Origin: Flavobacterium sp. HBTb2-11-1
GTDB lineage: Bacteria; Bacteroidota; Bacteroidia; Flavobacteriales; Flavobacteriaceae
Assembly: GCF_009826975.1 (NCBI RefSeq)
Contig: NZ_WUMO01000003.1
Location: forward strand, 1 to 64,000
DNA length: 64,000 bases
Reading direction: 5' to 3'
The notes below the pieces were generated by a model. The model did no database searches. It was not told the origin of the DNA and saw only the letters and a list, made by a program, of their open reading frames with translations. Below, piece by piece: positions 1 to 64,000 of the stretch (positions are counted from its first letter, which is position 1; each line of letters starts with the position of its first letter). The translations under genes were made by a program, and so were the position numbers.

Positions 1-1
1 A

Positions 2-3000
2 GTGTCGCATGCAGGCGGATGCGATAATACATACACGACTACAGTAACGGTAAACCCAGATCCTGTAATTAATATAACAAACCCAAATGTGGTCTGCGAC
101 GGTACAACGGTAGATTTATCTGCCCCAGCCGTAACAGCAGGAAGCGCGGCTGGTTTAACGTACAGCTATTTTGCAGATGCCGATGCAACGGTTGCACTGG
201 TAAATTATAGTGCAGTGGCAGAATCTGGCACGTATTACATAAAAGGAACCAATGCAAACGGATGCTATTCTGTAGTGCCGGTTGTGGTTACGGTTAATCC
301 ATTGCCTACAGCAAATGTTGTGGCAACAGGAGCGGTCTGTCTGGGAGGAATTTCTCCAGTGGTTACCTTTACAGGAGCAAACGGAACGGCGCCTTATACT
401 TTTACTTATAATATTAATGGAGGTAGTAATTTAACTGTATCAACTGTATCTGGAAATTCAGTAAATGTTGCAGCTCCTACGGCTGTTTCAGGAAGTTTTG
501 TCTATACTTTGGTTAGCGTGCAGGACAGCAGTTCAACAGCCTGCGCCCAGACTCAAAACGGTTTTACAACGGTAACGATAAATCCGCTGCCAACTGCAGC
601 AATTTCAGGAACAGCTACGATCTGCCAAAACGGTACAGCGCCAGCAGTTACCTTTACGGGAACTGGCGGCACGGCGCCTTATACTTTTACGTACAAAATA
701 AATGGCGGAGACGATCAAACCATAACGACAACTTCTGGCAATTCGGCAACTGTTGAAGCTCCGACAGATAGCACAGGAGATTTCGTCTATAGTTTGGCAA
801 GCGTAAAAGATAACAGCAGTACAGCCTGCACGCAGACCCAAACCGGAACAGCGACAATTACGGTAAAAACATTGCCGACAGCTGCTATTTCAGGCGCTGC
901 AGAAGTCTGCAAAAACGGCACATCGCCGCTTGTAACCTTTACTGGAGCAAACGGTACGGAGCCATACACATTCAAATATACGGTTAATGGAGGAGCGGAA
1001 CAGAGCATAACTACAGTAAGCGGCAGCTCTGTAACTGTTGCAGCACCTACAAATGCATCAGGAGACCTTATATACGAACTTGCAAGCGTAAGTGACAATT
1101 CTTCATGCGGGCAGCCGCAGACCGGTTCTGCAGCCATTAAAGTGAATGAGCTGCCTACGGCAACGATTTCAAGCACGGATTCAGAAGTCTGCCAGAATGA
1201 TGCAAGCCCTGAAATAACATTCAGAGCATCGGGAGGCTCTGCTCCGTATACGTTCAGATATAAAATTAACGGAGGAGCCGACCAGACCGCTTCCACATCA
1301 GGAGGAAGCACAGCGACAGTTTCAGTTCCAACGGGAACGGCGGGAACCTTTATCTATTCTCTTGTGAGCGTTACCGAGGGCAGCACAAATGCATGCGAAC
1401 AGCTGCAGACGGGCTTTGCAACGGTAACAGTTAACCCTACGCCAACAGTAGCGATTACTAATCCAGCAGCAGTATGTTCAGGAACTTCTGTAGATTTGAC
1501 AGCGGCAGGGATAACGGCAGGAAGCACAGCAAATTTAACATATGCTTATTTTACTGATGCTTTAGGCACAGCTGTTTTGGCGAATCCAAGTGCAGTAACG
1601 GCAGACGGAACCTATTACATACAGGGTACAACGGCATCAGGATGCAAGTCTGCTATTGAACCAGTAACAGTAACGGTTAACCTGACGCCGACAGTAGCAG
1701 TTACCAATCCTGCGGCCGTATGTTCAGGCACATCTGTAGATTTAACGGCAGCAGCTGTGACAGCAGGAAGTGTTGGAGTGGCATCGTATGCCTATTTTAC
1801 AGATGCGGCGGGAACATCAGCTTTAGCCAATCCTAATGCGGTAACAGCGGATGGCACGTATTATATTCAGGGAACATCGGCAGAGGGATGCAAATCTGCA
1901 ATACAATCGGTAACGGTTACAGTAAACCCAACGCCAACGATAGCAATTACTAACCCTGCAGCCGTATGTTCAGGCATATCGGTTGACCTTACAGCGCCAG
2001 CGGTAACGGCAGGAAGTGTTGGAGTGGCATCGTATGCCTATTTTACAGATGCGGCGGGAACATCAGCTTTAGCCAATCCAAATGCAGTGACAGCGGATGG
2101 CACGTACTATATTCAGGGAACATCGGCAGAGGGATGCAAATCTGCCATACAATCGGTAACGGTTACAGTAAACCCAACGCCAACTGTAGCAATTACGAAC
2201 CCTGCAGTCGTATGTTCAGGCACATCTGTAGATTTAACGGCAGCAGCTGTGACAGCAGGAAGTGTTGAAGTGGCATCGTATGCCTACTTTACAGATGCGG
2301 CGGGAACATCAGCCTTAGCCAATCCTAATGCGGTAACAGCCGATGGCACGTATTATATTCAGGGAACGTCATCTGAGGGATGCAAATCAGCAATTGAGCC
2401 TGTAGTGGTGACAGTAAACCCAACACCAACTGTGGCAATAACAAATCCTGCAGCAGTATGTTCAGGCACAGCAGTTGACCTGACAGCAGCTGCGGTAACA
2501 GCAGGAAGCACGGGAGTATCATCGTATGCTTACTATACAGATCTTGCAGGAACATCAGTTTTAGCAGATCCAGCTGCAGTAACAGCGGGGACCTATTATA
2601 TTCAGGGAACGTCATCAGCGGGATGCAAATCTGCAATTGAGCCGGTAACGGTAACTGAGAATGCCTTATTAGCATTAAACGGCACAGAGTCTACGCTATG
2701 CGCGGCAGACGGAACGGGCTATGTCTTGAGCTTCAGCGTTACAGGGCAGGCGCCTTATACGGTAACTGGTACAGGAGCTCCTGGAACATGGAATGGAAAT
2801 GATTGGACTTCTGATAAAATTTTGGCAGGAGTAGATTATAATGTAAGCGTTGCAGATGCTAATGCTTGTAACACAGTTGCTGTAGCTAATATAGCGCCAA
2901 TCTGCTGTGTGTATGAAGTTTCAGTGCCAACATTCCCAGTTACGGCTATAACATGTTATGATCAAATGCCTACTGCGACAAGTCTGACAAAAGCAGAATA

Positions 3001-4480
3001 CGAAGCCTTAGGAAACGGAGATGGAAAAATTGGAGCTATCCCATGCGGAGTGATTGAGATTACGGCTTCAAACAGCTCTGAACCGTCATGTAACGGAGAT
3101 GTAACTAGAACTTACACAGTAACAGAATATGCCGATCCGAACAATAATAAAGTGAGAGATGCGGGAGAAGATACCGTATTGAACACGACATCTGTAACAC
3201 AGACCTTCACGCTTGAGAGAGCAGATTTTGTAATGCCAGCAGATCAAGGAAGGACTGTAGCTTGTGCTTCGGCAGTAACAGCACCAGTGGTTCCAGAAGT
3301 GCGAGATAACTGCGGTAATGTATTAACGCCATCTGCACCAGCTATTTCGGCAGTGCCATCTTGTAACGGTGTTGAAACTTACACATACACCTTTACAGAT
3401 TGTGCAGGAAATAAGCATGATTGGGTATACACCTATACGATCGATAATACGGTTGCGCCGCAGGGCACGGCACCGGCCAATCTTACAGTCCAGTGCATTG
3501 GAGACATTCCCGTGGCGAGCATAAATGCGGTAACTAACCTGAGCAGCAATTGTAACAATTCAGTAACGGTAACAGTAGCAGACACCAATAATGGAGGCTC
3601 GGGATGCAGTTCCAGCCCTTATATTGTAACCAGAACCTATACACTGACAGACTGCGGAGGATTGAAAACGGAACTGGTTCAGACCATCACAGCGATAGAT
3701 ACAACTAAACCAGCCTTTGTTGGGGCATTGCCCGCAAATGTTACGGTAGAATGTTCAGCGGCTGTTCCTGCGGCGGCAACGCTTACAGCGACAGATAACT
3801 GTTCGGCGGCGACAGTAAGCTACAATGAGGTGAAAGTAAATGGAAGCTGTTCAGGAAACTACCAGCTGATCAGAACCTGGACGGCATCTGATGCCTGCGG
3901 CAACCAGACCGTGCACACGCAGACTGTAAACGTTGCAGACACGACAGCACCTGTTTTTGTGGAGACACTTCCTGCAAAAGAAGTTTATGCAAATTGCGAT
4001 ACCATCCCAGATGCTGTCACGCTTACAGCGACAGACAACTGCAGCAGTGCGGCTGTAAGTTATAGTGAAGTGAAAGCAGAGGGAGACTGCACGGGAAGAT
4101 ACTCTTTGATCAGAACATGGACTGCGGAAGATGAATGCGGCAATCAGAATAAGTTCACGCAGACCATTTATGTATCATGTCTGGAAGTATTCAATGCAAT
4201 ATCACCAAACGGAGATGGCATCAACGATACTTTTGTAATTAAAGGCATCGACTGTTTTCCAAATAATACGGTTACAATTTACAATCGATATGGTGTTAAA
4301 GTATACGAGAAAAAAGGCTACGACAATGTAACGAATCCTTTTGAAGGGTTCTCAGATGGAAGAGCCACAGTACTGAAAGGAGACAAACTTCCAACAGGAA
4401 CCTATTTTTATACTTTAGAATATGAAGATAACGGAAAAATGGTTCAAAAATCAGCATATCTTTATATAAATAATCAATAA
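2..4480 (+). CDS. Giant T9SS-exported repeat adhesin (SprB-like), 5' end outside window
   Basis: The frame is open from the first bases, so the true start lies upstream; 1492 residues are visible. The protein is built from Cys-containing Ig-like or PKD-like repeats. One unit begins NPxPxxxITNP and has a conserved Y-Y-I-x-G segment. It occurs once near nt 52 and five times at nt 1433-2659. A second type begins LPTAxIS and contains APYTF; it occurs four times at about nt 298-1430. Cys-rich HYR-like modules with TATDNC and W-x-A-x-D-x-CGN follow at about nt 3470-4170. The last ~100 residues (from about nt 4178) carry ISPNGDGINDTF, IYNRYG and a TGTYFY motif, the gliding-motility-associated C-terminal domain that acts as a type-B T9SS sorting signal. 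Proteins of this kind are secreted to the cell surface as adhesins. The gene is visibly more G+C-rich than the DNA after it. The downstream PorP/SprF gene supports the call. Its ligand is unknown. Confidence 0.88.
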   Translation: MSHAGGCDNTYTTTVTVNPDPVINITNPNVVCDGTTVDLSAPAVTAGSAAGLTYSYFADADATVALVNYSAVAESGTYYIKGTNANGCYSVVPVVVTVNPLPTANVVATGAVCLGGISPVVTFTGANGTAPYTFTYNINGGSNLTVSTVSGNSVNVAAPTAVSGSFVYTLVSVQDSSSTACAQTQNGFTTVTINPLPTAAISGTATICQNGTAPAVTFTGTGGTAPYTFTYKINGGDDQTITTTSGNSATVEAPTDSTGDFVYSLASVKDNSSTACTQTQTGTATITVKTLPTAAISGAAEVCKNGTSPLVTFTGANGTEPYTFKYTVNGGAEQSITTVSGSSVTVAAPTNASGDLIYELASVSDNSSCGQPQTGSAAIKVNELPTATISSTDSEVCQNDASPEITFRASGGSAPYTFRYKINGGADQTASTSGGSTATVSVPTGTAGTFIYSLVSVTEGSTNACEQLQTGFATVTVNPTPTVAITNPAAVCSGTSVDLTAAGITAGSTANLTYAYFTDALGTAVLANPSAVTADGTYYIQGTTASGCKSAIEPVTVTVNLTPTVAVTNPAAVCSGTSVDLTAAAVTAGSVGVASYAYFTDAAGTSALANPNAVTADGTYYIQGTSAEGCKSAIQSVTVTVNPTPTIAITNPAAVCSGISVDLTAPAVTAGSVGVASYAYFTDAAGTSALANPNAVTADGTYYIQGTSAEGCKSAIQSVTVTVNPTPTVAITNPAVVCSGTSVDLTAAAVTAGSVEVASYAYFTDAAGTSALANPNAVTADGTYYIQGTSSEGCKSAIEPVVVTVNPTPTVAITNPAAVCSGTAVDLTAAAVTAGSTGVSSYAYYTDLAGTSVLADPAAVTAGTYYIQGTSSAGCKSAIEPVTVTENALLALNGTESTLCAADGTGYVLSFSVTGQAPYTVTGTGAPGTWNGNDWTSDKILAGVDYNVSVADANACNTVAVANIAPICCVYEVSVPTFPVTAITCYDQMPTATSLTKAEYEALGNGDGKIGAIPCGVIEITASNSSEPSCNGDVTRTYTVTEYADPNNNKVRDAGEDTVLNTTSVTQTFTLERADFVMPADQGRTVACASAVTAPVVPEVRDNCGNVLTPSAPAISAVPSCNGVETYTYTFTDCAGNKHDWVYTYTIDNTVAPQGTAPANLTVQCIGDIPVASINAVTNLSSNCNNSVTVTVADTNNGGSGCSSSPYIVTRTYTLTDCGGLKTELVQTITAIDTTKPAFVGALPANVTVECSAAVPAAATLTATDNCSAATVSYNEVKVNGSCSGNYQLIRTWTASDACGNQTVHTQTVNVADTTAPVFVETLPAKEVYANCDTIPDAVTLTATDNCSSAAVSYSEVKAEGDCTGRYSLIRTWTAEDECGNQNKFTQTIYVSCLEVFNAISPNGDGINDTFVIKGIDCFPNNTVTIYNRYGVKVYEKKGYDNVTNPFEGFSDGRATVLKGDKLPTGTYFYTLEYEDNGKMVQKSAYLYINNQ
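1433..2659 (+). repeat. Five tandem 246-bp coding repeats inside the adhesin
   Basis: Units begin at 1433, 1679, 1925, 2171 and 2417, an exact 246-bp period (82 residues). The units starting at 1679, 1925 and 2171 are almost identical at the DNA level over long stretches, while the outer ones have diverged more. This indicates recent unit duplication or gene conversion within an in-frame protein repeat. Confidence 0.9.
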
Positions 4481-4526
4481 TAATATAAAAAAAGGACTGC
4501 TTTTGCAGTCCTTTTTTTATATTATT
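4479..4526 (+). terminator. Strong intrinsic terminator after the adhesin gene
   Basis: A perfect 22-bp inverted repeat (4479-4500 and 4505-4526) closes on a TTTT loop; the core is AAAGGACTGC/GCAGTCCTTT. A run of seven T lies within the 3' arm. The 5' arm begins inside the stop codon. The symmetry means it could act on both strands, but only the plus-strand gene ends here. Confidence 0.88.
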
Positions 4527-5077
4527 CATTTCTAAAGCCGAATGAAGCCGAAGTAGTGAATCAGAAGCAGAAAATTTTAAATAAAAAGATGTCTTATTAT
4601 ACAATTTTAAAAACTTTTATTGATAGTGTAAGTAATATGTATATAGGATATTTGAATTATAAATTACCATAGTAGATATCGTTTTTGGAATTGATTCCTA
4701 TTCTTGGTTTTTAATAATTTGATAGCAATGAAATGAGAGGATTTATCCTCTCATTTTTTTTGATTTTTAGTAAAATGCTATGAGATGTTTTTTTTGATGG
4801 AGAGAAGCATAGATTTTTTTGATTTGATGCAATTAACTCTACCATTGTAAATTACTAATTCATTTTTGAAGGATGTTTTGTTTTTAAATGATTGATAGAT
4901 AAGAGCTTAATTTTTTGTGTTTTAGAAAAACATTGTCTTAATCTGTTGTATTAAAAACTTTTACTGGTAATATAAATGTGAGAATAGAAGGAATTTTGCG
5001 CCATAATATTTTGCTATAATTATTAAATAACCAGAAGTAGTAATCATTAATAATTTAAAAAAAATAATTGGTAAGTA
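4527..5077. other. Intergenic region, A/T-rich
   Basis: About 550 bases between the adhesin terminator and the PorP/SprF-like gene, with no convincing ORF. There is a short inverted repeat at about 4733-4759 (GAGAGGATTTATCCTCTC followed by T-rich sequence) that could be another terminator or a processed hairpin. No clear TAnnTTTG promoter was found, although one is expected because the adhesin transcript is terminated upstream. Confidence 0.5.
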
Positions 5078-5998
5078 ATGAAAAAAGTTTTAAAAGCAGC
5101 AATACTATTGTTTTTTGGAATTTGGAGTGCTTCTGCACAGCAGGAATCCCAATATACACAGTATATGTATAATACGATGACCTTCAACCCAGGTTATACA
5201 GGATCAAGAGAAATACCTACGGCAATGGGGTTATACAGAACTCAATGGATTGGTCTAGATGGAGCTCCAAAAACAATGAATTTTTCTATTCAGTCGCCTG
5301 TTGGAATGCATAGCGGTTTAGGCTTAAACGTTGTAAGCGATAAAATAGGACCAACAACCTCTACAGGAGCAACACTTAACTATTCTTATACTATTTACGG
5401 AAGCACAGATGTAAAGTATTCATTTGGTATTTCTGGAGGATTCAACAATTTTGATGTGGATTATACTAAATTAAAAATGCAGAATCCTAATGACCCTTAT
5501 ATGTCAGGACAGGTTTCGAAGTTTTCACCAAATGTTGGTGTTGGATTTTATATACATTCTTATAACTGGTATGTGGGGTTATCGTCTCCACAGCTGTTAA
5601 GAACCTCTTATTATAATGATGTTAAAGGTAAGGAAACAACCTATTCATCAAAATCGCATGTTTATTTGATAGGAGGCTATGTGTTCGATTTAAACCCATA
5701 TTTGAAGTTTAAACCAGCGGCATTAATAAAAGCAGTTCCAGGAGCACCGATCGCTGTAGATGTTTCTGCAAATTTCCTTTTCAATGATAAATTTACTATT
5801 GGTGCTGCATATCGTTGGGATGCTGCAGTAAGTGCACTCGCAGGTTTTCAGGTCACAGATGGTATTCAAATAGGCTATGGATATGATTACGATACTTCTA
5901 ATATTGGTAATTATAATTCTGGCTCACATGAAATTTTCTTAAGATTTGATTTGATAAACAGATCAAAATCGAGATTAGTTACGCCAAGATTTTTCTAA
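5078..5998 (+). CDS. PorP/SprF family type IX secretion-associated outer membrane protein
   Basis: The 306-residue protein starts with a cleavable signal peptide (about residues 1-20, ending in SASA before QQ). The next segment, with QYTQYMYN and FNPGYTGS, is the hallmark of the PorP/SprF family. The rest alternates in a pattern expected of an outer-membrane beta-barrel, with many Gly and aromatic residues. Members of this family are encoded next to large adhesins with type-B C-terminal domains and help secrete or anchor them, as SprF does for SprB in Flavobacterium johnsoniae. The upstream adhesin is the natural partner. The gene is 26 bases from the following OmpA-type gene, so the two are probably co-transcribed. 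Confidence 0.9.
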   Translation: MKKVLKAAILLFFGIWSASAQQESQYTQYMYNTMTFNPGYTGSREIPTAMGLYRTQWIGLDGAPKTMNFSIQSPVGMHSGLGLNVVSDKIGPTTSTGATLNYSYTIYGSTDVKYSFGISGGFNNFDVDYTKLKMQNPNDPYMSGQVSKFSPNVGVGFYIHSYNWYVGLSSPQLLRTSYYNDVKGKETTYSSKSHVYLIGGYVFDLNPYLKFKPAALIKAVPGAPIAVDVSANFLFNDKFTIGAAYRWDAAVSALAGFQVTDGIQIGYGYDYDTSNIGNYNSGSHEIFLRFDLINRSKSRLVTPRFF

Positions 5999-6024
5999 TA
6001 ACATTTAATACCAAAAAAATAATC

Positions 6025-8001
6025 ATGTGTAGTAAAAATATAAATTTTGTTTTTGTTTTTTTGATTGCTTGCCTATTTAGTATAGGAAATATAAATGCTC
6101 AAAATAAACAAATGCAGAAAGCAAATGAAGCATATAATAGATTTGCTTTTATTAAAGCGATTAAATTATATGAGGGCCAGCTAAGCAATGGAAATAATTC
6201 AATTGAGCTGTATAAAAGGTTAGGAGATTCTTATTATTATAATGGAAACTATCCAGAGGCTGAAAAATGTTATGCTAAGGTTGTAAATTTTTCGACTAAA
6301 TTTAATCCAGAGTATTATTTCAGATATGCTCAAACTTTAAATAATGCTAAGAAATACAATGAAGCAGAAACAGTAATGAAATCTTATTATGCTAGTTCTG
6401 GCAAAACAGATTTAAGCAAAGACTGGAATGAGACAAAATTAATGGATGGAATTAAAAGACAATCTGGTCGTTATAATTTTAATTCAGTTGGAATTAATAC
6501 TCCCGCTTCAGATTTTGGAGGTTCTTTTTATGGTGAAAATAAAGTATTGTATACTTCTGCAAAAGATACAGGAGTAATTTTTAAAAGAAAACACAGCTGG
6601 AACGAAAAAGCATTCTTAAAATTGTATGAAGCTGAAATTACAGCTGATGGCGGACTACAAAATCCAATTCTTTTGAAGGGAGATATCAACACAGCCTATC
6701 ATCAAAGCTCTCCTGCTGTTACCAAAGACGGGAAAACCATGTTTTTTACAAGAAACAATTATATTAACGGAAAACTTGGAGAAGATAAAAAAGGAACAAC
6801 CTATTTGAAGATTTATACTGCACAGAATATCGATGGCAAGTGGAAAAATGTTAAAGAGCTGCCTTATCCTATAAATAGTGATGGTTTTTCTTCTGCACAC
6901 CCTGCTTTAAGTCCAGACGAAACACAATTGTTTTTTGCTTCTGATCGCAATAACAGTTTCGGAAATTCAGATTTATATGTAGTAAGTTTGAAAAATGGAG
7001 TGCTGACTAGTAATGATGTTACCAAATTGGGTGACGAAATTAATACTCTTGGTAGAGAAACATTTCCTTTTATGGATAGCTCAGGAATATTATATTTTGC
7101 TTCTGATGGGCATCCTGGACTTGGTGGATTAGATATATTTGCAGCAATTAAAGACAGTAATGGAAAATACCATGTTGTAAATTTAGGAGATGGTGTTAAT
7201 AGCGCTTCAGATGATTTTGCCTATACTTTCAATTTCGAGAATAAAAAAGGTTATTTTTCATCAGATAGAAATGGAAATGATGACATATACGGTTTTACGG
7301 AAAACAAACCTGTAACTTTTGATTTTGATTACAGATCAACAGTTTTTGGTACTATTACCGAAAATGGACGTCCAATAGCGGACTTTAATGCGCAATTGTT
7401 TAATGCAAAAGATGAAAGTATCGCTACGCTTAAAACAGATAGCCAAGGAAAATATGAAATTTTATTAGACCCGTATCAAAACTATAAAGTGGTCTATACA
7501 AAACAACATTATGCGGATAAAACTTTAAACACAGGATTGCTAAAACCTTTAGAGAAAAAGGAAATGAGTTTTGAAATAATTAGAGAAATGGAAGTTGTGG
7601 TAGAAGGTGAAAAAGTAAAAATCAAGGATGGTGACGATTTGACAGAAAAGTTAAAACTAAGTCCAATTTACTTTGATTTTAATGGATATAATATTAGACA
7701 ATCATCTCAGAAAGAACTGGGTAAAGTTATAGCCTTAATGAAAGACCGTCCAAATATTTCGATAAAAGTAAATTCATATACTGACAGTAGAGGAAGGGAT
7801 GAATTTAATATGAGACTTTCCCAAAATAGAGCTAAATCTACAGTGGATTATATTGTAAATGCGGGTATTTCAAAAGATAGGATTAGTGGAGAAGGTTTTG
7901 GAGAAACGCACTTACTAAACCATTGTTTGAATGGGGTTATATGTTCTGAAAAAGAACATGAAGTTAATAGACGTTCAGAGTTTATAATTAGTTTCAAATA
8001 A
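6025..8001 (+). CDS. OmpA-family protein with TPR, PD40 and carboxypeptidase-regulatory-like domains
   Basis: The 658-residue protein has a signal peptide (about 1-25, ending INAQ). TPR-like helices follow at ~25-130. WD40-like PD40 repeats lie at ~170-430, with motifs such as SPDETQLFFASDRN and YFSSDRNGNDDIYGF. A carboxypeptidase-regulatory-like beta-sandwich sits at ~445-505. A C-terminal OmpA peptidoglycan-binding domain covers ~545-658, with YFDFNGYNI and the conserved TDSRG and NxxLSxxRA segment. This layout is common in Bacteroidota next to PorP/SprF and adhesin genes. A role linking the outer-membrane adhesin or secretion complex to peptidoglycan is likely, by analogy with PorE-type proteins. 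That role is inferred from domains and neighbourhood. Confidence 0.87.
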   Translation: MCSKNINFVFVFLIACLFSIGNINAQNKQMQKANEAYNRFAFIKAIKLYEGQLSNGNNSIELYKRLGDSYYYNGNYPEAEKCYAKVVNFSTKFNPEYYFRYAQTLNNAKKYNEAETVMKSYYASSGKTDLSKDWNETKLMDGIKRQSGRYNFNSVGINTPASDFGGSFYGENKVLYTSAKDTGVIFKRKHSWNEKAFLKLYEAEITADGGLQNPILLKGDINTAYHQSSPAVTKDGKTMFFTRNNYINGKLGEDKKGTTYLKIYTAQNIDGKWKNVKELPYPINSDGFSSAHPALSPDETQLFFASDRNNSFGNSDLYVVSLKNGVLTSNDVTKLGDEINTLGRETFPFMDSSGILYFASDGHPGLGGLDIFAAIKDSNGKYHVVNLGDGVNSASDDFAYTFNFENKKGYFSSDRNGNDDIYGFTENKPVTFDFDYRSTVFGTITENGRPIADFNAQLFNAKDESIATLKTDSQGKYEILLDPYQNYKVVYTKQHYADKTLNTGLLKPLEKKEMSFEIIREMEVVVEGEKVKIKDGDDLTEKLKLSPIYFDFNGYNIRQSSQKELGKVIALMKDRPNISIKVNSYTDSRGRDEFNMRLSQNRAKSTVDYIVNAGISKDRISGEGFGETHLLNHCLNGVICSEKEHEVNRRSEFIISFK

Positions 8002-8025
8002 ATAGAAACCGGTTATTTTTTGACT

Positions 8026-8064
8026 AACCGCTGTTTATCGTTTTATTGGTACAGCGGTTTTTTA
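8026..8064 (+). terminator. Intrinsic terminator between convergent genes
   Basis: The inverted repeat AACCGCTGT (8026-8034) / ACAGCGGTT (8051-8059) is followed by a run of T. It ends the OmpA-type transcript and lies just before the convergent AraC gene. Confidence 0.8.
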
Positions 8065-8081
8065 TTACTACATTTTCTGTT

Positions 8082-9074
8082 TTAGCGGGCTTTTTTTACA
8101 AAATCGTCTATGGGTTTTCTATTTAGTTGCTCATAATATTTAGTGTTAAAATAGTTGAGTTTTGTATAGTTCAATTCATACATGACTTCAGATAAGGTTG
8201 AATACTGTCCGCTTTTCAAAAGTTTTTGGGCGAATTTCATTTTCTCTTCTATAAAATAATTTTTTGGGCTGTTTTGAAAACGTTTTTTGAACAGGCTTTT
8301 ATACTTAGACGCTGACATTCCCGCCATGCTTGCCAGAAATGTTAAAGAAGGAAAAGGACCATGCATATTATTTAGCAGATAGTTTTTTGTCTTCTCCATA
8401 AATTCATTTTCAATCTTGGTAAGTTTTGTATCCTCATGTTTTGATTCATAAAATTTATTAAAGAAATTGCCCAGCACTTTTAATGAAATTCCTTTTATAT
8501 ATGAATCATATGAGAGATCAGTAACATCCTTAGTCTTTAAAGAGTTGATTAGTAGTATGCTGTTGCTGTCGATATTGCCGTAATGGTAAAAGACTTTTTT
8601 TGTTGTTTGATTATGATTAAAGGCATTTTCCTTTTTTTTAAATTTCTCAATAAAATCATGAAGCAGCTTTTTATCAATAAGCAGTCTTAGAGCAATAATC
8701 CTTTCGTTTACCGTTGGTATGAATGTGCTTTCTATCTGATTGTCAAGAATAGCTAAATCCAATTGATTGAAAGCGCCAATTTCATAATCAACCTCGTCGA
8801 TTTTAATCAGATTGATATGTTCGCTCAAATCAAAATGGAAAATATATAATTCGTTTTCAGATTTTTTTCTTGTCAGTTTAAAAGGTGCTAATGGCGTTAC
8901 ATCAGCATAAACAACTGAAATGCCTTCCATTACTGGAGAAAAGTAAAAAAAGCCTTTTCCTATATCATCGGGGAGAATAATAAGCTTATCCTGTATTAGC
9001 TCTGTATTTAGTTGTTTTGCTAAATCGTATTGCCATTCGGGCGTTAAACTGTAATAATGCGTAACTTTTCTCAT
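8082..9074 (-). CDS. AraC-family transcriptional regulator (tandem copy 1)
   Basis: The 330-residue protein has a C-terminal AraC-type double helix-turn-helix at ~230-328. It shows the expected FLASMAGMSASKYKSLFKKRF first helix-turn-helix and a second one ending near the C-terminus. The N-terminal ~220 residues match no ligand-binding domain I can name. The same N-terminal architecture occurs in the next gene: both open with M-x-K-x-x-HYY, followed by a segment about a ligand-domain-like beta region. The gene lies 33 bases downstream of its paralogue on the same strand, so the pair is probably one transcript. Target genes are unknown. Confidence 0.82.
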   Translation of the reverse strand: MRKVTHYYSLTPEWQYDLAKQLNTELIQDKLIILPDDIGKGFFYFSPVMEGISVVYADVTPLAPFKLTRKKSENELYIFHFDLSEHINLIKIDEVDYEIGAFNQLDLAILDNQIESTFIPTVNERIIALRLLIDKKLLHDFIEKFKKKENAFNHNQTTKKVFYHYGNIDSNSILLINSLKTKDVTDLSYDSYIKGISLKVLGNFFNKFYESKHEDTKLTKIENEFMEKTKNYLLNNMHGPFPSLTFLASMAGMSASKYKSLFKKRFQNSPKNYFIEEKMKFAQKLLKSGQYSTLSEVMYELNYTKLNYFNTKYYEQLNRKPIDDFVKKAR

Positions 9075-9107
9075 AGACTTAATTTATTTCTCATTATTGA
9101 TAGAGCT

Positions 9108-10088
9108 TTACAGCTGTTTACAAAAGGACTTAGGAGATATCCCGAAATGTTCTTTAAATTTTGATGCGAAATAAGAGTTATTAGTAAAATTTAGCTCATC
9201 TGAAATTTGTGAAATAGTCAGCTCTTTATTTTCAAGAAGCTCTTTGGCTAGCAAAAGTTTATTTTCCATGAAAAAAACATTAGCGGTATTTCCAGTTATT
9301 TTCTTAAACAAAGTCTTAAATTTTGACTCTGACATATTACACATTTTGGCCATATGTGTAATGCTAGGAAAGTGATCTTTCAAATGATCAATCAAATACA
9401 TTTGCATCTTGATAATGTGGCTTAAATCTGTTTTGTTGACAGTCTGGATAATGATTTTTTTGGTGGCTATTTTTTTTAGATAATTTGAAATCAATAAATG
9501 CACAGTGCCTTTAAGATGCAGATCGAAAATAGCTCCTCCCACTTCCAATTTTCTAAGATCGTTTAATATATGAAAGCTATCGCTGCTCATTCTGTCAAAG
9601 CGAACCATTGTGTTTTCTTTAGGATCAAGTATGGCGTCAATGTTTTGAATTACAATGTTGTTCTTTTGAGTAAAGGTTTTTATCATACTCTTTTTTATGA
9701 AAAGACATAAAGCAAAAGTTTTGCTTCCTTTTGTTACATTATACTCAGATTCCAGCGATCCGTCGATTACAGCTAAATTATAATTCCATCTGCCAACATT
9801 ATAAACAAGAAAATCGGTGCTTACAGTAGCTTCACCTTCTGTGAGATTGTAGTAAAATCCAACAAAATCCTGGTTCAAATTCTGCTGTATCAATTTGAAG
9901 TTTCTTTTATATTCTACATTTATGTAGTAGGCAAAAATACCTTCGCCACAGTCTAAAAAATATCGAATTCCTGTTTGGGAGTCCTCAGGCAATTTGATAA
10001 AGTTTCCTTCAATTTTTCCTCCAATTTGTGCAGCATAATGTTCTACCCAAGAAAGATCAGCATCATAATAATGTTTAATTATTTTCAT
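9108..10088 (-). CDS. AraC-family transcriptional regulator (tandem copy 2)
   Basis: A start at 10088 gives 326 residues and begins MKIIKHYYDADL, which aligns with the start of the neighbouring paralogue (MRKVTHYYSLTP). An ATG 120 bases upstream would add a 40-residue Ile/Asn/Lys-rich extension with no counterpart in the paralogue, so I reject it. The C-terminal ~100 residues form an AraC double helix-turn-helix (MAKMCNMSESKFKTLFKKIT, then ISDELNFTNNSYFASKFKEH and GISPKSF). The N-terminal domain is the same unassigned type as in copy 1. Divergence between the copies is considerable, so the duplication is old. Confidence 0.82.
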   Translation of the reverse strand: MKIIKHYYDADLSWVEHYAAQIGGKIEGNFIKLPEDSQTGIRYFLDCGEGIFAYYINVEYKRNFKLIQQNLNQDFVGFYYNLTEGEATVSTDFLVYNVGRWNYNLAVIDGSLESEYNVTKGSKTFALCLFIKKSMIKTFTQKNNIVIQNIDAILDPKENTMVRFDRMSSDSFHILNDLRKLEVGGAIFDLHLKGTVHLLISNYLKKIATKKIIIQTVNKTDLSHIIKMQMYLIDHLKDHFPSITHMAKMCNMSESKFKTLFKKITGNTANVFFMENKLLLAKELLENKELTISQISDELNFTNNSYFASKFKEHFGISPKSFCKQL

Positions 10089-10559
10089 GGAAATGTGGAT
10101 TTGTATTATAAAGTTAAGTTTTTTAATAAAAGAAATGTATTTTTTGTTGTATAAGTTATTGATAATTAGAAGTATGCTAATTGTTGATAACTTAAATTGC
10201 CATAGCAATACGATAAAACTTAAAAGTTTGGGGTAGTGTTATGAAATCGTCTTAACTTTTTTGTGGTAAAAATACTATAAATATAGTTTTTAAGAGTGAT
10301 TAAGAAGTAAATTAGAATTAGGAACTGAGAAAAATTTGATTGTATTTTAAAAAAAAATGTGCTTGAATACTTTTTGTGTTCTAGTTTGATCATTTTGATA
10401 ATGATTTTGATTTATTTTAATACTTTTTTGCCTTTTAAAGGCAAAAGATGTGCCTCTTTTTATAGTATTTTGTAAATCAGTATATTGTATTCAAGCCTTT
10501 TCTAAAATATACAAATAGTATAGGTAAATTTTGAATAGCTGAGGAATATATCCCCATTT
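10089..10559. other. Intergenic region upstream of the AraC pair
   Basis: About 470 very A/T-rich bases hold the promoter region of the AraC pair and the 3' flank of the sigma-54 regulator gene. A short perfect palindrome, TTGCCTT TTA AAGGCAA, lies at 10428-10444. A second overlapping hairpin (AGGCA at 10439-10443, TGCCT at 10451-10455) is followed by CTTTTT. Neither can be assigned to a specific gene with confidence. Confidence 0.45.
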
Positions 10560-11888
10560 TTAAAGGATTTTTTGATTTAAAGTCTTTCTGTCAATTTGAA
10601 GTATTTGAGCTGCTTTTGTTTTGTTGTTGTTGACAGCTGTTAAGACTTTTATAATTTGTTCTTTCTCGTATTCTTTTAAGGATTTGAAAATAGTATCAGA
10701 CGAAGGAATGTGATATTTTAAATGTTCTGGAATATGATTCAAAGTGATGTTGTCATCGTTCATAATAACCAATCTGTGAATAACATTTTCGAGTTCACGC
10801 ACATTTCCGGGCCAGCTGTATCGCTGTAAGACTTCAATTGCTTTGTCATTTATTTGAATATTTGCTTTTTTATATTCTAGTGAATATTTCTCAATAAAAA
10901 GATTTATTAAGGATTGCAAGTCTTCTTTGCGGTCTCGCAGAGGTGTCGTTTTAATATTAATCACATTTATTCTGTAATACAAATCTTCTCTAAATAAACC
11001 TTTTAAAACCAATTCTTCCAGATTACTGTTTGTCGCAGACAAAATTCTGACATCAATTTTTTCTGGTTTTGTAGCGCCGACCCTTAAAATTTCTTTTTCT
11101 TGGATTACACGCAATAGTTTAACTTGTACAGACATGGGAGCATCTCCAATTTCATCTAAGAAAATAGTGCCTCCAGAAGCGGCCTGAAATAAACCTATAC
11201 GACTTTCTGTCGCACCTGTAAAGGAACCTTTTACATGGCCAAACAGTTCTGATTCTATTAAGTTTTCAGGTATTCCCGCGCAGTTTACAGCAATAAAAGG
11301 TTTGTCAGCTATTTTGCTTGTAAAATGTATGGCTCTGGCAATCAACTCTTTTCCAGTACCGCTTTCTCCCTCTATAAGAACAGTTGCTCGGGTATCTTTC
11401 ACACGATTTATCGTCTCGATTAAATCTTTAATTTGCTTCGAGTTTCCAATAAGATTGCCATATGCATTTGCATTATTTAATTCTAAAGAAAGGTCCGGAG
11501 ATTTAGAAGCGGGTATTCTTTTCTTCAGTGAATCTAATATCGCCTTATGAAGTTCTTCGCTTGTAAATGGTTTTGTCAGATAATCTAAAGCGCCAGATTT
11601 CATAGCATTAACAATATTATACACAGAAGGTATTCCTGATATAACCAATTTTGGTATTGCTGGATAATGTTCTTGCGTATATTTTAGCAATTCTATGCCA
11701 TTAATGTTTGGCATATTTAGGTCACTTATTAATAAATCTATTTCTGAGTTTTTTAAGACTTCAATAGCTTCATTTACAGAAGAAGCTTTGTATGTACGGT
11801 AGTTAAAAGATTTTAATTGTCTTTGAATTAAATCCAGCATATCATTGTTATCATCGACAACCAATATGTTTTCTTTTCTAAAAGTCAT
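10560..11888 (-). CDS. Sigma-54-dependent response regulator, NtrC family
   Basis: The 442-residue protein has three parts. A receiver domain (~5-125) has the acidic pair VVDD, phospho-acceptor Asp56 in LLISDLNMP, and a conserved Lys in LTKPF. An AAA+ sigma-54 interaction domain (~145-380) has Walker A GESGTGKE, the sigma-54 contact loop as GSFTGA (usually GAFTGA) and Walker B-type GGTIFLDEIGDA. A Fis-type helix-turn-helix at the C-terminus ends in TKAAQILQIDRKTLNQKIL, slightly shorter than usual. It activates sigma-54 promoters after phosphorylation. It lies 5 bases downstream of the histidine kinase gene, so the two are a cognate pair. Target genes cannot be told from the sequence. Confidence 0.93.
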   Translation of the reverse strand: MTFRKENILVVDDNNDMLDLIQRQLKSFNYRTYKASSVNEAIEVLKNSEIDLLISDLNMPNINGIELLKYTQEHYPAIPKLVISGIPSVYNIVNAMKSGALDYLTKPFTSEELHKAILDSLKKRIPASKSPDLSLELNNANAYGNLIGNSKQIKDLIETINRVKDTRATVLIEGESGTGKELIARAIHFTSKIADKPFIAVNCAGIPENLIESELFGHVKGSFTGATESRIGLFQAASGGTIFLDEIGDAPMSVQVKLLRVIQEKEILRVGATKPEKIDVRILSATNSNLEELVLKGLFREDLYYRINVINIKTTPLRDRKEDLQSLINLFIEKYSLEYKKANIQINDKAIEVLQRYSWPGNVRELENVIHRLVIMNDDNITLNHIPEHLKYHIPSSDTIFKSLKEYEKEQIIKVLTAVNNNKTKAAQILQIDRKTLNQKIL

Positions 11889-11893
11889 GATAT

Positions 11894-12985
11894 TTAAGAT
11901 AAAGGGATTCGAATGGTAAAAATCGATCCGCTTGGAAAATTGTTTTGGAGCGTAATCTCTCCGTTATGATTTTTAATGATGCCATGAACTACACTCAAAC
12001 CAAGACCGCATCCATAATTGACAGGTTTGGTTGAAAAAAAAGGTTCGAATATTTTTTCTTTTATGGAGTCAGGAATCCCTGTTCCGTTGTCTTCAATTTT
12101 TAAATACAAATTAGCATCATCATCATTAACTATTATTTTAATAATGCTCTTTTCAGGTGATGCATAAATGGCATTTATAAGAAGATTAAAGAGAACTTGG
12201 GTGATTTGAACAGAATCTACTTTCGCCATAATATTGTCGTTCTTGAAAACTAATTCATGCCTGATTGATTTTTTCTGAAAATTGGATTTTAGGAAGGAAA
12301 GAGCAAAAACGATGATTGGTTTTAGCTCCTGCAATTCTAATTTTTGTGGCATTTCACAAGAAAAGAACATTAGTTTTTTGACAATTTCGCGCGAGTAAAT
12401 AACGGAATTGATAATTATAGAAATATCAGCACCAATTTCAGGATCTGAATTTTGTTCCTTTATCAGTTCTGCAAAACCTAGAATATTGCCCAACGGCGTA
12501 TTCAGTTCATGAGCTATTCCTGCAGTCATTTCGCCTAATAAAGAAAGGCGCTCCATGCGTTCTATAGTTTGCCGCAATGCAGCTTTTCTTTCTAAGGTTT
12601 GATACTTATCAACATAATTTCCTATTTCTATTGCAATAGTATCAAGAAGCTTTTGTTCATCATCACTAAAATCACTTAAATTGTATTTTTTTGATGGATA
12701 ATGCACTTTAATATGGCCATAGTTTGTTTTATTTACAATGATAGTGCTGGACTGAAACACGGATAGTTCCATAATCTCAGATGTCGACAAATGATAATCT
12801 TTAATATGAAGTTCGACCACACATTCTGTACTATAACGCCATGCATTTTTTGTACTTACAATTATGTCGTAAAATGTTTGAATATTTATTGAATTCGATT
12901 TAGAGATGGTTTTAGAAATATCATATAGACAAGTAAGCTCTTTTATTTTTTCTCTTAAATTCTCCTCAGTTGACTGTAAATACAT
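11894..12985 (-). CDS. Soluble sensor histidine kinase, GAF-like sensor
   Basis: The 363-residue protein has no signal peptide and no transmembrane segment, so it should sense a cytoplasmic signal. The N-terminal ~130 residues resemble a GAF domain, ending in the typical DEQKLLDTIAIEIGNYVDK helix. The dimerization domain has His159 in GIAHELNTPLGN. The ATPase domain shows the N-box NLLINAIYAS, G1 DNGTGIP, the F-box FEPFFSTK and G2 GCGLGLSVV. This matches the NtrB-like kinases that partner sigma-54 response regulators, and the next gene encodes one. The gene pair stands alone with no obvious target operon beside it. Confidence 0.92.
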   Translation of the reverse strand: MYLQSTEENLREKIKELTCLYDISKTISKSNSINIQTFYDIIVSTKNAWRYSTECVVELHIKDYHLSTSEIMELSVFQSSTIIVNKTNYGHIKVHYPSKKYNLSDFSDDEQKLLDTIAIEIGNYVDKYQTLERKAALRQTIERMERLSLLGEMTAGIAHELNTPLGNILGFAELIKEQNSDPEIGADISIIINSVIYSREIVKKLMFFSCEMPQKLELQELKPIIVFALSFLKSNFQKKSIRHELVFKNDNIMAKVDSVQITQVLFNLLINAIYASPEKSIIKIIVNDDDANLYLKIEDNGTGIPDSIKEKIFEPFFSTKPVNYGCGLGLSVVHGIIKNHNGEITLQNNFPSGSIFTIRIPLS

Positions 12986-13318
12986 TGTAAGAAATTATTT
13001 ATAATAATTTTAGATTAATTTCAAAAATAATTAAATAATCTTAACCAATAAATAAAAGCTTGCTTAATATTAACTATTTGAAAACAAAATAAATAGGTGT
13101 CTTTTTTATGTCTTATTTTGTTGTTTTTATGTCTTATTGGAGCATTGATTGATAATAAAATTATATATAGAAAAATCGTACTTTTTGTTTGCTTTCAAAA
13201 AGTGGTTTTACAAAGTAAAAATTAAAAAGTCTTATTATGATATTTTAAAAACTTTTAGGTCTACTCAAGAGAAAATCTTAAAGATAATTTTGTGTTCAGA
13301 CTAATCTGAGACAAAATC
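12986..13318. other. Intergenic region between divergent genes
   Basis: About 330 strongly A/T-rich bases between the divergently transcribed kinase and the YcxB-like gene. It must hold both promoters. No clear sigma-54 (-24/-12) site, operator or RNA gene was recognised. Confidence 0.45.
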
Positions 13319-13855
13319 ATGAATACCACAAACTTTTTTTTAGAGTTTCCTCTAAATTTTTCTGAAATAAGGAAATTGAACAAGATGTATTTCGAGCATT
13401 TGTTTAAGCAACGTGTTATTTTTACTTCAATATTGATTTTACTACTTCTCATTTTTTCTGATTTCATCAATATTAATTTCGAAGATGACTTTTTTCTCTG
13501 GTTGATAAGAAGTCTGGGCATAATTGTTTTTTTTGTCGTTTTCGAAAATTCCTTTGTAGATGCCGTTTCAGGAATTACTTTTCAGATAGCAAAGCGATTA
13601 TTGAGATTTAAGAATCTAAATAGCAGATATAAGTTTGTATTTACTAATTCTAAGCTCTGCATTAGATTTCCTTTAGGAAGATTAACGCATAAATGGACGA
13701 CAATTGAAAAAGCAATTCTGACTAAAAACTTTTTGTTTTTATACATAAAAGAGCAAAACAATTATATTATTTCTATTTCCAGAAAAGATTGTAGAAAAAT
13801 GGAAGAGCTGTTGGCTTTTGTTGAACAGAATGTCATACACGTCATAAAAGTTTAA
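13319..13855 (+). CDS. YcxB-like membrane protein
   Basis: The 178-residue protein has two hydrophobic segments at ~35-50 and ~60-80. A C-terminal region (YKFVFTNSKLCIRFPLGRL, then an HKWTTIEKAI... YIKEQNNYIISISRKD pattern) fits the YcxB-like C-terminal domain found in small membrane proteins of unknown function. No catalytic residues are seen. It begins close to a poly-T tract coding for F/L residues, as is usual in such A/T-rich genes. An antisense frame of 86 residues overlaps its 5' end and has no protein-like features. The next gene follows after about 90 bases on the same strand. Confidence 0.6.
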   Translation: MNTTNFFLEFPLNFSEIRKLNKMYFEHLFKQRVIFTSILILLLLIFSDFININFEDDFFLWLIRSLGIIVFFVVFENSFVDAVSGITFQIAKRLLRFKNLNSRYKFVFTNSKLCIRFPLGRLTHKWTTIEKAILTKNFLFLYIKEQNNYIISISRKDCRKMEELLAFVEQNVIHVIKV

Positions 13856-13947
13856 AATTAACCTTATAGTGTCAGTTTTATGGCATATTAGGGTTATTAT
13901 TAATTATTTTCCGATTTAAGTTTGTAATGTTTTTAAAAATAGGAGAG

Positions 13948-14385
13948 ATGCAGAAGGAAAAAGTTTTAGTATTTGACAGCAAAGGGATTTTCTTAAGGAT
14001 GTTCAAAAGAAGGTTTAAAGAAGAGTTCGATTTTGTGGAAAATTCTTTTTTTGACAAAACGGTAACCACAGAATCTGATCGGATTGTTTTTGTAATACAT
14101 AATCATAACGAATTGCTTAATTTTCTGTCGCAGGAGAAAAGAGGATCCAACGTTTTAGTTTGCTTATTTAATTTACAGTTCTATAGAAGTTTATCGTTTT
14201 TGGAAGGAACAAATAATTTTATTTTGTTTGATGAATCAAAAACTAGAACTGAAATTTTAAAGGAATTAAAGGCCTTTTTTGATAATAAATTGGATTCTAA
14301 TACAATTAAAAAAAGTTTATTACCGCCAAATGTTTCTTACCGAAAGTTTCAGGAATATTACAAGGCAATGTACTTTTTGATGTAA
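13948..14385 (+). CDS. Orphan receiver-like protein of unknown function
   Basis: The 145-residue protein is read from ATG 13948, which sits immediately behind an AGGAGAG tract. An ATG 21 bases upstream is possible. The opening KEKVLVFDSKGIFLRMFKRRF, the alternating beta/alpha pattern and VLVCLFNLQFYRS resemble a receiver fold, but the acidic pocket and phospho-acceptor Asp are missing. I therefore treat it as a degenerate receiver-like or unrelated alpha/beta protein. No output domain is present. It is followed by a good terminator. Function unknown. Confidence 0.55.
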   Translation: MQKEKVLVFDSKGIFLRMFKRRFKEEFDFVENSFFDKTVTTESDRIVFVIHNHNELLNFLSQEKRGSNVLVCLFNLQFYRSLSFLEGTNNFILFDESKTRTEILKELKAFFDNKLDSNTIKKSLLPPNVSYRKFQEYYKAMYFLM

Positions 14386-14440
14386 TTTATTTTATTTTTT
14401 ATATTTTTTCACTCGTACACTTAATAGAAATGGTACTTTC

Positions 14441-14475
14441 AAAGCAGGATAAATGTTGTTTTTATCCTGCTTTTT
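14441..14475 (+). terminator. Intrinsic terminator
   Basis: The 13-bp stem AAAGCAGGATAAA (14441-14453) / TTTATCCTGCTTT (14461-14473) has a 7-base loop and a flanking T-run. It ends the transcript of the receiver-like gene. Confidence 0.82.
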
Positions 14476-15041
14476 CATTGTTTGATTAATTCTTAGAAAA
14501 AACAGCTTTCTGCAAAACTAAATGTTGAAATAAAGTATTTTCAAATAATAACTGGTTTACTAAAAGTATTAATTTTAAAGACACATTTTTAGATCTTGCA
14601 GATAAGATGTAAAAGTGTGATTAAGCAATTTTAGATTTTGAAAATCTGAATCTATAAAAACTAAGATTAATAAAAGCATTATTGACGTATTTGTTTTAAA
14701 GAATATGTACCTCAATAAAACTCTTATTGAGTAAATTTTCCTTTTTTGAGGATTTTTTACGCTCCAAAAATTAACAAATAGAAGAGGTATAGGCCATCTT
14801 TTTGAATAAAGTTACTTTTAATTTTATACTTTCTACGGAGTACTAAAACAGTTGTTATAAAAATACTTTTAAAGTAAGTGTTTGATTGTTAATGCGTTGT
14901 GTTTGCTGGCATTTTAGAAAAAAGCGAAGTCAATTTATTGTAAAGAAAATGAATGAAAAACTGCATTAAATTTAACAGCAAAATTGTTGTAACTATCACA
15001 CAAACTTTTATTTTTGTGACTTAATTTAACAATATATAAGC
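14476..15041. other. Long A/T-rich intergenic region
   Basis: About 565 bases between a terminator and the histone H1-like gene. No ORF of convincing composition was seen on either strand. The last ~60 bases hold the promoter of the H1-like gene. The rest is unexplained and could hold a long leader or a small RNA, but no structure supports one. Confidence 0.4.
14987..15016 (+). promoter_or_regulatory. Bacteroidota-type promoter for the H1-like gene
   Basis: The box TATTTTTG at 15009-15016 matches the TAnnTTTG -7 consensus. A TTG at 14987-14989 lies 19 bases upstream, as expected for the -33 box. The start codon is 26 bases beyond the -7 box. Confidence 0.6.
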
Positions 15042-15218
15042 ATGAAAGATTTATTAGTAAAAATCAACGCCGAAATTGAAACATTCAAAGCTGAAGCTGA
15101 ATCTTTGACTGAAAAAGGAATTAAAGCTGCTGGACCAAGAGCACGTAAATCGACTTTGGAAATTGAAAAACTTTTAAAAGAGTTTAGAAAAGTTTCTATC
15201 GAAGAATCAAAAAAATAA
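15042..15218 (+). CDS. Histone H1-like protein (Hc1 type)
   Basis: This 58-residue protein starts MKDLLVKINAEIETFKAEAE and ends EESKK. It is Lys- and Glu-rich and helical, with a central RARKSTLEIEKLLKEFRK segment. This is the short histone H1-like family found throughout Bacteroidota, related to the chlamydial Hc1 group and thought to bind DNA as a small nucleoid protein. The gene is monocistronic, with its own promoter box and a strong terminator, consistent with high expression. It is too short for many gene finders. Confidence 0.88.
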   Translation: MKDLLVKINAEIETFKAEAESLTEKGIKAAGPRARKSTLEIEKLLKEFRKVSIEESKK

Positions 15219-15225
15219 TACAACT

Positions 15226-15252
15226 AACCCCGCTATAAAGCGGGGTTTTTTA
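15226..15252 (+). terminator. Intrinsic terminator of the H1-like gene
   Basis: A G+C-rich stem AACCCCGC (15226-15233) / GCGGGGTT (15240-15247) with loop TATAAA is followed by TTTTT. Confidence 0.93.
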
Positions 15253-15278
15253 TATAACTATTAATGAAAGAAGGAAAA

Positions 15279-15319
15279 AAAACTTAGCATCTTAAAACCT
15301 TAGCAACTTAGTGACTTAA
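15279..15319. repeat. TTAG-type dispersed intergenic repeat
   Basis: A string of CTTAG/ACTTAG words (AACTTAGCATCTTAAAACC, then CTTAGCAACTTAGTGACTTA) at the 3' side of the LuxR gene. The same word pattern recurs in several other gaps (17461-17541, 53454-53477, 61754-61779). The repeat ends 5 bases before the TGA stop of the minus-strand LuxR gene. Confidence 0.65.
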
Positions 15320-15324
15320 AAAAA

Positions 15325-16077
15325 TCATATCCACTTTAGTTTCGTAGCAATTGAGCATGCCTCTGCCGTATTGTTAACTTTCATTTTTTCCAGAATATTT
15401 TGCCTATGGCGACTCACAGTATTAATGCTAATAAAAAGTAGAGCAGCTATTTCTTTGCTTTGCTTTCCTGCCTGAAGCATTTTAAGGATTTCTTTTTCTC
15501 TTGCAGAAAGAAAAAATTCATTCTCTTTTTCGTTTTGTTTTACGATATTTCCATTCGCCGTATTTAGAATCGCACCTTCGTATTGTAATGCTAAAGAAAA
15601 ATCAAAATTATAAAGGCAAAGCGCTAATTCTACATCTTCATAGTCATTTGAAAAATAAAACATTTTGTGCTGCAAAGATTTTCCAGACGTTTTATCATTC
15701 ATTCTTAATCTGCTGATTACGCAAAAATCTTTTCGCTCCTCTACAGGAATGGTTTTTATAAACTGAAAAAAATGAAGTTCTAAAAGATATTTTTGCAATA
15801 CGTCATCAGCATTTAGTTTGCCAAAAAGTTCTTCTTCCCAAATACTCTCAATTTCCTGTACCTGATCTTTTTTAAAAATACCAAGTTCTTCGGAAATTTT
15901 TCCAGAATAAATATAACTTTTGTTATTATACAAATCGCTTAGGACAGCAATCCCGTTTTCTAAATCAGCAAATTTCTGTGCAATTTCCTGAAATGCTTTT
16001 AAATCCTGCATAGGCAAAGTGCCCGAGTTTTTTTGCTCTAAAAGCTGTTTGCTTAAATCATCTTTTATGTTTTTCAT
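15325..16077 (-). CDS. LuxR-type transcriptional regulator with PAS-like N-terminus
   Basis: The 250-residue protein ends in a LuxR helix-turn-helix (about 188-250). It has LSAREKEILKMLQAGKQSKE, then FISINTVSRHRQNILEKMKV. The N-terminal ~170 residues look PAS-like, with segments such as GIAVLSDLYNNKSYIYSG, FFQFIKTIPVEER and a final ALCLYNFDF strand. There is no receiver domain. A clear paralogue lies at 50072-50842, with the same length and shared motifs throughout. Signals and targets are unknown. It is divergent from the serine hydrolase gene. Confidence 0.85.
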   Translation of the reverse strand: MKNIKDDLSKQLLEQKNSGTLPMQDLKAFQEIAQKFADLENGIAVLSDLYNNKSYIYSGKISEELGIFKKDQVQEIESIWEEELFGKLNADDVLQKYLLELHFFQFIKTIPVEERKDFCVISRLRMNDKTSGKSLQHKMFYFSNDYEDVELALCLYNFDFSLALQYEGAILNTANGNIVKQNEKENEFFLSAREKEILKMLQAGKQSKEIAALLFISINTVSRHRQNILEKMKVNNTAEACSIATKLKWI

Positions 16078-16098
16078 AAAAATGGTTATTTATCAGTA

Positions 16099-16129
16099 TT
16101 GTCTTATGCTTTTATGGCGAATATATTTG
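16099..16129 (+). promoter_or_regulatory. Candidate promoter upstream of the serine hydrolase gene
   Basis: A TTG (16099-16101) is followed after 20 bases by TATATTTG (16122-16129), matching the Bacteroidota -33/-7 layout. It would leave a leader of about 150 bases before the hydrolase start at 16285. Confidence 0.5.
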
Positions 16130-16284
16130 TGGGATTATAGGACTGAAATATAATAAAAAATGGTATTTAAACTAATCATAAAATTCCTAATCATTTTATT
16201 CGACTTATTATCAAGCTCTTTTGCAAATGCCGTTCAATAGAGTTTGATGTAAAGCAGAAGTAATTCTTAATACTGAACCAAATC

Positions 16285-17463
16285 ATGAAAAATCTTTTTT
16301 TAACTATTTCTTTTATAACTATCATTTCTGTTCAAGGACAGAATTCCACAATAAAAAGACTCGATGGGAGCACAATTTCGTCGGATAGTTTGACAGCCAC
16401 AATTGAAAGTCTTATGGCTAAAGCCGACGTAAAAGGATTAGCCATATCAGTTTTTAATTCTAAAAAACCTATATACACCAAAACTTTTGGTTTTGGTAAC
16501 GTCGAGGCTAAAAAGAAATTAGAACTGCAGACCAATCTTTACGGAGCTTCTTTGAGCAAAGCAGTATTTGCTGTTTTGGTTTTGAAATTGGTTGACGAAG
16601 GGCTAATAAGTTTAGATAAACCGCTTCAGGATTATCTTCCTAAACCTATATACGATTATGATTTTAAAGTATGGCATGAAGATTTTAAGGAATTGAAATC
16701 GTATCCCGAATATAAAAAGATTACAGCCAGAATGTGTCTAGACCATACATCGGGATTGCCGAATTGGCGATGGTTTGAGCCGGATGAAAAACTGAAAATT
16801 AAGTTTGAGCCCGGAACCCGATATAGTTATTCGGGAGAAGGACTTACTTATCTTCAGGTGGTATTAGAAAAAATTACAGGAAGAACTTTAGAAGATTTGG
16901 CTCAAGAAAAAGTATTCAAGCCGTTGGGAATGACTAATTCAAGTTATCGCTGGCAGGAAAAATTCGAAAAAGATTTTGCCTATGGATATGATAATGATGG
17001 AAAGATCCAGGAAAAAGACAAAGACAACGCGCCAAGAGGAGCGGGAACGCTAGAAACTACGATTGAGGATTATAGTAAGTTTATAACGGCTGTTTTAAAC
17101 AAAAAAATACTTAGCGCTAAGTCATATAAAGAAATGTTCAGTCCGCAGATTCGTATTCGTTCCAAAAATCAGTTTGGACCTGGAGCGTTAGAAGACGGAA
17201 ATTGGAATGATAAAACAGAGCTTTCGTATGGCCTAGGTTGGGGAATAGTAAAAACACCTTATGGATATGGTGCCTTTAAAGAAGGTCAGGGATCAGGTTT
17301 TCAAAATTATAGCATTGTATTTTCAGACAAAGGCATCGGTATGCTGATTATGTCGAACAGCTATAAAACAGGCGAAATAATGAAATATTTACTGGAAACA
17401 GGAATAAAAGACACTTATACGCCATGGGAATGGGATCAGTACATTCCGTATGATAAAAAATAA
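16285..17463 (+). CDS. Serine hydrolase, class C beta-lactamase/penicillin-binding protein-like
   Basis: The 392-residue protein has a signal peptide (1-~18, ending VQG before QNS), so it is exported. The beta-lactamase-related fold is shown by the SxxK motif SLSK in LYGASLSKAVFA with catalytic Ser. DHTSGLPNWRW and YSYSGEGLTYLQ take the place of the second Tyr motif. GLGWGI and GQGSGFQNYS come late, in the region of the third motif. Family members include esterases, D-aminopeptidases and carboxypeptidases; true beta-lactamase activity is rare and should not be assumed. No operon partner is evident. The stop codon sits at the start of an intergenic repeat. Confidence 0.85.
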   Translation: MKNLFLTISFITIISVQGQNSTIKRLDGSTISSDSLTATIESLMAKADVKGLAISVFNSKKPIYTKTFGFGNVEAKKKLELQTNLYGASLSKAVFAVLVLKLVDEGLISLDKPLQDYLPKPIYDYDFKVWHEDFKELKSYPEYKKITARMCLDHTSGLPNWRWFEPDEKLKIKFEPGTRYSYSGEGLTYLQVVLEKITGRTLEDLAQEKVFKPLGMTNSSYRWQEKFEKDFAYGYDNDGKIQEKDKDNAPRGAGTLETTIEDYSKFITAVLNKKILSAKSYKEMFSPQIRIRSKNQFGPGALEDGNWNDKTELSYGLGWGIVKTPYGYGAFKEGQGSGFQNYSIVFSDKGIGMLIMSNSYKTGEIMKYLLETGIKDTYTPWEWDQYIPYDKK

Positions 17464-17541
17464 GATGCTAAGGTTCTAAGATGCTAAGACTCTAGATTAA
17501 AAAAACTTAGTATATAAGCATTTTAGAACCTTAGTACCTTA
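17461..17541. repeat. TTAG-type palindromic repeat holding both convergent stop codons
   Basis: The left part reads TAAGATGCTAAGGTTCTAAG. The right part contains TTAGAACCTTAGTACCTTAA. CTAAGGTTCTAA and TTAGAACCTTAG pair as a near-perfect inverted repeat. The TAA at 17461-17463 stops the serine hydrolase. The TTA at 17539-17541 is the stop of the minus-strand GntR gene. Confidence 0.8.
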
Positions 17542-18579
17542 AATAGAATTTCTATCAATAAAATTAAAAGGAACTTTTACCTGTGCTTTTTCTTTGTTCA
17601 GAATCATTCTCGCCGCTGTTTCTCCCATAATATTGAAATCGGTAGACATAACGGTAATACCCAATAATTCTTTTAGCGGAGTGTCGTTATAAGAAATGAC
17701 GCCAATCTCTTTTCCCAAAACAAATTCTTCATCACGAATCTGCTTCATTAAATTCACTAGATCAGACTCTTCAATGGTGATAAATAAATCTCCTTTTTTA
17801 AGAATCATATCATCATAAACCTCACTTAGAATTTCAAAATTAATTTCATGTTCCACACAGAATTTTCTAAATCCGTGTAAAATTCGTCTAGGATAAGGGT
17901 AAACAGCTTTATCCGGGTATACTAGAATTAATCGTTTATATTTTGCAATTTTAGAAAGACCTTCTTTTAAGGCATTATAAATATCATTTTCAAAATCCTG
18001 ATAAATCTTAATGACATCGTCACCCGTTCCTAATTTAATGTTATCTAAAATAACCAGTTTTTCTTGCGGAATTTTTTTGATGGCGCTTACCACATCATCA
18101 GTAAAACTTAAATGCCTTAATTCGTCTGTCTTAAAGTGCGTTGTAATGACATAATAATCGTAAGCTCCTTCAAACTTATCTAAGATATTCAAAAATAAAG
18201 TTTCGTCGCAGTGGTAAATTTGAAGATCAACATGAGCGTTGGCTCCTAGAGTATCAATGAATGAACTATAGGTTTTCATTTTATAAGAACTCAATTTGTT
18301 GGTCAAAAACAAAATATTGACTTTAGATTCTAATTTTGTTCGGGTAATATAATAGCCTTTTCCTCTAATCGAAGAAATGATTTTTCTTTCTTTTAAAATG
18401 TTATAAGCTTTCTCAACAGTATCACGAGACATATAAAACTCTTCGCTGAAACTATTTATAGAAGGAATTTTTTGATTGATTTTTAAATTTCCGTTAGCGA
18501 TGTTCTGAAGAATAGAGTCTACAATCTGCTTGTATTTAGGAACTCGAGAATCTTCATCTATTTTAATAAGTTTAATCAT
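17539..18579 (-). CDS. GntR-family regulator with sugar-binding domain, probable rhamnose regulator
   Basis: A start at 18579 gives 346 residues and begins MIKLIKIDEDSRVPKYKQIV. ATGs at 18612 and 18585 would add 11 or 2 residues without a recognisable domain. The N-terminal ~75 residues are a GntR winged helix (QIVDSILQNIANGNLKINQK, FYMSRDTVEKAYNILKERK and GKGYYI). The rest resembles a LacI/periplasmic sugar-binding fold (VNILFLTNKLSSYKMKTYSS; GVISYNDTPLKELLGITVMS). It diverges from the rhamnose operon across a ~385-base gap, so it is probably the repressor of those genes. No operator could be recognised with confidence. Confidence 0.82.
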   Translation of the reverse strand: MIKLIKIDEDSRVPKYKQIVDSILQNIANGNLKINQKIPSINSFSEEFYMSRDTVEKAYNILKERKIISSIRGKGYYITRTKLESKVNILFLTNKLSSYKMKTYSSFIDTLGANAHVDLQIYHCDETLFLNILDKFEGAYDYYVITTHFKTDELRHLSFTDDVVSAIKKIPQEKLVILDNIKLGTGDDVIKIYQDFENDIYNALKEGLSKIAKYKRLILVYPDKAVYPYPRRILHGFRKFCVEHEINFEILSEVYDDMILKKGDLFITIEESDLVNLMKQIRDEEFVLGKEIGVISYNDTPLKELLGITVMSTDFNIMGETAARMILNKEKAQVKVPFNFIDRNSI

Positions 18580-18964
18580 GTTCATTTTGAGGAAATCTGT
18601 CTCGTATTTCAACGTGACTCTTTTTAATTCTAAATAATTTAAAAAAATCTCTTCTATAAAAAGAATCTGTTAAGCAGAATCATTTTTATAATGAAAAAGA
18701 GAAATTGACAAGGCTTGTAATCTTTTTTTTATGATTTCTGAATTTTAACCCAAATGAAGAATTAATAATTACGAAATCGATTGCTAAAATAGCCATTTTA
18801 AATTTATTTACCCAATAATTGCAAGCCCTTATTTCTAATAATCTTTAGTTTTAACAAAAAATATGAAATCCGTAAAGGATAGTACAGGACAGTTTTCTTT
18901 TTGACATTCTCTTATTTTACAAAACCAAATACTAACAAACCTAACCTAAACCAAAAACAATAAT
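18580..18964. other. Regulatory gap between the GntR gene and the rhamnose operon
   Basis: An A/T-rich region of 385 bases, likely holding both promoters and the operator. The last ~30 bases before rhaT are A/C-rich, with AACCTAACCT at 18938-18947. The same decamer lies upstream of the SusE/F-like gene (33289-33298). No clear -33/-7 pair or palindromic operator was found by eye. Confidence 0.4.
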
Positions 18965-20014
18965 ATGGAATCATTATTAGGAATCATTTTTCATTCTATC
19001 GGAGGATTTTCTTCGGGTAGTTTTTATATGCCTTTTAAAAAAGTGAAAGATTGGGCTTGGGAAAGCTATTGGCTTGTGGGCGGATTTTTCTCTTGGCTGA
19101 TTGTTCCGCCAATTGCAGCTTACTTAACGATTCCAAATTTTACTGAAATTATTGCAGCAGCTTCTCCATCAATAAAAACTTTCACTTTTACAATGGGTTT
19201 AATCTGGGGAATAGGCGGTTTAACTTATGGTTTGGGCGTTCGCTACTTAGGAATGTCTTTAGGAAACTCCATTACTTTAGGATTTTGTTCTGCATTTGGA
19301 GCTTTAGTTCCGTCAATTTATTATGATATCGTTCCGACTGAAGGCAAAATATCATTCTCTCATATGCTTTCTAATTCTGGCGGACAGCTGGTTTTAATAG
19401 GAGTTGTAGTGTATCTGATTGGAATTGCAATCTCAGGAAAAGCAGGAATGCTGAAAGAGAAGGATTTTGCCACTGGCCATGAAGATAAGGACAAAGACTT
19501 CAATTTAGTAAAAGGTCTTATTGTAGCCGTGATTTCAGGAATTTTAAGCTCATTCTTCAATTATGGAATTGAGGCTGGAAAATCAATGGCAGAACATGCT
19601 GTAATAAATGGCGCTAATCCGTTATTTCAAAATAACGTGACTTATGTTGTGCTGCTTTGGGGAGGACTTACAACCAACTTTATCTGGTGTCTTTATTTGA
19701 ATTTTAAAAACAAATCAATTAAAAATTATACCGACAAATCTACTCCAATAACAAAAAACGTTTTGTTTTCTGCTCTTGCTGGAACCATGTGGTTTTTACA
19801 GTTTTTCTTTTACGGAATGGGAGAAAGCAAACTTGGAAATGGTGCCAGTTCATGGATTCTTCATATGGCAACCATCATTTTAACGGCAAATTTTTGGGGA
19901 TTTTATTTGAAAGAATGGAAAGGAGTTTCTAAAAAAACATTAAGAACTTTTTTCTGGGGAATTGGGCTTATTATGCTTGCAATCGTTTTGGTAGGAATTG
20001 GTAACTCATTATAA
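18965..20014 (+). CDS. rhaT: L-rhamnose/proton symporter
   Basis: This 349-residue integral membrane protein has about ten hydrophobic segments. Its opening GIIFHSIGGFSSGSFYMPFK is typical of RhaT, and it also shows WGIGGLTYGLGVRYLGMSLG. Proteins of this family import L-rhamnose across the inner membrane with protons. The gene is 26 bases upstream of the aldolase/dehydrogenase gene and diverges from a GntR-type regulator, so it starts the rhamnose operon. Length is usual for the family. Confidence 0.92.
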   Translation: MESLLGIIFHSIGGFSSGSFYMPFKKVKDWAWESYWLVGGFFSWLIVPPIAAYLTIPNFTEIIAAASPSIKTFTFTMGLIWGIGGLTYGLGVRYLGMSLGNSITLGFCSAFGALVPSIYYDIVPTEGKISFSHMLSNSGGQLVLIGVVVYLIGIAISGKAGMLKEKDFATGHEDKDKDFNLVKGLIVAVISGILSSFFNYGIEAGKSMAEHAVINGANPLFQNNVTYVVLLWGGLTTNFIWCLYLNFKNKSIKNYTDKSTPITKNVLFSALAGTMWFLQFFFYGMGESKLGNGASSWILHMATIILTANFWGFYLKEWKGVSKKTLRTFFWGIGLIMLAIVLVGIGNSL

Positions 20015-20040
20015 ATACAAGAAATAATTTAAAATACTAT

Positions 20041-22185
20041 ATGTCGAATACAAACACAATTAATAATATGAATTTTAAGCATGTAAGCTACCTTTGGGAT
20101 GAGGCTAAGGCAGCAGCATTAGCAGGTGATGAAGTAGCGCTTTTTATTTATCGTTCTAACTTGCTAGGGGCTGATTTAAGATTGACCAACTATGGTGGTG
20201 GAAACACTTCTGTAAAAATTACAGACAAAGATCCTCTTACAGGAGAATCTTCTGAAGTAATGTGGATTAAAGGTTCTGGCGGTGATATTGGAACGTTGAC
20301 AAAATCAGGTTGTGCGGCTTTGTATTTGGACAGACTTCGTAATCTTGAAAATGTTTACAGAGGTATTGAGTTTGAAGATGAAATGGTAGAATTATTTAAC
20401 CACTGTATTTTCGATTTAGCCTCAAAAGCGCCTTCAATCGATACGCCTTTACATGGTTTTCTTCCATTCAAACATATCGATCACTTACATCCAGACGCGG
20501 CAATTGCAATCGCTGCTGCAAAAGATGGAAAGAAAATCACAGAAGAATTATTCAACGGAGAAATTGGCTGGGTTGGATGGCAGCGTCCAGGATTTGATCT
20601 TGGACTTCAGTTGAGAGCTTGTTTAGAAGAAGCAGAAAAAAAAGGTAAAAAACTACGCGGCATCATGTTAGGTTCTCATGGTTTATTTACTTGGGGAGAC
20701 ACCGCGTTTGATAGTTATATCAATACGCTGGAAGTAATCGAGAAATGCGCTTCTTACTTAGAAGATAATTATGGAAAAACGCGTCCAGTTTTTGGAGGAA
20801 AGAAAATTGACAGTCTTCCAGAGGCAGATCGTAAATTGAAAGCAGCAAAAGTAGCTCCGATTTTAAGAGGTTTCTGTTCATCAGAGCGCCAAATGATTGG
20901 TCATTATACAGACGATGCAAGAGTTTTAGAATTCATTAATTCTAATGATCTTTCAAAATTAGCTCCATTAGGAACTTCTTGTCCAGATCACTTCTTGAGA
21001 ACTAAAATAAGTCCTTTGGTTTTAGAATTAGATCCAAACGAAGATTTATCTGATGTTGATGCCATTAAAGCAAAATTAACTCCAGCTTTTGAAGCATATC
21101 GTGCAATGTACAAAGACTATTACAATGCATGTAAAAAATCAAACTCGCCAGCAATGCGTGACCCAAACCCTGTTGTGATTTTATATCCTGGAGTGGGAAT
21201 GTTCACTTTTGCTAAAGATAAAACAATGGCGCGTTTAGCATCTGAATATTATATCAATGCCGTAAATGTAATGAAAGGCGCAGAAGCAGTTTCAGAATAT
21301 ACTTCTTTACCGCATCAAGAAGCTTTTGATATTGAATATTGGTTATTGGAAGAAGCAAAATTACAGCGTATGCCAAAACCAAAAGCATTATCTGGAAGAG
21401 TAGCTCTTATCACTGGTTCTGCGGGCGGAATTGGTAAAGCTATCGCTAAAAAATTCGCTCAAGAAGGAGCTTGCGTGGTAATTAACGATATCAATGAAGA
21501 GCGTTTGGAAGGTGCTTCTGCAGAGTTTGTAAAAGCATTCGGAAAAGATGCAGTTTCTAGCACTTTATTGAATGTTACGGACGAAGTAAGCACAGAAAAA
21601 GCATTGGACGAAGCTTGTTTAGCTTTTGGAGGTGTTGATATTGTGGTGAATAATGCTGGAATCAGTATTTCTAAATCTATCGCAGAACATACTCTTGAAG
21701 AGTGGGATAGATTATACGATATTTTGGTTAAAGGACAATTTATTGTTTCAAAAGCCGGAATCGAAGTAATGCGCAAACAAGGTTTTGGAGGTGATATCGT
21801 AAATATCGTTTCTAAAAATGCTGTTGTGGCTGGTCCGAACAATCCTGGTTATGGTTCAGCAAAAGCGGCTCAAGCGCACTTAACACGTTTAATGGCTGCA
21901 GAACTTGGAGCTGACAAAATTCGTGTGAATACAGTAAATCCTGATGCTGTAATTTCAGATTCAAACATTTGGTCTGGAGGATGGGCAGAAGGTCGTGCAA
22001 AAGCATACGGAATTACAGTTGAAGAACTTCCGGCTTACTATGCAAAACGTACGTTATTAAATGAAATCATATTGCCTGATGATATTGCAAATGCTTGTTT
22101 CGCTTTTGTTGGAGGTTTCCTAAATAAATCTACAGGAAACGCCTTAAACGTAGACGGCGGCGTTGCAATGGGCTTTTATAGATAA
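20041..22185 (+). CDS. rhaEW: Bifunctional rhamnulose-1-phosphate aldolase / short-chain dehydrogenase
   Basis: The 714-residue protein is a fusion. The N-terminal ~400 residues form a class-II aldolase/adducin domain, with NYGGGNTSVK, HGFLPFKHIDHLHPDA (metal-binding His) and LGSHGLFTWG. The C-terminal ~270 residues form a short-chain dehydrogenase with the nucleotide motif TGSAGGIGKAIAKKF, NNAGIS, and catalytic Ser/Tyr/Lys in NIVSKNAVV and GYGSAKAAQ. Members of the RhaEW group cleave L-rhamnulose-1-phosphate to DHAP and L-lactaldehyde, and the fused domain oxidises L-lactaldehyde to L-lactate. Its place between a rhamnose symporter and rhamnose isomerase supports this call. A strong terminator follows. 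Confidence 0.9.
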   Translation: MSNTNTINNMNFKHVSYLWDEAKAAALAGDEVALFIYRSNLLGADLRLTNYGGGNTSVKITDKDPLTGESSEVMWIKGSGGDIGTLTKSGCAALYLDRLRNLENVYRGIEFEDEMVELFNHCIFDLASKAPSIDTPLHGFLPFKHIDHLHPDAAIAIAAAKDGKKITEELFNGEIGWVGWQRPGFDLGLQLRACLEEAEKKGKKLRGIMLGSHGLFTWGDTAFDSYINTLEVIEKCASYLEDNYGKTRPVFGGKKIDSLPEADRKLKAAKVAPILRGFCSSERQMIGHYTDDARVLEFINSNDLSKLAPLGTSCPDHFLRTKISPLVLELDPNEDLSDVDAIKAKLTPAFEAYRAMYKDYYNACKKSNSPAMRDPNPVVILYPGVGMFTFAKDKTMARLASEYYINAVNVMKGAEAVSEYTSLPHQEAFDIEYWLLEEAKLQRMPKPKALSGRVALITGSAGGIGKAIAKKFAQEGACVVINDINEERLEGASAEFVKAFGKDAVSSTLLNVTDEVSTEKALDEACLAFGGVDIVVNNAGISISKSIAEHTLEEWDRLYDILVKGQFIVSKAGIEVMRKQGFGGDIVNIVSKNAVVAGPNNPGYGSAKAAQAHLTRLMAAELGADKIRVNTVNPDAVISDSNIWSGGWAEGRAKAYGITVEELPAYYAKRTLLNEIILPDDIANACFAFVGGFLNKSTGNALNVDGGVAMGFYR

Positions 22186-22238
22186 AGATTGTTTAGGTTT
22201 TTATATAAGTTTGTTTAAGCAAAAGTGGTTTTTTGTGG

Positions 22239-22275
22239 TCTAGCGTTCGAATTCTTTCGAACGTTAGATTTTTTT
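22239..22275 (+). terminator. Intrinsic terminator after the aldolase/dehydrogenase gene
   Basis: A 13-bp stem (22239-22251 / 22256-22268, one G-U pair) with core TAGCGTTCGAA is followed by seven T. It probably splits rhaT-rhaEW from the downstream isomerase gene or allows only partial read-through. Confidence 0.85.
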
Positions 22276-22371
22276 AGCATATAACAATTCGCTTTAACAA
22301 ACAAAACTTAACAAAAAAGTGAAGTTAAACAAGAGTTCAGCAATTATGGCATATTAAACGCAGATGGCGCA

Positions 22372-22562
22372 GATTCGCTATCGCGAAAACGCGGAAAAAT
22401 GCGGATTTTTTATTTCACGCAGATTTAGACTGATTTAAGCAGATCTAAGAGATTTTTAATTTGAGATGATTAAAGAAAAGATCTGCGTTCTCTGCTAGAA
22501 TCTTTTTAAATCTGCGTGAAACAAAAAATCTGTGTCAATCAGCGTCTTCGCGATAGCGAATC
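22372..22562. repeat. Large palindromic 'GCAGAT' intergenic repeat
   Basis: Two arms of about 56 bases (22372-22427 and 22507-22562) form an imperfect inverted repeat. The outer ends GATTCGCTATCGCGAA and TTCGCGATAGCGAATC are exact complements, as are CACGCAGATTTA/TAAATCTGCGTG further in. The central ~80 bases also contain complementary GCAGATCT/AGATCTGC. No protein is encoded. A related but different element lies at 54704-54819. Confidence 0.88.
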
Positions 22563-22661
22563 CATAAAATCCGTGTCCGAAATTTCGGCACTACGTGTTA
22601 AAAAAATATACTAAACGTATAAAATTTATATATTGTAAACTCTATAAAAAGATAAATAACT

Positions 22662-23936
22662 ATGTTAATCTCATCAAACCACATCGATTCTCATAACGGG
22701 GATTTTATTAAAAAACACGAAAATAAGCTAATTTTTACGGCATCAGAAATAAATGATACAGAAGCGATTATTCAAAAATTAATCGATTTTCAAATTGCAA
22801 TTCCATCTTGGGCCTTAGGAACTGGAGGAACACGTTTTGGACGTTTCGCTGGTGGTGGAGAGCCTCGTTCATTAGAAGAGAAAATTGAAGATGTTGGTTT
22901 GCTTCATAAACTTAACAGTGCCTCTGGCGCAATTTCACTTCACATTCCGTGGGATATTCCAACAAATTATAATGAAATAAAAACATTAGCGGCACAGCAC
23001 GGATTGAAATTTGATGCGATGAATTCGAACACATTTCAAGATCAAGCAAACGCTGAGCATACTTATAAATACGGTTCTTTGCAAAACGTAAATAAAGCAG
23101 TTCGCAAACAGGCAATTGCTCACAATATAGAAGTAATTAAACACGGAATCGAATTAGGATCTGAATCTTTAACAGTTTGGCTGGCAGACGGTTCTAATTT
23201 TCCAGGACAATTAAATTTTAGAAAAGCGTATCAAAATACATTAGAAAGTTTAGAGGAAATCTACGATGCATTACCTTCAAATTGGAAATTATTCTTAGAA
23301 TACAAATGTGCTGAACCTAACTTTTATTCAACAACTGTTGCAGATTGGGGACAATCTTATTCGTATGTGAAAAAATTAGGAGACAAAGCGCAGACTTTGG
23401 TAGACTTAGGACATCATTTACCAAATGCCAATATCGAGCAGATTGTTTCTTTATTATTGATGGAAAACAAATTAGGAGGTTTCCATTTTAATGATTCAAA
23501 ATATGGAGACGACGATTTAACAGCAGGCGCATTAAAACCATATCAATTATTCTTGATTTTTAATGAATTGGTAGAAGGAATGGACGCAAGAGGAATGAAT
23601 CATGCTAAAGATTTAGGCTGGATGATTGATGCTTCTCACAATATCAAAGATCCATTAGAAGATTTATTGCAATCTGTTGAAGCCATTATGATTGCTTACG
23701 CACAAGCACTTTCTGTTGATAGAAAAGCATTAGAACAAGCTCAAGAAGAAAATGACGTGGTAAAAGCGCAGGAAATTCTTCAGAATGCTTTCCGTACAGA
23801 TGTTCGCGCATTAGTTGCTGAAGCTCGTCTTCGTTCTGGCGCGGCATTAAATCCAGTAGCATTATATCGTTCGCTTCAAGTTAGAGAAAATCTAATTGAC
23901 GAAAGAGGTTTAAAAACAGTGGCAACAGGATTGTAA
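22662..23936 (+). CDS. rhaI: L-rhamnose isomerase, Pseudomonas RhaI type
   Basis: The 424-residue TIM-barrel sugar isomerase converts L-rhamnose to L-rhamnulose. It resembles the RhaI-type isomerases rather than E. coli RhaA. Visible metal and substrate segments include SLHIPWDIPTNY, EYKCAEPNFYSTTVADWGQS, DLGHHLPNANIE and GGFHFNDSKYGDDDL. These supply the Glu, Asp and His ligands expected for Mn or related metals. It lies between the aldolase/dehydrogenase and kinase genes. The gap upstream holds a terminator and a long palindrome, so it may have its own promoter. Confidence 0.9.
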   Translation: MLISSNHIDSHNGDFIKKHENKLIFTASEINDTEAIIQKLIDFQIAIPSWALGTGGTRFGRFAGGGEPRSLEEKIEDVGLLHKLNSASGAISLHIPWDIPTNYNEIKTLAAQHGLKFDAMNSNTFQDQANAEHTYKYGSLQNVNKAVRKQAIAHNIEVIKHGIELGSESLTVWLADGSNFPGQLNFRKAYQNTLESLEEIYDALPSNWKLFLEYKCAEPNFYSTTVADWGQSYSYVKKLGDKAQTLVDLGHHLPNANIEQIVSLLLMENKLGGFHFNDSKYGDDDLTAGALKPYQLFLIFNELVEGMDARGMNHAKDLGWMIDASHNIKDPLEDLLQSVEAIMIAYAQALSVDRKALEQAQEENDVVKAQEILQNAFRTDVRALVAEARLRSGAALNPVALYRSLQVRENLIDERGLKTVATGL

Positions 23937-24104
23937 TTATGAGTTATAAGTTATGAGTTATGAGTTAAAAGTTTTAAGTTGATAAACTATTTTTGTTTGT
24001 GTTGTTTTTGATGTAAAATAAATTCACTAAGCAATATAATATTAAGTTTTTCAACAAAAAGCATAACCCATAACTCATAACCCATAACTCAAAACTCATA
24101 ACTA
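23937..24104. repeat. TTATGAGTTA-type palindromic intergenic repeat
   Basis: The left side is a run of TTATGAGTTATAAGTTATGA words; the right side is the complementary set CATAACTCATAACCCATAAC. The element fills the gap between the isomerase and kinase genes and starts directly behind the isomerase stop codon. Its arms pair into a long imperfect hairpin with a ~70-base loop. Confidence 0.82.
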
Positions 24105-24110
24105 AAAAAA

Positions 24111-25472
24111 ATGAATGTAGTTGCGATTTTTGATATTGGCAAAACAAACAAAAAGGTTTTTTTATTTAACGAAAATTATAAAATTGTCTGGGAGAAATCG
24201 GTTAATCTTGATGAGACCACAGATGAAGATGGTTTTCCTTGCGAAGATATCGAATTACTGAAAAACTGGATTTTAGATCGATTATCTGAAATAAAAGAGC
24301 TGACAGATTATGTTTTAAAAGCCATCAATTTCAGCACTTACGGAGCCAGTTTTGTTTATATAGACAAAAACGGAAAAGTTTTAACTCCTCTGTATAATTA
24401 TCTGAAAGATTATCCAGAGGATTTAAAATCTGATTTTTATAAAAAATACAAAGAAGAAAAAAAGTTTGCTGTAAAAACAGCTTCGCCAGTTTTAGGCAGT
24501 TTAAATTCGGGAATGCAGATTTACCGATTAAAAGAAGAAAAGCCAGAAATCTTCGAAAAAGTGAAATACTGCCTGCATCTGCCGCAGTTTTTAAGTTTTC
24601 TTTTAACGAATGAAGCATACGCCGATATTACAAGTATTGGCTGTCATACTAATTTATGGAATTTCAAAAAAATGAAATATCATAAATGGCTGAAAGAAGA
24701 AGGCATTTTAGATAAAATTCCGCCGATACATTATGGTAAAGACGTTATCAAGAATGCTGATAATCTTGCCATTGGAGTTGGGCTTCACGATAGTTCATCA
24801 GCGATTATTCCGTACACAATCAATTTTACAGAACCTTTCGTTTTATTGTCAACAGGAACTTGGAGTATTTCTCTAAATCCTTTCAATACTAAACCGTTAA
24901 CTTTTGACGAATTACAAAACGATTGCCTTTGCTATATGCAATACACAAACAAGCCAGTAAAAGCGGCGCGTTTGTTTGCAGGAAACGAACATGAAGTGCA
25001 AACCAAACGTTTGGCAAAGCATTTTAATGTTCCAGTTGATACATACAAAGAAGTTTATTTTGATAAGAAAATTGTAGCCAATTTAAGAGCTCTTAATTAT
25101 CAGATTATCTATCCTAAAAAATACGATTTTGATATTCTAAAAGAATGTCCTTTTCAAAAAAGAGAGCTTTCATATTACAAAGATTACGAAACAGCCTATC
25201 ATCAATTGATGCTGGATTTGGTAGAACAACAAGTTTTTTCTACCAATTTGGTAATTCATAACAGTCCGGTAAAAAAGATTTTTGTGGATGGCGGTTTCAG
25301 TAAAAATTCGATTTACATGAATTTATTGGCAGAAGCTTTTCCAGATGTTGAGGTTTATGCGGCTTCGATGGCACAGGCAAGTGCATTGGGAGCAGCATTG
25401 GCCATTCATCAAAACTGGAATCCAAAACCAATTCAGAACGATTTAATTGACTTGAAATTCTATAAACATTAG
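24111..25472 (+). CDS. FGGY-family carbohydrate kinase, probable rhamnulokinase
   Basis: The 453-residue kinase opens with AIFDIGKTNKKVFLFNENY, the phosphate-1 motif of the FGGY/actin-like ATPase fold. It also has STGTWSISLNPF (phosphate-2) and FVDGGFSKNSIYMNLL (adenosine region). It would phosphorylate L-rhamnulose to the 1-phosphate, using the product of the neighbouring isomerase for the upstream aldolase. The call to rhamnulokinase is from context, since FGGY kinases differ in sugar specificity. It starts 7 bases after the palindromic repeat. Confidence 0.85.
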   Translation: MNVVAIFDIGKTNKKVFLFNENYKIVWEKSVNLDETTDEDGFPCEDIELLKNWILDRLSEIKELTDYVLKAINFSTYGASFVYIDKNGKVLTPLYNYLKDYPEDLKSDFYKKYKEEKKFAVKTASPVLGSLNSGMQIYRLKEEKPEIFEKVKYCLHLPQFLSFLLTNEAYADITSIGCHTNLWNFKKMKYHKWLKEEGILDKIPPIHYGKDVIKNADNLAIGVGLHDSSSAIIPYTINFTEPFVLLSTGTWSISLNPFNTKPLTFDELQNDCLCYMQYTNKPVKAARLFAGNEHEVQTKRLAKHFNVPVDTYKEVYFDKKIVANLRALNYQIIYPKKYDFDILKECPFQKRELSYYKDYETAYHQLMLDLVEQQVFSTNLVIHNSPVKKIFVDGGFSKNSIYMNLLAEAFPDVEVYAASMAQASALGAALAIHQNWNPKPIQNDLIDLKFYKH

Positions 25473-25565
25473 GTTAAAACGGTCTGTATGTTGTAAATTT
25501 GCTGAGAAACGTATTTTTTACATTTACAGTACACGCCTAATGAACAACACACTAAATACTACAAT

Positions 25566-26306
25566 ATGAAAATTGGACTTTTTATACCTTGTTATGTCGA
25601 CCAATTTTACCCAAAAGTAGGAATTGCAACCTACGAATTACTCCAAAAATTAGGTTGTGATGTCGAATTTCCGATGGGACAAACCTGCTGCGGACAGCCA
25701 ATGGCCAATAGCGGTTACGCACATTTGACAAAAGGATGCGATGCCAATTTTATTGCCAATTTTTCTGGATTTGATTACATAGTCTGTCCTTCTGGAAGTT
25801 GTGTTTTGCATGTGAAAGACCATTTGCATGATGAAAAACAAGAAGAGAAAGCGACAGCAATTCGAAATACAGTTTACGAACTTACCGAATTTATTACCGA
25901 CGTTTTAAAAATCGATCATATTGACGGAAGATTTCCTTATAAAGTAGGAATGCACGTAAGCTGTCACGGTCAACGCGGATTAAAGCTTTCGCAAATGTCT
26001 GAATTAAACGCACCATTTTTCTCTAAACCAGAACAATTATTACACAGTATAAAAGACCTTGATTTGGTTGCTCTAACCAGAAAAGATGAATGCTGTGGTT
26101 TTGGAGGAACTTTCTGTGTGACTGAAGAAGCCGTTTCGGTAAAAATGGGGCAAGATCGTATTAAAGATCACGAAAGTCATGATGTGGATTATATTACAGG
26201 TGGAGATATGTCTTGCCTAATGCACTTGGACGGAATTCTAAAAAGGCAGAAAAGCAGAATTAAAACCATTCACATTGCTGAAATATTAAATTCACTCGAA
26301 AATTAA
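25566..26306 (+). CDS. lutA: L-lactate utilization (Fe-S) protein LutA
   Basis: The 246-residue protein carries two CCG-type cysteine-rich domains, MGQTCCGQPMANSG near residues 36-50 and KDECCGFGGTFCV near 178-190. This is the LutA/LldE family. With LutB and LutC it forms a non-flavin L-lactate dehydrogenase complex that oxidises L-lactate to pyruvate. Both partner genes follow on the same strand. Placement after a rhamnose pathway that yields L-lactate from L-lactaldehyde gives an internal reason for this context. Confidence 0.92.
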   Translation: MKIGLFIPCYVDQFYPKVGIATYELLQKLGCDVEFPMGQTCCGQPMANSGYAHLTKGCDANFIANFSGFDYIVCPSGSCVLHVKDHLHDEKQEEKATAIRNTVYELTEFITDVLKIDHIDGRFPYKVGMHVSCHGQRGLKLSQMSELNAPFFSKPEQLLHSIKDLDLVALTRKDECCGFGGTFCVTEEAVSVKMGQDRIKDHESHDVDYITGGDMSCLMHLDGILKRQKSRIKTIHIAEILNSLEN

Positions 26307-26313
26307 TTTTTTC

Positions 26314-26467
26314 TACCATTAAGAAATTAAGTTCATAAAGCTTGGTTAAATATTTCTTAGTAAAAAAATAAGAGATTTAAGAGATTTTAAAAAACTTAAT
26401 TTTCTTTTAATCATAAAGAAATTAAGTTCATAAAGTTTAGCTTAATTTATTTAATATCTTAATGGTA
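26314..26467. repeat. Palindromic repeat between lutA and lutB
   Basis: Outer ends TACCATTAAG (26314-26323) and CTTAATGGTA (26458-26467) are exact complements. Inside, the word AAGAAATTAAGTTCATAAAG occurs twice as a direct repeat (about 26321-26340 and 26416-26435). The element fills the lutA-lutB gap with no gene. Confidence 0.8.
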
Positions 26468-26484
26468 AAAACAACTTTTATAAG

Positions 26485-27885
26485 ATGTCATCAGAAAAAA
26501 CAATACCGCACAACGAAGCCGCAGCAAAGTTCAATAAAGACGTAGAGCGTGTCAATTGGCACGATGAAACGCTTTGGTTTGTGCGTGCTAAAAGAGATAA
26601 ATCAGCGCACCAAATAGCAGATTGGGAACTACTTCGTGAAACGGCTTCTCAAATTAAATTTAATGTGCTTTCTAATATTCACGATTATTTAGTCGAATTT
26701 GAAGCGAATGCCCAACAAAACGAAATAATTGTGCATTGGGCTGCCGATGCAAAAGAACACAACGAAATTGTACATTCGATCTTGGCGAAACATGATGTAA
26801 AGCAGATGGTAAAATCCAAATCGATGCTTACAGAAGAATGCCATTTGAATGATTACTTAGCCGAAAAGGGAATAGAAGTAATTGATTCGGATTTAGGAGA
26901 ATATATTGTACAGCTTCGTAAAGAACCGCCAAGTCATATTGTACTTCCTGCGATTCACTTAAAGAAAGAAGATGTAAGTGAGACTTTTTACGAACATTTA
27001 GGTACAGAAAAAGGAAATTTCAATCCGCAATATTTGACAGAATCAGCTCGCCAGAGTTTGAGAAACACTTTTTTGACTAGAAAAGTAGCTTTAACAGGAG
27101 TCAATTTTGCTGTTGCGGAAACAGGAGAATTTGTGGTTTGCACCAATGAAGGAAATGCCGATATGGGCGCGCATTTAGCAGATGTTCATATCGCCTGCAT
27201 GGGATTTGAAAAACTGATTCCGAAAAGAGAACATTTAGGTGTTTTCTTGAGATTATTAGCAAGAAGCGCAACTGGACAGCCAATTACGACTTTTTCAAGC
27301 CATTTCAAGAAGCCAAGAGACGGAAAAGAAATGCACATTGTAATTGTGGACAACGGAAGAAGCACGCAATTAGGAAGAGAAGATTTTAGAAATTCGCTGA
27401 AATGCATTCGTTGTGGCGCGTGCATGAACACTTGTCCGGTTTACAGACGAAGCGGCGGACATAGTTATCACAATGCGGTTGCGGGACCAATTGGTTCTAT
27501 CTTGGCACCAAACTTAGATATGAGCAAAAATGCCGATCTGCCTTTTGCTAGTACGCTTTGCGGTTCGTGCACCAATGTTTGTCCAGTAAAAATTGATATT
27601 CATGATCAATTGTACAAATGGCGTCAGGTTTTGGTAAAAGAAGGGCATATGCCAAAAGCCAAAACCATTGCGATGAAAACAATGGCGACCGTTTTGGCCA
27701 ATCCGACTGTTTTTAATATTGCCGGTAAATCAGGGCGATTTGTAATGAAGAATATTCCAGGAATAGTCAATAATAAAATGAACAAATGGTATGATCAGCG
27801 CGAAATGCCAGATGTTCCAGAAGAATCTTTTAGAGAATGGTACAAGAAAAATTCGAGAGAATCTAAAGCAAAAGGGGATGAGTAG
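26485..27885 (+). CDS. lutB: L-lactate utilization ferredoxin-like protein LutB
   Basis: The 466-residue protein has an N-terminal LUD-type region (ending about residue 290) with the TNEGNADMGA and FEKLIPKR segments. Two 4Fe-4S motifs follow, CIRCGACMNTCPVYRR and CGSCTNVCPVKID. The LutB/LldF family pairs with LutA and LutC to oxidise L-lactate. The stop codon overlaps the start of lutC by 8 bases, a sign of translational coupling. Confidence 0.92.
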   Translation: MSSEKTIPHNEAAAKFNKDVERVNWHDETLWFVRAKRDKSAHQIADWELLRETASQIKFNVLSNIHDYLVEFEANAQQNEIIVHWAADAKEHNEIVHSILAKHDVKQMVKSKSMLTEECHLNDYLAEKGIEVIDSDLGEYIVQLRKEPPSHIVLPAIHLKKEDVSETFYEHLGTEKGNFNPQYLTESARQSLRNTFLTRKVALTGVNFAVAETGEFVVCTNEGNADMGAHLADVHIACMGFEKLIPKREHLGVFLRLLARSATGQPITTFSSHFKKPRDGKEMHIVIVDNGRSTQLGREDFRNSLKCIRCGACMNTCPVYRRSGGHSYHNAVAGPIGSILAPNLDMSKNADLPFASTLCGSCTNVCPVKIDIHDQLYKWRQVLVKEGHMPKAKTIAMKTMATVLANPTVFNIAGKSGRFVMKNIPGIVNNKMNKWYDQREMPDVPEESFREWYKKNSRESKAKGDE

Positions 27886-28465
27886 TAAAGGCGAAATTTT
27901 AAAAAGAATAAAAGCAAATCAACCCGATTTGGTTTCAGAACTGCCAAATTTGAAAGTTTTAGGTTCAGAACAATTTGATATATTAGAAACCTATAAAACG
28001 GTTTTAAAAGGCATAGGTGGCGATTCTGTAGAAGTTGCTGATTATAATGAAATCATCAACTATATAAAATCCAATTACAATCTTGAGAAAAGGCTGATTA
28101 CAACCCTTCCAGAACTTTCAGAGATTGCTTCTTTAGACTGGAAAACAGTAGATCCACATTCACTTCAGGATGTTGAATTAACGGTTGTAAAAGCGCATTT
28201 TGGAGTAGCAGAAAACAGCGGACTTTGGGTAACTGATGATATTTTAGGACAGCGTGTTGCTCCTTTCATTGCGCAATATTTAGCTATTATTGTTCATAAA
28301 AAAGATCTTGTGCCAACAATGCAGCAAGCGTATCAAAGAATTGGAAACATGGAATATGGTTTTGGAACTTTTATTGCAGGTCCGTCAAAAACAGCAGATA
28401 TTGAGCAATCTCTCGTTCTTGGCGCTCACGGAGCAAGGGGATTGATCGTGTTTTTATTGGGTTAA
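27878..28465 (+). CDS. lutC: L-lactate utilization protein LutC
   Basis: A start at 27878 gives 195 residues beginning MSSKGEILKRIKANQPDLV. A longer frame with an earlier ATG at 27791 would overlap the conserved end of lutB by 95 bases, so I reject it. The protein is a LUD-domain member with the family's C-terminal AGPSKTADIEQSLVLGAHGA segment, which includes the conserved GPS. It completes the LutABC complex. It overlaps lutB by 8 bases. A terminator follows about 90 bases downstream. Confidence 0.9.
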   Translation: MSSKGEILKRIKANQPDLVSELPNLKVLGSEQFDILETYKTVLKGIGGDSVEVADYNEIINYIKSNYNLEKRLITTLPELSEIASLDWKTVDPHSLQDVELTVVKAHFGVAENSGLWVTDDILGQRVAPFIAQYLAIIVHKKDLVPTMQQAYQRIGNMEYGFGTFIAGPSKTADIEQSLVLGAHGARGLIVFLLG

Positions 28466-28552
28466 GTTTTTCATCTTATTGCAAGGTGAAAATATTCGCA
28501 TAGAAATAAAGCTCAGTAGGGAATAGTTTATTAAAAAGAAAAGACTAAACAT

Positions 28553-28591
28553 AGAATGCAGGAATGTTTGCCATTTCTGCATTCTTTTTTT
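28553..28591 (+). terminator. Intrinsic terminator after lutC
   Basis: A 14-bp stem (28553-28566 / 28572-28585, one G-U pair) with core GAATGCAGG and loop TTTGC is followed by seven T. The first possible ATG of the next gene (28556) lies inside this hairpin, which argues against that start. Confidence 0.87.
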
Positions 28592-28642
28592 AAAATTTTC
28601 CTAAAATTAGCTTATAATTGTACTCTTTACACGAATATAATA

Positions 28643-31600
28643 ATGTACATTTTGAAGCGTTTAGTTCTACATCTTCTACTGTTAATTGGATTTTCTTTGG
28701 TAGGATATTCGCAGGATTATCCCATCAAATTTCTTGACATATCAGACGGTTTGTCTAACAATTCCATTACCACAATTTATCAGGATAAGGAAGGCTATAT
28801 GTGGTTTGGAACCTATGATGGCTTAAACCGATATGACGGATATAATTTTAAAGTTTTTAGAAACCGAATCAACGATAAAAAATCTCTTTTATTCAATACC
28901 ATTTATAATATAGAGGGTGACTCTAGAAATAATATCTGGGTAGGAGGAACTAGCGGAATTTGTATTTACGATAAAACAAAAGCATCATTTCATACGGTTC
29001 AATATACGCTGTGGAACGATAAGCCCAAAGTGCTACAAGATATTATACATCAGATGCGCTCCGTGTCAGATAATTTGGTTTTGGTTGCTTCGCAGAAATT
29101 AGGATTATTGGCTTTTGAAAATGGTTCTTTTATTGGCAAACATATCCCGCTCAACGCATTAGGAAATAAGATTACGATTTCTAATTATGATGCTATTGCA
29201 ATTCAGGAAAATAAAGAAAAATCAGGATGTTGGGTGTATGTTCGTAATGTTGGAATTTGCTCTTATAATTATAAGGCTAAGGACTTAAAAATTGTTTTTC
29301 CACTTTCAATAGGAGTAAAAGCCATTAAACTTTCTTCTGATGGAAATCTTTTGTTAGGAACAGACGAAGGTTTGTTTTTAATGAATACCAAAACAGGTTC
29401 TGTTTCAGAAAATTATTTCACCAATAAATGCAGCGTTACAGATGTTCTAGTAGATAAAAAAGGAAAAATTTGGGTTACAACAGATGGTTGCGGCATTTTC
29501 TACATTAATCCGAACACTAAAAAGCTTCTTTCTTATAACGAACAATTAGCCAAAAGCAATTCGGTTTGGAGTTTATACGAAGACCAATCAGGCAATAAAT
29601 GGTTTGGTTCGCTTCGTGGCGGAATCAGCATGCTGAGTGATACGCCAAAGTATTTTAAAAGTGTTCGTTATAATGCCACAGATCCAGCAGACAATTTTAT
29701 TTTATCTTTTTGCGAAGATGAAAATAAGAATGTTTGGGTCGGTACAGACGGTGCAGGCTTAAAATATTGGGATAGAAAAAACAACAATTATACAAATTAT
29801 GGAAATTCGCTTTCCAGTCCTTTTATAACAGGAATAGTTCGTGATAATACTAACGATATCTGGATTTCAACTTGGGCTGGAGGAATCAATAAAATAAACA
29901 AGAGTACGAATAACGTTAAAAAATATTCTTGCTATAATCCTTATACCAAACAAATTGAGAAAAATATCTGGTTTGTCTTTAAAGATTCAAAAGCAAATAT
30001 TTGGGCAAGTTCGACAAATGAAGGTACGCTGTATCTTTTAAATCGAAAAAAAGATGTCTTTGAAACTTTCGATAAAAGAATCGACAACCTGCAGTGTATG
30101 ATTGAAACTTCCGATGGAAAACTATGGGCAGGAAATTATACCTCACTCTTATCTATTGAAAAGAATACTCGAAAAATAACTAAAAAAGTAATTGGCAATC
30201 CTATCAGATGTATTTACGAAGACAAGGACAAAAATCTTTGGGTGGGAACTCAGGAAGGGGGATTGCTTTTATTTGACAGAAAGACAAATACATTTAAAAG
30301 ATTAACAATAGATGATGGTCTGCCTTCAAACTCCATTCTAAGGCTTTTGGAAGATCAAGAAGGAAACTTGTGGATGAGTACTTATAATGGAATCTGCCGA
30401 TACGATAAAAAGACTAAAACATTCCGTAATTTTTCTGTAAATGACGGACTTCAAAGCAATCAGTTTAGTTTTAATGCAGGAATAAAACTATCATCGGGAG
30501 AATTTCTTTTTGGAGGCATAAACGGTTTTAATATTTTTTATCCCCATACAATAAAAGGCTTTATTCAAAAGAATAATGTCTTGCTAACAGATTTTTACGT
30601 CAATAATCAGCTTATTGAAGAAAGTAAAGCTGAGGTTGATGTGAGTTCTAATAAAATCAAAGAAGTTAGCTTGGAATACGATCAAACCACTTTGTCATTA
30701 GAATTTGTGGCGCTAGACTACAATAACGCAGATAAGATAAATTATGCCTATTTTTTGGAAGGTTGGGATCAGCAGTGGAACTATGTGGGTCAAACCCGAA
30801 AAGCAAATTATTCGCGACTTCCAGAGGGGAAATACACCTTTAAAGTAAAGACAACCAATTTTCAAGGCGGATGGAATAAAGAAGTAAGTCTGGTTTCTAT
30901 AACAGTTTTACCGCCTTGGTATAGAACTTGGTGGGCTTATGCCTCATATCTTTTAGCAATTGGGGGAATACTATTTTTATACTTGGATTATAACAAAAAC
31001 AAAGAAAAATTAAAGTATAAGGTTAAAATCGCAGAGCTTGAAAGCAAGAAAGAAAAAGAGATTGCCGAAAAGCAGTCGTCTATGTTTACTTATATTTCGC
31101 ATGAATTTAGAACACCGCTTTCGCTGATTATTAATCCGCTGAAAAAAGCAGTTCAGAAGGAAATTGTAGAAAACGGATCTTCTGGAAGTGATTTGGCCAT
31201 TGCTCATCGAAATGCCAGAAGACTTTTAAGTTTGGTAGATCAATTACTTTTACTAAGAAAAGCAGAAAACGATGTCGATTCCTTGCGTTTGTCTCCAATA
31301 GATGTAAATAATCTTTCGAATGAAGTGTATCAATGCTTCGTCAATCAGGCAAAGCAAAAACAGATTAGTTATAATTTCATTATTCCAGAACACGAAATTA
31401 CCATTATTGGTGATTATGAAAAGATAGAGATTTCATTATTTAATTTAATGTCAAATGCTTTTAAATACACGCCAATTGGAGGCGAAATCAATTTGACAGT
31501 AACTGAAAATGATGATGAAGTTTTTCTTGAAATAAGTGATAGCGGAGATGGAATTGATAAAAAAGATATTGATGTTATTTTTGAAAAATTCAGACAAATC

Positions 31601-32683
31601 AATTCGAAAGTTTCAGTTGGAACTGGTTTTGGCATTGGACTTTATATTGTTAAATATTTCGTTGACAAACATAAAGGATCTGTACTCTGCAGCAGTGAGA
31701 AAGGAAAGGGAAGTACATTTAAATTGGCATTTTTAAAAGGAAACAGTCATTTTGAGGATATAGAAATTACCAATGAAAAACCACAGCGAAGCCAATTATT
31801 TGATGAATTGATTCCAGATGAAATCGAAGAGCCGATTCCTGCAGCAGTAACTTCTATTGCCGACAGTGATTTTAAGAAGACTATGTTAAGCGACAAGCGA
31901 ACTGTTTTGATTATTGATGACAATGCAGAAATTAGAGCGTACCTTATTAAGCTTTTTGCTGATAATTATATAGTCTACAGTGCTGAAAATGGCGAAGAAG
32001 GTTTAAAAATGACCAAAAAACATATGCCAGATCTTGTCATTAGCGATATTACAATGGAAGCTATGGATGGTTTAGAGCTGTGCCGAAGAATTAAAGAAGA
32101 TAACGCTTTATCACATATTCCGGTTATTTTATTGACAGCATCTAAAAATCCGGAAACTCATTTGCAAGGAATTAATGAGGGCGCAGATGACTATATCACA
32201 AAACCATTTGATGATGATATTCTCACAGCAAGAGTCGATTCTCTATTGCGAAATCGCCATAACTTGCGAACCTATTTCTTAGATAGTATAACATTAAAAG
32301 AAAATACACAGAAAGTTCCTGTTGAATATCAAGAGATATTAAAAAAATGTATCGAAATTGTTGAAGCTAATATTCATAAAAAAGATTTCACGATTCGAAC
32401 TTTTGCCCTTGAAATGGGAATGAGCCACAGAACGCTTTATACTAAGATCAAAATTATTTCTGGTCAAACCTTAAATGCTTTTATTCGTTCTTTGCGAATC
32501 AGAAGGGCAGCGATGCTGATGCTGACTGAAGATATGAATATTACTCAGGCGAGTACCGAGGTTGGATTTGAAGATCCGAAATATTTTAGACAACAGTTTG
32601 TAAAACTTTTTGGAATGACTCCTTCAGAATATATCAAAAAGTATAAAACGTCATTCAATTCTGACTTGAATATCATTAAATAG
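28643..32683 (+). CDS. Hybrid two-component system sensor/regulator (HTCS) of the PUL
   Basis: A start at 28643 gives 1346 residues with a signal peptide (MYILKRLVLHLLLLIGFSLV... ending YSQ). An earlier ATG at 28556 falls in the preceding terminator. A periplasmic region of about 14 Reg_prop beta-propeller repeats (GYMWFGTYDGLNRYDG; NLWVGTQEGGLLLFDR) is followed by a Y_Y_Y domain (about 670-760). A single transmembrane segment follows at about 770-790. The cytoplasmic part has a histidine kinase with His820 in SHEFRTPLSLI, an ATPase domain ending GTGFGIGLYIV, a receiver with phospho-acceptor Asp1135 in LVISDITMEAMDG, and a C-terminal AraC helix-turn-helix. HTCS proteins sense periplasmic oligosaccharides and activate the adjoining PUL. 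Confidence 0.93.
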   Translation: MYILKRLVLHLLLLIGFSLVGYSQDYPIKFLDISDGLSNNSITTIYQDKEGYMWFGTYDGLNRYDGYNFKVFRNRINDKKSLLFNTIYNIEGDSRNNIWVGGTSGICIYDKTKASFHTVQYTLWNDKPKVLQDIIHQMRSVSDNLVLVASQKLGLLAFENGSFIGKHIPLNALGNKITISNYDAIAIQENKEKSGCWVYVRNVGICSYNYKAKDLKIVFPLSIGVKAIKLSSDGNLLLGTDEGLFLMNTKTGSVSENYFTNKCSVTDVLVDKKGKIWVTTDGCGIFYINPNTKKLLSYNEQLAKSNSVWSLYEDQSGNKWFGSLRGGISMLSDTPKYFKSVRYNATDPADNFILSFCEDENKNVWVGTDGAGLKYWDRKNNNYTNYGNSLSSPFITGIVRDNTNDIWISTWAGGINKINKSTNNVKKYSCYNPYTKQIEKNIWFVFKDSKANIWASSTNEGTLYLLNRKKDVFETFDKRIDNLQCMIETSDGKLWAGNYTSLLSIEKNTRKITKKVIGNPIRCIYEDKDKNLWVGTQEGGLLLFDRKTNTFKRLTIDDGLPSNSILRLLEDQEGNLWMSTYNGICRYDKKTKTFRNFSVNDGLQSNQFSFNAGIKLSSGEFLFGGINGFNIFYPHTIKGFIQKNNVLLTDFYVNNQLIEESKAEVDVSSNKIKEVSLEYDQTTLSLEFVALDYNNADKINYAYFLEGWDQQWNYVGQTRKANYSRLPEGKYTFKVKTTNFQGGWNKEVSLVSITVLPPWYRTWWAYASYLLAIGGILFLYLDYNKNKEKLKYKVKIAELESKKEKEIAEKQSSMFTYISHEFRTPLSLIINPLKKAVQKEIVENGSSGSDLAIAHRNARRLLSLVDQLLLLRKAENDVDSLRLSPIDVNNLSNEVYQCFVNQAKQKQISYNFIIPEHEITIIGDYEKIEISLFNLMSNAFKYTPIGGEINLTVTENDDEVFLEISDSGDGIDKKDIDVIFEKFRQINSKVSVGTGFGIGLYIVKYFVDKHKGSVLCSSEKGKGSTFKLAFLKGNSHFEDIEITNEKPQRSQLFDELIPDEIEEPIPAAVTSIADSDFKKTMLSDKRTVLIIDDNAEIRAYLIKLFADNYIVYSAENGEEGLKMTKKHMPDLVISDITMEAMDGLELCRRIKEDNALSHIPVILLTASKNPETHLQGINEGADDYITKPFDDDILTARVDSLLRNRHNLRTYFLDSITLKENTQKVPVEYQEILKKCIEIVEANIHKKDFTIRTFALEMGMSHRTLYTKIKIISGQTLNAFIRSLRIRRAAMLMLTEDMNITQASTEVGFEDPKYFRQQFVKLFGMTPSEYIKKYKTSFNSDLNIIK

Positions 32684-33312
32684 GCTCTAGATTCATTTTT
32701 ACTGTTGCAGAATCAGCTGCTTTTTTTAGTGAAAGCTTGAATTTTTTTTATCCAGCTCAAACGTTTTAGCTTAAAAACTGCATTTTATTCAATAATTATA
32801 TATTTTGTAAAAAATCCCACATGATTTTAAATACTCTTTAAAATTTAATTCAAAATAATGGTTAATTACAATTTTGACCTCCTTTTTTTTCCAATTTACC
32901 CCTCATCAGAAGTGTTATTTAAACATTTCTTTGCAGTAATAGCAATCAACAAATAGGTTTTGCTGTTAGTCATAAGTGTTAATTAAGATAGTTAGTTATC
33001 TGTTTAAAGAACTGAGCACTCTTTAAACTTTAAGATCAGTAGTGGTTGGTTTTCATTACTTATCATCCCGCAGTTTATTTAGGCTGCGGGTTACTTAAAA
33101 AAGACATTTATTATAAACGGAAAGAAATAAAAAGAAATATCTAACCATGTAACCAAACTCAAATAATATGAAAATGACCACATAATAATCGTTTTACTTT
33201 TTTTACCGCCTCACATAAAAAAAGCATTGCCTCGAGTAACCTACGAGATTTAAAAAACAAACTTTGACTTTTAGAAAAAAAACTAACTAACCTAACCTCA
33301 AAAATTAAAGAA
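32684..33312. other. Long leader/regulatory region upstream of the Sus-like operon
   Basis: About 630 bases with no credible ORF. A G+C-rich hairpin (CCCGCAG 33067-33073 / CTGCGGG 33084-33090, 10-base loop) stands out in A/T-rich DNA and is not followed by a T-run. The region after it, with the AACCTAACCT decamer at 33289-33298, is probably the leader of the SusE/F-SusC-SusD transcript. A promoter must lie within it but was not pinpointed. Confidence 0.45.
33067..33090 (+). promoter_or_regulatory. Hairpin in the PUL leader
   Basis: The perfect 7-bp stem CCCGCAG/CTGCGGG has a 10-base loop and sits 220 bases before the first PUL gene. Lack of a trailing T-run makes a simple terminator less likely. 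It could be an RNA structure or a binding site for the HTCS; neither is shown. Confidence 0.4.
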
Positions 33313-34710
33313 ATGAAAAAAAATGTATTTTTATTTTTTCTTGCTCTTTTTGGCCTTCTCGTAACAGGATGCCAAAACAATGAATCAGGATTTCCAAGTT
33401 CTGATAATCCTACGGTGGTAGTTTCTACAAAAGAGATTTATGGAGCTCCGAGTAGAAAATTTGAAATTAAAGCTGCGCTTGCAGACGATTTAGGATTAAA
33501 AAGCGTACAAATTCAGATTCCAGAATTATCTCTGGATAAAGTGATTTCTTTTGGAACAGATCCGCTTTTAAAATCGTATGATTTAAGTTATTTTTTTGAA
33601 ATTCCTGCTGACAGAGGAACGTCGGAAGCTTTCAAAATTAAACTAGCTATTACAGACGTTTCAGGCAATGTTGTCAACGAAGAGATTAATCTGCGTTTAG
33701 ATGGTGAGTTTGCGGCTCCTAGCATAACAATGGTTACGCCAAAAGAAGGGGCGGTGATTTTGTTGTCTACAAGTAATGAAATGCCAGTAAATTTTGTAGT
33801 AAACGATGATTCAGGAATCGACTATGTACAAGTAAAATGCGAAGCTTTAGGAATCGATGAAATCATTCAGTTGTCAGGATCTCCGCAGTCATATACATTC
33901 AACAAAACATATAAATTGCCAGTAACTGCTGCTAATTATGTTTTAACAATTACAGCTAAAGATAAATTTGCGATTCCAAATTCAGGAGTACTAAACGTAA
34001 ATATTGTGGCTACTAATGAATATCCAGCTATCTATTTATGCGATCAGCCAAAAGGGACCAATCTGACTACAGATGCAGTTGGAGTTCCGATGTATTTCCA
34101 TGAAAAAAGCGGACAGGATTTCGAATTCAAGTATTACGCCGATAAAGACAACAAAGAAGTATATTTCTTAGGTCAGGAATCTGATTTTGCCCCTCACTGC
34201 TTTGGTTTAAATGCTTCTGGAGAATTAGTAGATGATGTGGCTTCAACGCCAATTATTTTGCCAACAAAAGGATATTATAAAATCAAAGTAAATCCAAATA
34301 CTTTAAAATATACTGCTGAGAAATATACTCCAACAAGTAAAGTTTGGGCAGATATTGCAAATGGTTTATGGCATGATGATGCTGCGTTAAGAAAACCATT
34401 TGTAAGTGTTTGCGGCGGCGGAATTCAAGGAGCAACTTGGGATACTTGGGATGCCTGGACTCAAAAAAGTTTACACTTAACTAATAATCCTGCCAATCCA
34501 TATCAATTGGTTGGAGAATACACTTTAACGGGAACTATAGAAGCAACTTTCACAGGCCAATGGTGGGATCCTTCTTGGAGACTAATCAAAAATGGAATTG
34601 CAACCATGTCGCCAGGAGAAAATGGAAATGCGAAATATCCTGCCGCTCCAGGTGTTTACAAAGTAGTCTTAGATACCGAATTGGAAAGAGTATTTATAAC
34701 AAAAAAATAG
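33313..34710 (+). CDS. SusE/SusF-like outer-membrane glycan-binding lipoprotein
   Basis: This 465-residue protein has a lipoprotein signal (LLVTGC at about 15-20, Cys20 as the lipidation site). Two or more Ig-like beta domains follow (about 30-235). A C-terminal SusE/F-type region (~240-465) has YLCDQPKGTN, FKYYADKDNKEVYFLGQES, an aromatic-rich QWWDPSWR segment and a final VYKVVLDTELERVFI motif. Such proteins bind glycans on the cell surface. Its position before SusC, rather than after SusD, departs from the classical order. The conserved aromatic residues (Trp, Tyr) suit carbohydrate stacking. The exact ligand is unknown. Confidence 0.78.
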   Translation: MKKNVFLFFLALFGLLVTGCQNNESGFPSSDNPTVVVSTKEIYGAPSRKFEIKAALADDLGLKSVQIQIPELSLDKVISFGTDPLLKSYDLSYFFEIPADRGTSEAFKIKLAITDVSGNVVNEEINLRLDGEFAAPSITMVTPKEGAVILLSTSNEMPVNFVVNDDSGIDYVQVKCEALGIDEIIQLSGSPQSYTFNKTYKLPVTAANYVLTITAKDKFAIPNSGVLNVNIVATNEYPAIYLCDQPKGTNLTTDAVGVPMYFHEKSGQDFEFKYYADKDNKEVYFLGQESDFAPHCFGLNASGELVDDVASTPIILPTKGYYKIKVNPNTLKYTAEKYTPTSKVWADIANGLWHDDAALRKPFVSVCGGGIQGATWDTWDAWTQKSLHLTNNPANPYQLVGEYTLTGTIEATFTGQWWDPSWRLIKNGIATMSPGENGNAKYPAAPGVYKVVLDTELERVFITKK

Positions 34711-34756
34711 TTGGTTATAACGTAGTTGTAACATTAAACAAATAAAACAGCTTGAT

Positions 34757-37700
34757 ATGAAATTTAAATATATAGGATTTTTTATTGCCCTTTTGTGTAC
34801 TGCTGTATCTTTTGGACAAATAAAAATAAAAGGTACTGTTAAGGATAAAGCCAATGTGCCGATTCCAGGAGTAAATGTAATAGTAAAAGGAACTTCGACA
34901 TCGGCAGCAACTGATTTTGATGGAAATTATGCGATAAGTGTTCCAAACAAAAATGCACAAATCGAATTCTCGTTTGTAGGTTTTACTTCCCAAATTGTAT
35001 CGGTTGGAGATAAAACAGAAATTAGTGTAGTAATGCAGGAATCAAGTCAGGCATTAGATGAGATAGTGGTAGTAGGTTATGCGGCTGTAAAAAAGAGCGA
35101 CGTTACGAGTTCAATTTCTTCTGTAAAAGGAAAAGAATTGCAAACTATGACTGTTGGTAACGTAGCAGAATCGCTTCAAGGAAAAGTTTCTGGAGTGCAG
35201 GTTACGGGACAAGGAGGTCCAGGAGCGCAGCCAAGGGTTTTAATTCGTGGTATTTCGACTTTAAACTTAAACACAGATCCATTGTATGTAGTAGACGGAA
35301 TTCCGATGGGAACAAGCATCAATTTCTTAAGCAACAACGAAATTGAATCTATGGAAGTCTTAAAAGATGCTTCTGCAAGTGCTATTTACGGTTCTCGTGC
35401 GTCAAATGGAGTTATTTTGATCACCACTAAAAAAGGTAAAGAAGGCAAAACCAGATTTACTTTCGATTTAAGCTCTGGTATGCAGATTATGAATAATCCA
35501 TACGATATGGCTGATGCAGAAACTTACGCCCGAATAATGAATACGGCCAACAATAATTCAGGTTATGCTGATTATCTGCCAAATCCGTCACAATACAGAG
35601 GAAAAACGACAGATTGGTGGAAGGAAGGAATTAGAAAAGGAACACCCGTTACCAATGCTTCTTTAGGAATTTCAGGAGGCTCTGACAAACATACTTACGG
35701 AATAAGTCTGAATTATTATAATTCGGAATCTATTTACGGTATAGGCGGATGGGAAAGAATAACAATGAGAATTGCCAACGATTTTAAATTCTCAAAAAAG
35801 CTGTCAGCAGGAATTACATTAAATCCGCGTTATGAAACTTGGGGAGCACCTGGAAACTGGGCTGACTTCGATAAAATTGATCCCATTACGCCAATTTACA
35901 AACCAGCAGATCAGTTGAACGGAACAGAAAATGAATACAGCATTTATGCAAGATCTCCATCTTATGTATGGAATCCGGTTGCAGCTGTAAAAAGATATGA
36001 TGACTATACCGATCAGTACAATTTAAACACAAACGGATATTTACAGTACGAGCCAATAAAAGGTTTAGTGATTCGTACACAAGCATCTGTTGAGGTTGGA
36101 GACAAAGTGAGAAATAAATTCGTTCCAGATTTTGTAATTGACGCAGCTCACGAAAAACAAGAAATTAATACCGTTGAAAAATGGAATACTACAAATGTAG
36201 ATTGGACTTGGCAGAATACGATTACGTACTCTAGAAAATTTGCAGAAAAACACCATGCTTCTTTAATGGTGGGTAATACCATGGAAGAATATAACGGCAA
36301 TGATCTTTGGGGATATGGTGAAGGGGTGCCAAATAACTCAGATTCTATGAGAGAGTTAAATGCTGCTACTAAAAATAAAGACAGTAAAGGAAACAGCTGG
36401 TCTAGTTCATTAATGTCTTATATTTCTCGTTTTTCTTATAACTACGACGGTAAATACTATTTTACAGGAACATTCAGACGTGATGGTTCTTCAAAATTCA
36501 TGACCAATAACAAATGGGCAAATTTCCCTTCGGCATCAGTTTCTTGGAGAATTTTAAATGAAGGCTTTATGGAATCTGCCAAAGATGTTGTTAGCGATTT
36601 AAGATTAAGAGCAGGATGGGGTAAAGTTGGTAATCAAGGTTTGCCAGATGCGGTTTATCAATCAAATATTGGGCAAGGATATTATGTAATTGGCGGAGGA
36701 GTTGTTGATACTTCTTTTCCTTCTTCAATGGCAAATAAAGACATTAAATGGGAAACGGTAGAAGATATGAGTTTTGGTTTGGATTTCGGTTTCTGGAAAA
36801 ACAAACTTTCAGGCTCTTTGGAATATTATAAAAAGAAAACCAATGACATGCTGTTCTTAAAACAGTTTCCAACGTATAGCGGATTTCCAGATTATTCAAG
36901 AATGTGGACCAATGTTGGTTCTATGCAGTCAAGCGGTATCGATTTGCTTGTTTCTTATAAAGATAAAAAAGGGGATTTCTCTTATGGGGTAGACGTAACT
37001 TTTACAACGGTGAATGTAGATATGGTATCGCTTTCTTCTGATGGAGAAAGATTATACGGATCAGGAAACAGAACCTTAACTGTTAAAGGTGACGTTCCTG
37101 GGTATTTCTACGGATATGTGGCAGATGGATTGTTCCAAAACCAAACGGAATTAAACTCGCATACAGATGAGCACGGAACGAAATTACAGCCGTATGCACA
37201 AGTAGGAGATGTTCGCTTTAAAGATTTAAACGGCGATGGAAAAATAGATGAAAAAGACAGAACAAAAATTGGTTCTCCGTGGGCTGATTACAACATTGGT
37301 TTGAATTTAAATTTTGCTTACAAAGGATTTGATTTAGTGGCCAATTTCTATTCAAGTATCGGAAATGAAATCGTTAACCAGAATATATCGGATTTATACA
37401 ATGGTGCAAGTTTAACTAACAAAGTAAGCGGATTGGAGCAGATGGCTTGGCATGGCGAAGGGACTTCAAACTATATCCCTCGTTTGTCTAAAGACGATAA
37501 CAACGAAAACTTTACCAAATTCTCTTCTCTTTATGTAGAAGATGGCTCTTATGTGCGTATGAAAAATTTACAAGTAGGATATTCTTTCTATAACAAATTC
37601 GGATTGGATAAATTAAGAGTTTCATTATCGGGCCAGAATTTATGGACATGGACAAAGTATACAGGAGTTGATCCTGAGGTTGCTGGAGGAGATCCTAATC

Positions 37701-37789
37701 AGGGAGATAGGGTAAAAGGATCAGGTTTTGGAGGATGGAATTATCCAGTACAGCCAACAATCTTGATGGGACTTAATGTTGCATTTTAA
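34757..37789 (+). CDS. SusC/RagA-type TonB-dependent outer-membrane transporter
   Basis: The 1010-residue protein has a signal peptide (1-~20, ending VSFG before QIK). A carboxypeptidase-regulatory-like domain (~22-95) and a TonB box (DEIVVVGYA at about 100) follow. The plug domain contains ESLQGKVSGVQVTGQGG and the LYVVDGIPM loop, and a ~700-residue beta-barrel makes up the rest. SusC proteins import oligosaccharides across the outer membrane with energy from TonB-ExbBD. SusD follows 11 bases downstream and would be the lid of the transporter. Length is typical. Confidence 0.95.
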   Translation: MKFKYIGFFIALLCTAVSFGQIKIKGTVKDKANVPIPGVNVIVKGTSTSAATDFDGNYAISVPNKNAQIEFSFVGFTSQIVSVGDKTEISVVMQESSQALDEIVVVGYAAVKKSDVTSSISSVKGKELQTMTVGNVAESLQGKVSGVQVTGQGGPGAQPRVLIRGISTLNLNTDPLYVVDGIPMGTSINFLSNNEIESMEVLKDASASAIYGSRASNGVILITTKKGKEGKTRFTFDLSSGMQIMNNPYDMADAETYARIMNTANNNSGYADYLPNPSQYRGKTTDWWKEGIRKGTPVTNASLGISGGSDKHTYGISLNYYNSESIYGIGGWERITMRIANDFKFSKKLSAGITLNPRYETWGAPGNWADFDKIDPITPIYKPADQLNGTENEYSIYARSPSYVWNPVAAVKRYDDYTDQYNLNTNGYLQYEPIKGLVIRTQASVEVGDKVRNKFVPDFVIDAAHEKQEINTVEKWNTTNVDWTWQNTITYSRKFAEKHHASLMVGNTMEEYNGNDLWGYGEGVPNNSDSMRELNAATKNKDSKGNSWSSSLMSYISRFSYNYDGKYYFTGTFRRDGSSKFMTNNKWANFPSASVSWRILNEGFMESAKDVVSDLRLRAGWGKVGNQGLPDAVYQSNIGQGYYVIGGGVVDTSFPSSMANKDIKWETVEDMSFGLDFGFWKNKLSGSLEYYKKKTNDMLFLKQFPTYSGFPDYSRMWTNVGSMQSSGIDLLVSYKDKKGDFSYGVDVTFTTVNVDMVSLSSDGERLYGSGNRTLTVKGDVPGYFYGYVADGLFQNQTELNSHTDEHGTKLQPYAQVGDVRFKDLNGDGKIDEKDRTKIGSPWADYNIGLNLNFAYKGFDLVANFYSSIGNEIVNQNISDLYNGASLTNKVSGLEQMAWHGEGTSNYIPRLSKDDNNENFTKFSSLYVEDGSYVRMKNLQVGYSFYNKFGLDKLRVSLSGQNLWTWTKYTGVDPEVAGGDPNQGDRVKGSGFGGWNYPVQPTILMGLNVAF

Positions 37790-37800
37790 TCAAAACGATC

Positions 37801-39402
37801 ATGAAAAAAATAATAGTATCAATAATAGCTTTTTCTCTATTAGCAGTTTCTTGCAGCGATTTTATTGAAAAAGAACAAAGAGGAACACAGACTTTAGAAA
37901 ATTATTTTCAAACCGCGCAAGAATGCGAAAATTATGCTAATGAGTTAACACAGCGATTGCTGCTGGCCAAAGATTGGTGGACACTAACAGCTCCAAGAGT
38001 GACCAACGAAATGTCTACAGATGACGCTTGGATGGGAAATACAGGACAAGACAGCGGAGCCCATAGACCATGTTCGCAATACATTATTACTCCAGATAAT
38101 ATGGGAGATATGAATAGTATTTATACAGCCCATTATTATACCATTCAATCTGCAAACATTGGTTTAGAAAGAATGGCTAAATCGCCAATTACAGATGCCC
38201 AGAAAAACCAATATATGGGAGAATCTTTATTTGTGCGTGCATATTGCTACTACGAATTGGTAAATCTCTTTGGAGGTGTTCCTTTATATACAAAATCATT
38301 AGGAACAGGAGATTTAACTTTACAGAGAAGTTCTGCTTCAGAAGTATATGCGCAAATTGAAACCGATCTTAAAGATGCGGCGGCTAAATTAGAAGGCGCT
38401 CCTGTAAATAGAGACGGCAGAATAAACAAATGGGCGGCTTATGCTTTATTGGCACGTGTTTCTTTATTTCAAGAAAAATGGGCTGAGGCAAAAACCTATT
38501 CAAACAAAGTTATTACAGAAGGACCTTTTCAGTTAGAGGCAGATTTCTTAAATATTTGGAATGTAAACAATCATAACGGAGTAGAATCTATTTTAGAAGC
38601 GCAGTCTTCTTCTATTCAAAACAGAGATTTAGGCGCGGCATTGCCAACTTTATCTGGAGCAAGAGGAGAAGACAAGAAGAATTTTCCAAGTAATGATGCT
38701 GCTGATGTTTTAGACGGATGGGGATGGTGTATGCCAACAAGTGACTTAGAAAATGCTTATCTTTCTGAAAATGATGTGATTCGTCGTAGAAGTACTATCA
38801 CAAAATGGGGAGAAGCAGCTTATGGAGATGAAGTTTTAAACCCAACACATAAGTTTAGCTTAAACGATAATAAATCAGGACGTATTTGCCGTAAATATTA
38901 TATTCCGATTGCAACTCGTCGTTCTTTAGATAAAAAAGACGGACACTTACCGCTAAACATTCCATTAATTCGTTTGGCGGAAATGTATTTGACAAGAGCA
39001 GAAGCAAATTATCATTTAGGTGGTGATGCTTTAGCAGATATCAACATCATTAGAGCACGTGTGAAATTGGATCCAAAAACAGGAATTTCGGGACCAACTT
39101 TATTGAGACAAATCTACAAAGAACGCCGTTTAGAATTGGCTTTTGAAGGATTGCGTTTATTTGATATCCGCCGCGAAAAAGACCCAACAACAGGAAGACC
39201 GGTTATAGAATCTTTAATGGGACCAAACGGAACTTTTGTGAAATATAATTTAAGTTCTACAGATCCATATGAAACAACTAACTTGAGAGAACCGCAAGAC
39301 AAAGGAATCAATTTTGATCCTTCTAAACACTTATTGTGGCCAATTCCGCAAGTAGAAATCGATTTAAGTGGTAATGTCATTAAACAAAATCCTGGGTACT
39401 AA
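37801..39402 (+). CDS. SusD/RagB-type surface glycan-binding lipoprotein
   Basis: The 533-residue protein has a lipoprotein signal (LLAVSC, Cys about residue 18). SusD family features are SLFVRAYCYYELVNLFGGVPLY in the TPR core, RLAEMYLTRAEANYHLGG, and a C-terminal LAFEGLRLFDIRR plus LWPIPQVEID. It acts as the hinged lid on its SusC partner and helps capture glycan. The gene ends 2 bases before the GH30 start codon, so translation of the following enzyme is likely coupled. Confidence 0.95.
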   Translation: MKKIIVSIIAFSLLAVSCSDFIEKEQRGTQTLENYFQTAQECENYANELTQRLLLAKDWWTLTAPRVTNEMSTDDAWMGNTGQDSGAHRPCSQYIITPDNMGDMNSIYTAHYYTIQSANIGLERMAKSPITDAQKNQYMGESLFVRAYCYYELVNLFGGVPLYTKSLGTGDLTLQRSSASEVYAQIETDLKDAAAKLEGAPVNRDGRINKWAAYALLARVSLFQEKWAEAKTYSNKVITEGPFQLEADFLNIWNVNNHNGVESILEAQSSSIQNRDLGAALPTLSGARGEDKKNFPSNDAADVLDGWGWCMPTSDLENAYLSENDVIRRRSTITKWGEAAYGDEVLNPTHKFSLNDNKSGRICRKYYIPIATRRSLDKKDGHLPLNIPLIRLAEMYLTRAEANYHLGGDALADINIIRARVKLDPKTGISGPTLLRQIYKERRLELAFEGLRLFDIRREKDPTTGRPVIESLMGPNGTFVKYNLSSTDPYETTNLREPQDKGINFDPSKHLLWPIPQVEIDLSGNVIKQNPGY

Positions 39403-39403
39403 A

Positions 39404-41041
39404 ATGAAGTTTAATAATCAAAATAAAGTGAGTCTGCTGTGTGCAGGCTTACTTTTCGCAAGTTCTCTTTTTGTAAGCTGTGATGCTGAAAAATCTGAAA
39501 ATTCAGGTTCAGAAAATGCTTTGGCGGAATTGAATGTGAGTTTAGACATGAATCTTCAAACCATGGAAAGTTTTGGAGCTTCGGATGCTTGGCAATGTAA
39601 TTTTATTGGAAAAAATTGGCCTACTGACAAAAGAAATAAAATAGCCGATTTATTATTCAGCCAAGGTATGGATGCTGACGGAAATCCAAAAGGAATTGGA
39701 TTGTCTTTGTGGCGTTTCAATCTTGGGACAGGAAGCGCAGAACAAGGTGACGCAAGTGATATTACAGACGAATGGAGAAGAACGGAATGCTTTACTGCTG
39801 ATGGAGTTTCGTACAATATGTCAAAACAATCAGGTCAGGTTTGGTTTATGAAAGCCGCGAAAGAACGTGGTGTAGACAAACTTTTAGCTTTTGCCAACAG
39901 CGCACCTGTTTATTTGACTCAAAATGGAAAAGCTCATGCGACAATCAAAGAATTTTACAATTTAAAAGAAGGTAAAATGCTAGATTTGGCCGATTTCTGG
40001 GCAACATCCTTAGAAAAGTTAAAAACAGAACATGGTTTGACTATTGATTATGTGAGTCCGTTTAACGAACCGCAATATGAATGGGATGGTTCTGGACAAG
40101 AAGGTTCTCCAGCAACCAATGCTAATATTTATAGTTTTGTAAATGTCCTTTCGCCAAAATTACAATCAAAAGGCTTAGATGCAAAAATTGTAGTGGGAGA
40201 AGCTGGGTCTTATGAATCTTTATACAAAACTGTTTCAGGAAAAGAAAGCAGATCCAATCAGATCGATTATTTTTTTGCCGCTAATTCTTCTAAAAATATT
40301 GGCGGTTTAAGCAATGTAAAAAAGACAATTTCTGGACATAGCTATTGGCAGGCTTGGCCGTTGCAAGAAATGATTTCTTCCAGACAGTCAGCAGCTGCGA
40401 GAATCCAATCAGTTGGAGGGGTTAGTCTTTGGTCATCTGAATATTGTGTGTTAGAAAGTCCTGGAACTGCTGAACTTCCGGGCGGATCAGGCGCAGGAAG
40501 AGATTTAGGAATGTCATTGGCGCTTTGGACAGCACGCATCATCAGCACAGACATTGCTGTTGGAGGTGTCACATCTTGGCAGTGGTGGACCGCGGTAAGT
40601 CGTGGTGATTATAAAGATGGATTAATTCACGTAGATGATGGAGCAAGCAACGGAGCTGGAAATGCCGATTACTGTAAAAATGACGGATACATCAGAGATT
40701 CTAAAACACTTTGGGCTTTAGGAAACTTTTCGTTCTTCGTTAAACCAGGAATGGTAAGAGTTCAAATTCCTAGTGTTGACAATTCAACTGCTTTGAATGA
40801 TGTTATGGTTACGGCTTATAAAGATGCGACAAATAAAAAACTGGTAATTGTTGCCGTTAACATAAGCAAATCGGCGAAAGCCTACAAATTAAATCTTTCA
40901 GGCGGAGCTGTAACAGATAATAAATTAACGCCTTATACAACTTCTGAAACATTGAGTTTGAAAAAAGGAACAGCGGTTGATGTTTCTGGTTTTGAAATTC
41001 CAGCGAGATCTATAGTAACTTACGTAGGAACGTATAAATAA
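39404..41041 (+). CDS. GH30-family glycoside hydrolase, surface lipoprotein
   Basis: Read from ATG 39404 (just after the SusD stop) it has 545 residues and a lipoprotein signal ending SLFVSC. An earlier in-frame ATG at 39368 overlaps SusD and would spoil the signal. The catalytic barrel shows the acid/base Glu222 in SPFNEPQYEW and the nucleophile Glu346 in WSSEYCVLE. The small C-terminal beta domain is typical of GH30. Relatives cleave beta-1,6-galactan, beta-1,6-glucan or xylan; GASDAW and EWRRTEC near the N-terminus fit the galactanase-like group best, a weak judgement. As a lipoprotein it could act at the cell surface. Confidence 0.85.
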   Translation: MKFNNQNKVSLLCAGLLFASSLFVSCDAEKSENSGSENALAELNVSLDMNLQTMESFGASDAWQCNFIGKNWPTDKRNKIADLLFSQGMDADGNPKGIGLSLWRFNLGTGSAEQGDASDITDEWRRTECFTADGVSYNMSKQSGQVWFMKAAKERGVDKLLAFANSAPVYLTQNGKAHATIKEFYNLKEGKMLDLADFWATSLEKLKTEHGLTIDYVSPFNEPQYEWDGSGQEGSPATNANIYSFVNVLSPKLQSKGLDAKIVVGEAGSYESLYKTVSGKESRSNQIDYFFAANSSKNIGGLSNVKKTISGHSYWQAWPLQEMISSRQSAAARIQSVGGVSLWSSEYCVLESPGTAELPGGSGAGRDLGMSLALWTARIISTDIAVGGVTSWQWWTAVSRGDYKDGLIHVDDGASNGAGNADYCKNDGYIRDSKTLWALGNFSFFVKPGMVRVQIPSVDNSTALNDVMVTAYKDATNKKLVIVAVNISKSAKAYKLNLSGGAVTDNKLTPYTTSETLSLKKGTAVDVSGFEIPARSIVTYVGTYK

Positions 41042-41051
41042 AAATAAAAAA

Positions 41052-41159
41052 TTAACCGCAAAGTCGCAAAGACAAAAAACGTAATCCCGATAGCTATAGG
41101 GAGCAAATCTAAAAATAAGCTTAGCGAACCTTGCTATAACTTGGCGTCTTTGCGGTTAA
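41052..41159. repeat. CTTTGCG-type palindromic intergenic repeat
   Basis: Ends TTAACCGCAAAG (41052-41063) and CTTTGCGGTTAA (41148-41159) are exact complements. Inside are further CGCAAAGAC/GTCTTTGCG words and the small palindrome-like CCCGATAGCTATAGGG. It fills the gap between the two GH30 genes. Confidence 0.87.
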
Positions 41160-41173
41160 AAAACAAAATATAA

Positions 41174-42760
41174 ATGAGAAAAGTATATCTCTCGCTTTTA
41201 TTGGTAATTAGTTCGCTGTCTTTTGCACAGCGAACCGTTACCATCAGCACAGATAATGTAGTACAAACCATGGACGGTTTTGGAGGTTCTGATGCTTGGA
41301 GAACGCAATTTGTGGGTAAAAACTGGCCAGAACAGAAAAAAAATGCCATTGCAGATTTATTGTTTAGCAAAGAAATCGATGCACAGGGAAATCCAAAAGG
41401 AATTGGACTTTCGATTTGGAGATTCAATTTGGGTGCAGGAAGCGTAGAGCAAGGAGAAAACAGTAAAGTTTCGGACGAATGGAGAAGAAGCGAATGCTTT
41501 TTGAATGCCGATGGAACTTACGATTTTTCAAAACAGGAAGGCCAAAGATGGTTTCTGCAGGCAGCCAAAAAACGCGGAGTAGAAAAATTCCTGATTTTTA
41601 CCAATAGTCCGCCAGTGCATATGACGAACAACGGATTGTCTTTTGCTTCTCAAAAGAATAAACTGAATCTAAAAGATGGTGCGATTCCAAAATTTGCCGA
41701 TTTCTTAGTTCAAAGTATTCAAGGATTGGAGAAAAAAGAAGGGATCAAATTCGATTATGTCAGTCCGATAAACGAACCGCAATGGGAATGGATGCCAAAA
41801 AATGGAGACACTAACAGTCAAGAAGGAACACCAGCAACCAATCAGGAAATATATGATTTAACCAAATCACTTTCAGAGAAACTGAAAGTTAAAAAACTGA
41901 GCACCGAAATCGTAATTGCAGAAGCCGCGCAAATCGATTATTTATATGAAAATGTAAATGCCGAAAATCGTGACAATCAGATCGATTTTTTCTTTGGAAA
42001 AACAAAAACCAATGTGGCAAAATTTTCGAATGTAAAAAATGTAATTCTCGGACACAGTTATTTTACTACTTGGCCTATTGAAAGACAAGTTTTAAGCCGA
42101 AAATTGATTGCCGCAGAAGTTAAGCAAAAACCGGGATTAAAGTACTGGCAGTCGGAATATTGCATTTTAGAAAATCCGGGAGAAGCTGAAATTCCGGGAG
42201 GTTCTGGCGGCGGAAGAGATTTAGGAATGCAGACTGCTTTATTCGTAGCAAGATTAATCCATAATGATATTGCCGTTGCCAATGCCGCATCATGGCAATG
42301 GTGGACTTCTATTACAAGAGTAGATTACAAAGACGGCTTAATTTATCTGGATGACGGAAAAAGCAATGGAAGCACAACACCAGATTATGTGAGGAATGAT
42401 GGAGAATTTCACGATTCCAAATTGCTTTGGGCTTTAGGAAATTATTCGCTTTTTGTACGTCCGGGAATGCAGCGAGTTGATGTTCCAAACCAAAAAGAAT
42501 TAGATGCAGCAAATGATGTAATGCTTACCGCATACAAAGACATTTTAAACAAAAAACTGATTGTTGTTGCTGTAAACTGTGGCAAAGAAGCTCAGAAATA
42601 CAAATTCGATTTATCAAAAGGAACTTTAAAAAACAATGAGTTCACACCTTATGTAACTTCTGACACATCAAATTTAAAAAGAGCTGAAGTCCAAAAAAAT
42701 GGAAATTTAGAAATTCCTGCAAGGTCAGTAGTGACGTTCGTTGGAGAATTACAATATTAA
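41174..42760 (+). CDS. GH30-family glycoside hydrolase, second copy
   Basis: A 528-residue paralogue of the previous GH30 enzyme, with the same layout: acid/base Glu201 in SPINEPQWEW and nucleophile Glu328 in WQSEYCILE. It keeps FGGSDAW and the EWRRSEC segment. It has a plain signal peptide (ISSLSFA before QRT) with no lipobox Cys, so it is likely periplasmic. This suggests surface cutting by the lipidated copy and processing of imported fragments by this one. Specificity is probably the same or related to the first copy, but this is inferred. Confidence 0.85.
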   Translation: MRKVYLSLLLVISSLSFAQRTVTISTDNVVQTMDGFGGSDAWRTQFVGKNWPEQKKNAIADLLFSKEIDAQGNPKGIGLSIWRFNLGAGSVEQGENSKVSDEWRRSECFLNADGTYDFSKQEGQRWFLQAAKKRGVEKFLIFTNSPPVHMTNNGLSFASQKNKLNLKDGAIPKFADFLVQSIQGLEKKEGIKFDYVSPINEPQWEWMPKNGDTNSQEGTPATNQEIYDLTKSLSEKLKVKKLSTEIVIAEAAQIDYLYENVNAENRDNQIDFFFGKTKTNVAKFSNVKNVILGHSYFTTWPIERQVLSRKLIAAEVKQKPGLKYWQSEYCILENPGEAEIPGGSGGGRDLGMQTALFVARLIHNDIAVANAASWQWWTSITRVDYKDGLIYLDDGKSNGSTTPDYVRNDGEFHDSKLLWALGNYSLFVRPGMQRVDVPNQKELDAANDVMLTAYKDILNKKLIVVAVNCGKEAQKYKFDLSKGTLKNNEFTPYVTSDTSNLKRAEVQKNGNLEIPARSVVTFVGELQY

Positions 42761-42766
42761 AAAAAG

Positions 42767-42821
42767 GTTTCAAGTTTCAGGTTTCACGTTCAAACCTAAC
42801 TTGAAATCTGAAACCCGAAAC
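42767..42821. repeat. GTTTCA-type palindromic intergenic repeat
   Basis: The left half contains TTTCAAGTTTCAGGTTTCA and the right half contains the rough complement TTGAAATCTGAAACCCGAAA. It fills the GH30-GH2 gap. The arms are imperfect, and the word differs from those of the other repeat types. Confidence 0.65.
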
Positions 42822-42838
42822 AAAAAATAACTAAAAAC

Positions 42839-45262
42839 ATGTTTACTAAGAAAATTTTACTTCCTGTTTTACTCTTTTCTTGTCTGTCTGCGAGTAGCCA
42901 GATTTCGTTTGGAGATTCAAAAAAAATTAATGAGAATTGGAAATTCAATCTTCAGGATGTTTCCGATGCAAAAAATGCTGCTTTTGATGATACTAAATGG
43001 CAGAACGTAAATGTACCGCACGACTGGAGCGTAAAAGGACAGTTGAGTCCAACGCTGGCAAGCTGTCAAGGGTATCTGCCGGGTGGCATTGCTTGGTACA
43101 GAAAATCAATCAATATTCCGCAAAGCAAAGCGGGAGAAAAAGTGTATTTGTATTTTGAGGGAGTTTACAACAGAAGCGAAGTTTTTATCAATGGAAAATC
43201 ATTAGGAAAACGTCCAAACGGCTATATTTCATTTGCTTATGATGCTACACCTTTCGTGAAATTTGGAGGAGAAAATACGATTTCAGTACGTGTTGACCAC
43301 AGCCAAAGTGCCGATTCAAGATGGTACACCGGTTCGGGAATTTACAGAAATGTTTGGTTGGTTTGTGCAAACCCAGTTCACATTGCACAATGGGGTGTAT
43401 ATGCTTATCCAGAAGTGAAAAAAGGTGCTGGAACATTGAACGTTGAGGTTGATGTAGAAAATGGTTCTGCTTCTAAATCTACATTGACTGTTGTAAACGA
43501 ACTGTTTTCAAAAGATGGAAAATCGGTTGGAAAAACAGTTTCTAAAGTTGAAGTGGCAGCAAATCAAAACGGAAAAATTTCAGCCAAAATCAACGTTAAG
43601 AATCCACAATTATGGGATTTAGACAATCCAAATTTATATCAGCTAAAAACAACCGTTTTACAAGACGGTAAAGAAATAGACAAAACGGTAACTCAAACAG
43701 GTTTTAGAAGTTTTACATTCGATCCAAATAATGGTTTTGCCCTTAACGGAAAATGGATGAAAATGAAAGGCGTTTGCTTGCATCACGATGCGGGAGTTTT
43801 AGGATCTGCAGTTCCAAGAGAAGTTTGGGTAACTAGATTAAAAACCCTGAAAGAAATTGGAGTAAACGCAATCCGTACTAGCCATAACCCGCAGGCGCCA
43901 GATTTCTATGAACTTTGCGATGAATTGGGATTATTGGTTTTAAACGAAGCTTACGACGAATGGGAGTTTCCAAAACGCAAATGGCTAGAAGGATGGAATT
44001 ATGGAACACCTGGATTTGAAGGCTCGTTTGATATTTTTGCTGATTGGGCAGAAAAAGATTTAGAAGATTTCGTACGCCGCGACAGAAATCATCTTTCCGT
44101 TTTTGGATGGAGCATTGGCAATGAAGTGGATTATCCAAACGATCCGTATTCTCACCCAGTTTTAGATCAGGGAAAAAACGGATTCGGACAGGCTGCTTAT
44201 GGAGGCTATAAAAAAGACGCTCCAGATGCCATGCGACTTGGAGCAATTGCAAAACGTTTGGTGGCTGCGGTAAAGAAATACGACAAATCTCGCCCAACAA
44301 CAGCAGGTTTAGCTGGAGTTGCCATGTCTAACGAAACAGAATATCCAGGCGCTTTAGACATTACAGGCTATAATTATACAGAAAGCAAATATCAGTCAGA
44401 TCACGAAAAATATCCAAAGCGAGTGATTTTTGGAAGTGAAAATGTACATGATATGGAACCTTGGCTCGCAGTAAAAAACAACAAACATATTTTCGGCCAG
44501 TTCCTTTGGACAGGAATCGATTATTTGGGAGAATCAGGAAGATGGCCTTCACGAGGATTTTACTCAGGTTTAGTTGATTTTGCTGGAATTATCAAACCAA
44601 GAGGCTATTTCCGCCAGTCATTATGGTCAGATAAGCCGATGGCGTATTTGGGAACCTATCCATTAGTAAATGAAAAAGATGTTTCTAAAGACGCATGTGC
44701 AATCTGGAATTACGAAAACGGTCAAAAAATCCGTGTGGTTTGTTATACCAATGCAGCAAAAGCACGTCTAGAATTGAACGGGAAAGTAGTGGGAGAAACG
44801 AAACCCTACGATGAAAAAACGGGAATAATCTATTGGGATATTCCGTTTGCTTCAGGAAAATTAGAAGCAGTTGGGTTAGATAAAAGCGATAAGGAGGTAA
44901 GCCGTTATGCCATTACTTCTACTCAACAGCCATTTGAGTTAACTATTGCCGATAAAGATATCACCATTAGTAAAGATAAAGGCGTTGCTAAAATTATGGT
45001 TCAGGTAAAAGACCAAAACGGACTTCCAGTAATGCTTTCAGACAACGAAGTGACTTGCACCATCAATGGAGCAGCGACTTTATTAGGTTTGGAAGCAGGA
45101 AACAACAGCGATATGACCGATTACACAGATAATGTACAGCGTGTTTTCCACGGACATATAGCAGCATATATTCAGGCAAATGGAGATTCGACAGCGCCAA
45201 TAAAAGTAAAATTTACAAGCCAGTGGCTAAAACCTGTTGAGGTTACTGTAAATGTGAAATAA
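42839..45262 (+). CDS. GH2-family beta-galactosidase-like enzyme
   Basis: The 807-residue protein has a signal peptide (ending SASS before QIS). The layout is an N-terminal jelly-roll sugar-binding domain (~20-190, HDWSVKGQ and YNRSEVFINGKSLGKRP), an Ig-like domain (~190-300), the TIM barrel (~300-600), and C-terminal Ig-like and DUF4982-like domains. The acid/base is Glu429 in GWSIGNEVD and the nucleophile is Glu534 in FGSENVHD. The loop before the C-terminal part lacks the NxK uronate motif seen in the two GH2 genes at the far end of the window, which argues for galactose rather than a uronic acid. It lies in the PUL with GH30, GH27 and GH43 enzymes. Confidence 0.85.
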   Translation: MFTKKILLPVLLFSCLSASSQISFGDSKKINENWKFNLQDVSDAKNAAFDDTKWQNVNVPHDWSVKGQLSPTLASCQGYLPGGIAWYRKSINIPQSKAGEKVYLYFEGVYNRSEVFINGKSLGKRPNGYISFAYDATPFVKFGGENTISVRVDHSQSADSRWYTGSGIYRNVWLVCANPVHIAQWGVYAYPEVKKGAGTLNVEVDVENGSASKSTLTVVNELFSKDGKSVGKTVSKVEVAANQNGKISAKINVKNPQLWDLDNPNLYQLKTTVLQDGKEIDKTVTQTGFRSFTFDPNNGFALNGKWMKMKGVCLHHDAGVLGSAVPREVWVTRLKTLKEIGVNAIRTSHNPQAPDFYELCDELGLLVLNEAYDEWEFPKRKWLEGWNYGTPGFEGSFDIFADWAEKDLEDFVRRDRNHLSVFGWSIGNEVDYPNDPYSHPVLDQGKNGFGQAAYGGYKKDAPDAMRLGAIAKRLVAAVKKYDKSRPTTAGLAGVAMSNETEYPGALDITGYNYTESKYQSDHEKYPKRVIFGSENVHDMEPWLAVKNNKHIFGQFLWTGIDYLGESGRWPSRGFYSGLVDFAGIIKPRGYFRQSLWSDKPMAYLGTYPLVNEKDVSKDACAIWNYENGQKIRVVCYTNAAKARLELNGKVVGETKPYDEKTGIIYWDIPFASGKLEAVGLDKSDKEVSRYAITSTQQPFELTIADKDITISKDKGVAKIMVQVKDQNGLPVMLSDNEVTCTINGAATLLGLEAGNNSDMTDYTDNVQRVFHGHIAAYIQANGDSTAPIKVKFTSQWLKPVEVTVNVK

Positions 45263-45274
45263 CAAAGCAAGAAA

Positions 45275-45307
45275 AGACCTGGCAGGTTTTTAAAACCTGT
45301 CAGGTCT
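45275..45307. repeat. ACCTG palindrome (repeat or terminator-like)
   Basis: AGACCTGGCAGGTTTT and AAAACCTGTCAGGTCT pair over 16 bases with one G-U. The hairpin lies 12 bases after the GH2 stop. It could act as a terminator or may be part of another dispersed repeat family. Confidence 0.72.
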
Positions 45308-45373
45308 AGTTTTTGTCTGTAACAATAAAATTTCATTACATTTAAAGTGTAAAAACCACACATAAAAACACAG

Positions 45374-46741
45374 ATGAAAATTACAAACTTACTTACAATG
45401 GCTATAGGAGCCTTTTTTCTATCAGCTACAACTAACGCTCAAAACACATTTCAAAAAGAAGAATTTAAACAATGGGCTCAGACTCCGCCCATGGGTTGGA
45501 ATAGCTGGGATTGTTACGGACCAACAGTTGAAGAACACGAAGTAAAAGCCAATGCCGACTATATGGCAAAAGAGCTCAAGAAATTTGGATGGGAATATGT
45601 CGTTGTAGACATTCGTTGGTTTGTCGAAAATGATAAAGCAGGAGGCTACAACCAAACAGATCCTCGTTATGTAATCGATCAATACGGGAGATATCTTCCA
45701 GCTGTTAATCGATTTCCTTCAGCAAAAGACGGACAAGGTTTTAAACCACTAGCCGATTATATCCATAAAAAAGGATTAAAATTCGGAATCCATATTATGC
45801 GCGGTATTCCGAAAAAAGCTGTTGAAGAAAAAATGCCAATTAAAGGAGCAAACGGAATTACAGCAGATCAGATTTATTCAACAGCATTACAATGCGAATG
45901 GCTGAGAGACAATTATACAGTTGTAGCGGATAAACCAGGAGCACAGGAATACTACAATTCTATTTTCGAATTATATGCACAATGGGGAGTAGATTTTATT
46001 AAAATTGATGATTTGTCTAGACCGTATCACGAAGGCGAAATTAATTTAATTAGAAACGCCATTGATAAATGTAGGCGTAAAATTGTTTTAAGCACATCTC
46101 CAGGAGAAACACCAATCTCAGCAGCGCCACACGTATCTACACATGCCAATATGTGGCGTATGGTAGATGATGTTTGGGATACATGGCCGCATATCACGCA
46201 TTTAATGGATGTGGCACAAAAATGGTATCCGTATATCGCCCCGGGGACATGGCCAGATTGCGATATGATTCCGTTAGGGCGTATTTCGATTAGAGGAGAA
46301 CGTGGCAACGATAGAATGACTCGTTTAACAAAAGACGAACAATATACTTTAATTACATTTTTCAATATCTTCAAATCACCATTGTTTTTTGGCGGCGATT
46401 TACCAAGCAATGATGCTTTCACCTTATCGTTATTAACGAATAAAGAAGTAGTAAAAATGCATAATGAAAGTACTGAAGTAAAACAGCTTTTCCAAAAAGA
46501 TGGAAGGATTGCAGTCACTTCAAAAAATGCAAAGGATGGGAGTGTTTATTTAGCTTTATTTAATATTTCAGATAAAGATTCGCAGAAAGTATCCGTAAAT
46601 CTTTCAGATCTCGGAATTTCAGGTACTGCGGAAGTTTTAAATATGTGGACAGGAGAAAAATCTAAAACAACTTCAAAAGAAATTGGAGCGAATTTAAGAC
46701 CTCACGCTTCAGTGTTATATCAATTAAAAAGTAAAAAATAA
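45374..46741 (+). CDS. GH27-family alpha-galactosidase-like enzyme
   Basis: The 455-residue secreted protein (signal ending TTNA before QNT) has the GH27 features TPPMGWNSWDCYG near residue 40, YVVVDIRWF, KFGIHIMRGIP and the nucleophile Asp in FIKIDDLSRP. WRMVDDVWDTW fits the acid/base region. A small antiparallel C-terminal domain follows. GH27 covers alpha-galactosidases, alpha-N-acetylgalactosaminidases and beta-L-arabinopyranosidases; the sequence does not settle which. The stop codon TAA is followed directly by the ATG of the GH43 gene, so the two are translationally coupled. Confidence 0.85.
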   Translation: MKITNLLTMAIGAFFLSATTNAQNTFQKEEFKQWAQTPPMGWNSWDCYGPTVEEHEVKANADYMAKELKKFGWEYVVVDIRWFVENDKAGGYNQTDPRYVIDQYGRYLPAVNRFPSAKDGQGFKPLADYIHKKGLKFGIHIMRGIPKKAVEEKMPIKGANGITADQIYSTALQCEWLRDNYTVVADKPGAQEYYNSIFELYAQWGVDFIKIDDLSRPYHEGEINLIRNAIDKCRRKIVLSTSPGETPISAAPHVSTHANMWRMVDDVWDTWPHITHLMDVAQKWYPYIAPGTWPDCDMIPLGRISIRGERGNDRMTRLTKDEQYTLITFFNIFKSPLFFGGDLPSNDAFTLSLLTNKEVVKMHNESTEVKQLFQKDGRIAVTSKNAKDGSVYLALFNISDKDSQKVSVNLSDLGISGTAEVLNMWTGEKSKTTSKEIGANLRPHASVLYQLKSKK

Positions 46742-48679
46742 ATGAAGAGAATATTTTTTTGCCTTATATCATTATTAAGCCTTTTTGATCCCTTACAAGC
46801 CCAAAATACAGCAAAAGGAATTCCGCCCGTTATTGCCGACAAAGACTTAACAGCGTATTTGTTCGTTTATTTCATTGGAAATAGAGTCGAAGAAGAAGCG
46901 GTCAATTACGCCATAAGCACAGACGGTTATCATTATTATGCCCTTAATAACAACAAACCTGTTATAGACAGTAAGAAAATAAGCTCGACAGGAGGAGTTC
47001 GTGATCCGCATATATTGCGTGGCGAAGATGGCAAGACTTTTTATATGGTTTTGACTGATATGACTTCTTCAAAAGGTTGGGACAGCAATCGTGCAATGGT
47101 TTTATTAAAAAGTACCGATTTAGTAAACTGGAAAAGCAGTATTGTCAATATCCAAAATACATTTCCAGGAAACGAAAATCTAAAACGTGTTTGGGCGCCA
47201 CAAACTATTTATGATACAAAAGCGGGCAAATACATGATTTACTTTAGTATGCAACATGCAGGAGGACCGGATAAAATTTATTACGCTTATGCGAATAAAG
47301 ATTTCACGGCTTTAGAAAGCGCTCCTAAACTGTTATTCGTTCCAAAGTCAGGAAATGCTTGTATTGACGGGGACATAATTGAAAAAGATGGAGAATATCA
47401 TCTTTTTTACAAAACAGAAACCAATACACCTGGAATCAAAGTGGCAGTTACAAAAGATTTGACTTCAGGAAATTGGATTGAAAATGATAACTATCTGCAG
47501 CAGACAAAAGATGGAGTAGAAGGTTCGAGTGTTTTCAAATTAAACAATTCAGACGAGTATATTTTGATGTACGATGTGTACACCAAAGGGAGGTATCAAT
47601 TTACAAAAACGAAAGATTTAGAAAATTTCAGCGTAATTGACAATGACATTTCAATGGACTTTAATCCGCGCCATGGAACGGTTCTTCCGATAACCCGTTC
47701 TGAATTAAAGCGGATTACAGACAAATGGGGAACGCCAGCAAAACTTCCAAAAGTAAGCCATAATCCAGTTTTGGAAGGGTATTATGCCGATCCTGAAATT
47801 TTGTATTCCAACAAAACAAAAAAATATTACATCTATCCAACAAGCGATGGATTTGACGGCTGGTCAGGTTATTATTTCAAAACTTTTTCGTCAGATAATT
47901 TAGTCGATTGGAAAGATGAAGGTATCATTATCGATCTCAAAAAAGATGTGGCTTGGGCAAACAGAAATGCTTGGGCGCCTTGTATTGTTGAGAAAAAGAT
48001 AAAAGGAAAATACAAATATTTCTACTATTTTACGGCTGCACAAAAAATTGGAGTTGCAGTTTCTGATAATCCCACAGGACCTTTTAAAGACAGCGGAAAA
48101 GCAATTGTAGCGACAAGACCAGAAGGAATAAAAGACGGTCAGGAGATTGACCCAGATGTTTTTACAGATCCCAAAACAGGAAAGAGCTATTTATATTGGG
48201 GTAATATGTATATGGGCGTTGCAGAGCTAAATCCAAATATGGTTTCGATCAAAGCAGGAACAACTCAAGTAATTGCAGTTGATGACACTTTCCGTGAAGG
48301 AACTTACGTAATCTACAGAAACGGAAAATACTATTTCTTTTGGAGCGAAGATGACACCAGAAGTCCGAATTACAAAGTGAGATACGGAATTTCAAATTCT
48401 CCAACAGGACCAATTGAAGTTCCAAAAGATAATATCGTCATTCAAGGAAAACCAGAAGAAGGAATTTATGCTACGGGGCACAATTCGGTTTTACAAATTC
48501 CTAACAAAGATGAATGGTATATCACGTACCATAGATTCTCATATCCAACAGGAATAAAAATGGGAGATGCTGGAGGCTTTCATCGTGAAGTCTGCGTTGA
48601 TAAATTAGAGTTTAATGCAGATGGAACGATCAAACAAGTTGTTCCAACTCATGGTGGAATTGATGCTTTGAAGAAGTAA
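46742..48679 (+). CDS. GH43-family glycoside hydrolase with two propeller-like domains
   Basis: The 645-residue protein has a signal peptide (ending LQAQ). It holds two segments that read as five-bladed propellers. The N-terminal ~335 residues have GGVRDPHILRGEDGK and an EKDGEYHLFYKTE. The C-terminal ~300 residues begin near NPVLEGYYADPEILY, with the catalytic base Asp in YADPEIL, EIDPDVFTDPKTG, and the acid Glu region at REGTYVIYRNGKYY. GH43 enzymes remove arabinofuranose, galactose or xylose. Which of these is cut here is not clear. The start codon abuts the GH27 stop codon. A terminator follows. Confidence 0.83.
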   Translation: MKRIFFCLISLLSLFDPLQAQNTAKGIPPVIADKDLTAYLFVYFIGNRVEEEAVNYAISTDGYHYYALNNNKPVIDSKKISSTGGVRDPHILRGEDGKTFYMVLTDMTSSKGWDSNRAMVLLKSTDLVNWKSSIVNIQNTFPGNENLKRVWAPQTIYDTKAGKYMIYFSMQHAGGPDKIYYAYANKDFTALESAPKLLFVPKSGNACIDGDIIEKDGEYHLFYKTETNTPGIKVAVTKDLTSGNWIENDNYLQQTKDGVEGSSVFKLNNSDEYILMYDVYTKGRYQFTKTKDLENFSVIDNDISMDFNPRHGTVLPITRSELKRITDKWGTPAKLPKVSHNPVLEGYYADPEILYSNKTKKYYIYPTSDGFDGWSGYYFKTFSSDNLVDWKDEGIIIDLKKDVAWANRNAWAPCIVEKKIKGKYKYFYYFTAAQKIGVAVSDNPTGPFKDSGKAIVATRPEGIKDGQEIDPDVFTDPKTGKSYLYWGNMYMGVAELNPNMVSIKAGTTQVIAVDDTFREGTYVIYRNGKYYFFWSEDDTRSPNYKVRYGISNSPTGPIEVPKDNIVIQGKPEEGIYATGHNSVLQIPNKDEWYITYHRFSYPTGIKMGDAGGFHREVCVDKLEFNADGTIKQVVPTHGGIDALKK

Positions 48680-48701
48680 TTTCAGGATTTAATTTTCAAT
48701 A

Positions 48702-48740
48702 AAAAAGCTGTTTCTGAATAAATAGAAACAGCTTTTTGTT
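48702..48740. terminator. Intrinsic terminator between convergent genes
   Basis: A 14-bp stem AAAAAGCTGTTTCT (48702-48715) / AGAAACAGCTTTTT (48724-48737) with an 8-base loop ends the PUL transcript. Symmetry lets it also serve the minus-strand gene that follows. Confidence 0.88.
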
Positions 48741-48759
48741 TTTATAATATAAATAGGTA

Positions 48760-49092
48760 TTAAGCCGTTTGATCGTCTATAGTAGCGTCAGGAGCATTTT
48801 TCTTTACCGATTCAATTCCGTTTTCTCTAGCAGATACACTTTCGTACATTTCGCTTGAGCCAATGATTTGGCCATTTCCAGCTTTTAAATTAAAATATGG
48901 CTTTCCGCTTTTAGATTCTAATCTATCATAACGATCATCGTCTGCCGCATTTTTTTTAACAGACTCAATTCCATTATTGCAAGCTGCTTTTGTTGTGTAT
49001 CCTTCACTTGTTAGAATAGTCTGGCCATTACCAGCTTTTAAATTGAACTGGAATTCTCCATTGGCTCTAGTAGTGATTACAAATTTTCCCAT
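48760..49092 (-). CDS. YegP family protein, two DUF1508 repeats
   Basis: The 110-residue protein is a tandem of two ~50-residue repeats. Each has FNLKAGNGQxI, a SExY/SEGY segment and NGIESVKKNA. This is the DUF1508/YegP family, small cytoplasmic proteins of unknown function often linked to stress. It is a typical length for the two-repeat form. It converges with the GH43 gene and shares a terminator. Confidence 0.9.
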   Translation of the reverse strand: MGKFVITTRANGEFQFNLKAGNGQTILTSEGYTTKAACNNGIESVKKNAADDDRYDRLESKSGKPYFNLKAGNGQIIGSSEMYESVSARENGIESVKKNAPDATIDDQTA

Positions 49093-49220
49093 GTAGTTTA
49101 TTTTTTAAAATTAGGTAATAATAAAATTTTGCTATTTATAAAAATACAAAACTTAGTAATACAAATCATACACCTGTTTAAAAAAATGATTATCTTATTG
49201 ATAAAAAATTTAAACTAGGA

Positions 49221-49970
49221 TTATATGCCTAAACGAAAATCAGAAACACTTTTTTCTTCTAGATTGATTTCTTCAAAAATACTTTTCGTTCCTTTATCTA
49301 CAGGGCATTGCGTGCTAATTCCCACCCAAATTTCTTTTGGATAATTGTTTTTGTACAAACGAACCATCTGCCAATTTTTTTTATCTACCGAATAATAACT
49401 CGCAACCGTTTTAGTATCAGAACTGATTTTCATGTAAACAGAAGGCACTTTCACTACATCATGATTATTATCGTCAGAAGTTCTCATGGTACGAACAGTT
49501 ACAACTCTGTGATTGCCTCTTTCATCCTGCTCAAAACAAAATTTCTGATAAAAACTATCGTTAACATAAAGATATAGGACACCAGCATTATATAATCCTT
49601 TTTCTGTAAACTCAGGCGTAACTTTCGCGGTAAGCGTAAAAGGTTTTGTGTTGTCTACTTTAGACAAAAGCATTGGGGCGCTTGTATTGGACAATTTTTC
49701 GTTTGGATCAGAAAAGTAATCTGATTTTTCACCAGCTTTAAAAATGATTTTTTCATTTGTTTCTAATTTTATTAGCGAGTCGGCACCGTTAACCGCTTTT
49801 GTAAAATGTATAGAAGACAGTTTAATATCGCAAGGCGAACCATTTACAAATGCAGAATCTGTTTTTGTTTCCTCTTTCAATGTGGCTTTTGCAGATTTGT
49901 TTTTATTATTGCAGCTTAATAAAATAGAAAGACTAAGAATAATAAGGATGTTAGGAAAAAATGTTTTCAT
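49221..49970 (-). CDS. DUF1349-like lipoprotein
   Basis: The 249-residue protein has a lipoprotein signal ending LLSC (Cys about 20). The body reads as a concanavalin A-like sandwich: LIKLETNEKIIFKAG, FTLTAKVTPEFTEKGLYNAG, VYMKISSDTKTVASYYSVDK and EIWVGISTQCP. This fits the DUF1349 family of secreted glycan-related proteins. The function is unknown. It diverges from a LuxR gene, but the short shared gap (101 bases) holds no recognisable operator. Confidence 0.7.
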   Translation of the reverse strand: MKTFFPNILIILSLSILLSCNNKNKSAKATLKEETKTDSAFVNGSPCDIKLSSIHFTKAVNGADSLIKLETNEKIIFKAGEKSDYFSDPNEKLSNTSAPMLLSKVDNTKPFTLTAKVTPEFTEKGLYNAGVLYLYVNDSFYQKFCFEQDERGNHRVVTVRTMRTSDDNNHDVVKVPSVYMKISSDTKTVASYYSVDKKNWQMVRLYKNNYPKEIWVGISTQCPVDKGTKSIFEEINLEEKSVSDFRLGI

Positions 49971-50071
49971 AGATTATTTTTTTGGGATAGAAAGTGATAT
50001 TTTTAATGCTCCAAAAATAGAATTGCTTTACAAAAGAGGCAATACGTAAAATTAACCAATTACACTTCTAA

Positions 50072-50842
50072 ATGCCACAGACTTCTTCGATCGAAAACCA
50101 ATTAATGACCACATTTTTAGAACAAAAATTTGAAATTGGAGAATCTAATGATATTGAAATGTACAAACAGTTCGTTAGCAATTATGTCAAAATTGAACAA
50201 TGTGTAGCTGTATTATCCGATTATCAATCCGATAGAAGTTATATCTACGCTGGGAGTTTCGGTTCTGTTTTTGGACTGCCAAATGAAAAAGCTGTAATTG
50301 ACTCTGCTTTTGAAGAATGTATTTTTACCAAAATCAATTCGGAAGATTTGATAGATAGACATATTTTAGAACTTAATTTCTATCAGTTTTTAAAAGGAAT
50401 ACCAAAAGAAGAATATAGTAATTACAGCACGTTTAGCCGTTTAAGAATGAAAGAATCGGTAGAAAAATGTGCTTATATAAATCATCGAACGATTTATCTC
50501 AAAACTTTTAGCAACGGTAGTATTTCCCTTGCATTATGCCTTTATATTCCATCAACCGATTTACAGCCTAGAAAGGGAATCGACGGAAAGATTTTTAATA
50601 TTCAAACAGGTGAGATAATTGAGTCTGAGAAATATAAAAATAAGGCAGAAGCCATTCTTTCTAAAAGAGAAGTGGAAGTCCTAGCCAATGTTGCAAAAGG
50701 ATATAAAAGCGAGCAAATTGCTGCAGAAATGCATATTTCAGTCTATACGGTAAGGCGTCACAGGCAAAACATTATCGAAAAATTGAAAGTTACCAATACT
50801 GCAGAGGCTATACAAACAGCGATAGTCATGGGAATTATTTAG
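50072..50842 (+). CDS. LuxR-type regulator with PAS-like N-terminus, second paralogue
   Basis: The 256-residue protein is the paralogue of the LuxR gene at 15325-16077. Both share AVLSDxxxxxSYIY, a FxQFxKxIP segment, FSRLRM/ISRLRM, and a LALCLY strand. The helix-turn-helix at ~190-254 has LSKREVEVLANVAKGYKSEQ and HISVYTVRRHRQNIIEKLKV. There is no receiver domain. It is followed by a putative copper or envelope-stress lipoprotein gene 67 bases downstream, which may be a target or unrelated. Confidence 0.85.
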   Translation: MPQTSSIENQLMTTFLEQKFEIGESNDIEMYKQFVSNYVKIEQCVAVLSDYQSDRSYIYAGSFGSVFGLPNEKAVIDSAFEECIFTKINSEDLIDRHILELNFYQFLKGIPKEEYSNYSTFSRLRMKESVEKCAYINHRTIYLKTFSNGSISLALCLYIPSTDLQPRKGIDGKIFNIQTGEIIESEKYKNKAEAILSKREVEVLANVAKGYKSEQIAAEMHISVYTVRRHRQNIIEKLKVTNTAEAIQTAIVMGII

Positions 50843-50909
50843 CTGTAAACTTTAATAGTTAAATTTCATGTTACGTAAGAATAATCTTTATATTTGAAGA
50901 AAAAATAAT

Positions 50910-51380
50910 ATGAAGAAAATATTTATTCTTGCGTTTGCAGCTGTTATTGTAACATCTTGCAATTCTAAAAAAAGTAAAGATGAAAATAATGCTGTTTTGA
51001 CAGACACCATCGCAAATAATGAAAAAGAGGATACCGTTGAGAGCATTTCTGTATATGAAGGAACATTGCCATGTGCAGATTGCGAAGGAATAAAAACAAT
51101 TTTAAAAATTGATGCTGTAGCTAATAAATTCCAGTTATCCAGTATATACGAAGGAAAACAGCCTGAAAAAAGCTTTACAGAAAAAGGTAATATCAACACA
51201 GAAAGAGGTTTAGAAAAAGATCCTGATGGAACGATTTTTATTCTAAACTGGGACAAACCAGAAAAAGATCAAACGTATTATGGTTACTACAGCAAAAATC
51301 CTGAAAAACTTTATTTATTAGATAGAAACAAAAAAGTAATCAAATCTAAGTTGGATTATTTTTTAGAATTAAATGAATGA
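50910..51380 (+). CDS. NlpE-like N-terminal domain lipoprotein
   Basis: The 156-residue protein has a lipoprotein signal ending VTSC (Cys17). The NlpE N-terminal-like domain has the CxxC-type motif GTLPCADCEGIKTIL near residues 50-65. It lacks the C-terminal OB domain of E. coli NlpE. Related proteins are linked to copper or envelope stress. A TATATTTG box at 50889-50896 could be a -7 promoter element, but it would leave a very short leader. Confidence 0.8.
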   Translation: MKKIFILAFAAVIVTSCNSKKSKDENNAVLTDTIANNEKEDTVESISVYEGTLPCADCEGIKTILKIDAVANKFQLSSIYEGKQPEKSFTEKGNINTERGLEKDPDGTIFILNWDKPEKDQTYYGYYSKNPEKLYLLDRNKKVIKSKLDYFLELNE

Positions 51381-51527
51381 AATAATTTAAAACCTTTTAA
51401 ATTAAGCTTTTTACGGAAAATATTATAAACTTAACTACTGCGATTGTACTTAAGTTTGTAATATTTTTTTATTTTTAGGCTGATAAAAAGTACCATCAAT
51501 ATTAATTTCTATTGATGAAGATTCACT

Positions 51528-52649
51528 ATGAAGGAAATCAGCGAAATTCTAAAAGCTTACACGCAAGCAAAATCTGAAGGAAAGAAAACGGCTTTAGCGA
51601 CCGTAGTTAAAGTTGAAGGCTCATCATACAGACAACCAGGCGCTAGAATGCTTGTAACAGAAGATGGTCAGCTTACAGGTGCAATAAGTGGCGGATGTTT
51701 GGAAGGAGATGCGTTGCGAAAAGCGCTTCTCTCTATAAATCAAAAGCAAAATAAACTTGTAACTTATAATACGAGTAACGAAGAAGATGCCGAAGTTGGT
51801 TTACAGCTTGGTTGCAACGGAATCGTTCATATTCTTTTTGAATATATAAATGAAGACGCTGGAAACAACCCGATTCAGCTTTTAAAACAATTAGAATTAG
51901 AAAGGAAAGAAGCTGTGATTGTAACCGTTTTTTCTTTAAAAAGAAATGCTTTTCAAACTGGAACCACTTTGTTTTTTAGAAAAGACAATCCGCTTATAAA
52001 TTATAACAATGATTTAAACCTAATTTCTGATGTAAAAGAAGTGCTTGAAAGCAAAACATCGGTAGTAAAAAAACTTCAGGAAGAAAACGACAACGAAGCC
52101 TTAATTGAATATGTAAAACCATCTATTTCACTCATAATTGCTGGTGCAGGAAATGATATTCAGCCACTGGTGAAAATGGCTTCTGTTTTGGGATGGAAAA
52201 TTACTATTGCAGAAGGTCGCGCAACACACGCCACTTCAAAACGTTTTCCAGAAGCCAGCCAAATTTCGGTTGTAAAACCCGAACATTTTCTTGATCAAGT
52301 TATTATCGACGATCAGACTTATTTTCTTCTAATGACACACAATTACAAATACGATTTGACGGTTTTAAAATCATTATTGCAAACCAATTATCATTATGTT
52401 GGCATCTTAGGTCCAAAATCAAAATTCAATCGAATGCTAGATGATCTTTTGATTGAAGGAATTACCGTAAACGAAGAACATTTAAGCCGAATTCACAGTC
52501 CCGTAGGTTTGGATATCGGAGCTGAAACCTCAGAAGAAATTGCCCTTTCGATTATTGCTGAAATTAAAGCTGTTGCCTCTGAATGTGCGGGAACATCGTT
52601 GAAATATAAATCGGGCAAAATTCATAATGAAATTCATTATGGAAAATAA
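51528..52649 (+). CDS. XdhC/PaoD-family molybdenum-cofactor chaperone
   Basis: The 373-residue protein has the XdhC/CoxI N-terminal domain (VKVEGSSYRQPGARMLV, GAISGGCLEGD) and a C-terminal Rossmann-like domain (SLIIAGAGNDIQPLVKMASV; MTHNYKYDLTVLK; VGILGPKSKF; SPVGLDIGAETSEEIALSI). The family binds and protects the molybdenum cofactor and helps insert it into xanthine- or aldehyde-oxidising enzymes; E. coli PaoD serves PaoABC. It overlaps the MocA-type gene, and the molybdenum hydroxylase genes lie 2.4 kb downstream. Confidence 0.9.
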   Translation: MKEISEILKAYTQAKSEGKKTALATVVKVEGSSYRQPGARMLVTEDGQLTGAISGGCLEGDALRKALLSINQKQNKLVTYNTSNEEDAEVGLQLGCNGIVHILFEYINEDAGNNPIQLLKQLELERKEAVIVTVFSLKRNAFQTGTTLFFRKDNPLINYNNDLNLISDVKEVLESKTSVVKKLQEENDNEALIEYVKPSISLIIAGAGNDIQPLVKMASVLGWKITIAEGRATHATSKRFPEASQISVVKPEHFLDQVIIDDQTYFLLMTHNYKYDLTVLKSLLQTNYHYVGILGPKSKFNRMLDDLLIEGITVNEEHLSRIHSPVGLDIGAETSEEIALSIIAEIKAVASECAGTSLKYKSGKIHNEIHYGK

Positions 52650-53250
52650 ACATCATCAGAAAATTGGCATTATCATTCTTGCAGCTGGAAATTCGTCTAG
52701 ATTAGGCAGACCCAAACAGTTGTTAAAACATAAAGAATCAACTCTTCTCAAAAATACGATTTCAGAAGCTTTAAAGATTCAAAATTCTTTTTTAATAGTG
52801 GTGACAGGTGCAAATCACGATGTAATAAAAAAAGAGCTGAATTTGCCTGAAGTAAAACTTTCATTCAATTCTGAATGGGAGAGCGGAATGTCTTCTTCAA
52901 TTGTCAAAGGAATTACAGAATTAATGCTTTTAAACCCCGATTGCGAACAGTGCATTCTATCAGTCTGCGACCAGCCTTTTGTAACAAGTTCTGTCTTCGA
53001 AAATTTAATCAACCAATCTAAGAGAACTGGAAAGGGAATTGCAGCATCAGCTTATGCGGAAACTTTAGGAACACCAGCTTTATTTCACCAAAAATACTTT
53101 GAGGAACTTCTAAAATTGAAAGGAAAGGAAGGAGCCAAAAAACTCATTGAAAAATATGCTGATGATGTAGTTTCAGTTCCTTTTGAAAAAGGGAATATTG
53201 ATATTGATACTGAAGAGGATTATTCTCAGTTGATTTCTTTTGACAAGTGA
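52639..53250 (+). CDS. mocA: Molybdenum cofactor cytidylyltransferase (MocA family)
   Basis: A start at 52639 gives 203 residues beginning MENKHHQKIGIIILAAGNSS. An ATG at 52627 adds four residues (MKFI) and cannot be excluded. The GT-A nucleotidyltransferase motif is LAAGNSSRLGRPKQLLKHKES. It also has SVCDQPFVTSSV, GIAASAYAETLGTPALF and DIDTEEDY. MocA joins CTP to molybdopterin, giving the dinucleotide (MCD) form of the cofactor. Some relatives (NboR or MobA) use GTP, so the nucleotide is inferred. The 11-base overlap with the XdhC gene indicates coupling. That fits a PaoABC-type enzyme, which uses MCD. Confidence 0.82.
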   Translation: MENKHHQKIGIIILAAGNSSRLGRPKQLLKHKESTLLKNTISEALKIQNSFLIVVTGANHDVIKKELNLPEVKLSFNSEWESGMSSSIVKGITELMLLNPDCEQCILSVCDQPFVTSSVFENLINQSKRTGKGIAASAYAETLGTPALFHQKYFEELLKLKGKEGAKKLIEKYADDVVSVPFEKGNIDIDTEEDYSQLISFDK

Positions 53251-53306
53251 CAAAGGTTTAAAGTGACAGAGGAGCAAAGTTTTTTATGCAGATTATGTAG
53301 ATAAAG

Positions 53307-53410
53307 TTTGTCATCCTGACGAAGGAAGGATCACACGAGAGAATCGACAAAGATTGAGACATTCTATAATGGAGCTTCTAGTGTGATCCTTCCTTCGTCA
53401 GGATGACAAA
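53307..53410. repeat. GTCATCCTGACGAAGG palindromic repeat, perfect 30-bp arms
   Basis: Left arm 53307-53336 and right arm 53381-53410 are perfect 30-base reverse complements, with TCATCCTGACGAAGGAAGGA in the left arm, enclosing a 44-base loop. The same left-arm sequence recurs at 61647-61671. This lies in the gap between mocA and the cysteine desulfurase gene. Confidence 0.92.
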
Positions 53411-53453
53411 AAAAACTTCCCGCCTCAGCGACTTGGCGAGAGATAAAAAAAAA

Positions 53454-53477
53454 CTTAGTGTCTTAGCGCCTTAGCGG
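53454..53477. repeat. TTAG-type repeat overlapping the 3' end of the cysteine desulfurase
   Basis: CTTAGTGTCTTAGCGCCTTA plus GCGG is a typical word string of the TTAG repeat family, seen elsewhere only in gaps. Here it is translated on the minus strand as the final AAKALRH and supplies the stop codon. Confidence 0.72.
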
Positions 53478-54606
53478 CAAACTCCATAGCTAAACTCAAA
53501 ACACGCTCAACAGCAATATCAATTTCTTCTTCTGTAGTAAATCTCCCCAAACTAAAACGAATCGAACTCAAAGCTTCTTCATCAGATAATCCCATTGCTA
53601 TTAAAACATGCGAAGGCTTAGAAGTAACAGCAGAACAAGATGCTCCATTTGAAACGGAAATATTTCCTAAAGCCAAAATCAGCTGTTCTGAATTTACGCC
53701 AGGAAAACAAATATTTGAAGTATTATAAATTCGGTTTTCTGTATTTCCGTTAACAAAAGAACCTTCAAATTGTAATAAACCTTTTTCAAGTTTATTTCTT
53801 AATGCTTCAATTCGTTTCTGATCTTCTTGCTGTTCTTTCAAAGCAATTTCTGCAGCTTTCCCTAAACCAATAATGCCAGAAACATTTAGTGTTCCGCTTC
53901 GTAATTTTCTCTGTTGTCCGCCTCCAAGAGTCTGAGGTTTCAATTTTACTTTGGCTTTCGCCGAAATATACAAAGCGCCGACTCCTTTTGGGCCATAAAA
54001 TTTATGAGCTGACAATGCTAAAAGATCGATTCCCAAAGTTTTTACATCAATCGGAACTTTGCCGACAGCTTGAGTTGCATCACACATAAAAAGTACATTT
54101 CTGGCTTTCAGTGTTTTAGAAATCGCACTAATGTTTTGTATGACGCCAGTTTCATTATTAGAAAACATTCCAATGAAAACCAATGTTTTATCTGTAATTA
54201 TTTCTTCTAAAAGTTGAATGTCTAAAAGGCCATCAGCAGCGATTGGAAGATAAGTAACTTCAAAACCAATGCTTTCCATAAAGTGGCAAGTTTCAAGAAC
54301 GGCTTTATGTTCGGTCTGAATGGTTATAATATGCTTTTTGCCTTGATCAGCGAGTCCTTTTATAGCTAGATTGATGCTTTCTGTAGCACCAGAGGTAAAA
54401 ACGATTTCATCAGCATCGGCATTTATCAAATCTGCCGTTTGCCAAGCAGCATTTTCAACAGCTTCTTTTACTGTTAAACCAGCCAAATGTGTGCTGGTCG
54501 AATTGGCATAAAAATCAGTAAAATAGGGAAGCATCGCATCCAAAACGCGTTCATCAACACGCGTTGTGGCATTATTATCCAAGTAAATGATTTTTTGCTG
54601 TGACAT
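53455..54606 (-). CDS. Cysteine desulfurase, NifS/IscS family
   Basis: The 383-residue PLP enzyme has IYLDNNATTRVDERVLDAM at the start, TSGATESINLAI, the PLP-binding Lys in ALSAHKFYGPKG, RSGTLNV, and the active Cys in NGASCSAVTSKPSH. It takes sulfur from cysteine and passes it on. It sits between the cofactor genes and paoABC on the opposite strand. A dedicated role in sulfurating the molybdenum cofactor, by XdhC-linked transfer, is plausible but unproven; a general Fe-S role is also possible. The last seven residues derive from an intergenic-type repeat. Confidence 0.92.
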   Translation of the reverse strand: MSQQKIIYLDNNATTRVDERVLDAMLPYFTDFYANSTSTHLAGLTVKEAVENAAWQTADLINADADEIVFTSGATESINLAIKGLADQGKKHIITIQTEHKAVLETCHFMESIGFEVTYLPIAADGLLDIQLLEEIITDKTLVFIGMFSNNETGVIQNISAISKTLKARNVLFMCDATQAVGKVPIDVKTLGIDLLALSAHKFYGPKGVGALYISAKAKVKLKPQTLGGGQQRKLRSGTLNVSGIIGLGKAAEIALKEQQEDQKRIEALRNKLEKGLLQFEGSFVNGNTENRIYNTSNICFPGVNSEQLILALGNISVSNGASCSAVTSKPSHVLIAMGLSDEEALSSIRFSLGRFTTEEEIDIAVERVLSLAMEFAAKALRH

Positions 54607-54990
54607 AATTTGAGGTTGATTCAGTAAAAATACAATTTCAGAATTAATCTATATGGAAAATTAACTGTAAAGCTCCCAAAGTTTTAATGGGTATAATTTT
54701 TTGTTTCTCGCAGATTTTGCAGATCTAAACAGATTTTTATTTATTTCTATATAAAGAATCTTCGCAAATCTTTCCATCGTATTCAAAATCTGCATTATCT
54801 GCCAAATCTTCTAGAGAAAAATAAGTTTGCGAACTTTGCGAAAACATTGCGCCTTTGCGGTAAAAAAATAAAGAAATTGTAATTATTCTAAATAAGGGTA
54901 ATGTTTGAATTTCATAACTTTTTGTGATTTAAGTTGATTAAATTTGTTAGAATGACAAAAGTGAATTTGCTAATTTAACAAATAGATTGC
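54607..54990. other. Gap between divergent genes, with repeats
   Basis: About 384 bases. The central part is the GCAGAT-type palindrome (54704-54819) and an adjoining CTTTGCG word string (about 54824-54863). Near 54939-54946 the box TAAATTTG matches a -7 element for the paoA-type gene, but no well-spaced TTG was found. Confidence 0.55.
54704..54819. repeat. GCAGAT-type palindromic repeat, second copy
   Basis: Left TTTCTCGCAGATTTTGCAGA pairs imperfectly with the right GCCAAATCTTCTAGAGAAA. The words AGATCTAAACAGATTT and AAATCTGC match those in the 22372-22562 element. Arms are less regular than in that copy. Confidence 0.72.
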
Positions 54991-55629
54991 ATGGCTTCTA
55001 AAAAATCAAATCAAAGTAAAGTAACGTCGGAAGATGCTAATTCGCGTCGTGACTTTATAAAGAAATCAGGACTTTTTACCGCTCTTGCTCTGACGCCTCC
55101 TTCATTGGTAATGGCTTCAGAAAAGAAATGGGATGAAAAAATAGCAGAATATCTAGAAACAGTACCGCTTTCTATTGAAGTAAATGGCACAAAACACAAC
55201 TTGAACATAGAGCCGAGGACTACGCTACTTGATTTACTTCGCGAACAATTACAACTTACGGGAACTAAAAAAGGTTGCGATCATGGGCAATGTGGCGCAT
55301 GTACTGTTCATGTAAACGGAACCCGAATTTTGTCGTGTCTTTCTCTGGCTACGATGCAGCAAAACGCGCAAGTGACTACTATCGAAGGTCTTGCAAAAGG
55401 CAAAAAACTACATCCGATGCAGGAAGCTTTTATCAAACACGATGGTTTTCAGTGCGGGTATTGCACTCCAGGACAAATCATGTCGGGAATTGCCTGTATC
55501 AAAGAAGGCCATGCCAGCAGCAGAGAAGAAATCAGCGAATATATGAGCGGGAACATTTGCAGATGTGGCGCTTACCACAATATTGTCGATGCTATAACGG
55601 AAGTGAAGGAAGGAGGAAAGGAGATATGA
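54991..55629 (+). CDS. Molybdenum hydroxylase 2Fe-2S subunit, PaoA/YagT type, with Tat signal
   Basis: The 212-residue protein has a twin-arginine signal (SRRDFIKKSG near residue 18-27), so the enzyme is exported folded by Tat. The 2Fe-2S domain has CDHGQCGACTVHVNG, and the second cluster is in QCGYCTPGQIMS and GNICRCGAYHNI. This is the small subunit of a periplasmic aldehyde oxidoreductase of the PaoABC group, related to xanthine dehydrogenase. The stop TGA overlaps the ATG of the FAD subunit gene (ATGA). Confidence 0.9.
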   Translation: MASKKSNQSKVTSEDANSRRDFIKKSGLFTALALTPPSLVMASEKKWDEKIAEYLETVPLSIEVNGTKHNLNIEPRTTLLDLLREQLQLTGTKKGCDHGQCGACTVHVNGTRILSCLSLATMQQNAQVTTIEGLAKGKKLHPMQEAFIKHDGFQCGYCTPGQIMSGIACIKEGHASSREEISEYMSGNICRCGAYHNIVDAITEVKEGGKEI

Positions 55630-56606
55630 AAAATTTTCAGATAATAAAAGCATTGTCGTCTTCATCGGCAGTTTCAGGAAAAGCAAAAGATAATTCCTCG
55701 ATGTTTATTGCTGGAGGAACCAATCTTGTCGATTTAATGAAGAAGAATATTGTAGCTCCAGATAAACTAGTTGACATCAACGGATTGGATTTAAAGAAAA
55801 TCGAATTTTTAAAAGGAAAAGTTTCGATTGGAGCATTGGCAAAAAACAGTCAAGTTGCTGAAGATTCATCCATAAAAGAAAAATATCCTTTACTCTCATT
55901 GGCTTTAGCAGCTGGAGCTTCTCAGCAAATTCGTCATATGGCAACAGTTGGAGGGAATATACTGCAAAAAACGCGTTGTTCATACTATTACAATACTGAT
56001 ATGCCATGTAACAAAAGAACACCAAAAAGCGGATGCGGTGCCATTGGGGGTTTTAACCGAATGCATGCTGTTTTTGGTGCCTCAGATAGTTGTATTGCTG
56101 TGCATCCAAGCGATATGTGTGTAGCTTTGGCTGCACTTGATGCAACAGTTTTGGTGGAAGGTCCAAAAGGAAAACGAGATATTAATTTTACCGATTTTCA
56201 CAGACTTCCAGGAAATACACCAGAAAAAGACAATACACTGGACAGCAGAGAATTAATTACTTCTATTGAAATTCCAGATAATAATTTTACTAAAAATGTA
56301 CATTATCTAAAAGTTCGAGACAGAACAAGTTATGCTTTTGCATTGGTTTCTGTTGCAGTAGCTTTAGACATAAAAAATAATACCATAAATGATGTTAGAC
56401 TAGCTATGGGCGGTGTGGCACATAAACCTTGGAGATTAACTGAAACAGAAAAATTCCTGAAAGGAAAAACAATATCTGAAGATCTATTTAAACAAGCTGG
56501 CCATTTGTCTATGAAAGGAGCAAAAGGATACGGCGACAATAATTTTAAACTAACGCTTGGAGAGAATGCAGTAGCAGAAGCACTTACAATAGCAGCATCA
56601 AAATAA
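55626..56606 (+). CDS. Molybdenum hydroxylase FAD subunit, PaoB/YagS type
   Basis: A start at 55626 gives 326 residues (MKNFQIIKALSSSSAVSGKA). The much longer frame that begins at 55275 runs through the previous gene in another frame and is rejected. FAD-binding residues are in FIAGGTNLVDLMKKN and a MATVGGNILQKTRC segment. The Cys cluster TRCSYYYNTDMPCNK and SGCGAI matches the extra 4Fe-4S site known in PaoB, which ordinary xanthine dehydrogenase FAD subunits lack. No own signal peptide is visible, so it would be carried out with the Tat-bearing small subunit. The ATGA overlap with paoA supports coupling. Confidence 0.9.
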   Translation: MKNFQIIKALSSSSAVSGKAKDNSSMFIAGGTNLVDLMKKNIVAPDKLVDINGLDLKKIEFLKGKVSIGALAKNSQVAEDSSIKEKYPLLSLALAAGASQQIRHMATVGGNILQKTRCSYYYNTDMPCNKRTPKSGCGAIGGFNRMHAVFGASDSCIAVHPSDMCVALAALDATVLVEGPKGKRDINFTDFHRLPGNTPEKDNTLDSRELITSIEIPDNNFTKNVHYLKVRDRTSYAFALVSVAVALDIKNNTINDVRLAMGGVAHKPWRLTETEKFLKGKTISEDLFKQAGHLSMKGAKGYGDNNFKLTLGENAVAEALTIAASK

Positions 56607-56613
56607 TTAAATT

Positions 56614-58818
56614 ATGAGTAAGACAAGTAATATTAATAGAGTTGACGGATTTGCTAAAGTAACGGGTTCTGCAACTTATTCGTCTGAATATAAAACATCT
56701 GGTGTGGTTTATGCCTGCCTTGTGGGAAGTACCATTGCAAAAGGAAGAATCAAAACCATTGATACTAAAAAAGCAGAATGGGCGCCGGGAGTTTTGGCGG
56801 TTATTACACATTTGAATGTAGATAAACCTGCAGGTTATCAGAAAGCCAAAGACAAGCATAATTTTGGTCAGCCGCTGCAGATTTTTAAAGATGATTCGAT
56901 TTTGTATTACGATCAGCCGATTGCTTTGGTGATTGCAGATACTTTTGAACGTATGCAATATGCGGCAAGTCTAATTAAAGCTGAGTATTTTAAAGAAGAG
57001 CATTCGACAGAACTTAAAAAAGCAGCAGAAAAAGAAAAGAAAGTTGAAACCGATAAAGGAAATGATTACCATCGCGGTGAACATGATGGCTATAAAAATG
57101 CTGAGGTAATTCTAGAAGCTGAATATACAATTCCAACCGAGGTGCATAACCCGATGGAATTGGCCAATATCATTGCCAAATGGGACGGAAACAAACCAAT
57201 TTTATATACAAAAAGTCAAGGTGTAGAGGGAACTCGCAGAAGTGTAGCAGGTGTTTTTGATGTTCCCGCCGAAAATGTCGAGGTTCATGCTGAATATCTT
57301 GGAGGCGCATTCGGAATGGGATTGCACACTTGGCCGTACGAAATCGCAGCTTTAATTGGCGCGAAAAAATTAAATCGTCCTGTAAAATTAGTTTTGCATC
57401 GTGAACAGATGTTTACCAATGTTGGTTTCAGACCTTACACCATTCAGAAAATGGGTCTTGGTGCTACAAAAGAAGGGAAACTGACAGGCTTAACGCACGA
57501 AGCTGTAGCTATGACTTCGAGTTATGAGGATTTCATGGAAGGAACCGTAAACATGTCGCGATTTATTTATGATTGTCCGAACGTTTCAACACGCTATAGA
57601 ATTGTGCCTTTGGACACTTGTACGCCGATCTGGATGCGTGGGCCAGGTGAAGCAACAGGTTCTTTTGCCTTAGAATGTGCCATGGACGAATTGGCTTATA
57701 AATTAAACTTAGATCCGATTGAATTCCGTAAACTGAATTATGCCGAAAAAGATCAGGAGCAAAATAAACCGTGGAGCAGTAAATACCTTTTGGAATGCTA
57801 CGAAGCGGGAATGGAACGTATTGGCTGGAACAACCGTAAAAATGAACCGAGTTCTGTTAAAGAAGGAAATTGGCTGGTAGGTTATGGAATGGGAACGGGA
57901 ACGTTTGGCTGTTATCGAAGCCCAACTTCGGTAAAAGCAAAATTCTTAGCCAATGGCGATTTGGTTTTGCAATGCAGCGTAAACGATATGGGACCTGGAA
58001 CAGCAACCATGATGACAGCAATTGGAGCTGAAGTAATAGGTTTGCCAGCTGAAAATGTAATCATCGAAATGGGCAAAAGCGGACTGCCAAAAGGCCCAAC
58101 GCAAGGTGGTTCGGCAACGACTTCATCTGTTGGTTCTGCAGTTCATGATGCTTGTAATTTATTGTTGAATAAAATAATTGAATTGGGAAGTAAAAATCCT
58201 GCTTTGAAAGGAATCGCTCTCACTGATTTAACTTTTGAAAATGGGGCAGTTTCTTCTAAAAAAGACAAATCGAAGTCGGTTACTTTAGCAGCACTTTTAA
58301 GCAGTAATAAATTAGAAGATTTTGAAGTAGAAAATCTTTCTAAAGCTGCTGAAGAAGCGAAGAAATATTCAATTTACTCATTTTCTGTTCATTTTGTAAA
58401 AGTATTAGTGAATCCGAATTTGGGTAAAATACGATTGGCTCATGTGGTTTCCTGTGCAGATATTGGAACAGTGATCAATCAGAAAACATCTGCGGGACAA
58501 ATGTTTGGCGGTGCAGTAGGAGGAATCGGAATGGGATTGATGGAAGCATTAGAAATCGATCATCGTTTCGGTCGTCCGATTAATAATAATTTCGCAGATT
58601 ATCATGTTCCTGTAAATGCTGATATAGAAAAGCAGGAAGTTTTCTTCGTAAATAAAAAAGACCCGATTAGTAATCCAATGGGAACAAAAGGTCTCGGAGA
58701 AACAGCGTTGGTTGGAATGGCGCCCGCAATTGCCAATGCCGTTTTTAATGCAACGGGAAAACGTGTTCGAGATTTACCTATTACATTGGATAAGATTTTA
58801 GAAACTGCTAAGGTTTAA
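56614..58818 (+). CDS. Molybdenum hydroxylase catalytic subunit, PaoC/YagR type
   Basis: The 734-residue molybdopterin-binding subunit begins 7 bases after the FAD gene. Family motifs include GFAKVTGSATYSSEY, YLGGAFGMGLHTWPYE (cofactor loop), MRGPGEATGSFALE, QGGSATTSSVGSAV and the catalytic Glu in GTKGLGETALVG. It lacks its own signal peptide. With the two small subunits it forms a heterotrimer that oxidises aldehydes at the periplasm in the E. coli PaoABC group. The true substrate is not known here. Confidence 0.92.
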   Translation: MSKTSNINRVDGFAKVTGSATYSSEYKTSGVVYACLVGSTIAKGRIKTIDTKKAEWAPGVLAVITHLNVDKPAGYQKAKDKHNFGQPLQIFKDDSILYYDQPIALVIADTFERMQYAASLIKAEYFKEEHSTELKKAAEKEKKVETDKGNDYHRGEHDGYKNAEVILEAEYTIPTEVHNPMELANIIAKWDGNKPILYTKSQGVEGTRRSVAGVFDVPAENVEVHAEYLGGAFGMGLHTWPYEIAALIGAKKLNRPVKLVLHREQMFTNVGFRPYTIQKMGLGATKEGKLTGLTHEAVAMTSSYEDFMEGTVNMSRFIYDCPNVSTRYRIVPLDTCTPIWMRGPGEATGSFALECAMDELAYKLNLDPIEFRKLNYAEKDQEQNKPWSSKYLLECYEAGMERIGWNNRKNEPSSVKEGNWLVGYGMGTGTFGCYRSPTSVKAKFLANGDLVLQCSVNDMGPGTATMMTAIGAEVIGLPAENVIIEMGKSGLPKGPTQGGSATTSSVGSAVHDACNLLLNKIIELGSKNPALKGIALTDLTFENGAVSSKKDKSKSVTLAALLSSNKLEDFEVENLSKAAEEAKKYSIYSFSVHFVKVLVNPNLGKIRLAHVVSCADIGTVINQKTSAGQMFGGAVGGIGMGLMEALEIDHRFGRPINNNFADYHVPVNADIEKQEVFFVNKKDPISNPMGTKGLGETALVGMAPAIANAVFNATGKRVRDLPITLDKILETAKV

Positions 58819-58837
58819 ACAAAAACAATTACTAGAG

Positions 58838-58875
58838 TCCCTTTGAGAGTACAATGTTAAAGGGATTATTTTTTG
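58838..58875 (+). terminator. Probable terminator after the molybdenum hydroxylase operon
   Basis: TCCCTTT (58838-58844) pairs with AAAGGGA (58859-58865) with a 14-base loop, followed by TTATTTTTTG. Shorter stem and larger loop than the other terminators here. Confidence 0.6.
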
Positions 58876-58886
58876 TTTTGAAGAAA

Positions 58887-59030
58887 ATCTCGCAAAGTCG
58901 CAGAGACGCAAAATTTTTTAAACCATATAAGTGATATAAGTTCAATTAAGAGAAAACTTAAAATTCCTTATATGACTTATATGGTTGTTTTTTTTGCATT
59001 AAACTTTGTGTCTCTGCGACTCTGCGAGAT
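58887..59030. repeat. CTCTGCGA-type palindromic intergenic repeat
   Basis: Left ATCTCGCAAAGTCGCAGAGA and right TCTCTGCGACTCTGCGAGAT are near-perfect complements (one mismatch). Inner words AACCATATAAGTGATATAAG and CTTATATGACTTATATGGTT pair as well. A smaller CGCAAAG/CTTTGCG hairpin follows at 59040-59072. The element fills the gap before the convergent DUF2911 gene. Confidence 0.9.
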
Positions 59031-59097
59031 AAAAAAAATCGCAAAGCTTAAAAAAAACTTTGCGACTTTGTGCCTTCGTGGCATATAGGATTAAAAC

Positions 59098-59661
59098 TTA
59101 TTTAATTGTAATTGGCAACTCAACTGTTGTTTTATCCCAACCGATAACAAGATTTGCTACGTTACCTTGAGTTGTAAAAGCAATCGATAAAGCTTCGATA
59201 ACATCAGAAACTGGTTTAACAGGAACTGAAACTCTTACAACATCTTTGCTTTCGTCGTAAGCATAACCGCCCCATAAATCTAGTTCTTTATTGATAATGA
59301 TAGTCCATTTGTCCTTTTCTGGAATAGCAAATAAGCTGTAGTATCCTGCAGGAACTTTTTTACCACCGATTGTTACATCTTTGTAGAATTTGATTTCTGT
59401 GTTTTCATTAGCGCCAACTCTCCAAACTTCTCCAAACTTAACCACATCACCAAAAATAGTTCTTCCTTTTACAGAAGGTCTTGCATAAAGAACTTTGATA
59501 ACTGGGTTTGGATTATCTGTTTTTTTGAATTTAACCGCTTTGTTTGGGAAATACGAAATATCAACCGGACTTGCATCAAGCGGAGCAAATTTTACTATGT
59601 CCTGAGCCTGAACTGTAAAAGCAGCAAACAAAGTAACTGCTAGTAAATAGAATTTTTTCAT
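59098..59661 (-). CDS. DUF2911 family secreted protein
   Basis: The 187-residue protein has a signal peptide (ending VQAQ). The DUF2911 features are YARPSVKGRTIFG, GEVWRVGANENTEIKF and KVPAGYYSLFAIP, as in short secreted proteins of Bacteroidota. The body is beta-rich. Function is unknown. It converges with the molybdenum hydroxylase operon and shares no evident link with it. Confidence 0.88.
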   Translation of the reverse strand: MKKFYLLAVTLFAAFTVQAQDIVKFAPLDASPVDISYFPNKAVKFKKTDNPNPVIKVLYARPSVKGRTIFGDVVKFGEVWRVGANENTEIKFYKDVTIGGKKVPAGYYSLFAIPEKDKWTIIINKELDLWGGYAYDESKDVVRVSVPVKPVSDVIEALSIAFTTQGNVANLVIGWDKTTVELPITIK

Positions 59662-59762
59662 GGTTTACAATTTTTAGATTAACTACAACAAAGTAAATTA
59701 ATAATGAAGAAAAATCATATAATTTGAAGCCTGTTTTTTGTTAATGAATTGGTAATGACGAA

Positions 59763-61568
59763 TTAATTCTGATATTCTTTTTTCTTTTTAGCATACCAAT
59801 CCTGCATAATGTAAAACGCTTTTTTCTTTTCACCGTCATTTGAAATTAGACCTTTACGATTGTAACCGTCCTGAATTCCAGGAAGCAATCTTTTTGGAGA
59901 TCTAAAATCGACTAAAATCCAAGGGCTTGTTCCGCTTAGATGTGGAATCTTTTCGATCATTTTTAAATTCTGAATGTATAAATATTCTTGATATTCTTCT
60001 GTCCAGCGTTCGTTTTTCTCTCCGTGGAAACCAGCTTTGGCATCGCCACCAAATTCAGACACAACAATCGGTTTATTGTATTTAGATTTCCATGTTATTT
60101 TCTCAGCATCTTCCAGATTTCCGCCGTACCAGCCCAAATATTGATTGAAAGCCACAACATCTAAAACTTCGCCAATAGGGTCATCAATAGTTTCTTTTTT
60201 TGTTAATAAAGCAGCGCTGATTAATCTTGTATTGTCTAATGATCTAGTGTGTGATGCTAAATTTTTAATGAACGTATTTCTAGCGTCTGAAATTGGTGTT
60301 TCATTTGCCATTGACCAAATAACAATACTAGCTCTGTTTTTATCTCTTGTGATAGCGGCAGTTAATTGATCTTCGGCATTTTTATAGGTGTTTTCATTTT
60401 TAAATTCTACTGTCCAGTAAACTGGGATTTCTTCCCAAACCATTAAACCCAATTTATCAGCTTCTCTAACCATGTTTTCGTTGTGTGGATAATGTGCCAG
60501 ACGAACATAATTACAGCCTAATTCTTTCGCCCAGTTTAATAAACGTAAAGCATCTTGTACAGAATTAGCACGTCCGCCTTTTCCATTTTCTTCATGAATC
60601 GAAATTCCGCGTAAAAAGATCTCTTTTCCGTTTAGCAGAATTTTATCTTCTTTGGTTTCAATAGTTCTAAAACCAATCTTATCGTTTAATTTTTTTCCGT
60701 TGAAATCAAAAGTAACATTATACAATTTCGGATTTTCTGGCGACCAATACGAGATTTTTTTAGTTGGAATTTCGAAGTTTAAAATTCCGTTGCTAGCCGC
60801 TTTTCCTTTGAAATTGATTTTTAATTCAGGAATAGAAATCGAAATATTATTTTTCGAAGCATCTAAATTATTGATTTTAATAAAACCTGAAATAATATTT
60901 GCATTGCCTTTTTTCAGCTGAATAGTATAATCTTCCACAAATGATGATTCTTCTTCAATTAAAGTCACATCGCGCGTGATTCCGCCATAATTCCACCAAT
61001 CGGTGTTTACGGTTGGAACATCTTCTTTATGACGTGTATTATCAACTTTAATTACTAAATAATTTCCAGTAGGTTTTACAATCGAAGTTACTTCGTAATT
61101 AAACGGAGTGAAACCGCCTTCATGTGTGCCAAGTTTTTTTCCGTTTAAATAAACATCGGCTTTGTAATTGATTGCTCCCAAATATAAGAACAGACGTTTA
61201 TTAGCTGTTAAATTGTAATCAAAAGACTTTTTGAACCAAACATTTCCTTCATAATATTTCAGTTCCGCAACCTGCGAATTCCAATCGCCTGGAATATTGA
61301 TTGTAGGGGATTTATCAAAGTCATATTCTACCAATTCCTGTTTGTTTTGAGCATGATAATTAGAAAAAAAAGCTCCTTTTGCCGGTTTTTCACTTTTGTC
61401 GTATTGATCCAAGTGAAAGCTATAAAAACCAGTTTGATAAGGATCGATAATATAATTCCAAACTCCGTTTAAAGAAGTGGTGTTTCGGTTTGATACGTTA
61501 GAAATTAAACCTTGTGATTGTCCAATTGCGAACGATGTCAGGAATAATAGTGTTAGAATTTTTTTCAT
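59763..61568 (-). CDS. GH2-family enzyme, beta-glucuronidase-like
   Basis: The 601-residue protein has a signal peptide (ending FAIG before QSQ). The layout is a jelly-roll (ADVYLNGKKLGTHEGGF), an Ig-like domain, and a TIM barrel. The acid/base Glu is in VIWSMANETP and the nucleophile is in IVVSEFGGDAKAG. The segment QDGYNRKGLIS has the NxK pattern that in beta-glucuronidases binds the uronate carboxylate. The length matches glucuronidase-type GH2 proteins. Activity on glucuronic or a related uronic acid is inferred from this motif. The neighbouring minus-strand GH2 carries the same pattern. Confidence 0.85.
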   Translation of the reverse strand: MKKILTLLFLTSFAIGQSQGLISNVSNRNTTSLNGVWNYIIDPYQTGFYSFHLDQYDKSEKPAKGAFFSNYHAQNKQELVEYDFDKSPTINIPGDWNSQVAELKYYEGNVWFKKSFDYNLTANKRLFLYLGAINYKADVYLNGKKLGTHEGGFTPFNYEVTSIVKPTGNYLVIKVDNTRHKEDVPTVNTDWWNYGGITRDVTLIEEESSFVEDYTIQLKKGNANIISGFIKINNLDASKNNISISIPELKINFKGKAASNGILNFEIPTKKISYWSPENPKLYNVTFDFNGKKLNDKIGFRTIETKEDKILLNGKEIFLRGISIHEENGKGGRANSVQDALRLLNWAKELGCNYVRLAHYPHNENMVREADKLGLMVWEEIPVYWTVEFKNENTYKNAEDQLTAAITRDKNRASIVIWSMANETPISDARNTFIKNLASHTRSLDNTRLISAALLTKKETIDDPIGEVLDVVAFNQYLGWYGGNLEDAEKITWKSKYNKPIVVSEFGGDAKAGFHGEKNERWTEEYQEYLYIQNLKMIEKIPHLSGTSPWILVDFRSPKRLLPGIQDGYNRKGLISNDGEKKKAFYIMQDWYAKKKKEYQN

Positions 61569-61602
61569 TTTTTAATCTTTGTTTGTATTCTATTTATGTT
61601 TT

Positions 61603-61779
61603 GCCACGAAGGCACTAAGTCACGAAGTTTTTTTTCTCTCGTTTTTTTGTCATCCTGACGAAGGAAGGATCGCAATAGAAACTCCGCAATCTTTATCGCC
61701 AATCTTTGTAGAATTCCGAGTGTGATCGTCAGGATGACAAGCTAGACTAAAAAACTTTGCGTCTTAGCGTCTTTGTGGC
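61603..61779. repeat. Nested repeat: TTAG-type outer arms around a GTCATCCTGACGAAGG element
   Basis: Outer arms GCCACGAAGGCACTAAGTCA (61603-61622, continuing to 61627) and CTTTGCGTCTTAGCGTCTTT (61755-61774, continuing to 61779) pair imperfectly over 25 bases. The inner element 61647-61740 has a left arm TTGTCATCCTGACGAAGGAA shared with 53307-53410. Its right arm GATCGTCAGGATGACAA lacks the CTTCCTT segment present in the other copy. The nest fills the whole gap between the two GH2 genes. Confidence 0.88.
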
Positions 61780-61788
61780 TAGAAAATC

Positions 61789-64000
61789 TTATTCGATAGG
61801 AATCTTCAAATATTCTCCTTTAAAGCTCTGGTTCAATGCCGTCATTTCAATCGGTTTGCCAGAACTATCAGGCATTACTTCAATCGAAGCTTTTCCGTTT
61901 GCCATTCTGATGGATTCGCTTCCAGTTGGTGTTCCTTGATTTTTTAGCGTTTTTCCACCTTTTAAACATTGAAAATAAACACTAGCTTCATAATCCAGGC
62001 AGCGCAAATTATTGTTGTCAATTGCAATTGCAGTTACCAGATAATTACCATTTTTTAGTTTTTCTGATGATAATTGCAACGAAACCGCCGTGTCATTTTT
62101 ATTGAAACGATAATTCACTTTCAACGTATCCGAAACTGTTTTGCCTTCTTTTGTTTTTCCGACGGCAACTAAAATATTTTCCCCTTTCGTAAAATTGACA
62201 TCCCAAGTTAAACCATTTGCAGGATAAAGAGCAAGATTTCGCTGTTTTTCTCCTAGTGATTTTCCGTTATGGAAAAAAGTCACTTTCTCACAATTACTGA
62301 AAACGCTTATCGTTCTCAGTGTGCCTTCAGGACCTTGGCGTTCTGTCCAAGTATGCGATTCGATGTAAGCGAAAGGTGCTGTTGCCCAATAGCTTTTAAA
62401 AACATAATAAGCATCTTTCGGAATTCCGTTTCGGTCTGTCAATCCTTTTTGGTTCATGTACGGAATATCGTCTTCAGGACGCAAAGGCGTTGCAAAATCC
62501 TTAAATGCCCATTGTATGTTACCCACGAACGTTGGGTCATTCTCGGATATATGCAAATGCCAGTCAAATAAATCAACGATATAATTTTCGCTCCAATCCC
62601 CAATTTGTGCAATGTTAGCGACTTTAGTCTGTACAATGGCTTCTTCCCATCCTTCGGCTTTTATTACATTTTCACCTGTAATTGGGTTTTCGCTATGACG
62701 TCCAACATGACTATCTCCGCCATATTCGGCATGAATAAAATGTTTGTATTCTTTCTTGTAAACATCAATCGCTTTTTGGTAGCTTTTATAGCTTCCAGAA
62801 TACCATCCAGACCAGATAGAAGGGGAGAATACATCTACAATATGCGAACCTTCGTAATATTTTCTGATAGCCGTTTTTCTTGTCGGATCAAGTTTGTGAG
62901 CAATATCATTTAATTCATTTAAAAACGTATTGGTTTTTTCTGCGTTATCACCATCAGGAAAATCAGGAAGCCAGTTTATTTCGTTTCCTAAAGACCAGAT
63001 AATAATACTCGGATGATTATAATTTTGATTGATGATTTCAGCCAGCATATTTTTGGTATTCGTTTTCCAAACGTCATTTCCAATTCCGCCGCGGCACCAA
63101 GGCAATTCATCCCAAACCAAAAGTCCAAGTTCATCGCAGGCTTTATAAACTTCTGGATCTTGCGGATAATGTGCTAAACGGACAAAATTAGCGCCCATTT
63201 CTTTAATCGATTTCATATCAGCCCAATGCTGTTCGTTGCTCATCGCAGCGCCAACACCAGCTTGTTCTTCATGGCGATGCGTTCCTCGAATTAATAATCT
63301 TTTTCCATTCAAATAAAAAGGGCCATGATCTTTAAATTCAAACCATCTGAAGCCAACTTTTTCTGAAATACTGTCTTTAATCTGATTTTTTTCTGATAAA
63401 ACAGCAGAAAGTCTGTATAGATTTGGTTTTTCAGTATCCCAAAGTTCGGGGTTTTTGATGTTTTCAAAAGTGATTGTTGAAGTTCTATCTGTAACCAAAA
63501 CGGTTTTGCTCGCTACTTTTTTCCCTTTCGGATTTTTAAGCGTTACAGTTAAAGATAAGTCCTTTGAATTGTCAGGATTTACAAAAGAAGAAACAACTTG
63601 TAGGGAAGCTTTTTTTGAAGAAACTTCAGGAGTTGTAATTTTTATATTTTCGATATGATTTTTGTATTTCGAAACTAGCCAGACGTCGCGCGTGATTCCT
63701 CCATAAATGAAGAAATCGCTTTTTTGAGACGGAATAATTTCGATATCATAACTATTATCCACACGAGCAAAAATATCGTTGTTTCCTTCTTTTATGAAAT
63801 TCGTAATATCAATAGAAAAACCAATATAACCGCCAATATGCGATCCCGCTTCTTTTCCGTTGACATATACTTTTGTGGTTACATTCGAGCCTTCAAAGTA
63901 TAAAGAGTAAACTCTGTTTTTATCGATTTGCGGAATATTTAATTTTTTTTGATACCAGCTTGCATCGCGTCGGTAACCTGGATTTAAGTCGGTTGCATCT
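61789..64000 (-). CDS. GH2-family enzyme with NxK motif, 5' end outside window
   Basis: The coding frame is open from 61789 to the window end. A Met at 63762 is internal. Translation beyond it gives a normal GH2 N-terminal region (LNPGYRRDASWYQKKLNIP; VYVNGKEAGSHIGGYIGFS), so the true start lies beyond 64000. Visible are the jelly-roll, the Ig-like domain, the barrel with acid/base Glu in IIWSLGNEINW, and the nucleophile in FIHAEYGGDS. PYMNQKGLTDRNGIPKDAY carries the NxK uronate-type pattern. The C-terminal ~150 residues are Ig-like. It is likely the second uronidase or beta-galactosidase-type enzyme of a small cluster continuing outside. Confidence 0.85.
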   Translation of the reverse strand, partial: DATDLNPGYRRDASWYQKKLNIPQIDKNRVYSLYFEGSNVTTKVYVNGKEAGSHIGGYIGFSIDITNFIKEGNNDIFARVDNSYDIEIIPSQKSDFFIYGGITRDVWLVSKYKNHIENIKITTPEVSSKKASLQVVSSFVNPDNSKDLSLTVTLKNPKGKKVASKTVLVTDRTSTITFENIKNPELWDTEKPNLYRLSAVLSEKNQIKDSISEKVGFRWFEFKDHGPFYLNGKRLLIRGTHRHEEQAGVGAAMSNEQHWADMKSIKEMGANFVRLAHYPQDPEVYKACDELGLLVWDELPWCRGGIGNDVWKTNTKNMLAEIINQNYNHPSIIIWSLGNEINWLPDFPDGDNAEKTNTFLNELNDIAHKLDPTRKTAIRKYYEGSHIVDVFSPSIWSGWYSGSYKSYQKAIDVYKKEYKHFIHAEYGGDSHVGRHSENPITGENVIKAEGWEEAIVQTKVANIAQIGDWSENYIVDLFDWHLHISENDPTFVGNIQWAFKDFATPLRPEDDIPYMNQKGLTDRNGIPKDAYYVFKSYWATAPFAYIESHTWTERQGPEGTLRTISVFSNCEKVTFFHNGKSLGEKQRNLALYPANGLTWDVNFTKGENILVAVGKTKEGKTVSDTLKVNYRFNKNDTAVSLQLSSEKLKNGNYLVTAIAIDNNNLRCLDYEASVYFQCLKGGKTLKNQGTPTGSESIRMANGKASIEVMPDSSGKPIEMTALNQSFKGEYLKIPIE

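Follow-up and report, generated by a model that had tools for sequence, protein, structure and literature searches.

In sequence comparisons of orthologous sites with colinear flanks, a palindromic element of Flavobacterium lies inverted between species, a finding that is new here, and at least three inversions, at two of the four sites compared, appear to have taken place. The element comes from the window, which is the whole stretch of 64,000 nucleotides of DNA analysed, and from its features it is well supported as a REP dimer that belongs to the CGTC/TGTC type and has a distinctive core in its arms. The account considered probable is that of a TGTC-tagged REP dimer, in a host close to F. 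anhuiense, whose arms would be kept alike and whose spacer would be flipped by template switching, and which would spread in trans.

Structure of the dimer and its arm family

The first palindrome, at 53307-53410, consists of perfect inverted arms of 30 bp (53307-53336 and 53381-53410) around a loop of 44 nt, exactly as an earlier note on this DNA had described it; in the repeat listing of the window its arms were also scored at 97% over 34 nt. Two arms stand head to head around a 52-nt spacer and form a dimer (Table 1), located between two genes of which the one at 53455..54606 is read as encoding a product of the NifS/cysteine-desulfurase type. Each arm is a small TGTC-tagged hairpin of the form GTCAT-NNN-GA-X-GNA-X'-GA-N'N'N'-ATC, in which a GTC tag is followed by an AT-led stem of 5 bp, a GA/GA step, one closing pair and a GNA triloop. 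In single strands, tandem GA steps and GNA triloops can form stable structures.

Table 1. Parts of the two dimers of the window and their surroundings
Feature	Position	Strand	Remarks
Complete head-to-head REP dimer	53307..53410		98 bp from GTCAT to ATGAC, plus stem-extending flanking TTT/AAA
Left REP unit, first dimer	53309..53332	+	TGTC tag; stem ATCCT/AGGAT; GA/GA; closing pair C-G; GAA triloop
Spacer of first dimer, 52 nt	53333..53384	+	core GACAAAGATTG at 53346-53356, orientation 'F'
Right REP unit, first dimer	53385..53408	-	inverted copy, identical to left unit
Flanking gene, MobA-like NTP transferase	52627..53250	+	converges on first dimer
Flanking gene, class-V aminotransferase family	53455..54606	-	converges on first dimer
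Second dimer, decayed	61646..61740		spacer in orientation 'R'
Left REP unit, second dimer	61648..61671	+	intact
Spacer of second dimer, 52 nt	61672..61723	-	core on minus strand
Right REP unit, second dimer	61724..61738	-	8-nt deletion; complete in ortholog L269
Outer palindrome, left half	61602..61635	+	8-bp-phased repeats; encloses second dimer
Outer palindrome, right half	61749..61779	+	counterpart of 61602..61635 around second dimer

The first dimer has a folding energy of -38.4 kcal/mol as single-stranded DNA, where shuffled sequences average -10.1 (z -11.4; 0 of 200 shuffles equal), and of -61.9 as RNA, with z of -11.6 and -11.3 on the two strands; a single arm folds weakly in standard nearest-neighbour energy models (-2.2 kcal/mol as DNA, equalled by 40 of 200 shuffles). 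The palindrome had been taken for a two-copy element, which proved wrong. Arms with at most 3 mismatches occur 27 times in the element's own 5.26-Mb genome, and a general arm pattern that leaves the stem and closing positions free (GTCAT NNN GA N G N A N GA NNN ATC) finds 91 units of several stem types there, 103 in genome G015 and 87 in G006, the reversed control giving 0 in every one of these counts. That the palindrome is not a product of chance, as had been claimed, is borne out by the z of -11.4 and by the 91 units against 0 for the reversed pattern; a chance origin has nothing in its favour and is refuted. Nor did the REP-like reading fail on the genome-wide count that had been named as its check, which might have shown two copies only or copies scattered in genes: copies are many, and 0 of 98 sites lies inside an ORF of a simple caller.

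The pairing of the arms is kept while their bases change. Across all 87 units of G006, the stem triplets are complementary in 84 (shuffled mean 36.6, maximum 50 in 2,000) and the closing pairs also in 84 (shuffled mean 43.7, maximum 59 in 2,000), with stem types TTC/GAA (50), CCT/AGG (22), TCC/GGA (9), TCT/AGA (2), CCC/GGG (1) and mismatched (3). Among 69 distinct dimers, from loci collected mostly via CCT arms so that the share of stem types is biased, triplets are complementary in 136 of 138 arms and the closing pair is G-C or C-G in 138 of 138. When 33 dimers of 98 bp were aligned, the arm hairpins were paired in 396 of 396 cells and their covariation score was 0.468 against 0.194 shuffled (0/500) and at most 0.143 when slid, the cells counting sequences and not events; both sides had changed in 8 of 12 pairs, which 41 of 500 shuffles reach. 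The full-length hairpin of the same 33 dimers is paired in 96% of 1,023 cells and scores 0.172 against 0.091 shuffled (0/500), above the shuffles because homodimers must be, so that some selection on the long hairpin is possible. Pairs across the spacer barely covary: both sides have changed in 1 of 12, a count reached by 298 of 500 shuffles, and cells are paired in 85.6% against 84.7% shuffled, a level reached by only 3 of 500. Where the two arms of a dimer differ, the long palindrome is disrupted and the hairpin of each arm is retained. These patterns are read as a constraint that acts on each arm, and the perfect 30-bp palindrome would be secondary. The earlier view of a REP-like palindrome under structural selection is supported by the dispersed copies and by the stem covariation within each arm.

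Inversion at orthologous sites

Site 1 is the gap between the MobA-like and the aminotransferase gene; its comparison took in 40 genomes with Flavobacterium or Flavobacteriaceae in their names (L146-L185), taken from 80 loci of which the other 40, at most 49% identical, were left out. A parsed dimer is present in 12 of 41 sequences including the window; L149 and L160 have dimers with small changes, and that of L151 is truncated. The spacer of the L151 dimer seems interrupted by another palindrome family, a palindrome nested in a palindrome. Orientation F is found in the window, L146, L148, L153, L171 and L176, and orientation R in L150, L152, L154, L156, L173 and L178. Of these, L148 is from F. 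nitrogenifigens, L150 from F. tyrosinilyticum, L152 from F. ginsenosidimutans and L153 from F. sharifuzzamanii. The spacers of the window and L156 are 96% identical after inversion and 60% as they lie, those of L148 and L150/L152/L154 96% and 54%, and those of L152 and L153 94% and 55%. Among 72 spacers, the best match to the window spacer is that of L156 (0.96, inverted), the next standing at 0.81.

The inverted stretches detected by BLAST measure 104-109 bp and are 96-98% identical after inversion. Between the window and L156, 104 bp are inverted at 98% within 1,030 bp that are colinear at 78%, and L152/L153, L148/L150 and L153/L154 each give one inverted 104-bp match at 96-98%, with the colinear flanks in pieces. 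Of the 24 loci taken for site 3 from 25 matching genomes, six have a dimer; between L286 and L287 a stretch of 109 bp is inverted at 98% within 1,419 bp colinear at 86%, and L285 and L290 have the same orientation. All four occupied loci of site 4 (24 loci from 69 matching genomes) lie in one orientation; other GTC-led repeats (GTCACCCTGAGCGAAGTCGAA and relatives) stand near the own-genome dimer position in L313, L314, L316, L321 and L322. Site 2 (20 loci) holds dimers in L269, L270 and L275 besides the decayed one of the window, which agrees with L269 in orientation and in 45 of 52 spacer bases.

On a flanking-gene tree of site 1, which was built on two proteins and has many weak branches, three changes are needed, one for spacer A and two for spacer B. 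Since the F and R alleles at this site differ in the right flank, alleles may have moved between species, and a cautious count is therefore two. All-against-all comparison gave 44 flank-matched pairs, 21 in the same orientation, 14 inverted and 9 unclear; 11 of the inverted pairs come from site 1, and the other three include L059 and L122 of G042, where the similarity of the flanks may be no more than that of repeats. In 16 species pairs picked for a spacer identity of at least 0.88, spacers are 89-100% identical, on average 0.955 in the 8 inverted and 0.965 in the 8 same-orientation pairs, with 85% and 89% for the upstream genes, 0.84 and 0.86 for the left 50 bp, and 0.64 and 0.80 for the right 50 bp. 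The element thus appears more conserved than its flanks, for which selection on the element, exchange between species or a recent origin are possible reasons.

Homodimers, arm exchange and turnover

A conserved arm with a free loop had been claimed, and the arm is indeed conserved, but the spacer keeps its length (59 of 69 dimers measure 98-100 bp end to end) and a common core. Of the 69 dimers, 48 have two identical arms, where 2,000 shuffles gave 17.5 on average and never more than 28. Near-identical spacers are also found with different arms, namely in L024/L116 (0.90, both arms changed), L122/L129 (0.89, one arm changed) and L112/L116 (0.87, one arm changed), which would fit exchange of one arm followed by homogenisation. 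The spacers of L269 and L290, two sites of G091, are 0.92 alike, a probable sign of within-genome copying. In L059:5001-11129 of G042, six dimers lie in about 6 kb, and the near-identical flanks of four of them suggest local amplification.

Depending on the species, site 1 holds a CCT dimer, a TTTC dimer, a mixed dimer (L176), a remnant (L147, L162, L165), palindromes of another family, or neither. Two of the three remnants (L162, L165) keep just the outer feet of the palindrome, as might be expected from hairpin deletion starting at the tip, and F. anhuiense CGMCC 1.6859 (L147) has kept a right-arm remnant. The other palindromes at this site (L155, L158, L159, L161, L166, L167, L170, L174, L177), of the types CTCCAGTTTTAACTGGAG / CCAGCTTTAGCTGG and GGCTTTAGCC, are unrelated. 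At site 2, G006 carries a different palindrome in a flank that is 97% identical. Mobility, also claimed before, is likely from the dispersal, the turnover and the 0.92-alike spacers of L269 and L290, but no clean empty site was found, the dimer-less orthologous sites that were read holding remnants, other repeats or diverged gaps, and no target-site duplication could be read at the orthologous sites examined.

The second dimer

The earlier note had paired the first palindrome with a second element of the same left arm, and a left arm of 26 nt, TTTGTCATCCTGACGAAGGAAGGATC, is common to both dimers. The right arm of the second (CTTCCTTC) is 8 nt shorter, rightly seen in that note as a loss, because the orthologous site L269 of G091 has the full arm. 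Its loop, reported to differ, does so in sequence but is a 52-nt spacer of the same kind in the opposite orientation, the two spacers being 64% identical after inversion and 57% as they lie. A second repeat family, with 8-bp-phased units of the type CTTTGCGA CTTTGTGC CTTCGTGG, builds outer palindromes and was seen at 61602-61635, 61749-61779, 59050-59083, 53448-53478, 15276-15320 and 17461-17543; what the outer palindrome at 61602-61779 encloses varies in other species (L268, L274, L279). The window also contains five tandem copies of a 246-bp repeat at 1423-2655.

The search for a linked transposase

A linked RAYT-type transposase, suggested in the earlier note, was looked for and not found beside the arms. 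The own genome has five Y1_Tnp profile matches, four of them over the family cut-off, and no arm was found in the 1.5-kb flanks of these five (loci of 3.2-3.3 kb). Three of the four own Y1_Tnp loci scanned carry strong palindromes of their own, L028, L029 and L031 (TTCTACCGATGAGATGTTCC, CCCGTGGTTGAAACCACGGG and TCCTGCAAGGTTTTCAAAACCTTGTAGGT). In 34 Y1 loci (5 own, 29 best-of-genome), all eight GTCAT hairpins found are without the GA/GNA core. Hairpins of the type GTCATCCCTACGGGAT occur at L071:1951 and L088:2001-2530, with five copies in L088, and their start resembles the arm; these Y1_Tnp-linked hairpins were rejected as arm kin, having a TAC loop, other copies without the GTC tag and no GA/GNA core.

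Among 61 genomes of the genus, the own one included, exact arms occur in 17 and Y1_Tnp in 41, and in three of the 17 arm-bearing genomes (G004, G030, G054, one with 14 arms) no Y1_Tnp was found at E 0.001. In ten genomes with listed exact CCT-type arms, none of the 41 Y1 matches has a listed arm on its contig closer than 13.9 kb. The seven ORFs around the six-dimer cluster of G042 (L059) encode sugar, regulatory and redox proteins, and Pfam shows no transposase family among them; where the first four dimers lie, the DNA has no ORF of its own longer than 52 aa. Linkage to a RAYT in cis was rejected, as no Y1_Tnp was found beside arms in the own genome or in the relatives scanned. Carriage by phages or plasmids was searched with the first dimer, which had no match in 50,697 phage and 72,556 plasmid records at E 1e-5; in IMG/VR, one contig (L333, 29.8 kb) has one exact CGAAG-type arm at 5963-5985, and the GGAAC type is in none.

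Gene context and RNA signals

With genes taken from a simple ORF caller (ORFs of at least 300 nt), the 98 deduplicated sites in 100 loci comprise 58 unidirectional, 28 convergent and 10 divergent gaps and 2 undetermined cases. Element-free gaps of the same loci, not deduplicated, number 14 unidirectional, 6 convergent and 14 divergent. The divergent class is depleted among gaps with an element (10 of 96), relative both to the element-free ones (14 of 34, p 2e-4) and to the gaps of L146-L185 (57 of 145, p 4e-7), the gap background being small and the gaps not independent. An intrinsic terminator was rejected for the first dimer, with 0 terminator-like sites in 53200-53520 and an A-run, not a T-run, after the hairpin on the plus strand, and so was a known RNA family, with no Rfam match above gathering score in 50000-64000.

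Relation to known systems

CGTC REPs (Di Nocera et al. 2013, PMC3733652) include TGTC variants with AT-led stems and head-to-head dimers, both homo- and heterodimers, and in the accessible part of that paper have no transposase; Bacteroidetes are listed, and G. forsetii is among the CGTC-positive species. The present element is like them in the TGTC tag variant, AT at stem positions 1-2, the predominance of head-to-head dimers, sub-families with alternative complementary stem residues, homo- and heterodimers, uni- or convergent gaps, the nesting of some dimers in other palindromes and, as far as that part of the paper goes, the want of a transposase association (PMC3733652). The superfamily has CGTC, TGTC or CCTC as its tag, and all 27 arms recovered at up to 3 mismatches start with TGTC, the 33 aligned dimers being no test of the tag, selected as they were with GTCAT in the pattern. 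AT...AT stands at stem positions 1-2 in 27 of 27 arms, with exceptions elsewhere in GTCCT (L062) and GTCTT (L114). Head-to-head dimers predominate with 48 paired against 28 single sites in 74 loci, and several of the single sites pair with an arm of another stem type. The missing association with a transposase applies to Y1_Tnp; for other classes it refers to seven ORFs round one cluster, with no match. The arm itself differs from the published stems of 8-9 bp and loops of 4-5 nt in having five standard pairs, a GA/GA step, a closing pair and a GNA triloop (PMC3733652), so that 8 stem positions are reached only if the GA step is counted, and the loop has 3 nt. The stem is followed by a tail that is CAC in most cases and at times CTC or another sequence; the short unpaired tail of the CGTC superfamily is mostly CCA (PMC3733652). 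The accessible text of that paper contains neither 'flavobact' nor 'GTCAT', and no inverted spacers are described in it.

REPINs (Bertels and Rainey 2011, PMC3116915) are likewise inverted REP doublets with a spacer, dispersed in the genome, with singlets as decay products and compensatory changes, but they stand beside cognate RAYTs, of which none was found here; the accessible text holds no word starting with 'inversion'. The tag here is TGTC and not of the GTAG type, and no RAYT flanked by the same REPs was found. In yeast genes, template switching between inverted repeats makes the arms alike and turns the spacer round (Abraham and Hazkani-Covo 2021, PMC8604942). The two outcomes are there joint products of a recurring and reversible process, as they may be here, but in coding DNA and with spacers of a few bases, whereas the present case concerns spacers of 52 nt in bacterial REP dimers; template switching and RNA hairpins are also the topic of PMC8794818. 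The palindromes flanking the own Y1_Tnp genes fit the description of the atypical flanking structures of TnpA_Y1 subclass 2.6 of Bacteroidetes (PMC6006769) and are unrelated to the element studied. RepRanger (PMC12306157) gives REP counts for two Flavobacterium species, including 4,118 REPs in F. ginsenosidimutans, but these are generic hairpins of at least 10 nt, and in its accessible text no TGTC family, dimers or inversion are named for Flavobacterium. A literature search, with most subscription journals outside its scope, gave, among the matches listed, none whose title or opening of the abstract dealt with inverted spacers in REP dimers, and for the printed arm sequence it gave matches to the shortest term only, none of them on REPs by title.

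Template switching and alternative explanations

Spacer inversion and the excess of dimers with identical arms point to template switching that would keep the long palindrome perfect. In the proposed mechanism, replication template switching between the arms would copy one arm onto the other, producing homodimers, and would sometimes invert the spacer, so that neither a linked transposase nor selection for the long hairpin would be needed to regenerate the long palindrome. As the mechanism of upkeep, template switching is plausible; it is seen only as the products that such switching would give, and identical arms could also come from the spread of ready-made homodimers. Dispersal would most likely come from a putative single-strand DNA activity of the HUH type, acting in trans on the arm hairpins. 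On this account no host function is needed to explain the observations.

A host RNA element at 3' ends, whose transcribed hairpin would protect or process neighbouring mRNA ends, is unlikely. It would agree with the avoidance of divergent gaps, with a hairpin that is similarly stable on both strands and occurs in either orientation, and with a conservation above that of the neighbours in several species pairs; however, the shortage in divergent gaps would also follow if insertions into promoters are purged, occupancy of one site differs widely between species, spacer pairs barely covary, and in 53200-53520 no terminator-like site was found, the plus-strand hairpin being followed by an A-run instead of a T-run. 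Somewhat more doubtful still is a classical REPIN moved by a RAYT (TnpA_REP) of the own genome. The inverted REP pair with spacer and hairpin has such an architecture, five Y1_Tnp matches (four above cut-off) are at hand and action in trans is conceivable, but none of the five is flanked by arms, the nearest listed arm being 13.9 kb away; the eight GTCAT hairpins of the 34 Y1 loci are without the GA/GNA core, own Y1 loci have other palindromes, and at E 0.001 a Y1_Tnp is missing from 3 of the 17 genomes with arms.

The flips themselves might be separate re-insertions, alleles exchanged between species or assembly errors, an explanation that carries little probability. Elements more alike than their flanks, draft assemblies with short inverted arms, and the differing right flanks of F and R alleles at site 1 speak for it, but the inverted stretch coincides with the element while the flanks stay colinear, the window spacer is matched at 0.96 by L156 only (next 0.81 of 72), the same pattern recurs at a second site, and the arms of 23-30 bp are shorter than common sequencing reads. 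Programmed invertible DNA switches are known from phase variation in Bacteroidota, and the inversion of a 98-bp segment between species at two sites would suit one whose arms are the recombination sites. Such a switch is nevertheless highly improbable, given 91 units in one genome, mostly outside divergent gaps, and arms that vary and covary as hairpins, which a recombination site does not need.

Implications

CGTC-type REPs were reported in 2013 without a dedicated transposase, and their persistence was left open in the accessible part of that report (PMC3733652). Inverted orthologs, mostly identical arms and arm swaps one at a time offer an explanation, open to test, for the survival and diversification of such palindromes. 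More tentatively, and with the odds somewhat against it, transposase-free REP dimers in general could be self-renewing palindromes, which would renew themselves by arm copying and in-place flips through repeated template switching at replication and, as species diverge, change type arm by arm via heterodimers, with no need of a cognate transposase or of selection acting on the long hairpin. With its GA step and its GNA triloop, which persist while the closing pair is swapped, the arm core can serve as an exact pattern for searches and as a defined ligand in binding screens, and in-place flipping of the middle part may help explain the persistence of such palindromes.
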